Shown: positions 1 through 34,086 of the stretch, piece after piece
Position numbering within the stretch: the first letter of the stretch is position 1
Layout of the letters: the number at the start of each line of letters is the position of its first letter
DNA from: Paludibacter sp.
GTDB taxonomy: Bacteria > Bacteroidota > Bacteroidia > Bacteroidales > Paludibacteraceae
DNA: 34,086 nucleotides
Assembly (NCBI GenBank): GCA_010365115.1
Contig: JAAFGX010000043.1
Coordinates: forward strand, 15,693-49,778
Direction: 5' to 3'
Program-made: the position numbers and the translations under genes
Notes under the pieces: model-generated
Database searches by the model: none
Seen by the model: only the letters and a program-made list of their open reading frames with translations
What the model was told of the DNA's origin: nothing

Positions 1-342
1 TAAGTAGTTTATAGTAAGAAGTAAGTAGTTTATAGTAAGAAGTAAGTAGTTTATAGTAAGAAGTAAGTAGTTTATAGTAAGAAGTAAGAAGTAAGTAATA
101 AGAAATAAGAAGTAAGTGGTTTGTAATTAAAAGATATTGAAGAAAAAGTTAGTACTTTGTAGTAAAAAGATAGTAATTTGCAGTTAAAAGTTTGCAATTT
201 AAAGAGAGAATTAGAGCAGTAAGTATTGAATAACAAACAGACTTCAATATCCAGCTTCTAACTCCCAACTCCCAACTCCAAACTACTAACTACCAACTAC
301 ATACTTCCAACTTCCCTCAACCTTTCAAAAAATAATAAAGAT
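1..342. repeat. Intergenic repeat array upstream of batB
   Basis: Positions 1-84 are four perfect tandem copies of a 21-bp unit that begins TAAGTAGTTTATAG and ends TAAGAAG. Decayed versions continue to about 120, and 121-240 is AT-rich with scattered GTAGT/AGTAA words. From about 250 to 315 the sense changes to AC-rich words (AACTCCCAACTCC, AACTACTAACTACC), which are roughly the complement of the left-hand units. batB starts at 343. The array may extend past the left edge. I see no gene or clear TAnnTTTG promoter here. In related genomes batA normally lies just upstream of batB, so this is probably a gap inside the bat operon. Confidence 0.85.
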
Positions 343-1386
343 ATGTTTAGATTCGCACATCCCGAATATTTATTTTTACTTCTGTTAATCCCTGTGTTAA
401 TAGCAGTTTTTATCTATACGGGTATTCAGAAACGCCGTAATTTTAAACTATTTGGTAGTCAGGAATTGTTGGCTCAGTTAATGCCTAACGTTTCCTATAT
501 TCGCCCTCAAGTGAAATTTTATCTTCAACTTGCAGCTATTGTGCTAATTATAATTGTTTTGGCGCAACCACAATTTGGTACAAAAGTGGAAACCGTCAAA
601 CGTGAGGGAATTGAAGTAATGATTGCATTAGATGTTTCCAATTCAATGTTGGCACAAGACATACAGCCAAGCAGATTGGATAAATCAAAACAAGTTTTGT
701 CGAAATTAGTGGACGGGATGACCGATGATAAAGTTGGTTTGATTGTTTTTGCCGGCGATGCCTACACACAATTACCCATAACCGTGGATTATGTTTCTGC
801 CAAAATGTTTTTTTCATCCATTTCGCCACAATTAGTTCCTCGACAAGGAACTGCTATTGGAAGTGCTATTGATTTAGCTATTAAATCGTTTGGAACTAAA
901 GGAGAAGCGGGCAGAGCAATTATTGTAATTACTGATGGCGAGAATCACGAAGACGATGCCATTGGAGCTGCCAAATTAGCTGCCGAAAATAATATAGCAG
1001 TTCACGTGATTGGTATGGGAAAGCCCGATGGTGCTCCAATTCCCGTTCCCGGAACGATGAGTTTTTGGAAAGACAAAGAAGGAAATGTAGTGGTTTCGAA
1101 ATTGAACGAACAAATGTGTAAAGACATTGCTGCTGCCGGAAAAGGTATATATGTAAGAGCAGATAATACCAATGCAGCTTTTCGGGTAATCAATAATGAA
1201 CTTGATAAATTAGCAAAATCGGACTTAAAGTCAAGCATGTTTTCAGATTATAATGAACAATTCCAGTCATTTGCATTACTGGCTTTACTCATTTTGATTT
1301 TAGACTTTTTTGTGTTTGAACGCAAGAATAAACGTTTGAGCAGATTCAAAATTTTTGATTTGAAAGATAAAGTAATCAAAAATTGA
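343..1386 (+). CDS. batB: BatB: membrane-anchored von Willebrand factor A protein of the aerotolerance operon
   Basis: 347 aa. Predicted membrane segments lie at about 9-26 and 58-75 near the N-terminus and 309-325 at the C-terminus. Between them is a VWA domain (about 90-290) with an intact MIDAS metal site: D97-x-S99-x-S101 in DVSNS, T170, and D198 in TDGEN. This two-TM, VWA, one-TM layout is typical of BatA/BatB proteins of Bacteroidetes. The BatB call rests on its position directly ahead of batC, batD and batE. BatA/BatB are thought to form an inner-membrane complex with the TPR proteins, linked to oxygen or envelope stress tolerance; the biochemical role is not settled. batC follows 25 bp downstream. 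The start is ATG after AATAAAGAT; there is no strong Shine-Dalgarno, which is normal for the phylum. Confidence 0.93.
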   Translation: MFRFAHPEYLFLLLLIPVLIAVFIYTGIQKRRNFKLFGSQELLAQLMPNVSYIRPQVKFYLQLAAIVLIIIVLAQPQFGTKVETVKREGIEVMIALDVSNSMLAQDIQPSRLDKSKQVLSKLVDGMTDDKVGLIVFAGDAYTQLPITVDYVSAKMFFSSISPQLVPRQGTAIGSAIDLAIKSFGTKGEAGRAIIVITDGENHEDDAIGAAKLAAENNIAVHVIGMGKPDGAPIPVPGTMSFWKDKEGNVVVSKLNEQMCKDIAAAGKGIYVRADNTNAAFRVINNELDKLAKSDLKSSMFSDYNEQFQSFALLALLILILDFFVFERKNKRLSRFKIFDLKDKVIKN

Positions 1387-1411
1387 AATATTACAAATTA
1401 TAATTCTAGAA

Positions 1412-2089
1412 ATGAAAAAAACTGTTTATATATTAATATTGAGCGTACTGCCACTTTCAGCTTTTTCGCAAAAAGAAAGTGCCGATGTGCGTGCTGGAAA
1501 TACGTTGTATAAAGCGGAGAAATATACAGAAGCGGAAATTGCCTATAGAAAAGGACTTCTAAAAAATCCAAAATCATTTGAGGCGAATTATAATTTAGGA
1601 AATGCGTTGTTCCGACAAAAAAAATATGGCGATGCGTTGGAACAATATACTAATTCCATTGCACTTCAACCTACCGATAAAGAAAAACTGGCTTCAGCCT
1701 TTCACAATACCGGCAATGCCTTGCTTGCAGATAAAAAAATTGAGGAGAGTATAAATGCTTATAAAATGGCTTTAAAAAGCAATCCGAAAGATGATGAAAC
1801 TCGTTATAATCTGGCTTATGCTCAAATGATGTTGAAAAAACAACAACAAGATAAGGATAAAAACAAAGATAAAGATAAAGATAAGGATAAAGATAAGGAT
1901 CAGAAACAAGATCAGAAGAAAGATCAGAAACAGGATCAGAAAGAACAACCTCAACCTCAGCAACCTCAAATGTCGAAGCAAAATGCCCAACAGATATTAG
2001 ATGCATTAATGCAGGATGAAAAAAATACTCAGGAGAAAGCAAAAAAACAACCGGTACGAGGTTCCAGAAAAGCCGATAAAGATTGGTAG
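1412..2089 (+). CDS. batC: BatC: periplasmic TPR protein with charged low-complexity tail
   Basis: 225 aa. A signal peptide occupies about 1-19 (cleavage near SAFSQ). Tetratricopeptide repeats span about 24-143, with NLGNAL and NTGNAL motifs typical of TPR helices. Residues 144-187 are a K/D/Q tract built from near-perfect DK and DQK repeats, encoded by hexamer-like GATAAA/GATCAG runs that could expand or shrink in frame. A conserved-looking tail (about 188-225) follows, containing QQILDALMQDEK. The gene lies between batB and batD, as in other Bacteroidetes bat operons. It probably acts as a protein-protein scaffold in the Bat complex. The family call is firm; the partner is inferred from context. 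Confidence 0.9.
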   Translation: MKKTVYILILSVLPLSAFSQKESADVRAGNTLYKAEKYTEAEIAYRKGLLKNPKSFEANYNLGNALFRQKKYGDALEQYTNSIALQPTDKEKLASAFHNTGNALLADKKIEESINAYKMALKSNPKDDETRYNLAYAQMMLKKQQQDKDKNKDKDKDKDKDKDQKQDQKKDQKQDQKEQPQPQQPQMSKQNAQQILDALMQDEKNTQEKAKKQPVRGSRKADKDW

Positions 2090-2145
2090 ATAATGCATAA
2101 TATATAATGCATAATTGATAATTACAAAGAAATAAGAATTCACTC

Positions 2146-3972
2146 ATGAAACAAAGATTAATTCTAATATCGTTCCTGATACTTAGCACGTGGTTGGTTA
2201 AAGCCGATGAACCAATTCGTTTCACTGCATCAGCACCTTCCACCGTCATAATGAATGATCCATTTCAATTGGTCTATTCGGTAAATGCAACTGGAAGGGA
2301 TTTGCGCACTCCGGAGATAAATGGTTTCGATGTGCTGGCAGGTCCATTTGAGTCGCACAGTTCCAGTATGCAAATTATCAATGGAAAATCTTCCTCATCA
2401 GTTTCTGTATCCTATACTTACACGTTACAAGCCGAGAAAACAGGGACATTTACTATTCCATCGGCAAGTATTACTATTTCAGGTCAAAAATACACTTCTA
2501 ATGGTGTTTCAATTAAAGTGCTACCTGCTGATGCCACTGTTCCATCAAAATCGAAAGGTGGACAATCATCATCCGGATCTGATGCACAATCCATTTCCAG
2601 CGATAATGTATTTATCAGAACCACAGCTTCTAACTCCAATGTTTACGAGCAAGAAGCCATTTTGGTTACCTATAAATTATATACACTTGTGGATGTAGTA
2701 CAATGCGCAAATAAAAAAATGCCTGATTTCAATGGTTTTATGAAACAGGATATTGAACTAGCACAGAATAAACAATTTTCTTATGAAAATTCAAATGGTA
2801 AAAATTACGGAACAGTTGTGCTTTACCAGGTGTTGCTATATCCGCAGCGATCAGGTGTAATTGAAATAGAAAAAGCCAATTTCGAAGCTTCTATCCGCAT
2901 ACAAAACAGAACAGCGGTTAGAAGTATTTTCGACGATTTTTTTGATTCGTACACGAATGTGTCGAAAAATATTATTGCTCCGGGTGTAAAAATCAACGTT
3001 AATCCATTGCCTACCAATAAACCTGCTTCGTTTAATGGTACTGTGGGTCATTTTACACTCAATTCATCTATTACCACTCAAGAAGTTAAGGCTAATGATG
3101 CGGTTACCATTAAAGTGAACATTGCCGGAACCGGTAACATGAAATTGATTAAAAATCCGGAAATCAAATTCCCAGATGGATTTGAAGTCTACGACCCGAA
3201 AGTAAGTAATAATTTTAAAACCACTAATTCAGGGATATCAGGAACTAAAAGTATCGAATATCTTTTTATTCCTCGTCATTCAGGTGAATTTGAAATTCCT
3301 TCGGGAGAATTTGCTTACTTTGATATTCAGGACAAAAGGTATAAAACACTTAAAACGCCTAGTTACAAAATAAAAGTATTGAAAGGTGAAGGCGGTGAAA
3401 ATCCTACTGTTGTTGGAAATTATATCGATAAAGAAGATCTGAAACAATTGGGTAAAGATATCCGCTATATTCAGACAGATAATATTGAACTTTCAAAAGA
3501 AGAAGAACCACTTTTTGGGACACTGAATTTTTGGCTATTGTACCTTATTCCTTTACTTATTTCCTTTATTTTATTCGGTTTTTTTCGTAAGCATGTAAAA
3601 GAAAATGCTGATTTAAATCTGGTGAGAAATAAAAAAGCGAACAAGGTTGCTCGCAAAAGGTTGAAACTTGCGCAGAAATTTTTGAACGAAGGCAATAAAG
3701 ATAAGTTCTATGAAGAAGTTCTGAAAGCAGTTTGGGCATATCTTAGCGATAAGTTATCGATATCTGTTTCGGAACTTACCAAAGATAAAGTTGAATGGGA
3801 GCTTGGCTCACGAAATGTAGATATGGCAGTGATAACTGAATTTATAAAAATACTAAACACTTGCGAATTTGCTCGTTACGCACCAAATTCAGGTCAACAG
3901 GAGATGGGTAATTTATACAATGAAACGATTGAAGCAATAAGTCAATTGGAAGAATTAATCCGAAAATCATAA
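2146..3972 (+). CDS. batD: BatD: oxygen-tolerance membrane protein
   Basis: 608 aa. A signal peptide at about 1-20 precedes a long periplasmic region rich in beta-strand, immunoglobulin-like sequence. One membrane span lies at about 461-482 (FWLLYLIPLLISF), followed by a cytoplasmic alpha-helical C-terminus of about 125 residues rich in K and E. Length, topology and position match the BatD family (PF13584). It is thought to be part of the Bat envelope complex; no enzymatic motif is visible. The stop is 4 bp before batE, so the two are co-transcribed. The 56-bp gap to batC holds ATAATGCATAAT words starting at the batC stop. Confidence 0.92.
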   Translation: MKQRLILISFLILSTWLVKADEPIRFTASAPSTVIMNDPFQLVYSVNATGRDLRTPEINGFDVLAGPFESHSSSMQIINGKSSSSVSVSYTYTLQAEKTGTFTIPSASITISGQKYTSNGVSIKVLPADATVPSKSKGGQSSSGSDAQSISSDNVFIRTTASNSNVYEQEAILVTYKLYTLVDVVQCANKKMPDFNGFMKQDIELAQNKQFSYENSNGKNYGTVVLYQVLLYPQRSGVIEIEKANFEASIRIQNRTAVRSIFDDFFDSYTNVSKNIIAPGVKINVNPLPTNKPASFNGTVGHFTLNSSITTQEVKANDAVTIKVNIAGTGNMKLIKNPEIKFPDGFEVYDPKVSNNFKTTNSGISGTKSIEYLFIPRHSGEFEIPSGEFAYFDIQDKRYKTLKTPSYKIKVLKGEGGENPTVVGNYIDKEDLKQLGKDIRYIQTDNIELSKEEEPLFGTLNFWLLYLIPLLISFILFGFFRKHVKENADLNLVRNKKANKVARKRLKLAQKFLNEGNKDKFYEEVLKAVWAYLSDKLSISVSELTKDKVEWELGSRNVDMAVITEFIKILNTCEFARYAPNSGQQEMGNLYNETIEAISQLEELIRKS

Positions 3973-3976
3973 TCAG

Positions 3977-4729
3977 ATGAAACGAATTATTATAAATATT
4001 ACTGTAATTGTGTTTTTTTGTTTGTCGGGGTTAGCTCAGCCAACTTCAGTGAAACAAGCCAACGAATTGTATATTAGTGGCAATTATCAGGATGCTGCAA
4101 AGCAATACGAAACAATTATAGCAAAGGAAGGTATTGCCCCCGAATTATATTATAATCTTGGCAATGCATATTATAAAGCAAATGAAATTGGTCGTTCAAT
4201 TTTGAATTACGAACGTGCTTTAAGACTTTCACCAACATATGATGATGCACGATTTAACCTTGAGATGGTTCACCTTAAAGTGGTTGATAACATTGTACAA
4301 GTTCCAACTTTTTTTGTGGGTCGATGGATTGAAAATCTTATAAAACTACTGACAACCAATCAGTGGATTGTAATCAGTGTGATGGGTTTTGTTTTAAGTT
4401 TATCACTGTTATTCTTGTTTGTTTTCGGCTCAACCAGACACATCCGCAAAATTTCTTTTTATGTCGGTTCGGTATTATTTGGGATTAGTTTTATTACCCT
4501 TATTTTCGCAGGAGTACGGAAAGACCAACTGTTGAATCATAATGATGCCATTATTATGTCAGGGGTAGTTACTGTTAAAAGCTCTCCAGACAAGAGCGGA
4601 ACTGATTTGTTTCAGTTGCATGAAGGAACAAAAGTGAATATTAAAAGCACCTTGGGCAACTGGTCGGAAATTACCCTGGGGAACGGAAATATCGGGTGGA
4701 TTGAAAACCCGAATATTGAGAGAATTTAA
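3977..4729 (+). CDS. batE: BatE: TPR and SH3-like membrane protein
   Basis: 250 aa. A signal peptide or N-terminal helix spans about 1-20, and two TPR units lie at about 24-55 and 57-90 (YYNLGNAYYKANE is a classic TPR helix A). Two membrane helices follow at about 129-150 and 159-180. The C-terminal region, about 191-244 (VTVKSSPDKSGTDLFQLHEGTKV), is a bacterial SH3-like domain. This is the standard BatE architecture and closes the bat operon. The protein probably links the Bat complex to periplasmic or peptidoglycan partners; that role is inferred from domains. The start codon is 4 bp after batD. Confidence 0.92.
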   Translation: MKRIIINITVIVFFCLSGLAQPTSVKQANELYISGNYQDAAKQYETIIAKEGIAPELYYNLGNAYYKANEIGRSILNYERALRLSPTYDDARFNLEMVHLKVVDNIVQVPTFFVGRWIENLIKLLTTNQWIVISVMGFVLSLSLLFLFVFGSTRHIRKISFYVGSVLFGISFITLIFAGVRKDQLLNHNDAIIMSGVVTVKSSPDKSGTDLFQLHEGTKVNIKSTLGNWSEITLGNGNIGWIENPNIERI

Positions 4730-4818
4730 TAAAAAGTTTGAGAGTTTGAAAGTTTGAAAAGTTTGAAAGTTTTCAAACTCTCAAACGTCAAACCAAAAAA
4801 ATATAACCTCTTAAAATA
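4730..4818 (+). repeat. Complementary GTTTGA/TCAAAC hairpin between batE and PAP2 gene
   Basis: Right after the batE stop come GTTTGAAA-type units, followed before the PAP2 start by their complement. The perfect arms are 4736-4751 and 4771-4786 (16 bp; the left arm reads GTTTGAGAGTTTGAAA) with a 19-nt loop. No T-tract follows the right arm, so it is not a canonical rho-independent terminator on the + strand. It has the same polarity as the TAGTTTATAGT/ACTATAAACTA arrays elsewhere in the window. Confidence 0.85.
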
Positions 4819-5493
4819 ATGAATCTTATCGACACCTTGAATCTTTGGGATACTCATCTTTTTTTGTTTTTAAACGGACTCAACTCTACATTTTTCGATG
4901 GTTTCATGTTTGCCGTAAGTGCTAAACTTACATGGGTTCCACTTTATTTGGCAGTATTATTTGTAATTATTAAAGAGTGGAAAAAAGAATCCATCTGGAT
5001 AGTGATTTCGCTGGTTTTTTGTGTTGTAATTGCTGATCAAATTTCGTCGGGATTAATTAAGGAAATGGTACAACGTCCCCGACCTTCGCATGCAGAAAAT
5101 TTACAGGGTATGGTTCATTTAGTAAATGGATATGTGGGGGGGAAATATGGTTTTGTTTCGTCGCATGCTGCCAATGCATTTGGTTTTGCGCTGCTTACAT
5201 CTTTGCTTTTTAGAAGAAATTACTATACTTACGTTATTTTTGGTTGGGCTAGTATTACCGCCTACTCGCGCATTTATTTAGGCGTGCATTATCCGTTGGA
5301 TATTTTAGGAGGTATTTTAGTAGGAATTTTAGCCGCACTTACCTGCTTTTTTGCCATTAAAAAACTACGTCCTTCACTTTTGCAAATGCAAGATAATGAT
5401 TCCAATAATGAAAATCTGAATGTTACAATCCCTTTGATTACAATTGGGTTGAGTTTTGTTGGAATTGTTATTTATAGTCTTTTCTTTTTTTAA
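4819..5493 (+). CDS. PAP2-family membrane phosphatase
   Basis: 224 aa integral membrane protein with the three acid-phosphatase signatures. Motif 1 is K81-x6-R88-P89 (KEMVQRPRP). Motif 2 is SSH at 114-116, where S-G-H is usual and H116 is the proposed catalytic base. Motif 3 is S150-R151-x5-H157-x3-D161 (SRIYLGVHYPLD), with H157 as nucleophile. Around six hydrophobic segments are present. Family members dephosphorylate lipid phosphates such as undecaprenyl pyrophosphate, phosphatidylglycerophosphate or lipid A; the substrate cannot be read from the sequence. The gene lies 89 bp after batE in the same direction and overlaps the convergent Wzi gene by 4 bp at its stop. Confidence 0.9.
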   Translation: MNLIDTLNLWDTHLFLFLNGLNSTFFDGFMFAVSAKLTWVPLYLAVLFVIIKEWKKESIWIVISLVFCVVIADQISSGLIKEMVQRPRPSHAENLQGMVHLVNGYVGGKYGFVSSHAANAFGFALLTSLLFRRNYYTYVIFGWASITAYSRIYLGVHYPLDILGGILVGILAALTCFFAIKKLRPSLLQMQDNDSNNENLNVTIPLITIGLSFVGIVIYSLFFF

Positions 5494-6899
5494 TAACGAA
5501 ACAAATCGCCGGTTTTGCGGATAGATAGCAGGCAACCCACAGAATTTCCGTATAACTTACCAAAGTCTGCACCAATTGAACAACCAACATTGATATTAGC
5601 CAGTTTTGGGAACTGTTTGTTTACTTCCATCAATAGCGATGTTGAAGGTTTCATTTCAGGATAAGGGTAATTGTAACTGCCATAATTTTTACTGAATGAA
5701 GTCAGTATTTTGTAATTATAACCAGAAATATCACCTTCAGCTCCAACATGATGAACCCTAACACGGTTATTTTCAACACTTACATTTCCATTGGTATTGA
5801 AAACAGGTGAAGTTATAAATGGTGTGCCAATAGTGTGCGAATAATAGGTCCAACCCGATTGATAAATGCCATTTGTAAAATAACTGTCGGCACCGCCATA
5901 AATTATGCCATCTTTATCATGATAAGGACCCGACTGGTCGGTTGTATTTAATATCTCAAACAGAATTCCCTTGATGTATGTAAAGTTTTTATTTCGAATG
6001 GATATTCCCCAAAGCCCATCCGGTCTGTTCATCGTTTTATTGATAAGCCTGATTGGACCATCTTCCGAAACATTTTGCCAGTATCCACTGATTTTGAAAT
6101 CTGAAATGTCAATGTCTAATCGTGTGCTTTGCGAAATAATATGATTTCCCAATGCATTTAACTGGTCATTCATTGTGGCATCAGCACCACCGGATTTCCC
6201 AAAAAATATTGATTTGTAGGCATTTAAACTGATAGGTTGCTGACCAATTCTGGGAACATTGCCACCCCATTGTGCCACGTGATCCAAACCATATTGAAAA
6301 TGAACCGGAAATTTTCCTCCCAAACGTAAATAAGCGTATTTATGATGAAGCAATTGATTTTGTGTGAAGGTATTATCGGTATACCAACCATGTGATAATG
6401 CTCCTTTTATTTCTAACAGACCAAAAGTGAAAGGAATAGTTGTGAAATGTTCAATGCCAATGGTAATTTTTGGCATTGGGCGGGTATTCTGGGAAAATAA
6501 CAAACCGCCACTCGATAGTGTAGAATCCTGATTGCCAAGATATTCTTCGCGGGAACCAATAGCAAGATCGAAGACGAAGAGTCGTGCTTTTGCATACAAT
6601 TCATGAAAATACAAATTTGTAACCGTAGGATCAGTTTTTAGCAATACATCGGCTTTGAAACCATAATCGAATATTCGTTTCGAATCACCAAATTCTTTGT
6701 TGAACCCCAGTATAAAATCTGCACTATTTGTTGCGATTGATGTTTTTCCATATTGCCGGCTGTGCAACCAAAATGGAGAATACGCACCGGTTGAAGTCAA
6801 TCCCATAAGAGTAAAATCATACTTTATAGTATCGTTTTGAGCTTTGATTTGCGATGAAACAAATAATAGAAATATGATTATCCGAAAAATTTTATACAT
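5490..6899 (-). CDS. Wzi-like capsule assembly outer-membrane beta-barrel protein
   Basis: 469 aa from the chosen ATG at 6899, which gives a clean signal peptide (MYKIFRIIIFLLFVSSQIKA). An in-frame upstream start at 6932 would add 11 residues in front of the signal peptide and is less likely. The mature protein has alternating aromatic/polar strands typical of an outer-membrane barrel and resembles the Bacteroidetes capsule assembly protein Wzi family (PF14052), including the early SPFWLHSRQYG segment. E. coli Wzi is a surface lectin that anchors capsule; in this phylum the role is inferred. It lies 64 bp after a Kelch lipoprotein gene in the same direction, so the two are probably co-transcribed. 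Confidence 0.82.
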   Translation of the reverse strand: MYKIFRIIIFLLFVSSQIKAQNDTIKYDFTLMGLTSTGAYSPFWLHSRQYGKTSIATNSADFILGFNKEFGDSKRIFDYGFKADVLLKTDPTVTNLYFHELYAKARLFVFDLAIGSREEYLGNQDSTLSSGGLLFSQNTRPMPKITIGIEHFTTIPFTFGLLEIKGALSHGWYTDNTFTQNQLLHHKYAYLRLGGKFPVHFQYGLDHVAQWGGNVPRIGQQPISLNAYKSIFFGKSGGADATMNDQLNALGNHIISQSTRLDIDISDFKISGYWQNVSEDGPIRLINKTMNRPDGLWGISIRNKNFTYIKGILFEILNTTDQSGPYHDKDGIIYGGADSYFTNGIYQSGWTYYSHTIGTPFITSPVFNTNGNVSVENNRVRVHHVGAEGDISGYNYKILTSFSKNYGSYNYPYPEMKPSTSLLMEVNKQFPKLANINVGCSIGADFGKLYGNSVGCLLSIRKTGDLFRY

Positions 6900-6939
6900 A
6901 CAACTTCGGCAATTAATTAGTAATAAATTCAAGAACTTA

Positions 6940-6962
6940 CCCCCCTCAGGGGTTGTGGGTCA
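6940..6962. repeat. Short G/C-rich palindrome between Kelch and Wzi genes
   Basis: The + strand reads ACCCCCCTCAGGGGTTGTGGG. CCCCT/AGGGG arms at 6942-6946 and 6948-6952 surround a single C. This is an abrupt G/C island in AT-rich DNA, similar in composition to the CCCCCTAAATCCCCC elements at 11976 and 32461, and may be a degraded relative. Confidence 0.45.
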
Positions 6963-6963
6963 A

Positions 6964-7950
6964 TCAGGGTTCAAAACTCCAAAAATCATTCAACACTTGC
7001 GTGTCATTTTCTCCAAATCCAATATATCCTTTTCCGTTAATGCTAAATCCAATTGCATTTTCACGAGCATCAGTTGGGATACTTCCTCTTTCGTACCAAA
7101 CATCGCGAGTGGCATCGTATTCCTTTATGTCCGATTTTACATGACCGCCGGTCATATTTCCACCAAATTGCCTGCCGGTAGAAACAAAATATCGATTGTT
7201 GATAGTAAAAGAAACACCGTTTTCACGACCGTTATCGGGCATTGCTTTTCGCTTCGCCCACGTATCAGTTTCTGGGAAATACTCCCACCAATCGTTTTCA
7301 TTCAATGTCCGATAGCCGGTTCCATAAAATATGTGCTCGTCACTTGCGCACAAAATACCTCCGGCACGACCCATTCCCGGAAAGTCTTTTAATCGGATCC
7401 ATGCATCGTTCGATATGCTATATTTCCAAAATTCAGTTACAAATCCCCAACCATTGAATCCGCCTCCAACATATATATTATTTTTATAAACAAAACTTAC
7501 ACAGGCATCTGTTGCGGTACTTGGAAAACTGTCTTTTTTTGTCCATGTGTCGATTTCAGTATTATACATCCAAAAATCTCTCAGATAAGCTTTTATATCT
7601 GAATAAACTCCATATCGAGGGTCGAATCCTAGTCCTACAAACGCTTTTCCATCCAAAACTGCCGACATGGCATTTACACGACCATCTCCAGGAAAGGAAC
7701 TTTTCTCAAGCCACGAATTGTCAGTAGGATTGTATTCCCAACAATCTTTTAATGCTTTTCTGTTTGCATCTCTGCCCAATGCCACATACCCTTTTCCGTT
7801 TACTGCAAATGCCACTGCCGACGAACGACCGTTTCCGGCCATAGGTGCAAAACTTTTAAACTGGATTGGTTCATAAGGCGATTCTACAGCATTGTTACAA
7901 GCTGATAGATGAAATATCAAAAGAAAAAGAACGAAATATTTTATTCTCAT
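6964..7950 (-). CDS. Kelch-repeat lipoprotein (beta-propeller)
   Basis: 328 aa. The lipoprotein signal peptide ends in LSAC, with the lipidated Cys at 18. The rest is six Kelch units of about 40-50 residues, each with a glycine-rich strand (GKGYVALG, GKAFVGLG, NIYVGGG, HIFYGTG, RYFVSTG, GKGYIGFG), then an aromatic D/E-x-W-x-Y block and a conserved W before the turn (for example NSWLEKSSFP). Six units fit one closed beta-propeller. No catalytic residues of galactose oxidase are evident, so a binding or scaffold role at the envelope is more likely. It precedes the Wzi-like gene by 64 bp on the same strand, which suggests a shared surface-polysaccharide function; this link is inference. Confidence 0.85.
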   Translation of the reverse strand: MRIKYFVLFLLIFHLSACNNAVESPYEPIQFKSFAPMAGNGRSSAVAFAVNGKGYVALGRDANRKALKDCWEYNPTDNSWLEKSSFPGDGRVNAMSAVLDGKAFVGLGFDPRYGVYSDIKAYLRDFWMYNTEIDTWTKKDSFPSTATDACVSFVYKNNIYVGGGFNGWGFVTEFWKYSISNDAWIRLKDFPGMGRAGGILCASDEHIFYGTGYRTLNENDWWEYFPETDTWAKRKAMPDNGRENGVSFTINNRYFVSTGRQFGGNMTGGHVKSDIKEYDATRDVWYERGSIPTDARENAIGFSINGKGYIGFGENDTQVLNDFWSFEP

Positions 7951-8031
7951 ATTTATTTACAGATTCCAATGAAAATGAATTTCAAAGTGTTTTTAAATAA
8001 CCTTTTTAGTCTAACCCATATAAACAATTAT

Positions 8032-8065
8032 ACATCATCACATCATCACATCATCACATTCTCAC
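8032..8065. repeat. ACATCATC tandem repeat at the hisF stop
   Basis: Three perfect 8-bp ACATCATC units (8032-8055) and a degenerate fourth (ACATTCTC). The hisF stop codon (complement of 8054-8056) falls inside the repeat, which reads GATGATGT units going downstream of hisF. Similar CACATCATCACATC words occur at about 10513-10527 upstream of mtaB. Confidence 0.8.
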
Positions 8066-8809
8066 TTCTACTCCTTTTTTTTTCAAAAAACTTTTAAGTT
8101 CAGGTATCCCAATTTCTTTGTAATGGAAAATACTTGCAGCAAGTGCAGCATCCGCTTTTCCCGCATCAAAAACATCCACAAAATGCTCCATGGTTCCTGC
8201 ACCGCCACTGGCAATAACCGGCACATTTACAGCTTCCGACACGGCTCGGGTTATATCCAATGCAAAACCATTTTTCGTGCCATCGTTGTTCATCGAAGTC
8301 AGAAGAATTTCACCTGCTCCCAGTGCCACAGCCTGTTTCGCCCATTCTACTGTTTTAATATCTGTTGGAATACGTCCGCCGTTCAAATACACAAACCATT
8401 CGCCATCGATGCATTTTGTGTCAATTGCTAACACTACGCACTGGCTCCCAAACTGCGAAGCCAAATCGGCAATAAGCTGAGGGTTTCGTACAGCGGAGGT
8501 GTTGACCGAAATTTTATCGGCACCACAAGCCAGCAACACCGAAACATCTTCCACGCTCGAAATGCCACCGCCCACTGTAAAGGGGATGTTAATATGTTTG
8601 GCAATTCGTGTTACTAATTCCGATAAGGTTTTGCGCTTTTCGTTGGTAGCTGTAATGTCCAGGAAAACCAATTCGTCGGCACCCATTTGAGCGTACAATG
8701 CCCCAAGTTCTACCGGATCACCTACATCGGTAATATTTTCAAAATTAATGCCTTTTACTGTTTGTCCGTTTTTTATATCCAGACAAGGAATGATTCGTTT
8801 TGCTAACAC
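8054..8809 (-). CDS. hisF: Imidazole glycerol phosphate synthase, cyclase subunit HisF
   Basis: 251 aa, full length for the family. It is a (beta/alpha)8 barrel that takes ammonia from HisH and converts PRFAR to imidazole glycerol phosphate and AICAR, linking histidine and purine synthesis. The two catalytic aspartates are present: D11 (PCLDIKNG) and D130 (LAIDTKC). Phosphate-binding loops GGGIS (80-84) and ASGGAG are intact. No other his gene is in the window; hisH and hisA would be expected upstream in most genomes, but here mtaB lies upstream behind a 303-bp repeat region. The stop codon sits inside an ATCATCAC repeat. Confidence 0.96.
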
Positions 8810-9112
8810 TTTTAATTAGTTTATAGTGAGAAGTATATAGTTTGTAGTATGTAGTTTATAGTGGGTAGTTTATAGTTTATAGTTTATAGTGGGTAGTTTA
8901 TAGTTTATAGTGAGTAGTTTATAGTTTATAGTGAGTAGTTTATAGTGAGAAGTATGTAGTTTATAGTTTATAGTTTATAGTGTGAAGTTTATAGTTTATG
9001 GTGTGTTAATATTTCATTTCATTGCCTATAAACTATTGTTTATCAACTATCAGCTATAAACTATCAACTATCTGCTATCATCTATTGCCTATAGACTATC
9101 AACTATCAACTA
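8810..9112 (-). repeat. Large complementary repeat array between mtaB and hisF
   Basis: No gene is seen. On the + strand 8818-9005 holds about 14 copies of AGTTTATAG joined by TGGGT, TGAGT or TGAGAAGT. From about 9020 to 9120 the words are the complement type (CTATAAACTA, CTATCAACTATCAACTAT). Read along transcription (- strand), ATAGTTGATAG units start at the mtaB stop codon and ACTATAAACTACC units end next to the hisF start, so the transcript could form a long imperfect hairpin. The mtaB stop codon TGA lies inside the first ATAGTTGATAG unit. Confidence 0.88.
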
Positions 9113-10426
9113 TCAACTATTTATTTCCAACGCCGTTTTTTCTTCTTTCCAATCTCCCAAAGTAATAGTTTGAATAGTATTTACCAACGATTTGTCGAAA
9201 GGACGTTCTGCTTTTACATAATTATTGCTGAAACCGACCATGAAATCCCCATTATGCCTGCTTTCCCATAGAACTTGAGTGGTTTTGCCCATTTGACTTT
9301 CGTAAAACATCTTGGTTTTTTTATCCGACAATATGTGTAGAATTTCACTCCGTCGTTTTCGTTCTGTTGTTGAAACTTTATGCTCAATTTCCAGCATTTT
9401 GGTTCCCGCACGTTCCGAATAGCTGAAAACATGTAACTGCGAAACATCCAATGACTCTATAAAACCAATGGCATGTTCAAAAAGTTCGTCTGTTTCGCCC
9501 CGCACGCCCACAATTACATCAACACCAATAAATGCATCAGGAATAAACTTTTTTATGGTGGATACTTTTTGAGCAAAAAGTTCGGTTGTATAACGCCTTT
9601 TCATCAGTCGCAAAACTTCATTAGATCCCGATTGCAATGGAATATGAAAATGCGGCATAAAATGGTTGCTTTTTGATACAAATTCGATTAACTCATCTGT
9701 TAGCAAGTTGGGTTCAATTGAAGATATACGAAAGCGAACTTCATCGGGCAAAGCATCCAGTACTTTCACTAAATCAAAAAAGTTTTCATCGGTACTTTTG
9801 CCAAAATCGCCTGTATTTACTCCAGATAGTACAATTTCTTTTGCTCCTTCGGCAATGGCTTGTTTCGCCATATCTACCGTTTCGGCAATGGTTGCATTCC
9901 TACTCCTACCACGAGCAAACGGAATGGTGCAATACGTGCAGAAATAATCGCAACCATCCTGCACTTTGAGGAAAAAACGGGTACGGTCATCGCGCGAACA
10001 AGAAGGTTTGAAATCTTTTACTTTTGATATTTCGGTTCGGTGAACTTCTGTGTTTTTATTAAGTTCAGTGTTGTTTAGATAATCTAAAATACTGAATTTT
10101 TCATTGGCACCCAATACCAGGTCCACCCCTTCCATTGAAGCAATTTCGTCGGGTTTAAGTTGAGCATAACAGCCTGTCACCACCATGATGGCGTTAGGAT
10201 GCTGACGGTTCAGCCTGTTGATTGCCTGACGGCATTTGTGATCGGCTGTATCGGTTACCGAACAGGTGTTGATGATACAAACATCGGCTTCTTCACCTGC
10301 ACGGGCTTTCACAAATCCTTCGTCGCTGAGTTGTTTTCCAATAGCAGAAGTTTCTGCAAAATTAAGTTTGCAGCCCAAAGTGTGATAGGCTACTTTTTTA
10401 TTATTAAATAGGGAATCGTCAATCAT
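9113..10426 (-). CDS. mtaB: tRNA t6A37 methylthiotransferase MtaB
   Basis: 437 aa from ATG at 10426. It is a radical-SAM enzyme that adds a methylthio group to N6-threonylcarbamoyladenosine at position 37 of ANN-decoding tRNAs. The N-terminal methylthiotransferase domain holds cluster cysteines C19, C55 and C86 (TLGCKLN, NTCSVTD, TGCYAQ). The radical SAM motif C159-x3-C163-x2-C166 lies in DGCDYFCTYC, and a TRAM-like tail occupies roughly the last 65 residues. A longer reading frame to 10501 exists, but a perfect TACCTTTG -7 box at 10457-10450 (- strand) lies between the two starts, so transcription should begin near 10444 and only the shorter form fits. The C-terminus runs into the repeat array. 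Confidence 0.94.
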   Translation of the reverse strand: MIDDSLFNNKKVAYHTLGCKLNFAETSAIGKQLSDEGFVKARAGEEADVCIINTCSVTDTADHKCRQAINRLNRQHPNAIMVVTGCYAQLKPDEIASMEGVDLVLGANEKFSILDYLNNTELNKNTEVHRTEISKVKDFKPSCSRDDRTRFFLKVQDGCDYFCTYCTIPFARGRSRNATIAETVDMAKQAIAEGAKEIVLSGVNTGDFGKSTDENFFDLVKVLDALPDEVRFRISSIEPNLLTDELIEFVSKSNHFMPHFHIPLQSGSNEVLRLMKRRYTTELFAQKVSTIKKFIPDAFIGVDVIVGVRGETDELFEHAIGFIESLDVSQLHVFSYSERAGTKMLEIEHKVSTTERKRRSEILHILSDKKTKMFYESQMGKTTQVLWESRHNGDFMVGFSNNYVKAERPFDKSLVNTIQTITLGDWKEEKTALEINS

Positions 10427-10449
10427 TATAATTGGAAAATTTACAGGCA

Positions 10450-10457
10450 CAAAGGTA
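10450..10457 (-). promoter_or_regulatory. -7 box of mtaB promoter
   Basis: TACCTTTG on the - strand matches the Bacteroidetes TAnnTTTG consensus exactly, 24 nt upstream of the chosen mtaB ATG. No clear -33 TTTG is seen at the usual spacing. Confidence 0.6.
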
Positions 10458-10595
10458 GTGAAAATTGTCGAATGACTTATAGGTGGTAATTCATAATTCA
10501 AAATAGATCCTCACATCATCACATCCATCTGGTCGTCCATCTTCACAATTACTTATTTTTTCTTTATTGTGAATTTCATATCCTGGTTTTTTCAC

Positions 10596-10624
10596 TTGCA
10601 TTATAAAAAAAATGCTTACTTTTG
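10596..10624 (+). promoter_or_regulatory. gmd promoter
   Basis: TTG at 10596-10598 and TACTTTTG at 10617-10624 are 18 nt apart, close to the Bacteroidetes TTTG-N19-TAnnTTTG pattern. The start of transcription should be near 10630, leaving a leader of about 177 nt before gmd, unusually long for this window. Confidence 0.65.
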
Positions 10625-10806
10625 CCTAACAAAGATATATGGATCGAAATATTTGATGGTTAAAGTAAATTTTGTTTTGAAATTCAATCTTTAAAACAAT
10701 AACAGGCGAATAAACGTTAGTTTACAATATTAATGTTATTGAGTACTTCAATTATTTAAGGTTCTTTATAAATTAAAAAAACAACTCAAAACTAAACTTA
10801 TACAAG

Positions 10807-11958
10807 ATGACCAATAAAGTTGCTTTGATTACGGGTATTACCGGACAGGATGGAGCTTATTTAGCCGAATTATTACTTAAAAAAGGATATGTAGTACATG
10901 GTCTGAAACGTCGATCGTCGATGTTTAATACAGAAAGAATAGATCACTTGTATCAGGACCCGCATGTTGATAACCGTAACCTCGTATTGCATTATGGCGA
11001 TATGACGGACTCGATGAACCTTACCCGCATTATACAAGAAACCCAACCGGATGAAATATATAACTTGGCAGCAATGAGCCATGTAAAGGTGAGTTTTGAT
11101 ACTCCCGAATATACTGCCAACGCCGATGGTATTGGAACACTTCGCTTGCTGGAGGCAGTTCGTTTGTTGGGTCTGACCGAGAAAACCCGCATTTATCAGG
11201 CTTCTACATCTGAGTTGTACGGATTGGTACAGGAGGTTCCTCAAAAGGAATCAACTCCGTTCTATCCCCGCTCGCCATATGCAGTTGCCAAAATGTATGC
11301 TTACTGGATTACAGTAAATTATCGTGAAGCATATAATATCCACGCCAGCAATGGTATTTTGTTTAATCACGAATCTCCTTTACGCGGCGAGACTTTCGTA
11401 ACCCGAAAAATTACCCGTGCAGCAGCCCGTATTGCTATGGGAATGCAGGATAAAATGTTCCTTGGAAATTTGTCTTCAAAACGCGACTGGGGTCATGCCA
11501 AAGATTATGTACGTGCTATGTATCTTATCCTTCAACAAGATAAACCTGATGATTATGTTATTGCAACCGGTGTTACCACCGAAGTGAGGGAATTTGTACG
11601 CATGGCTTTTGCCGAAATCGGATTGAAAATCGATTTCAGAGGCGAAGGAATAGATGAGAAAGGATATATTGACTCGGTAGATGAAGCCCTTTTTGTAAAA
11701 GAAGTAGGAGCGGAGTTTCTTGAAGCTATTAAAGCTGTGAAAATTCCATTAGTGGAAGTGGATAAAAACTATTTCCGTCCTACCGAAGTGGATTTACTTA
11801 TTGGTGATGCCACCAAATCGCACACGGTGTTGGGCTGGATTCCCGAATATGACCTGAAAGGGTTGGTGGAAGACATGATGCTCTCCGACGTAAAACTCAT
11901 GAAAAAAGAAACATACCTTAAAGAAGGTGGTTTCAGGGTGATGAATTATTTTGAATAG
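10807..11958 (+). CDS. gmd: GDP-mannose 4,6-dehydratase
   Basis: 383 aa short-chain dehydrogenase/reductase of the extended class, cytosolic. It converts GDP-D-mannose to GDP-4-keto-6-deoxymannose, the first step to GDP-L-fucose. The NADP-binding glycine motif is at 10-16 (GITGQDG). Catalytic residues are T134 and E136 in STSELYG and the Y158-x3-K162 pair in SPYAVAK. Substrate-binding NHESPLRGE and RDWGHAKDY segments are present. Length is normal. It is followed by fcl on the same strand after a 250-bp gap filled with repeat sequence, and its own promoter precedes it. Confidence 0.97.
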
Positions 11959-12208
11959 ACATTATAGTCTGTAGCAGCCCCCTAAATCCCCCGATAGGGG
12001 ACTTTAAGACTTATACTACATAAATTTAGTAGAAAATGTAATCTAACAAAATATTAGACGAAGCTAATTTAATTCCCCGTAATTTATCCCGATGCATCGG
12101 GAGGGGTTAGGGGTAGTATTTGTTAGTTAGTAATTAATAGTTTGTAGTAAATAAAGTTGATACAAAGGTAAATATCAAGATCAAAAGAAGTAAATAGCAC
12201 GAAGTAAA
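11959..12208 (+). repeat. Composite G/C-rich repeat element between gmd and fcl
   Basis: No gene. AGCCCCCTAAATCCCCC lies at 11976-11992, followed by GATAGGGGACTTTAA. On the right is AATTCCCCGTAATTTATCCC, the perfect 14-bp palindrome CCCGATGCATCGGG at 12088-12101, and GAGGGGTTAGGGG at about 12101-12113, which is roughly the complement of the left motif. The block 11976-12113 is therefore bounded by inverted C-rich/G-rich ends around an AT-rich core. From 12116 to 12150, GTTAGTTAGTAATTAATAG-type words follow. There is a - strand TACCTTTG at 12163-12170. Confidence 0.75.
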
Positions 12209-13261
12209 ATGAATAAAGACGCAAAAATATACGTAGCCGGACATAACGGCATGGTGGGATCGGCCATTAAACGGAACCTCGAAAAAAAAGGATTTACAAA
12301 CTTCGTTACCCGATCGTTTGAAGAACTTGATTTATTGAACGAAAATGATGTGGCTGATTTTTTTAGAGCCGAAAAACCAGAATATGTAGTACTGGCTGCC
12401 GCCAAAGTAGGTGGTATTATTGCTAACAATACCTACCGGGCACAGTTTATTTACGAGAACCTGATGATACAAAACCATGTTATCCATCAGAGTTATTTAA
12501 ATGGCGTAAAAAAGCTTTTGTTTTTAGGTTCATCCTGCATTTATCCCCGTATGGCGGAACAACCCATGCACGAGGAAGCCTTACTCACAGGTCTCCTTGA
12601 AAGTACCAATGAACCATATGCCATCGCCAAAATTGCCGGAATAAAAATGTGCGAAGCCTATCATGCACAGTACGGTTGTAACTTTATTTCCATTATGCCT
12701 ACCAATTTGTACGGACAAAACGATAACTACGATTTGGAAAAATCGCATGTGTTGCCGGCACTTATCCGAAAAATGAAGTTGGGAAAATTCTTGATGGAGA
12801 AAAATATGGATGCTCTCCGAGCCGATTTGAGTAAACTACCAATTGAAGGAGTAGATGGGTCATTCGATATGGACGTAATAACAAATGTGCTTCGAAAATA
12901 CGGAATTTCATCGGAAGATGGAAAAGTGTCCATTACACTGTGGGGAACAGGTTCGCCCATGCGCGAATTTCTGCATGTAGACGATATGGCCGATGCCAGC
13001 GTGTATCTGCTTCAGAATTACAATGCACCCGATACCACTCCTTCACATGTAAATATCGGCTGTGGTGAAGACTTGTCCATCAAAGATTTGTCAGAAATTG
13101 TCCGCAAAACGGTTGATTACCAAGGCGAAATTGTGTGGGATACCACTAAGCCCGATGGAACTCCCCGCAAACTCCTCGATGTGTCCAAGCTAAACAACCT
13201 GGGCTGGATACCAAATATTACCATTGAAGAAGGAATCAGAAGAGTGGTGGGGAATTATTAG
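12209..13261 (+). CDS. fcl: GDP-L-fucose synthase
   Basis: 350 aa. An NADPH-dependent epimerase-reductase that completes GDP-L-fucose synthesis from the Gmd product. The cofactor motif is G11-x2-G14-x2-G17 (GHNGMVG). Catalytic residues align with E. coli Fcl shifted by one: S108, C110, Y137, K141 and H180 (GSSCIYP, YAIAK, KSHV). An insertion of about 45 residues at roughly 190-235 (MEKNMDALRADLSKLPIEG) makes it longer than the E. coli enzyme; I recall this insertion from Bacteroidales homologues. GDP-fucose would feed capsule, O-antigen or glycoprotein synthesis. The TAG stop codon is the first part of a TTAGTTAATAG repeat array. Confidence 0.96.
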   Translation: MNKDAKIYVAGHNGMVGSAIKRNLEKKGFTNFVTRSFEELDLLNENDVADFFRAEKPEYVVLAAAKVGGIIANNTYRAQFIYENLMIQNHVIHQSYLNGVKKLLFLGSSCIYPRMAEQPMHEEALLTGLLESTNEPYAIAKIAGIKMCEAYHAQYGCNFISIMPTNLYGQNDNYDLEKSHVLPALIRKMKLGKFLMEKNMDALRADLSKLPIEGVDGSFDMDVITNVLRKYGISSEDGKVSITLWGTGSPMREFLHVDDMADASVYLLQNYNAPDTTPSHVNIGCGEDLSIKDLSEIVRKTVDYQGEIVWDTTKPDGTPRKLLDVSKLNNLGWIPNITIEEGIRRVVGNY

Positions 13262-13625
13262 TTAATAGTTAATAGTTAATAGTTAATAGTTAATAGTTGT
13301 TAGTTAATAGTTATTAGTTAATAGTTTGTAGACAGTAGTTATTGAAATATCGTCAATAGTCATTAGAGGAAATCTTATTTCTTTAAACCACATAACCAAT
13401 GCCATTAAATATTAAATATTAACTATAAACTACCCACTATAAACTAAAAGCTTCTCACTATAAACTACCCACTATAAACTACCCACTATAAACTATAAAC
13501 TATAAACTACTCACTATAAACTATAAACTACCTACTATAAACTACCCACTATAAACTACCTACTATAAACTACCTACTATAAACTACCCACTATAAACTA
13601 TAAACTACCCACTATAAACTAAAAA
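13259..13625 (+). repeat. Large complementary repeat array between fcl and the ABC permease
   Basis: No gene in this stretch. From the fcl stop to about 13345 run GTTAATAGTTAATAG units; 13346-13420 is a unique AT-rich spacer; 13421-13620 holds about 16 copies of ACTATAAACT joined by ACCC, ACCT or ACTC. The permease ATG is at 13626, six bases after the last unit. The stretch 13422-13445 is an exact 24-nt inverted match to 8853-8876 in the mtaB-hisF array. The array could pair internally as an imperfect hairpin. Confidence 0.9.
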
Positions 13626-14462
13626 ATGGAATTTACCACCGTCATTAAGCCAAAAAATAAACTTTTCGATGTCGATTTTAAAGAAATATGGCATTACCGC
13701 GATTTATTTTCAATGTTCGTAAAGCGCGACATTATCACACAATACAAACAAACCATTTTGGGACCGGCCTGGTTTTTTATACAACCAGCCATTACCACTT
13801 TAATGTATATGGTAGTTTTTGGTGGTATTGCAAAAATCCCAACCGATGGTCTTCCGCAACCCATGTTTTATTTAGCCGGCATCGTCTGCTGGCAGTATTT
13901 TGCCGATTGCCTGAATAAAACCTCCAGCACCTTTACCGCCAATCAGGGTATTTTTGGTAAAGTGTATTTCCCGCGGCTTATAGTTCCTCTTTCTACTGTT
14001 GCCTCCAATCTGGTGCGCATGGGCATACAGTTTCTAATGTTTATTGCGGTATATGTCTATTTCGTATTGTCAGGAGTAGCAGTTGCTCCCAATGCCTATA
14101 TTTTATTACTGCCGGTTTTAGTTATTATGCTTGGTGGATTAGCATTGGGTTTTGGTATTATCATTTCTTCTATGACCACAAAATACCGCGATCTTACGCT
14201 CTTGTTCACTTTTGTGGTTCAACTCTGGATGTATGCCACTCCCATTATTTACCCGCTCAGCACCATGTCACCTAAGAAGCAGATGATTATGGCACTTAAT
14301 CCCGTAACTTCTATAGTGGAAACGTTCAAATATGGCACTATGGGTGTGGGAACTTTCAGTTGGATGCAGTTGGGATATAGTTTCGGTTTTATGCTCGTAT
14401 TGCTGGGCATTGGAATCGTGGTATTTAATAAAGTACAGAGGAGTTTTATGGACACGGTTTAA
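13626..14462 (+). CDS. Polysaccharide ABC exporter permease (Wzm/RfbD-like)
   Basis: 278 aa, ABC-2 type membrane domain with about six hydrophobic helices between 50 and 270. The N-terminal amphipathic stretch LFSMFVKRDIITQYKQTILGPAWFFIQP is characteristic of Wzm/KpsM/TagG permeases, which export O-antigen, capsule or teichoic glycans across the inner membrane. These proteins need a separate ATPase (Wzt/KpsT/TagH), normally encoded next door; here the next gene is an unrelated small acidic protein and no ABC ATPase with Walker motifs is present apart from RecF. The context of gmd and fcl upstream suggests a fucose-containing glycan, by inference. The start ATG is directly behind the repeat array. 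Confidence 0.92.
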   Translation: MEFTTVIKPKNKLFDVDFKEIWHYRDLFSMFVKRDIITQYKQTILGPAWFFIQPAITTLMYMVVFGGIAKIPTDGLPQPMFYLAGIVCWQYFADCLNKTSSTFTANQGIFGKVYFPRLIVPLSTVASNLVRMGIQFLMFIAVYVYFVLSGVAVAPNAYILLLPVLVIMLGGLALGFGIIISSMTTKYRDLTLLFTFVVQLWMYATPIIYPLSTMSPKKQMIMALNPVTSIVETFKYGTMGVGTFSWMQLGYSFGFMLVLLGIGIVVFNKVQRSFMDTV

Positions 14463-14550
14463 TTGATAAATAGTTAGTTTATATTTCGTAGTCGGTAGTT
14501 TTTAGTACATAGGTGATTCACGATTTATAGTGGATAGTTTATAGTGAATT
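14463..14550 (+). repeat. TAGTTTATAGT-type repeat after the permease gene
   Basis: Degenerate units (ATAGTTAGTTTATA, GTAGTCGGTAG, TTTATAGTGGATAGTTTATAG) start at the permease stop codon and have the TAG-sense polarity seen after other stop codons. There is no complementary AC-sense half before the next gene, which has its own promoter. The remainder to 14694 is AT-rich with no gene seen. Confidence 0.65.
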
Positions 14551-14694
14551 CAATTCATAACAATTAGGAAACGAAAGTAATTCGTAAATGCACGATTTAT
14601 AATTCTTGCTCAGTAAATCTGTTTTAAAATTAATGAAAATGTTTATTTTCGTAAAAAAAACGGAGGAATAAAACCTTGTGTAAAAAAAATAATC

Positions 14695-14702
14695 TATCTT
14701 TG
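14695..14702 (+). promoter_or_regulatory. -7 box of the small acidic protein gene
   Basis: TATCTTTG matches TAnnTTTG exactly, 48 nt ahead of the ATG at 14751. A TTG at 14676-14678 is a candidate -33 element at slightly short spacing (16 nt). This argues against use of that TTG as a start codon. Confidence 0.62.
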
Positions 14703-14750
14703 AACTATAAAAACAAAGGAATTTTCAAAAACAAACTAAATAATTATCTT

Positions 14751-15089
14751 ATGAAAACTCAAGACGACGATTTATTGGTATACAACGAAGATGAAGCAGT
14801 TAAATTCATTCTCGATTATTTGCCCGCCGAAACCAAAAAAAGAGTAAATGATGATTTGGTAGAATACGTGTTGGATGTGGTTTACGACTACTATGACGAA
14901 AATGGTTTGATTGACGAAGATTCGACAGAAGAAGCCAGCATCGATGAAGAAGAAATGTTTAAATACATTTTGAAATGGGCCAAAAAAGATAAAATGGAAT
15001 TGACCGAAGATGATATTCAACTCATTCTGGATGGTGAGTTTGAATACGGTAAAACCCTTGGTATTTATAAAGACGAAGAAGAAGAATAG
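14751..15089 (+). CDS. Small acidic cytoplasmic protein of unknown function
   Basis: 112 aa from ATG at 14751. A longer frame from TTG at 14676 would overlap the predicted promoter, so it is rejected. The protein is strongly acidic (runs such as DDD, DEDS, DEEE and a DEEEEE end) and helical, with no signal peptide, membrane segment or cysteine. The central part (EYVLDVVYDYYDENGLIDED) looks like a compact helical fold. Short acidic proteins of this style recur in Bacteroidales as far as I recall, but I do not recognise a named family. It has its own promoter and a terminator at 15152-15193, so it is probably a single-gene transcript, perhaps well expressed. Confidence 0.85.
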   Translation: MKTQDDDLLVYNEDEAVKFILDYLPAETKKRVNDDLVEYVLDVVYDYYDENGLIDEDSTEEASIDEEEMFKYILKWAKKDKMELTEDDIQLILDGEFEYGKTLGIYKDEEEE

Positions 15090-15151
15090 TTGAAAATGCT
15101 TTTAGTATCAATTTCATGAATTATTCTTAAAGCATTAAACGCATAATTTTG

Positions 15152-15193
15152 AAAAACACCAATGCAATGTAAAGACTGCCTGGTGTTTTTTTT
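15152..15193 (+). terminator. Rho-independent terminator after small acidic gene
   Basis: AAAAACACCA (15152-15161) pairs with TGGTGTTTTT (15181-15190), with a 19-nt loop and eight Ts ending at 15193. The acyltransferase gene starts 28 bp later. Confidence 0.75.
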
Positions 15194-15220
15194 GATGAAA
15201 AATGTTCTACACTTCAGCTT

Positions 15221-16084
15221 ATGTTTTATTTATTTTACGGATTTGTTTGGCTTATTACCTGGTTGCCATTGCGGGTGCTCTATTTTTTATCGGATATTTG
15301 TTATCTGATAATTTATTATGTGGCTGGTTATCGCAAGAAAGTGGTGCGCACAAATCTTGAAAAATCATTCCCGCAAAAGTCAACAGCCGAACTCAGGAAA
15401 ATAGAACGAAAATTCTATCGGTTTTTTTGCGATGTATTTGTAGAAACGGCTTACCAAATGCACATTTCAAAAGCAGAAATGCTCAAACGAATGAATTTCT
15501 GCAACGTAGATGTTTTACTGGAGCAATACGCAAAAGGGAAAAGCTGTTTGCTGATGACTGCTCATTATGGCAACTGGGAATGGGCATCTGCCTTGTCGTT
15601 ATCATTGCCCTCGGATAAACCGCTTTACGGGATTTATAAACGGTTGAACGACAAAAATTTTGACAACTTTATTTGTGAACTTCGAACTAAATCAACCGGT
15701 AAAAATATTGAAAAGAATGATCTTCTTCGCAAGATGGTTCGATTGAAAAATAATGCTGAATTGGCTATGTTTGGTATGATATCCGATCAAAGCCCTGACT
15801 GGAAGAGTCTAAATTACTGGACCACTTTTTTAAATCAGGATACTCCGGTGGTAACTGGTACAGAAGTGTTGGCGCGTAAATTTGATTATCCGGTGTATTA
15901 TGCCGAAATAACCCGAGTAAAAAGAGGCTATTATAAGTGTGAGTTTATTCCTGTATCCATGGAGCCTTCTCAAACATCAGAGTTTGAAATCACGGAAAAA
16001 TACATCCAATTATTGCAAAAAACAATTGAATTAAAACCTGAATTCTGGCTCTGGTCTCACAGGAGATGGAAACATGTTCGATAA
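15221..16084 (+). CDS. LpxL/HtrB-family lysophospholipid acyltransferase
   Basis: 287 aa. An N-terminal membrane helix (about 5-35) precedes a cytoplasmic-face acyltransferase domain. The H-x4-E catalytic motif is H115-YGNW-E120 (TAHYGNWEW), and the C-terminal WLWSHRRWKH block is the conserved end of this family. Members transfer an acyl chain to lipid A precursors or to other lipids (for example ornithine or amino-acid lipids in this phylum); the exact acceptor cannot be told. It is followed 38 bp later by a GT2 glycosyltransferase on the same strand, so the two are probably one operon for an envelope lipid or glycan. Confidence 0.9.
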   Translation: MFYLFYGFVWLITWLPLRVLYFLSDICYLIIYYVAGYRKKVVRTNLEKSFPQKSTAELRKIERKFYRFFCDVFVETAYQMHISKAEMLKRMNFCNVDVLLEQYAKGKSCLLMTAHYGNWEWASALSLSLPSDKPLYGIYKRLNDKNFDNFICELRTKSTGKNIEKNDLLRKMVRLKNNAELAMFGMISDQSPDWKSLNYWTTFLNQDTPVVTGTEVLARKFDYPVYYAEITRVKRGYYKCEFIPVSMEPSQTSEFEITEKYIQLLQKTIELKPEFWLWSHRRWKHVR

Positions 16085-16122
16085 TAAAATAACGAATAAT
16101 TAATTAAAAGAAAGTAAATATA

Positions 16123-17145
16123 ATGACAACAGCAGTGGTCATTCTGAATTGGAATGGAGCTAGTTTTTTACAACAATTTTTGCCTGTTTTGCTTGAACAT
16201 ACAGCAATAGAGGGTGTAGAAATTGTTGTGGCTGACAATGGTTCCACTGACAATTCGATGGAAATTCTAATCAAAAACTTTCCAACGGTCAAAACCATTT
16301 TGTTAGATAAAAATTATGGATTTGCAGGGGGGTACAATAAGGCACTGGAGCAAATTGAAGCAGATTATTTTGTCTTGCTGAATTCGGATGTGGAAGTTAC
16401 AGCCCAATGGTTGGAACCTCTTATCGGTTTCATGGAGGAAAATAAAGAAGTTGCAGCTTGTCAGCCAAAGATTCTTTCGTTTTTTCAACGTACACATTTT
16501 GAACATGCCGGAGCAGCGGGCGGATATATCGATCGTTTTGGATTTCCATTTTGCCGGGGACGTATATTTGGTGAGACTGAAGAAGATAAAGGACAATATG
16601 ACGATGTGGCTGAACTATTTTGGGCAAGCGGTGCATGCATGATGGTGCGTTCCAATTTATTCCGAAAAGTCGGCGGACTCGACGAAGCTTTCTTTGCACA
16701 CATGGAAGAAATTGATTTGTGCTGGCGTTTTAATAGCCGGGGTTACAAGGTAATGTGCATTCCGCAAAGCAAGGTGTATCATATGGGTGGCGGAACTCTG
16801 AATACTGAAAGTCCACATAAAACCTATTTGAATTTCCGAAATAATTTATTGATGTTGTATAAAAATCTTCCGAATAGCTTATTGAAACCCGTTATGACTT
16901 CACGTTTAATGTTTGATTATCTGGCAGCCTTTCAATTATTTATATCCGGAAAACCAAAGAATGCTTTAAGCGTGATGAAAGCGAGAACTGATTTCAATAA
17001 AATGTTGCCTGATTTTGAAGAAAAGCGCAAAGAGAATTTACTTTACACTACTAAAGTTGATCAATCCAATGTTTACCAAGAAAGCATTGTGTATGAATAT
17101 TATTTCAAAGGAAAAAAAACGTTTAATTCACTTCATTTAAAGTAA
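16123..17145 (+). CDS. GT2-family glycosyltransferase
   Basis: 340 aa. GT-A fold with VVILNWNG at 5-12, nucleotide-binding DNGSTD at 38-43, GFAGGYNKA at 66-74 and the metal-binding N87-S88-D89-V90-E91. Later motifs WASGACMMVR and HMEEIDLCWR are typical of rhamnosyltransferase-like (RfbF/WbbL) GT2 enzymes, where the acidic residues contain the catalytic base. It would add a sugar to a lipid-linked or LPS glycan. A weakly hydrophobic, basic C-terminal section may contact the membrane. The stop codon lies within the left arm of a bidirectional terminator. Confidence 0.92.
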   Translation: MTTAVVILNWNGASFLQQFLPVLLEHTAIEGVEIVVADNGSTDNSMEILIKNFPTVKTILLDKNYGFAGGYNKALEQIEADYFVLLNSDVEVTAQWLEPLIGFMEENKEVAACQPKILSFFQRTHFEHAGAAGGYIDRFGFPFCRGRIFGETEEDKGQYDDVAELFWASGACMMVRSNLFRKVGGLDEAFFAHMEEIDLCWRFNSRGYKVMCIPQSKVYHMGGGTLNTESPHKTYLNFRNNLLMLYKNLPNSLLKPVMTSRLMFDYLAAFQLFISGKPKNALSVMKARTDFNKMLPDFEEKRKENLLYTTKVDQSNVYQESIVYEYYFKGKKTFNSLHLK

Positions 17146-17189
17146 AAAAAAACGAACCATTTTCGGTTCGTTTTTTTTTTACTTTAAAT
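17135..17189. terminator. Bidirectional terminator between GT2 and nrdJ genes
   Basis: ATTTAAAGT, nine As and CGAACC on the left (17135-17158) mirror GGTTCG, ten Ts and ACTTTAAAT on the right (17165-17189). This is a near-perfect arm of about 24 bp with a 6-nt loop. It has a T-tract on each strand, so it can serve the two convergent genes. It overlaps the last codons of the glycosyltransferase. Confidence 0.92.
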
Positions 17190-17193
17190 CTAA

Positions 17194-19743
17194 TTATCCA
17201 CAACGAGAATATCCGCAGTTGCTACATTTCAAGCAACCTTCTTGATAAACCAATGCTTTTTGACCACATTCCGGACAAGGTTGTTCTTTGATTTGAGTTC
17301 CATCAGGAATGTATTTCTTCAAAGCACGTTCAACTCCCACTTTCCAAGTGTTAATGGATTCATTGTCGAGTTGAAGTCCCGAAACCAGTTTTATTACCTG
17401 ATCGATAGGCATTCCGTAACGTAATACCCCCGAAATTAATTTGGCATAGTTCCAGAATTCTTTATCGAACTTATGCGACAAACCTTCAACAGTTGTTTTG
17501 TAACCACGTTTATTAACAAATTGAAAATCATACCGTTTGCCATGTTCATCTACTGTTTTTATGATTCTTCCTTCATTTACAGTTTTTGGAAGTAAAATTC
17601 CTTCTTCGTCATCTGCCAATCCGGTAAAGATTTCGTAAGGGCGACCATTGTACAAACCTACAAATGCAATCCATTTATCTTTTGCATTCTGAAATCGAAC
17701 CACATCACATTCCAGTTCTTTTGGACGGGTTACATGATTTTCATCGTAACAAAAGCAGTTTTCCTTTTTATCATCTTTTTTGTCGTCTTTTTTATCTTCA
17801 ACGGCAATTAACACACCGGCACGTGAACCATCGCGATAAACAGTAACGCCCTTACAACCACAACGCCAAGCTTCTTCGTATAAATGACCAACCAGTTCTT
17901 CGGTTGCATCCGATGGTAAATTAATAGTTACGCTAATGGAGTGATCTACCCATTTTTGAATTCTACCCTGCATTTGCACCTTTTTAAGCCAGTCAACATC
18001 ATTAGCTGTAGCTTTGTAATAAGGTGATTTCGCAACCATCTCTTCCACTTCTTCTTTAGTGTAATGCTTTGCTGCTGGATAATTGTTTGCTTCCATCCAG
18101 ATTACAAATTTGTGGTGGAAAACAATATATTCCTCCCACGAATCACCGTTTTCATCAATAAAGTCAATGCGAACGTTTTTGTCGTTTGGATTCACTTTGC
18201 GTCTACGAGTGTAAACCGGCATAAACACAGGCTCAACTCCCGAAGTGGTTTGAGTCATTATACTTGTTGTTCCCGTTGGTGCAATGGTTAAACATGCTAT
18301 GTTTCGACGACCGAATTTTACCATGTCTTTGTATAATTCAGGGTCAGCTTCGCGTAAACGTTGAATATATGGATTGTTTTCTTCACGTTTTGCATCGTAA
18401 ACCGTAAAAGCACCACGTTCTTTGGCCATAATTACGGATGAGCGGTAGGCTGCAATTGCAAGTGCTTTGTGAACTTTTTCAGAAAAATCGGTCGCATCAT
18501 CGGTTCCATAACGGAATCCCATGGCAGCTAACATATCTCCTTCGGCAGTGGTTCCAACGCCTGTTCTGCGACCTTGTGATGTTTTAATTTTTATTTTTTC
18601 CCAAAGTTGGAATTCTGTGCTTTTAATAACATCATCCTCAGGGTCGGTTTGAATTTTCTCAATAATCTTATCAATCTTCTCCATTTCAAGATCAATAATG
18701 TCATCCATAATACGCTGGGCTATACCAACATGTTTGTGGAATAATTCAAAATCGAATGTAGCTTCCGGCGTAAACGGATTATTGATATATGAATATAAAT
18801 TTATGGCTAATAATCTACAGCTATCGTATGGACAAAGTGGAATTTCACCGCATGGATTTGTAGAAACGGTTTTATAACCAAGGTCGGCGTAACAGTCAGG
18901 AACAGATTCGCGAATAATGGTATCCCAAAAAAGAATTCCAGGTTCAGCTGATTTCCATGCATTGTGTACAATTTTTTTCCAAATAGAATTAGCATCTACC
19001 TCTTGAGTATACCAAGGTGCTTTTGATTGGACGGGATATTGTTGAGTAAAGGATTGTTTGTTGATGGCTGCTTCCATAAAATCATCGTGAAGTCTGACAG
19101 AAATATTAGCTCCTGTTACTTTTCCCGATTCCATTTTTGCATCAATAAACGATTCTGAATCAGGATGCTTGATGGATACGCTCAACATCAATGCACCACG
19201 ACGACCATCCTGAGCTACTTCGCGCGTTGAATTCGAATAACGTTCCATAAATGGAACAATTCCTGTTGAGGTTAATGCTGAGTTTTTTACAGGCGAGCCT
19301 TTAGGGCGGATATGTGATAAATCGTGACCAACTCCACCACGGCGTTTCATTAATTGAACCTGTTCTTCATCCAGTTTAATGATTGCTCCGTACGAATCGG
19401 AATCAGTATCGAATCCAATAACAAAACAATTAGATAGGGATGCAACCTGAAAATCGTTACCAATACCTGTCATTGGACTTCCCTGTGGAACAATATACTT
19501 GAAGTGTTGAAACAATCCGAAAAGTTCATCCTCAGTTAACGGATTCGGATATTTGTTTTCTATTCTGGCAATTTCTTTAGCCAGACGACGATGCATATCA
19601 TCCGGAGTTAATTCATATGTATTACCATATGAGTCTTTAAGAGCATACTTGGTTGCCCAAACTTTTGTAGCTAAGTCGTCACCTTTAAAATACTCAAAAG
19701 ATGCAAGACGAATCTCTTCAGGAGTAAATGTTTTTATTTCCAC
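17194..19743 (-). CDS. nrdJ: Adenosylcobalamin-dependent (class II) ribonucleotide reductase
   Basis: 849 aa. It reduces ribonucleotides to deoxyribonucleotides using a B12-generated thiyl radical and works with or without oxygen. Catalytic residues of the ten-stranded barrel are visible: N296, C298 and E300 in NPCGEIPL, with the redox partner C106 (SNCFV) and the APTGTTS motif. A K/D repeat linker (KKDDKKDDKK) leads to a TSCPD-type domain, and the C-terminus ends in a Cys-rich zinc-finger-like motif (CPECG...CLKCSNCGYSRCG) that probably also carries the re-reducing thiols. Length and order match the TIGR02504 type. No cobalamin riboswitch is evident upstream. It may follow recF in transcription but is 307 bp away. 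Confidence 0.96.
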   Translation of the reverse strand: MEIKTFTPEEIRLASFEYFKGDDLATKVWATKYALKDSYGNTYELTPDDMHRRLAKEIARIENKYPNPLTEDELFGLFQHFKYIVPQGSPMTGIGNDFQVASLSNCFVIGFDTDSDSYGAIIKLDEEQVQLMKRRGGVGHDLSHIRPKGSPVKNSALTSTGIVPFMERYSNSTREVAQDGRRGALMLSVSIKHPDSESFIDAKMESGKVTGANISVRLHDDFMEAAINKQSFTQQYPVQSKAPWYTQEVDANSIWKKIVHNAWKSAEPGILFWDTIIRESVPDCYADLGYKTVSTNPCGEIPLCPYDSCRLLAINLYSYINNPFTPEATFDFELFHKHVGIAQRIMDDIIDLEMEKIDKIIEKIQTDPEDDVIKSTEFQLWEKIKIKTSQGRRTGVGTTAEGDMLAAMGFRYGTDDATDFSEKVHKALAIAAYRSSVIMAKERGAFTVYDAKREENNPYIQRLREADPELYKDMVKFGRRNIACLTIAPTGTTSIMTQTTSGVEPVFMPVYTRRRKVNPNDKNVRIDFIDENGDSWEEYIVFHHKFVIWMEANNYPAAKHYTKEEVEEMVAKSPYYKATANDVDWLKKVQMQGRIQKWVDHSISVTINLPSDATEELVGHLYEEAWRCGCKGVTVYRDGSRAGVLIAVEDKKDDKKDDKKENCFCYDENHVTRPKELECDVVRFQNAKDKWIAFVGLYNGRPYEIFTGLADDEEGILLPKTVNEGRIIKTVDEHGKRYDFQFVNKRGYKTTVEGLSHKFDKEFWNYAKLISGVLRYGMPIDQVIKLVSGLQLDNESINTWKVGVERALKKYIPDGTQIKEQPCPECGQKALVYQEGCLKCSNCGYSRCG

Positions 19744-20050
19744 GATAAAAATTTTCTAATTGGATTAGTATAAGTGTTTTGAGATTTGATTTGTTGCGTT
19801 GAAATCGAACTACAATGTTAGATAATAATTATGAATTATCCAAAATAAAATATTAGTTTTTAGACAAGAATTTAAAATGTTTTCCAGAATATTTTTTATA
19901 ATACTGAAATACAATTGTTTATAAAAATGAAATAATGAAAATATTTTCCAAAATAAAATTCAGTCTAAATAGCAGATTGAATTAAAAAAAAATAATGAAG
20001 TAGTTTGAAAACAACTGTAAGACTATTGTAATTTATTAAATGGAAAGTAA
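19744..20050. other. AT-rich gap between recF and nrdJ
   Basis: 307 bp without a gene. The only promoter-like element for nrdJ is TAACATTG on the - strand (19820-19813), one mismatch from TAnnTTTG, which would give a leader of about 60 nt. I looked for a conserved B12 box (GCCACTG on the - strand) and saw none. Two CCAAAATAAAAT words (near 19839 and 19937) repeat. Confidence 0.45.
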
Positions 20051-21142
20051 CTACATGGAAATTTCACCATTATTCACCGTGAAAATGCTGGATTCTTGTC
20101 CAAGTTGCTGTAGAATTAAATCTAAATGTTCACGGTTGGTGTCGGTAATAAATATTTGACCGAAAGTTTCACCCGAAACGAGTTCAACAATTTTTTTCAC
20201 TCTATCTGAATCTAATTTATCAAAGATATCATCGAGTAAAAGGAGGGGAGATAAATTATGTGTGCGTTTTAAAAAATCAAATTGAGCTAACTTAAGCGAA
20301 ATTAAATACGTTTTGTTTTGTCCCTGCGAACCAACCCGCTTAATAGGATAACCATCGAGCATCATTTCCAGCTCATCTTTATGAATTCCCTGTGTAGAAT
20401 AACCCAACATGCGGTCGCGGTTGCGAGTCGATGCCATTCTGGCTTTTATGTCGTGTTCCTGATGTTGCGATTGGTAATTTAATGTAATTTTCTCGTTTCC
20501 ATTGGAAATGTAAGCGTAGAAATGTTGAAAAACCGGTACAAATTCATCAATAAATTGTTTGCGTTGTTCAAAGATATAAGATCCATACATCGCCATCTGA
20601 TCTTCCCAAATCTCAAATAACGATTCCTCTACTTGCGTTTCAATTTTCAATAATGCATTTCGTTGCTTTAATGCATTATTGTATTGCAAAAGTTGGTTTA
20701 GATAGTTTTTATTGAATTGGGAAATAACACCGTCGATAAATTTTCTTCGTTCGTCGCTGCCTTCAGAGATTAGAACAGAATCATCGGGCGAAACCAATAC
20801 CAAAGGTAATAGACCGATATGATCCGAGAGTCGCTCGTATTCCTTTTTATTCCTTTTAAATTGCTTTTTCAGGCGGGGTTTCATACCACAATAAATTTCT
20901 TCAATTGCTTCGCCTATCTTGTATTTACCTTGAATAAGAGCAAATTCGGCATTGTGAAGTATATTCTGCGAATCGATGGAATTGGAATGACTTTTACAAA
21001 AAGATAGAAAATAAATGGCATCTAACACATTCGTTTTTCCCATACCATTGTTGCCAATAAAACAATTGATTTTGGGTGAAAAGACCAGTTCTGCTTCACG
21101 TATATTTTTGTAATTAAGTATAGATAGGGAGTTTAAACGCAT
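20051..21142 (-). CDS. recF: DNA replication and repair protein RecF
   Basis: 363 aa, normal length. ABC/SMC-type ATPase that loads RecA at gaps with RecO and RecR. The Walker A motif is G30-NNGMGK-T37, the signature-like loop is GSQGQNKT, and Walker B with the D-loop is LLLLDDIFDKLD. The N-terminal LSILNYKNIREAEL is typical. Upstream is a promoter with a perfect -7 box. Convergent and downstream context (nrdJ) is not the usual recF neighbourhood; dnaN/gyrB are not visible. Confidence 0.96.
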   Translation of the reverse strand: MRLNSLSILNYKNIREAELVFSPKINCFIGNNGMGKTNVLDAIYFLSFCKSHSNSIDSQNILHNAEFALIQGKYKIGEAIEEIYCGMKPRLKKQFKRNKKEYERLSDHIGLLPLVLVSPDDSVLISEGSDERRKFIDGVISQFNKNYLNQLLQYNNALKQRNALLKIETQVEESLFEIWEDQMAMYGSYIFEQRKQFIDEFVPVFQHFYAYISNGNEKITLNYQSQHQEHDIKARMASTRNRDRMLGYSTQGIHKDELEMMLDGYPIKRVGSQGQNKTYLISLKLAQFDFLKRTHNLSPLLLLDDIFDKLDSDRVKKIVELVSGETFGQIFITDTNREHLDLILQQLGQESSIFTVNNGEISM

Positions 21143-21166
21143 GGAATCGACGATTTTATTCTATTG

Positions 21167-21196
21167 CAAAAGTACATATTATTTGTCCAATTTCAA
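21167..21196 (-). promoter_or_regulatory. recF promoter
   Basis: TACTTTTG (- strand, 21174-21167) matches the -7 consensus, with TTG at 21196-21194 as -33, 19 nt away. Predicted transcription start is about 20 nt before the recF ATG. Confidence 0.65.
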
Positions 21197-21282
21197 TTCA
21201 ATTACATAGAACAAAGTTTTCAACAATCCTATTTTAAAACAAAAATTATATCCTTAATCCCTAATAGCTATTGTAATAATAG

Positions 21283-21290
21283 TAACTTTG
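21283..21290 (+). promoter_or_regulatory. -7 box ahead of the YeiH-type gene
   Basis: TAACTTTG, an exact TAnnTTTG match, lies 14 nt before the ATG at 21305. It leaves a very short leader and rules out the frame's upstream start at 21164. No clear -33 element is seen. Confidence 0.6.
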
Positions 21291-21304
21291 CGCTTATTAA
21301 AAAA

Positions 21305-22243
21305 ATGAATAAAATGACTCTCTACAAATTAAAACCTATTTTATACATTTTATTGTCATTGGTATGCTTGCTATCAATAATTTCACCACCCGTTGCATTA
21401 TTACTTGGTTTAATCTATGCATTAACAATAGGAAATCCATTTCCAAACTTTAATAAAAAAGTATCAAAATACCTTTTGCAATTCTCCGTTGTAGGACTTG
21501 GATTTGGAATGAATTTACTAGATTCGGTTAAATCAGGTTCGGATGGCATGTTATTTACCTTGTTTTCAGTAGTGAGTGTTATGTTTCTCGGCATAATGAT
21601 TGGAAAATGGTTTAAGGTTTCTCAGATTTCATCTTATTTGATTGCTTCCGGAACTGCAATTTGCGGAGGTAGTGCTATAGCGGCTGTAAGTCCAATTGCA
21701 AAAGCTACCGACAGTGAAATGTCAATTTCATTAGCAACTATTTTTATATTGAATGCGTTGGCTTTATTTTTATTTCCGGTTTTGGGGCACTGGTTGGATA
21801 TGACTCAACAGCAATTTGGTTTGTGGGCTGCCATTGCCATTCACGACACTAGCTCTGTAGTGGGAGCCGGAGCAGTTTATGGCGAGGAAGCTTTGAAAAT
21901 TGCTACTACTGTAAAACTCACACGTGCCTTATGGATAATACCTTTGTCGATTTTCACCTCGTTTTATTTTAAATCAAAAAGCGATAAAGTATTCATTCCC
22001 TGGTTTATTCTATTTTTTATTATCGCCATGGTACTAAATACATATTTATCAATACCTGAAATAGTCACCCAAAATATTGTTTCGTTGGCAAAACAAGGTT
22101 TAAAACTTACACTTTTTTTTATTGGTGCAGGATTATCACGGCACGTTATCAAATCGGTTGGAGTGAAACCAATGATATTAGGTGTTTTGCTGTGGTTTTT
22201 TATTGCAATAATAAGTCTTATATTCATTTTTATTTTTTATTAA
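21305..22243 (+). CDS. YeiH-family (UPF0324) membrane transporter
   Basis: 312 aa from ATG at 21305; a second ATG at 21314 is also possible. About ten hydrophobic helices. Family landmarks include GTAICGGSAIAA, the D-x-E-MSISLATIF segment and AIHDTSSVVGAGAVYG. Members are called putative sulfate exporters (PF03601), but the substrate is poorly established and cannot be told here. The frame continues upstream to 21164, but that part spans the promoter and has no membrane character. The stop is 1 bp from the start of the M15 peptidase gene, so translation is probably coupled. Confidence 0.9.
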   Translation: MNKMTLYKLKPILYILLSLVCLLSIISPPVALLLGLIYALTIGNPFPNFNKKVSKYLLQFSVVGLGFGMNLLDSVKSGSDGMLFTLFSVVSVMFLGIMIGKWFKVSQISSYLIASGTAICGGSAIAAVSPIAKATDSEMSISLATIFILNALALFLFPVLGHWLDMTQQQFGLWAAIAIHDTSSVVGAGAVYGEEALKIATTVKLTRALWIIPLSIFTSFYFKSKSDKVFIPWFILFFIIAMVLNTYLSIPEIVTQNIVSLAKQGLKLTLFFIGAGLSRHVIKSVGVKPMILGVLLWFFIAIISLIFIFIFY

Positions 22244-22244
22244 T

Positions 22245-22922
22245 ATGCGTTTTTTTGTTATTTTATTTGACATATTATTGTTGATAATATTCACTTCCTG
22301 TTGGAATCAAAATGAAACAGGTAATTCAGAAATTGTTGTATTAGACGAAAATGATACTAATTGTAAAGTAGTAGAAGTGAATGATACTACAATTCAAGAT
22401 TGTAATTACACTTTCGAAGAGGCAATAAAGGGAACAAATGCACCAATTGAAATAATAAATCAACTACAATTGGTCAATGTCCATTATTATTCAACAGATG
22501 GGAAAATACATGTGGGTCAGGTGCTTACAAATAAGAAAATCGCAAATGAAATAATTGAACTATTTACTTTTATGTTTCAAGAACAATTTCCGGTAGCAAA
22601 AGCCAACCCAATAGTAAAATACAATTGGAATGACAACTTATCGATGAAGGATAACAATACATATAGTTTTTGTTATCGGAATATCAGTTATTCAAAACAC
22701 GCCCAAGGGATGGCAATTGATATAAATCCGTTTTTCAATCCAATGCGTTCGAAAATTGATTCGTTACCTCGTCCAAACAAACCAATTGGTGCAAAATTCG
22801 ACCCTTCTGTTCCTGGAACTCTTTATTCGACTCATCCGGTAGTGATAAAACTTAAAAATATGGGTTTCAAATGGGGTCATTACTACAAAAGGAACTACGA
22901 TGATCATCATTTTGAAAAATGA
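22245..22922 (+). CDS. M15-family metallopeptidase lipoprotein
   Basis: 225 aa. A lipoprotein signal peptide ends in FTSC with C19 lipidated. A spacer to about 60 leads to an M15 peptidase domain with zinc ligands H152 and D159 in SKHAQGMAIDINP (S-x-H-x2-G-x-A-x-D motif) and a C-terminal HHFE with H222 as third ligand and an acidic residue nearby. This pattern is closest to the M15C type, cutting peptidoglycan stem peptides (L-Ala-D-Glu or D-Ala-D-Ala). It would act in the periplasm, anchored to a membrane. It is co-transcribed with the YeiH-type transporter; the functional link is unclear. Confidence 0.85.
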   Translation: MRFFVILFDILLLIIFTSCWNQNETGNSEIVVLDENDTNCKVVEVNDTTIQDCNYTFEEAIKGTNAPIEIINQLQLVNVHYYSTDGKIHVGQVLTNKKIANEIIELFTFMFQEQFPVAKANPIVKYNWNDNLSMKDNNTYSFCYRNISYSKHAQGMAIDINPFFNPMRSKIDSLPRPNKPIGAKFDPSVPGTLYSTHPVVIKLKNMGFKWGHYYKRNYDDHHFEK

Positions 22923-22973
22923 TATTTACTAAAATATTATACTATATTAATTCTAAATTGATTATTTTATTTG

Positions 22974-22981
22974 TATTTTTG
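22974..22981 (+). promoter_or_regulatory. -7 box of malic enzyme promoter
   Basis: TATTTTTG, an exact TAnnTTTG match, lies 58 nt before the malic enzyme ATG. A -33 element at normal spacing is not clear. Confidence 0.55.
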
Positions 22982-23039
22982 CAACACATTAAAAGTAAAT
23001 ACACAAAATAACATACAATTTACATTATTTGATTAAGTT

Positions 23040-25340
23040 ATGGCAAAATTAACAAAAGAAGATGCGCTTCTTTACCACTCACAAGGAAAACCCGGAAAAA
23101 TTGAGGTTGTTCCAACAAAACCCTATAGTTCACAACGCGATTTATCACTTGCCTATTCACCTGGTGTTGCCGAACCTTGTTTAGAAATTGAAAAAGATCC
23201 AAATACAGCTTACGAATACACAGCCAAAGGAAATCTGGTTGCTGTAATATCCAATGGAACTGCCGTTCTTGGTTTAGGCGATATTGGCGCTCTGGCCGGA
23301 AAACCGGTTATGGAAGGTAAAGGATTGCTTTTCAAAATATTTGCTGGAATTGATGTTTTTGATATTGAAGTAAACGAAAAAGATCCTGAAAAATTCATAC
23401 AAGTTGTAAAAGCAATTGCTCCTACTTTTGGAGGAATAAATCTGGAAGATATTAAAGCGCCTGAGTGCTTCGAAATAGAAGAGCGACTCAAAGCAGAACT
23501 GGATATTCCGCTTATGCACGATGATCAGCACGGTACGGCTATTATTTCATCTGCCGGTTTGATAAACGCATTGGAAATTGTCGGTAAAAAAATTGAAGAT
23601 GTAAAAATCGTTGTCAATGGGGCAGGAGCTGCTGCCAATTCATGTACGCAACTGTATATGTTATTAGGCGCAAAATTGAAAAATATTGTAATGGTTGATT
23701 CCAAAGGCGTTATAAACAAACAACGCACCGATTTGAACTCCCGCAAAAAACCATTTGCAACTGATAGAACGATTTCTACTTTAGCTGAAGCAGTTAAGGA
23801 TGCGGATGTATTTTTAGGATTATCTATAGCCGGTGTGCTGAGCAAAGAAATGGTTCAAACCATGAATAAGAACCCAATTGTTTTTGCATTAGCAAATCCA
23901 AATCCGGAAATTTCTTACGAAGATGCTTTGTCGGCACGCAAGGATATTATTTTTGCAACGGGACGTTCAGATCATCCGAATCAAATTAATAATGTATTGG
24001 GTTTCCCATACATTTTCCGGGGCGCATTGGATGTTCGTGCCAAATGTATTAATGAAGAAATGAAATTAGCTGCAGTAAGAGCCATTGCTGAATTGACTAA
24101 ACAACCGGTTCCGGATGTGGTAAATGCTGCTTATGACCTTAAACGATTGAGTTTTGGACGCGTTTATATTATTCCTAAACCATTGGATCCGCGTTTGTTG
24201 ACAATTGTTGCTCCTGCAGTGGCTAAAGCCGCAATGGATTCTGGTGTTTCCCGTATTGAAATTAAGGATTGGAACGCATATAATATTAAATTGCGCGAAA
24301 TAATGGGCAATGACAATAAGATGTTGCGTCATTTTTACGAAACGGCACGTCAGAATCCAAAACGAGTAGTTTTCTCAGAATCGAATCATATAAACATGCT
24401 TAAAGCTGCAGAATCAGCTTTGGCAGAAGGAATTTGCTTCCCGATATTATTAGGAAATGAAGAAAAAATTGCGAGTTTAGCAGTTGAAAATCATATCGAT
24501 TTAACTGGAATTGAGATTATTAATCTACGTCATGATCGTGAAGAAAAACGCAGGGAAGGTTATGCTTTGAAACTTTCGGAAAAAAGAAGTCGCGAAGGTA
24601 TGACTTATGATGAGGCATACGAAAAAATGTACGAACGGAATTATTTCGGAATGATGATGGTTGAAACAGGGGATGCTGATGCCCTTATAACTGGTGTTTA
24701 CACTAAATATGCCGATTCGGTTCAAGCTGCAAAGGATGTGATTGGAGTTCGTGAAGGGCTGAAACATATTGCAGCCATGCATATTATGAATACCAAAAAA
24801 GGTACATTCTTTCTTGCAGATACACTCTTTAATCGTCATCCAACCACCGAAGCGCTGATTGACATCGCCAAGTTGACACACGATACTGTGAAGTTTTTCG
24901 CTCATGAACCCGTGATGGCCATGTTATCGTATTCTAATTTTGGATCGGACAAACAAGGAAGTCCAGCTAGCGTTCATCAAGTAGTAGAAACCCTTCATAC
25001 AAAATATCCTGATATGATTGTGGATGGTGAGATGCAGGTGACTTTTGCGTTGAACAAAGAACTACGCGATAAAAAATATCCATTTTCAAAGTTAAGCGGT
25101 CGTAACGTCAATACCTTGATTTTTCCAAACTTAAGTTCGGCAAATACAGCTTATAAAATGCTCATTGAGATGGGATTGGCAGAAACAATTGGACCGATTC
25201 AAATGGGATTGAACAAACCGGTTCATATTTTGGATGTGGAAAGTTCGGTTCGTGACATTGTAAATATGACGGCTATTGCTGTACTGGATGCAATTGTTGA
25301 AGAGAAGATTAAGAACGAAAATCTGAAGAGAATATCGTAA
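23040..25340 (+). CDS. maeB: NADP-dependent malic enzyme with phosphotransacetylase-like C-terminus
   Basis: 766 aa, the MaeB size. It decarboxylates malate to pyruvate with NADP reduction. The malic enzyme part (about 1-410) shows the catalytic Y39 ([11 protein letters not shown]) and K94 (MEGKGLLFK), metal ligands E136-D137 and D161/D162 (MHDDQHG), and the dinucleotide loop GAGAAA at 194-199. The C-terminal 330 residues resemble phosphate acetyltransferase ([19 protein letters not shown]); in MaeB this domain is regulatory and binds acetyl-CoA, not known to be active. It forms a single-gene unit with a promoter and a strong terminator. Confidence 0.96.
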
Positions 25341-25367
25341 ACTAAAAGTAAATTAAAATAAATTGAG

Positions 25368-25407
25368 AGGTCTTTTTTGTGGATAAAACACAAAAAAGAC
25401 CTTTTTT
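25368..25407 (+). terminator. Rho-independent terminator of malic enzyme gene
   Basis: AGGTCTTTTTTGTG (25368-25381) and CACAAAAAAGACCT (25389-25402) form a perfect 14-bp stem with a 7-nt loop, followed by a T-tract ending at 25407. Confidence 0.94.
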
Positions 25408-25522
25408 ATTTATATTTATAAAATAACAGAAACCTTTTTTATGTTTTAGTTGTTTTAAAAAAATAAATACTGTATTTCCATCTTATTGAATTATAAACCC
25501 TAAAATTTAAAAGTTTATCATC

Positions 25523-26728
25523 ATGAAGAAAATTATTTTTCTTATTGCTACGGCAATTATTACGCTCATAGCATTTAATTCCTGCGGAGACAAATTGGAT
25601 TTGGACAAAACATTGAAATTTTCAACTTTAACAGTTGAACAACAGAAGCAAAGCATTGAACAAAGCGGATTGGACTTTGTTAACAAAATGAACGGTATGA
25701 AAGATACCAAAGGAATGATTGCATTACAGGCATTTTCAGCTAAAACAGGTTCAAATCTGTCTTTTGCACCTGCAGTAAATCAATTTCAAGCTAATTTGGT
25801 TAAAAGAAATGTGAAATCATTGGAAGTATTTGAAAAACAAATGCGTGTTACTGCTGCAACAGATGACGAAATTTGGGGAGAATGGTCTTGGAATAGTAAC
25901 ATTGGTGAATTTGAAAAAACGAATGAATTGACTAATAAAGCAATTATGCATTTTCCTGCTACTGAAACTTCAACAACAAACAATGCAGAACTAACTATTA
26001 CCTTTGAAGATTCTAATGTCAAAATCCCTGATTCTGATCCTGTTCAATATATGCCATCAAAAATTTCGGTTGTTTTAAAAGTGGGTGGCGCAATTGCTAT
26101 GAAAGCAGATTTTACAGCAAGTTACAAAGCAGATGCAACTCCAACAAAAGCAAAACAAACACTTGAAATAGACAAGTATAAATGGACAGCGGAACTTACA
26201 AACAATAGTGAAGAAGTATCGGCAAAATATGAAGTAATGTATGGTACTGAAACCTTGTTGAAAATGGAATTAGTTGCTGCAGGTACAATGACAGCTGATG
26301 CATTTGAAAATAGCGATGGCCCTCAGGATGTTTTTACTTCAGGTGCAGTGTATTTTCAGATAATGAACCTGGCTTGTCTTGGAGGAATTAAAGATGTTAT
26401 TGCATTCGAAAATGAAAGGAATGGTATTGAAAATACGAATGATAGAAGTTATGCCGACAAACAAGTTTTGGTAATAAACAAACATCTCATATTATATGGT
26501 TATTTTGTTGATAAAAAACAAAAATTTGCTGATGTTGAATTTTATGTTGTAGAGAAAACTGACGTTGATACCAATTACGATGGAGTTATCAACCAATACG
26601 ATGTACAATATAAATTTGAACTACGCTTTGTATTAAGTGATGGCTCAAAAGTAGATATTCAAACTTTTTTTGAATCTGGTTTCGAAGATTTATTAAATAA
26701 ACTAACAGAATATGTCTCTGTAAAATAA
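25523..26728 (+). CDS. Predicted lipoprotein of unknown function, paralogue 1
   Basis: 401 aa. A lipoprotein signal peptide ends in FNSC with C21. The mature protein shares many blocks with the next gene: TVEQQKQSIEQ (37-47), MIALQAFS, FPATE.STTNN, DPV.YMP..ISVVLKV, TPTK..QTL.I.KY.W, FTSGA.YFQ.MN, KFADVEFY and a C-terminal RFVLSD.SKV. The middle looks beta-rich, with an acidic D-x-N-x-D-G loop (VDTNYDGVINQYD), which may bind calcium. I do not recognise the family. It is likely surface-exposed or periplasmic. It has its own terminator at 26816-26847, and no exact TAnnTTTG box was found upstream. Confidence 0.88.
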   Translation: MKKIIFLIATAIITLIAFNSCGDKLDLDKTLKFSTLTVEQQKQSIEQSGLDFVNKMNGMKDTKGMIALQAFSAKTGSNLSFAPAVNQFQANLVKRNVKSLEVFEKQMRVTAATDDEIWGEWSWNSNIGEFEKTNELTNKAIMHFPATETSTTNNAELTITFEDSNVKIPDSDPVQYMPSKISVVLKVGGAIAMKADFTASYKADATPTKAKQTLEIDKYKWTAELTNNSEEVSAKYEVMYGTETLLKMELVAAGTMTADAFENSDGPQDVFTSGAVYFQIMNLACLGGIKDVIAFENERNGIENTNDRSYADKQVLVINKHLILYGYFVDKKQKFADVEFYVVEKTDVDTNYDGVINQYDVQYKFELRFVLSDGSKVDIQTFFESGFEDLLNKLTEYVSVK

Positions 26729-26815
26729 TAATATTTTGCAAAGTTCAGGCAAAGTTGCAGCAATGAAAATGCTGATTAGAATCAAATAACCGAATTATAA
26801 ATGTCAAATAAAAAG

Positions 26816-26847
26816 TTCTATCCGTTTATTCGGGTAGAATTTTTTTA
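26816..26847 (+). terminator. Rho-independent terminator after lipoprotein 1
   Basis: TTCTATCCG (26816-26824) pairs with CGGGTAGAA (26831-26839) with one G-T wobble and a 6-nt loop, followed by seven Ts. Confidence 0.88.
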
Positions 26848-26917
26848 TTTATATAAAATCAACAAATATTTTATTAAAAAAAGTTTAGATTTTCTAGCTT
26901 ATTTAAGAAAAATATTA

Positions 26918-26925
26918 TATTTTTG
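26918..26925 (+). promoter_or_regulatory. -7 box of lipoprotein 2 promoter
   Basis: TATTTTTG, an exact TAnnTTTG match, is 43 nt before the ATG at 26969. Together with the terminator upstream, it makes the second lipoprotein gene an independent transcript. Confidence 0.58.
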
Positions 26926-26968
26926 CATCTTGAATTTTTAATCAAATTATTAATTAAAAAAAATCGTA

Positions 26969-28198
26969 ATGAAAAAGAAATTTATTTTTACTGCAAGTGC
27001 AGTTGTTTTACTTTTTACAATGAATTCGTGTAAAACAGATGTTTTAGACTACAACAAAACACTTAATTTCTCAAAACAAACTGTTGAACAACAAAAGCAA
27101 AGTATTGAACAAAATGGCATTGATTTAATTAATAAAATCGATGCTATGCAGACTACTAAAGCAATGATTGCTTTACAAGCATTTAGTACTAATTCAACTG
27201 GCTCCCCTGTTTTTGTGAAACCTTTAGCTCAGTTGCGTACTAACTTGTTAAAAAATGATACTAAAGCATTGGAAACTTTTAATTCTCAAATGAAAGTTGC
27301 TGCTCAGGTTGGTGATGAGTATTGGGGAACATGGACATGGAATTCAACTCTAGAAGATTTTGATTATGTAGCCACAACAAACCAAACAGTGACAATTCTT
27401 TTTCCTGCAACTGAAAATTCTACAACTAACAACGGTGAATTGAAAATTACTTATTCTCAATCTACTATTGTAGTGCCTGAAACAGATCCAGTTGAATATA
27501 TGCCAAAATCAATTTCAGTTGTATTGAAAGTGAGCGGAACAGTTGCACTTACTGCTGATTACACAGGAAGTTATAAAACTGATGGTACTCCAACAAAAGT
27601 GACACAAACTTTAGTAATTGAAAAATACAACTGGAAAATTGAATTGACTAACGATGATAAGGATGTTTCTGCAAAGTATGCTTTTAATTTCGATAATGAT
27701 GTGTTGCTAAAATACGAAGTGGGAGCAGCAGGTAGTTTTACTGCAACTAATATTGAAAGCAGTATGAATAATGATAAGCCTGAAAATATTTTTACTTCAG
27801 GCGCTATGTATTTTCAGGTTATGAATGTTGCTGTAGTCGGTGGTATCACAGATTTTAAAGGTTTTATGACCGAAGGAAAAGCATTGAACTACTCAGATGA
27901 TAAAATTTATTATCAAAAAGAAGTTGATATATTCAATAAGTATATAAAAGCTTATGGATATTTTGTAAAGGAAAAAAAGAAGTTTGCAGATGTAGAATTT
28001 TATTTAAACGAATATTCTGAGACTTATACTACCTATAATCCAGCTAGTGGAAATTATGATTTAGTAGTTACAAATAATTGGTACAGTGCAGAACCACGTT
28101 TTGTATTGTCTGATAAATCTAAAGTTAGCATTGAAGACTTTGTACAGACTGGATTTGAGGATTTGGTAAAAAAACTGGAAAGTTATCAAAATAAATAA
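26969..28198 (+). CDS. Predicted lipoprotein of unknown function, paralogue 2
   Basis: 409 aa. A lipoprotein signal peptide ends in MNSC with C21, the same position as its neighbour. It aligns to the preceding gene along the whole length, with roughly half of positions identical by eye and shared blocks TVEQQKQSIEQ, MIALQAFS, PATENSTTNN, YMPKSISVVLKV and KFADVEFYLNEY. The calcium-like D-x-N-x-D-G loop of paralogue 1 is replaced here by a tyrosine/asparagine-rich segment (TYTTYNPASGNYD). A clear tandem duplication with each copy keeping its own promoter or terminator. No recognised family or function. Confidence 0.88.
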   Translation: MKKKFIFTASAVVLLFTMNSCKTDVLDYNKTLNFSKQTVEQQKQSIEQNGIDLINKIDAMQTTKAMIALQAFSTNSTGSPVFVKPLAQLRTNLLKNDTKALETFNSQMKVAAQVGDEYWGTWTWNSTLEDFDYVATTNQTVTILFPATENSTTNNGELKITYSQSTIVVPETDPVEYMPKSISVVLKVSGTVALTADYTGSYKTDGTPTKVTQTLVIEKYNWKIELTNDDKDVSAKYAFNFDNDVLLKYEVGAAGSFTATNIESSMNNDKPENIFTSGAMYFQVMNVAVVGGITDFKGFMTEGKALNYSDDKIYYQKEVDIFNKYIKAYGYFVKEKKKFADVEFYLNEYSETYTTYNPASGNYDLVVTNNWYSAEPRFVLSDKSKVSIEDFVQTGFEDLVKKLESYQNK

Positions 28199-28216
28199 TC
28201 TAATAAATGATCTAAT

Positions 28217-28248
28217 AAAAAAGGAGAGGTTCAGCCTCTCCTTTTTTT
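28217..28248. terminator. Bidirectional terminator between lipoprotein 2 and DUF4249 gene
   Basis: AAAAAAGGAGAGG (28217-28229) and CCTCTCCTTTTTT (28235-28247) form a perfect 13-bp stem with loop TTCAG and T-tracts on both strands. It serves two convergent genes; the DUF4249 stop codon touches its right end. Confidence 0.93.
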
Positions 28249-29104
28249 ATTGAATAATTAGCTGATAATTACGTACTGAACCTCCCCACCAAATTCCAAA
28301 TCCAGGAGAACTTATATTTGAGTTAAGAGCATCTTTTTCTCCAATAAAGATATTGGATCCTATTCCGTTTGATGATGAAAACAGGGTTAATGCTTTAAAA
28401 AACTGAGTAGAAGTACTATCAATTGCACATAATCGTATTTTTACTGTATCACCCACCGCAAAATAACTATTTTCTGAATAACTTGAATCAGACTTCATTG
28501 GTTGTGGACTGATGTCAAATGTTTTATCTCCCGAAAATGAGAGTTCCGAATTGAAAACCATTGGAGTTTCCCTATAATATTTATCCTTCGATTTTTTTGT
28601 AAATACCCTAAAAGCTGTTTTATGAGACATGTCTATATTAAATGTCATTGACAAAATTCGTAACGAATCATTTTCTTCAAGCTGAGTTGTTTTAAAATTC
28701 TTTATATCCGAGCCATATGGTATAGTTGTTTCGGATTTCAATGTATAACCTCCGTATTCTACTGTCAAAAAGTATTTTTTACCCTCTACTCCTTTCAAAT
28801 CATATCCACGATAAACATAAGGTGGAAAATGAGTTTTATCCCAGCGAGAAGTCAGAATCTCAGTGTTTTCTCCATCTGAAATTGTTACTTTAGCAGTTCG
28901 TATCACATTCTTTAAAATAGTTGCAGTATCAACACTTTCTGATAAAGGAATGTTTAAAGATAAATATACACTTGGATATTCATTGTTTGCAATTGTGCCC
29001 TCAACAATAATTTTCTGTGAATATCCGGATATTTTATAATCTAATTCAGTATTACAGGAATAGAATGGTATTATTAGTAATAAGATATAAAAGAGTTTAT
29101 TCAT
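28247..29104 (-). CDS. DUF4249-family lipoprotein
   Basis: 285 aa. A lipoprotein signal peptide ends in FYSC with C17 lipidated. The mature part starts with the conserved KIIVEGTIANNEYPSVYLSL strand pattern and includes GYDLKGVEGKKYFLTVEYGG, features of the DUF4249 family (PF14054). Such proteins are found next to TonB-dependent receptors in Bacteroidetes and probably act as a surface lid or substrate-binding partner, analogous to SusD but unrelated in sequence. The gene follows the receptor by 12 bp and so is in its operon. It is somewhat short compared with many members; the substrate is unknown. Confidence 0.86.
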   Translation of the reverse strand: MNKLFYILLLIIPFYSCNTELDYKISGYSQKIIVEGTIANNEYPSVYLSLNIPLSESVDTATILKNVIRTAKVTISDGENTEILTSRWDKTHFPPYVYRGYDLKGVEGKKYFLTVEYGGYTLKSETTIPYGSDIKNFKTTQLEENDSLRILSMTFNIDMSHKTAFRVFTKKSKDKYYRETPMVFNSELSFSGDKTFDISPQPMKSDSSYSENSYFAVGDTVKIRLCAIDSTSTQFFKALTLFSSSNGIGSNIFIGEKDALNSNISSPGFGIWWGGSVRNYQLIIQ

Positions 29105-29116
29105 AAGATGACTTTT

Positions 29117-31267
29117 TTAATAATGAAAGGTCCATGAAATTGATGGAATTATCGGTAATAAATAAGACATTTTCAATTGATAATTATATGGATCCGTTTT
29201 TTCTGTTTTAGTACTATAAAAGACTTGGAAAGGATTGGCGCGGTTATAGACATTATAAATTGAAAAATTAATTTCTGATTCTATGCCTTTCCATGTATTT
29301 AGTTTGTAGTTTGCAGATAAATCAATACGGTGATATGCAGGCATTTCGAATGAGTTGTATTTTCCATATTCGAACACTACTTTAGAGTTAATTATAAACC
29401 AACTCAATGGTAGATTTAATCTGTTACCGGTTGCGTAAACAAATACGGACGAGAAATTCCACCTGTTATTTAATTTATACATTCCAATAATAGATATGTC
29501 GTGTCGCCTGTCATTAGTAGCTAGAAAAGGAATGCCATCATTAATGCCATCAAATTGTCGATAATTCCAAGCTAAATTGTATGAAATCCAACCTGTGAAC
29601 TTGCCGATATTCTTTCGTATCTTTAATTCTGTGCCATACGTCCAACCTTTTCCAACCAACAAATCTTTTTCAAACACTTTATTTGAAAAGGTAGTTTCAA
29701 TTCCACTTTTAAAATCCAACTGATTTTTTAAAGTTTTATAATATAATTCAACCCCAAACTCCCAGTTGTTTTTATCAAAATTATGAAAATATCCACCGGA
29801 AAAATGCCATGAACTTTGAGGCTTGACATAAAGTGACGCCGGAATTTGCAAATCAGCCGGTAAACCAAAAGATATGACCGGAATCTGATTTAGATATTGA
29901 AAATGTTTTGTGGCAGATAGTTTTATTGAGGATTCTTTATTAATGAGATAACGAGAGTAAAAACGGGGTTCAATCCCTGCGTATGTTTTAATAATTTTAT
30001 TTTTGGCATAGATAATATTTTCAACTGCATTGTAATCCGTATATGGTCCTATTTGCGAATACAAATTAGCTCTGAGGCCAATGTTTAATTGCCATTTCTC
30101 CAATGTCCATTCATCCCTGGCATACAAGGTGTATTGTACAGATTTTATTGGGTTATGTTCATTATTTATTTCAATTGGAAAAATGGAATCAGTATTCATT
30201 AAATGTGGGAAAGCATTATTATAATTTAATTCACTTCCAAATTTGAACTGATGTTGCTTATAAATGTGAAAGAAATTTGCTTTATATGTAATATTTTCAA
30301 ATTGAGATTGGAGATTCATTGTTGTATTTTGAAAATTAAGCATTGACTTAAGTTCAAATTTTGAATAATTGAGATGATGACTCATACTCCATTTTTCACT
30401 AAAGATATGATTAAGCTGCATTCCCGAAGCTGTGTTTTGCCAATTCGTGAAATTTTCTTTTACGTTGAAATTCTTAAATTTACCGATATTAAATTCATCT
30501 TTACCAATATATAAATGTCCGGTTATTTTTGTTTTAGAAGAAATATTAAATGTGAATCCACTATTTGCATCCCAGTATTCATATTTATTATTGGTAAGTG
30601 TAGTGTCAATTCCAATTAAGGAAAGACTGGGTAGAATAATGGAGCTAATGTAACTTCCTCTCCATGCTCCATAAATAGATAATTTTGAACTTAATGGAAT
30701 CTGGGCTGTTAATCGTGTCGAAATTAGTCCAATCGATCCGTTTAGTTTAATTTTTTCGGGGATTATGTTAGCTGTGGATATATCAACTACTGAGGATAAT
30801 CTTCCGCCATATTCGGCGGGCATTCCCGATTTAATAAAACACATTTCGCCTATTAAATCGGGATTGAATACCGAAAACATTCCCAACACATGGGTAGGGT
30901 TTTGAATAATCGATCCGTTAAGAAGAATAAGATTTTGGTCATTATTTCCACCCCTCACATACAATCCTGAGTTGGCCTCACCAGCTTGTGAAACTCCACC
31001 CATATATTGTAAGGCTTTATAAGGATCATTTTCGCCCAACAATCTGGGTAATTGCTTAAGTTGTTGAACGTCAATTTTTAAACCAGTGGATCCTGATTTG
31101 ATATTTAGATCTTTTACTTTAGCTATTACTTCAACCTCTTTAATTTCTTGAACTTTTTTTGTTATTGATTTAGTATCTAAAGTATCCGAAATCAACTGAT
31201 ATTTTTCTTGAGAATAAAGAAAATTATGAATACAAAGAATATAAATGAACAAGATTTTGAAATTCAT
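29117..31267 (-). CDS. TonB-dependent outer-membrane receptor
   Basis: 716 aa. A signal peptide (about 1-19) precedes a plug domain at about 44-165 with RGGNNDQNLILLNGS and PAEYGGRLSSVVDIS, both typical of TonB-dependent receptors. A beta-barrel of about 550 residues ends in an aromatic WTFHY. The N-terminal carboxypeptidase-like domain found in many Bacteroidetes receptors is missing: only about 25 residues lie between the signal peptide and the plug, and the EVEVIAK stretch (44-50) may be the TonB-interacting segment. With DUF4249 12 bp downstream it forms a receptor-lipoprotein uptake pair. It is not a SusC-type receptor by length or neighbours. The substrate is unknown. Confidence 0.92.
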   Translation of the reverse strand: MNFKILFIYILCIHNFLYSQEKYQLISDTLDTKSITKKVQEIKEVEVIAKVKDLNIKSGSTGLKIDVQQLKQLPRLLGENDPYKALQYMGGVSQAGEANSGLYVRGGNNDQNLILLNGSIIQNPTHVLGMFSVFNPDLIGEMCFIKSGMPAEYGGRLSSVVDISTANIIPEKIKLNGSIGLISTRLTAQIPLSSKLSIYGAWRGSYISSIILPSLSLIGIDTTLTNNKYEYWDANSGFTFNISSKTKITGHLYIGKDEFNIGKFKNFNVKENFTNWQNTASGMQLNHIFSEKWSMSHHLNYSKFELKSMLNFQNTTMNLQSQFENITYKANFFHIYKQHQFKFGSELNYNNAFPHLMNTDSIFPIEINNEHNPIKSVQYTLYARDEWTLEKWQLNIGLRANLYSQIGPYTDYNAVENIIYAKNKIIKTYAGIEPRFYSRYLINKESSIKLSATKHFQYLNQIPVISFGLPADLQIPASLYVKPQSSWHFSGGYFHNFDKNNWEFGVELYYKTLKNQLDFKSGIETTFSNKVFEKDLLVGKGWTYGTELKIRKNIGKFTGWISYNLAWNYRQFDGINDGIPFLATNDRRHDISIIGMYKLNNRWNFSSVFVYATGNRLNLPLSWFIINSKVVFEYGKYNSFEMPAYHRIDLSANYKLNTWKGIESEINFSIYNVYNRANPFQVFYSTKTEKTDPYNYQLKMSYLLPIIPSISWTFHY

Positions 31268-31314
31268 ATTTGAATAATTTGAAAAAGTATTTTATTAATT
31301 AATACATAAAAGAC

Positions 31315-32385
31315 TTACTTCACTACTCTTGCTTCCATATTTTTATTTCTTATTTTGATGAAAATAGTCGAATCGGGTTTGCTGTATTTTGTTTGAACAT
31401 AGCCCATCCCAACCCCAATTTTGCTGTCGGGAATCATACATCCGGAAGTAACAATACCAATATATTCGTCATTTTCATTTACAATTTGATAACCATGGCG
31501 AGGGATGCCTCTCTCTTTCAATTCAAAACGGACCAATTTTCTGCTAACACCTTCAGCTTTTTGTTTTTCGAGTAACGGACGGTCGATGAAATTTTTGCCA
31601 TCTACAAATTTTGTAATCCAACTCAGTCCGGCTTCAATTGGTGATGTAGAATCATCAATATCGTTTCCGTACAAGCAAAATCCTTTTTCGAGACGCAATG
31701 AATCGCGCGCACCCAGTCCAATTGGTTTTATACCATATTCTGCACCTGTTTCGAACAATGCATTCCACACTTTTTCTGCATATTCAGGATAAAAATACAA
31801 CTCGAAACCACCTGCTCCCGTATATCCAGTATTTGAAATTATCACTTCTTTTACTCCTGCTATTTTCCCGGTTGTAAATCCGTAAAAAGGTATTTCAAAT
31901 AAATCGATGTCAGTAAGTTTTTGAAGTAGTTCTGTTGCTTTTGGTCCCTGAACTGCCAATTGTGCCATTTTATCAGATGCATTTTCCAAATCTGTTCCAT
32001 CTGGATTGTGACTAACACACCAGTTCCAGTCTTTTTCAATGTTGGAGGCATTCACAACTAAAAAGTATTTATCTTTTTCGAAATGATAAATTAATAAATC
32101 GTCGACTATTCCGCCTTTTCCATTTGGAAAACAAGAATATTGAGCTTTTCCAATGGGTAAAGCTGATACATCATTGCTTGTTATTTTTTGAAGAAATGGT
32201 AATGCTTTCGGACCTTTTACCCAAAATTCGCCCATGTGCGAAACATCGAAAACTCCTACGGCGTTGCGAACGGTAAGATGCTCGTCGGTAATTCCGCTGT
32301 ATTCAATGGGCATATTATAACCTGCAAATTCGTGCATTTTTGCACCCAATGCAATATGTAAGTGTGTGAATGGTGTCGTTTTCAT
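31315..32385 (-). CDS. gcvT: Glycine cleavage system aminomethyltransferase (T protein)
   Basis: 356 aa from ATG at 32385; an alternative TTG at 32394 adds three residues and is less likely. The enzyme takes the aminomethyl group from lipoyl-H protein and makes 5,10-methylene-THF and ammonia. The family signatures FDVSHMGEF, the folate-site Asp near D95/D96 in [10 protein letters not shown], and [11 protein letters not shown] are intact. The C-terminal barrel (about 280-356) is complete. Other glycine-cleavage genes (gcvH, gcvP) are not in this window. It sits behind pepT on the same strand after a 92-bp gap. Confidence 0.96.
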
Positions 32386-32477
32386 AAATTTCAATCCTCT
32401 AAAGAGGTTTTTATTTTTTTTGTGAATAAATTTATTGTTCGATATTTTAATTCCCTTTTTGGGGGATTTAGGGGGCT
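32386..32477 (-). repeat. G/C-rich repeat copy between pepT and gcvT
   Basis: AGCCCCCTAAATCCCCC on the - strand (32477-32461) begins immediately after the pepT stop codon and is identical over 17 nt to 11976-11992. The flanks are also related (then AAAAAGGGAATT here and GATAGGGGACTT there). Nearer gcvT, CCTCT-AA-AGAGG (32396-32407) forms a short hairpin. Confidence 0.8.
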
Positions 32478-33701
32478 TTATTTCTTAGCCAGCAATTCAG
32501 CTATTTTTACAATAACCAGCATTGCTTTTTCCATTGATTGCACCGGAACAAACTCGAATCGACCATGAAAATTATGTCCACCGGCAAAAATGTTAGGGCA
32601 GGGCAGACCCATATACGAAAGCCTTGAACCATCGGTACCTCCTCGAATTGGTTTTACTTTTGGAGTTACACCCACTTCCTTCATGGCATCGTATGCCAAA
32701 TCAATAATATGCATAACCGGTTCAATTTTTTCGCGCATATTGTAATATTGATCTTTCAGCTCCAACGTAGCTGTTTTTTCGCCAAATTCGGCATTGATTT
32801 TATTCACCAAATGTTGCACTTCTTTTTTTCGGCGCTCAAATCGGTCACGGTCATGATCACGAACAATATAACTCAACATCGACTTTTCTACCGTTCCTTC
32901 CATATTTGTAAGATGGAAAAAGCCTTCGTAACCTTCTGTATGTTCGGGAGTTTCATGACGTGGTAACATAGTGGCAAATTGATTAGCAATGCGCATGGAA
33001 TTCAACATTTTATGCTTTGCATATCCCGGGTGTACATTCACGCCATGGAAAGTGATTTTTGCAGAAGCAGCATTGAAATTCTCAAATTCCAATTCGCCAA
33101 TTTCGCCTCCATCCATAGTGTAAGCCCAATCGGCTGCAAATTTAGAAACTTCAAAATGATCAGCGCCCTGACCTATTTCCTCATCGGGGGTAAATCCAAC
33201 CCGTATCTTTCCATGCTTAATTTCAGGATGCGCAATCAGGTATTCCATTGCCGTTACAATTTCGGCAACACCGGCTTTGTCATCGGCTCCCAGCAAGGTG
33301 GTTCCATCGGTCACAATAATATCTTGACCTTTATATTGAAGTATTTCAGGGTATTTCTCAGTTTCAAAAACGATGAGCTGTTCTTCGTTCAGCAAAATAT
33401 CATTTCCATCGAAATTGGAAACTATCTGTGGTTTTATGTTTTTTGCACTCATATCGGGACTTGTATCCATATGCGATATGAAACCAATTGTAGGCACTAC
33501 TTTATCGATGTTTGAAGGTAAAGTTGCCATTATATAACCATTTTCATCCAATTCAACTTCTTGTAAACCTATAGAATTTAGTTCTTCTGCCAAATACTTT
33601 GCAAATAATATTTGCCCGGGAGTACTGGGGGTCATTTTGGTATTTTCGTCGGAAGTAGTGGTGAAACTAACATATTTCAAAAAACGGTCGGTGATGTTCA
33701 T
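32478..33701 (-). CDS. pepT: Peptidase T (tripeptidase)
   Basis: 407 aa, normal length. A cytosolic dizinc M20B aminopeptidase that removes the N-terminal residue of tripeptides. The metal ligands and catalytic residues are present: H77 and D79 (SHMDTSPD), D140 (LLGADDKAG), E174 and E175 (TPDEEIG), D197 (TMDGG) and H379 (GGHNFHG). The lid-forming dimerisation domain occupies about 205-320. The TAATTTTG promoter box lies 25 nt before the ATG. It probably forms a transcription unit with gcvT downstream. Confidence 0.96.
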
Positions 33702-33725
33702 AATATTATATTTTTAATTAGGTCA

Positions 33726-33733
33726 CAAAATTA
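33726..33733 (-). promoter_or_regulatory. -7 box of pepT promoter
   Basis: TAATTTTG on the - strand (33733-33726) is an exact TAnnTTTG match 25 nt ahead of the pepT ATG. A -33 element at normal spacing is not clear. Confidence 0.55.
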
Positions 33734-33950
33734 CGTAAAATTTAGTATATATATTTGTTTTCAATTCATTTTCTGCTTTACATTTTAGGTGTTTTTTTAT
33801 AAACACTTTTACATTGGAATTGTTTCAACAATCATTTAACTATTTGTCATTCCAATTAAATTTTTAAACTTCTTTAAATCAATAAAAATGATTTTCTGTT
33901 ATAAAATTAAACATATAAAAGTTTTTGATAAATTTAAAATTAAGTATATA

Positions 33951-33994
33951 AAAAAGAAGCTATCTCAAAATCTTTAATTTTGAAACAGCTTCTT
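33951..33994 (-). terminator. Leftward rho-independent terminator for a gene beyond the right edge
   Basis: AAGAAGCTATCTCAAAAT (33954-33971) and ATTTTGAAACAGCTTCTT (33977-33994) pair over 18 positions with two mismatches and a 5-nt loop. On the - strand the stem is followed by a run of Ts (complement of 33950-33955), so it should end transcription coming from the right. Confidence 0.72.
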
Positions 33995-34005
33995 ATACCA
34001 ACTGT

Positions 34006-34037
34006 ACATTTAAAATAGTCCAATCTATTTTAAATGT
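34006..34037. repeat. Perfect 13-bp inverted repeat near the right edge
   Basis: ACATTTAAAATAG (34006-34018) and CTATTTTAAATGT (34025-34037) are exact complements with loop TCCAAT. No T-tract follows. It may be an operator or the end of a mobile element whose body is outside the window. Confidence 0.7.
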
Positions 34038-34063
34038 CTACTGTTGTTAATGCCGATTGCAAA

Positions 34064-34077
34064 TTCCGCTTGCGGAA
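34064..34077. repeat. TTCCGC-TT-GCGGAA palindrome at the edge
   Basis: A GC-rich 6-bp stem in AT-rich DNA. It resembles REP-like palindromes, some of which occur near REP-associated transposases, but with one copy and no transposase visible this is only a possibility. Confidence 0.4.
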
Positions 34078-34086
34078 GGCTTTCAA

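Follow-up and report, generated by a model that had tools for sequence, protein, structure and literature searches.

The STRR repeats of cyanobacteria are heptanucleotide tandem repeats, with the same period as the arrays described here. REP/BIME elements are likewise intergenic, inverted and present in many copies, but their units, in the available part of the source, are palindromic and tied to a transposase, whereas the arrays here consist of short tandem units of changing sequence. Edge polarity is known for two other repeat families and looks more general here. Rehm et al. (2015; PMC4692102) report an edge rule for the G-quadruplex heptamers GGGAATC and GGGGA(C/T)T of Xanthomonas and Nostoc: the G strand is the coding strand near stop codons and the non-coding strand near start codons. 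They also give 70 and 75 convergent inverted pairs in two Xanthomonas, overlap with stop codons, and the same context for 83% of repeats between two Xanthomonas. MacGregor (2015; PMC4679880) described direct repeats of TAACTGA in Beggiatoaceae, cyanobacteria and five Bacteroidetes; these are intergenic and mostly "forward" to the start codon, with the most numerous class stopping 1 nt short of it and one inverted case in the genome concerned, and were read as a possible site for a translation regulator.

The arrays reported here share with the heptamers of Rehm et al. a tandem 7-base unit, intergenic placement, convergent pairing, a G-strand edge rule and overlap with stop codons. Unlike them, they lack G-tracts, are built from many unit sequences and obey the rule at periods 8 and 9 as well; in contrast to the conserved context of those heptamers, species of one genus here differ in unit at the compared gap. 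The first-pass annotation knew of no named family with such a rule; it had already been published for G-rich heptamers (PMC4692102). In the direction leading out of the gene, TAACTGA reads TCAGTTA, which resembles the edge rule here, but that system has one unit, whereas the arrays here are other heptamers; TAACTGA is absent among the consensus units of the arrays in our window.

Arrays in the window gaps

The window, a stretch of 34,086 nucleotides from Paludibacter sp., contains three gaps that share one layout, as initially proposed: long heptamer arrays in which a G-bearing half (TAGTNNN) precedes a C-bearing half complementary to it, seen both by reading the sequence and with Tandem Repeats Finder. 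The arrays and their flanking genes are as follows.

1-200, + strand: G-sense heptamer array; 21-bp unit TAAGTAGTTTATAGTAAGAAG made of three heptamers, degenerate further on
249-315, - strand: C-sense arm of AACTCCC/AACTACC/AACTACT; G strand on the - strand, directed away from the gene that begins at 343
4730-4786, + strand: octamer array of AAAGTTTG, immediately following the stop codon that ends at 4729, its complement next
8054-8809, - strand: hisF, flanking gene (NCBIfam TIGR00735, 361 bits, over cut-off)
8817-9003, + strand: G-sense arm of TAGTTTATAGTGAG units, separated from the hisF start codon by 7 bp and pointing into gap 8810-9112
9026-9120, - strand: C-sense arm of CTATCAA units; G strand TTGATAG on the - strand
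9113-10501, - strand: mtaB, flanking gene (NCBIfam TIGR01579, 403 bits, over cut-off)
13255-13332, + strand: G-sense arm of TTAATAG units that begins at the TAG stop codon (13259-13261) bounding gap 13262-13625
Ending at stop 13259-13261: GDP-fucose synthase-like gene (NF047922, 459 bits, under the cut-off of 500)
13413-13625, - strand: C-sense arm of ACTATAAACTACCC units, extending as far as the ATG at 13626
Starting at 13626: ABC-permease-like gene (NF050109, 67 bits, under the cut-off of 380)

In gap 1-342 the G-sense units begin at base 1, and the C-sense units end near 315, 27 bp ahead of the ATG at 343. The gene upstream is a 327-aa ORF (14487-15470 of stretch L060), with G-sense units directly after its TAA stop. 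A run of 124 N stands just before window base 1, and the array length there is therefore not fixed by the sequence; the same TAAGTAGTTTATAGTAAGAAG-type units also occur upstream of this run, reaching the stop codon of that ORF. The C-sense arm at 9026-9120 covers the mtaB stop codon (9113-9115) together with the last mtaB codons. Across 26 same-genus loci the mtaB-hisF gap measures 27-306 bp, and its units differ between species.

Counts of TAG/CTA show the two halves clearly: 10/0 on the left and 1/5 on the right in gap 1-342, 19/0 and 5/12 in gap 8810-9112, and 13/3 and 0/28 in gap 13262-13625. The best 42-base self-match at a 7-base offset scored 34, 34 and 38 in the three gaps, against maxima of 26, 26 and 28 in 500 dinucleotide-preserving shuffles per gap. 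The main units of the window (TAGTTTA, TTAATAG and TTGATAG) have a single G and lack G-tracts able to form quadruplexes. The octamer array at 4730-4786, with a period of 8, obeys the same edge rule as the heptamers.

Strand polarity at gene edges

Genome stretches were chosen by place and not by orientation, although many contigs of genome G000 were picked for TAGTTTA matches, and relatives were included for their abundance of arrays or the length of their contigs. The GTDB loci were selected by the TAGTTTA unit, and counts on them hold among the matches listed. Genes come from our own ORF caller, and start edges are uncertain; the caller had hisF begin at 8686 (the gap edge was set by hand to 8809 for edge and pairing counts) and missed a window ORF at 15221-16084. 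In the motif-blind set of 8 genomes, 136 of 182 arrays lay in called gaps, 7 were genic, and 39 lay beyond the outermost called gene and were dropped before counting, as were at least 43 matches in that position and at least 1 genic match in the GTDB tract set. Also dropped were gaps with N and arrays whose G and C differed by less than 3, including AT-only AATTATG-like arrays, of undefined sense; two-sense gaps were left out of single-array counts.

The arrays are recurrent, sequence-flexible tandem repeats in non-coding DNA, most often of period 7 (the G000 stretches contain 53 of these, compared with 5-29 for each of periods 5, 6 and 8-11) and also of periods 8 and 9. Near a stop or start codon, the G-bearing, C-poor strand usually adjoins the gene by its 5' end and runs into the gap. 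Among near-edge single arrays in the 8-genome stretches (1.95 Mb), the gene was touched by this end in 55 cases and by the other in 3, these 58 entries lying in 54 gaps; the rule held at period 7 (29:3), period 8 (15:0) and period 9 (11:0). With the GTDB loci included, among the matches listed, near-edge single period-7 arrays favoured the 5' end 83:12, with a median distance to the gene of 2 bp behind and 99 bp ahead, and gaps without a weak opposite arm gave 47:5 at stop edges and 30:7 at start edges. An unfiltered first pass on G000 had found 33 of 45 outward, 10 inward and 2 neutral. In a motif-blind test, 176 of 198 pairs of end-proximal arrays with a like unit agreed in their outward sense, a fraction that was at most 0.72 in 1000 random flips; all arrays together agreed in 392 of 549 pairs. 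Back-anchored arrays at stop edges lay at 0 bp in 30 of 53 cases, and in co-directional gaps they were commoner at stops than at starts (28:16).

Since the rule applies at both ends of a gap, it yields the convergent TAG...CTA layout. Two-armed gaps were convergent in 33 cases and divergent in 2 (GTDB loci included, among the matches listed; two of those counted are from the original finding), or 38:3 at a looser threshold. Arms also converged in gaps between convergent genes (3) and between divergent genes (7), with one divergent-armed gap between divergent genes at the looser threshold. It had been proposed that the layout follows transcription and that, unlike ordinary microsatellites, it tracks gene orientation and gene ends. 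Its order and its contact with gene ends are indeed far from random (33:2 and 83:12), but the dependence on transcription did not survive: single-sense arrays in co-directional gaps had the G strand with transcription in 73 cases and against it in 58 (GTDB loci included, among the matches listed). Gene pairs on the + and - strands had been offered as independent support; the layout is identical to its reverse complement, and because TAG...CTA reads alike on either strand it cannot report gene direction. Array strand polarity is set by where the gene ends, not by the direction of transcription.

Arrays separated from each edge by over 30 bp showed no polarity (23:15, GTDB loci included, among the matches listed), nor did tracts whose nearer edge was over 30 bp away (13 of 25 among the matches listed). 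At tRNA-like 3' edges the sense was outward in 4 cases and inward in 0 (393 genomes), and outward in 2 and inward in 0 (47 genomes); tRNA 5' edges were mixed, with 4 outward places and 3 inward, one place being in both lists. Genome G024 has a convergent array pair between two tRNA-like patterns.

A role of the arrays in supplying stop codons was considered, using G-outward arrays that start at most 3 nt from the stop. In the 8-genome stretches, where TAG makes up 0.19 of all stops, they mostly do not do so (TAA 14, TGA 7, TAG 6; n = 27). In the GTDB loci, where the overall TAG fraction is 0.23, the same test gave TAG 18, TAA 16 and TGA 9 (n = 43; among the matches listed), and there arrays may supply the TAG stop codon. 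C-sense arrays flush with the stop, gap-filling arrays included, numbered 6 in the 8-genome stretches and 7 in the GTDB loci (among the matches listed).

Origin of the polarity

Our tentatively favoured explanation, held at somewhat less than even confidence, is repeated strand-polar repeat synthesis within gaps, bounded by selection at gene ends. Arrays would arise as a strand-polar event in the DNA recurs; in the simplest version, ends are processed so that a 3'-ended strand leaving the flanking gene is extended by iterated short-unit copying and then rejoined. Each round would consume only the remaining gap DNA, and purifying selection would halt the process at the gene, so that arrays end in contact with it; they would be mainly by-products rather than regulatory parts. 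No age gradient along the arms was seen (regularity was higher in the near half of 10 arms and in the far half of 22, with 5 ties, for our own and genus arms; 44, 40 and 1 for GTDB arms among the matches listed), and growth direction is thus not given by array regularity. Ku was found in 1 of 47 genus genomes, and Ku end joining was set aside. A link with reverse transcriptases was rejected, array numbers in carriers (20 of 47 genomes) being no higher than in the remaining genomes (p = 0.77). Polar growth destroying the gene ahead of it is contradicted by gap-filling arrays, which in co-directional gaps occur in both senses (18:15, GTDB loci included, among the matches listed).

The main rival, which we consider rather unlikely, is selection on sense near gene ends: slippage would create arrays in both orientations, and the wrong sense would be removed near gene ends, a G-poor leader being required before start codons in Bacteroidota and some other need applying after stops. 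Mid-gap arrays without polarity fit this explanation, as does the mild outward G>C skew at array-less start edges (166:111, 58:30, 123:81), and Bacteroidota are described, in the available parts of two sources, as lacking Shine-Dalgarno motifs and sensitive to leader structure (PMC6847099, PMC3155529). Against it, stop edges are at least as polar as start edges, yet show no G/C skew in array-less gaps (117:115, 38:41, 88:92), which, for stop edges, also rejects an overall compositional skew around genes as the explanation. The outward sense extends to tRNA-like 3' edges, in small numbers, and the gap-filling arrays of both senses imply that a G strand reaching a start codon is tolerated.

Less probable still are RNA elements under selection, in which convergent arms form a long transcript hairpin that acts on mRNA between co-directional genes by processing, stabilising or terminating it. 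The hairpin had been part of the original proposal, and each window gap does fold more stably than its shuffles (100 each; z = -2.3, -6.1 and -4.4). Pooled over genomes, the cognate arms of 38 convergent gaps also paired better than swapped ones (mean -0.61 vs -0.47; 0 of 2000 permutations), a result that mixes genomes having different units; within genomes, the arms of one gap paired no better than with those of other gaps (16 gaps, P = 0.31, low power). Most Xanthomonas repeats are transcribed, according to Rehm et al. (PMC4692102), but single arrays here have no transcription preference. Moreover, single-armed arrays follow the edge rule without a partner (77:12, GTDB loci included, among the matches listed), units change between species, and the arms of several gaps are built from unrelated units.

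Fold-back copying, in which one arm is an inverted copy of the other made by template switching at a palindrome, is very doubtful: arms match in some gaps (L056, L092, L131 and L130), but the mechanism requires this and arms often differ, single arms still follow the rule, and both orders would be permitted where the observed order is 33:2. Retention of G-rich heptamers for quadruplex formation is hardly credible, for although the quadruplex-forming GGGAATC and GGGGAYT units of Xanthomonas and Nostoc share the location rule (PMC4692102), units such as TAGTTTA, AGTTACA, AAGAATC and TTGGTTGA have isolated or paired G and no tracts of three, their polarity is unchanged, and the rule in units without G-tracts and at other periods means that quadruplexes are not needed.

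Significance of the edge rule

A strand-polar rule blind to transcription and to the sequence and length of the unit points to the making of DNA and not to the action of RNA. Strand-polar synthesis might be extended, as a speculation that we rate as unlikely, to a general mutational process, independent of transcription and acting in many Bacteroidota, which would write 7-9-base tandem repeats by extending the C-poor 3'-ended strand off gene edges, telomere-like but without telomerase, and would rewrite gaps to the last functional base, the "quadruplex" repeats of Xanthomonas and Nostoc being one product. If the rule holds, the quadruplex explanation of the earlier cases would be unnecessary, intergenic repeats would be a record of the rewriting of gap DNA, and a simple test would be available for any genome: which end of an array adjoins the gene.

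Heptamer arrays in the window and in related genomes

Each of the three array-bearing gaps of the window (1-342, 8810-9112 and approximately 13259-13625) carries G-bearing heptamers nearly free of C at one end (the TAG sense) and C-bearing heptamers nearly free of G at the other (the complementary CTA sense), and the 7-base periodicity of each gap was attained by 0 of 500 shuffles. The first-pass annotation's observation of a TAG-sense half followed by its complementary half is thus borne out. Its use of plus-strand and minus-strand gene pairs as separate support is not: a TAG-sense block followed by a CTA-sense block reads alike on both strands, so the two cases are one fact. The only informative features are the order of the arms (stretches of one sense within a gap; convergent when the G strands of both point into the gap) and, in gaps of one sense, the direction of pointing. 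The first gap extends upstream, through a run of 124 N, as far as the stop codon that closes a 327-aa ORF; the N run (locus L060, 15569-15692, on contig C151, of which the window covers bases 15693-49778, adjoining window base 1) breaks the array, is flanked by an identical 21-bp unit, and is possibly an assembly gap within a longer array. Two octamer arrays also lie in the window:

Window 4730-4786: octamer array AAAGTTTG, beginning right at the 3' side of a stop codon, with the complement next; obeys the gene-edge rule described below.
Window 8032-8059: perfect ACATCATC octamer array, 3.5 copies, across and slightly beyond the end of hisF.

The array at the hisF end was classed as back-anchored (touching the gene by the 5' terminus of its G strand) at the stop. 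Matches to the CHU_0125 and T9SS_PorE families in a profile search of the window, weak and below the cut-off, tentatively point to a Bacteroidota genome.

Forty stretches of the window's own genome (G000; 4.79 Mb, 207 contigs) plus the window gave a sample of 0.81 Mb, or 1.95 Mb in total with stretches of seven related genomes; gene edges were taken from our own ORF caller. Period 7 was dominant, with 53 arrays in the G000 stretches versus 5-29 for each of periods 5, 6 and 8-11. The eight genomes yielded 182 period-7 arrays: 136 occupied called gaps, 39 were past the outermost called gene, and 7 were genic. In the sampled contigs of two related genomes, G058 and G059 (L171-L190), 31 of 55 period-7 arrays were on short contigs and past the last called gene, so arrays of this kind may interrupt assemblies and draft genomes may undercount them. 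Among the longest TAGTTTA arrays listed is one at 6243-6512 of G000 contig C54, with 20 matches to an 11-base pattern in 270 bp.

Strand polarity at gene edges

The arrays take their strand polarity from the gene edge rather than from transcription, whatever the sequence or length of the unit. It had been proposed that polarity follows transcription; this failed, since the G strand of single arrays in co-directional gaps ran with transcription in 73 cases and against it in 58 (including, among the matches listed, GTDB loci, which are loci from other genomes picked by the TAGTTTA unit). The suggested scan for a non-chance order of arrays, run on the sampled stretches, did reveal one: two-armed gaps were convergent in 15 cases and divergent in 0 across the eight genomes; the corresponding numbers were 18 and 2 among the GTDB matches listed, and 38 and 3 overall under a looser threshold (listed GTDB matches included). 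Near-edge arrays that do not span the gap contacted the gene by the 5' end of the G strand in 83 cases and by the 3' end in 12 (listed GTDB matches included), with a median distance to the gene of 2 bp behind and 99 bp ahead. In gaps without a weak opposite arm, the ratio of 5' contact to contact by the other end was 47:5 at stop edges and 30:7 at start edges; arrays separated from each edge by more than 30 bp showed no significant polarity (23:15). Among the GTDB matches listed, 75 of 92 scored tracts pointed outward (away from the nearer gene). These comprised 48 of the 50 tracts that had a single edge within 30 bp, 13 of the 25 lying more than 30 bp away, and 14 of the remaining 17.

In a motif-blind comparison, arrays with similar units agreed in outward sense in 176 of 198 pairs of end-proximal arrays and 392 of 549 pairs of all arrays, against maxima of 0.72 and 0.61, respectively, in 1000 random flips. 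The rule extends beyond period 7. After best-period filtering, the 58 entries for near-edge single arrays, drawn from 54 gaps, divided 29:3 at period 7, 15:0 at period 8 and 11:0 at period 9; all five two-armed gaps of period 9 were convergent.

Contact with gene ends is close. Back-anchored arrays lay at 0 bp in 30 and within 3 bp in 34 of 53 cases at stop edges, and in 14 and 21 of 30 at start edges; where the array starts no more than 3 nt from the stop, the repeat lattice enters the ORF by a median of 2-3 nt, stop codon included. In gaps that lack arrays, stop edges show no G/C skew, so polarity there is a property of the arrays; start edges in such gaps are mildly skewed. ARAGORN predicted 31 tRNA genes in the sequence analysed and, all in loci picked by the TAGTTTA unit, eight array contacts are listed (six outward, one inward, and one that is the opposite side of an array included in these counts). 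Pattern searches at motif-defined tRNA-like 3' ends across 393 genomes of the order yielded 4 places with an outward array and none with an inward one; across 47 genomes of the genus the numbers were 2 and 0. At motif-defined tRNA-like 5' ends, 4 places were outward and 3 inward, one of them appearing in both lists. The 3' counts argue against a cause confined to translation; the 5' counts are mixed.

Turnover and possible causes

The gene hisF was found in 43 of 47 genus genomes. Among 30 hisF loci compared, the window's own included, mtaB lies directly upstream in 26, across a gap of 27-306 bp that does not exceed 81 bp in 15 of them. The G000 arms are TAGTNNN and TTGATAG; by eye, other loci carry heptamers (GTGTTCC, GCGAATA, GTCTAAA or GTGTTTN) or TTGGTTAA octamers, and some have no clear array. 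In three loci (L112, L113 and L103), GC-rich palindrome-like repeats (CCCCCTAAA...GGGG) replace the heptamers. A TAGTNNN-repeat pattern (three TAGT) has from 0 to 376 matches per genome in the genus.

The facts needing explanation are gene-edge polarity, contact with gene ends, indifference to unit sequence and length, and turnover. All four would be accounted for by the favoured mechanism, in which the 3'-ended strand that leaves the gene would be extended within the gap and then rejoined; such rounds would recur until selection halts them at the gene. No gradient of unit age along the arms pointed to a direction of growth, reverse transcriptases did not track array number in the genus genomes, and Ku was matched in just 1 of the 47. 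The lone Ku homologue (L191; PF02735, E 3.4e-47) belongs to G009, which is among the array-rich genomes.

The main rival is selection on the sense of arrays near gene ends. The non-polar mid-gap arrays fit it at least as well as they fit extension and rejoining, which slightly reduces our confidence in the latter mechanism. As to the hairpin suggested in the first-pass annotation, all three window gaps fold better than their own shuffles (z -2.3, -6.1 and -4.4). Cognate arms pair better than swapped ones in pooled genomes, but this pool mixes genomes of differing units, and the effect was not seen within genomes (16 gaps, P = 0.31). Arms match in some gaps and are unrelated in others (L050, L098 and L148). 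Both a selected hairpin and fold-back copying leave single arms unexplained.

Relation to published repeats

One report (PMC4692102), on heptamers of three organisms (units GGGAATC and GGGGAYT), describes convergent pairs, the identical edge rule and overlap with stop codons, their function being left open by its authors; in another (PMC4679880), the largest class of TAACTGA repeats ends 1 nt ahead of a start codon. Searches of the open-access PMC literature brought up no paper extending this rule to units free of G-tracts, to periods 8 or 9, or to tRNA edges. Overall, the first-pass reading is confirmed as observation and partly borne out as interpretation. The arrays are a variant, wider in scope, of a repeat type already in print.
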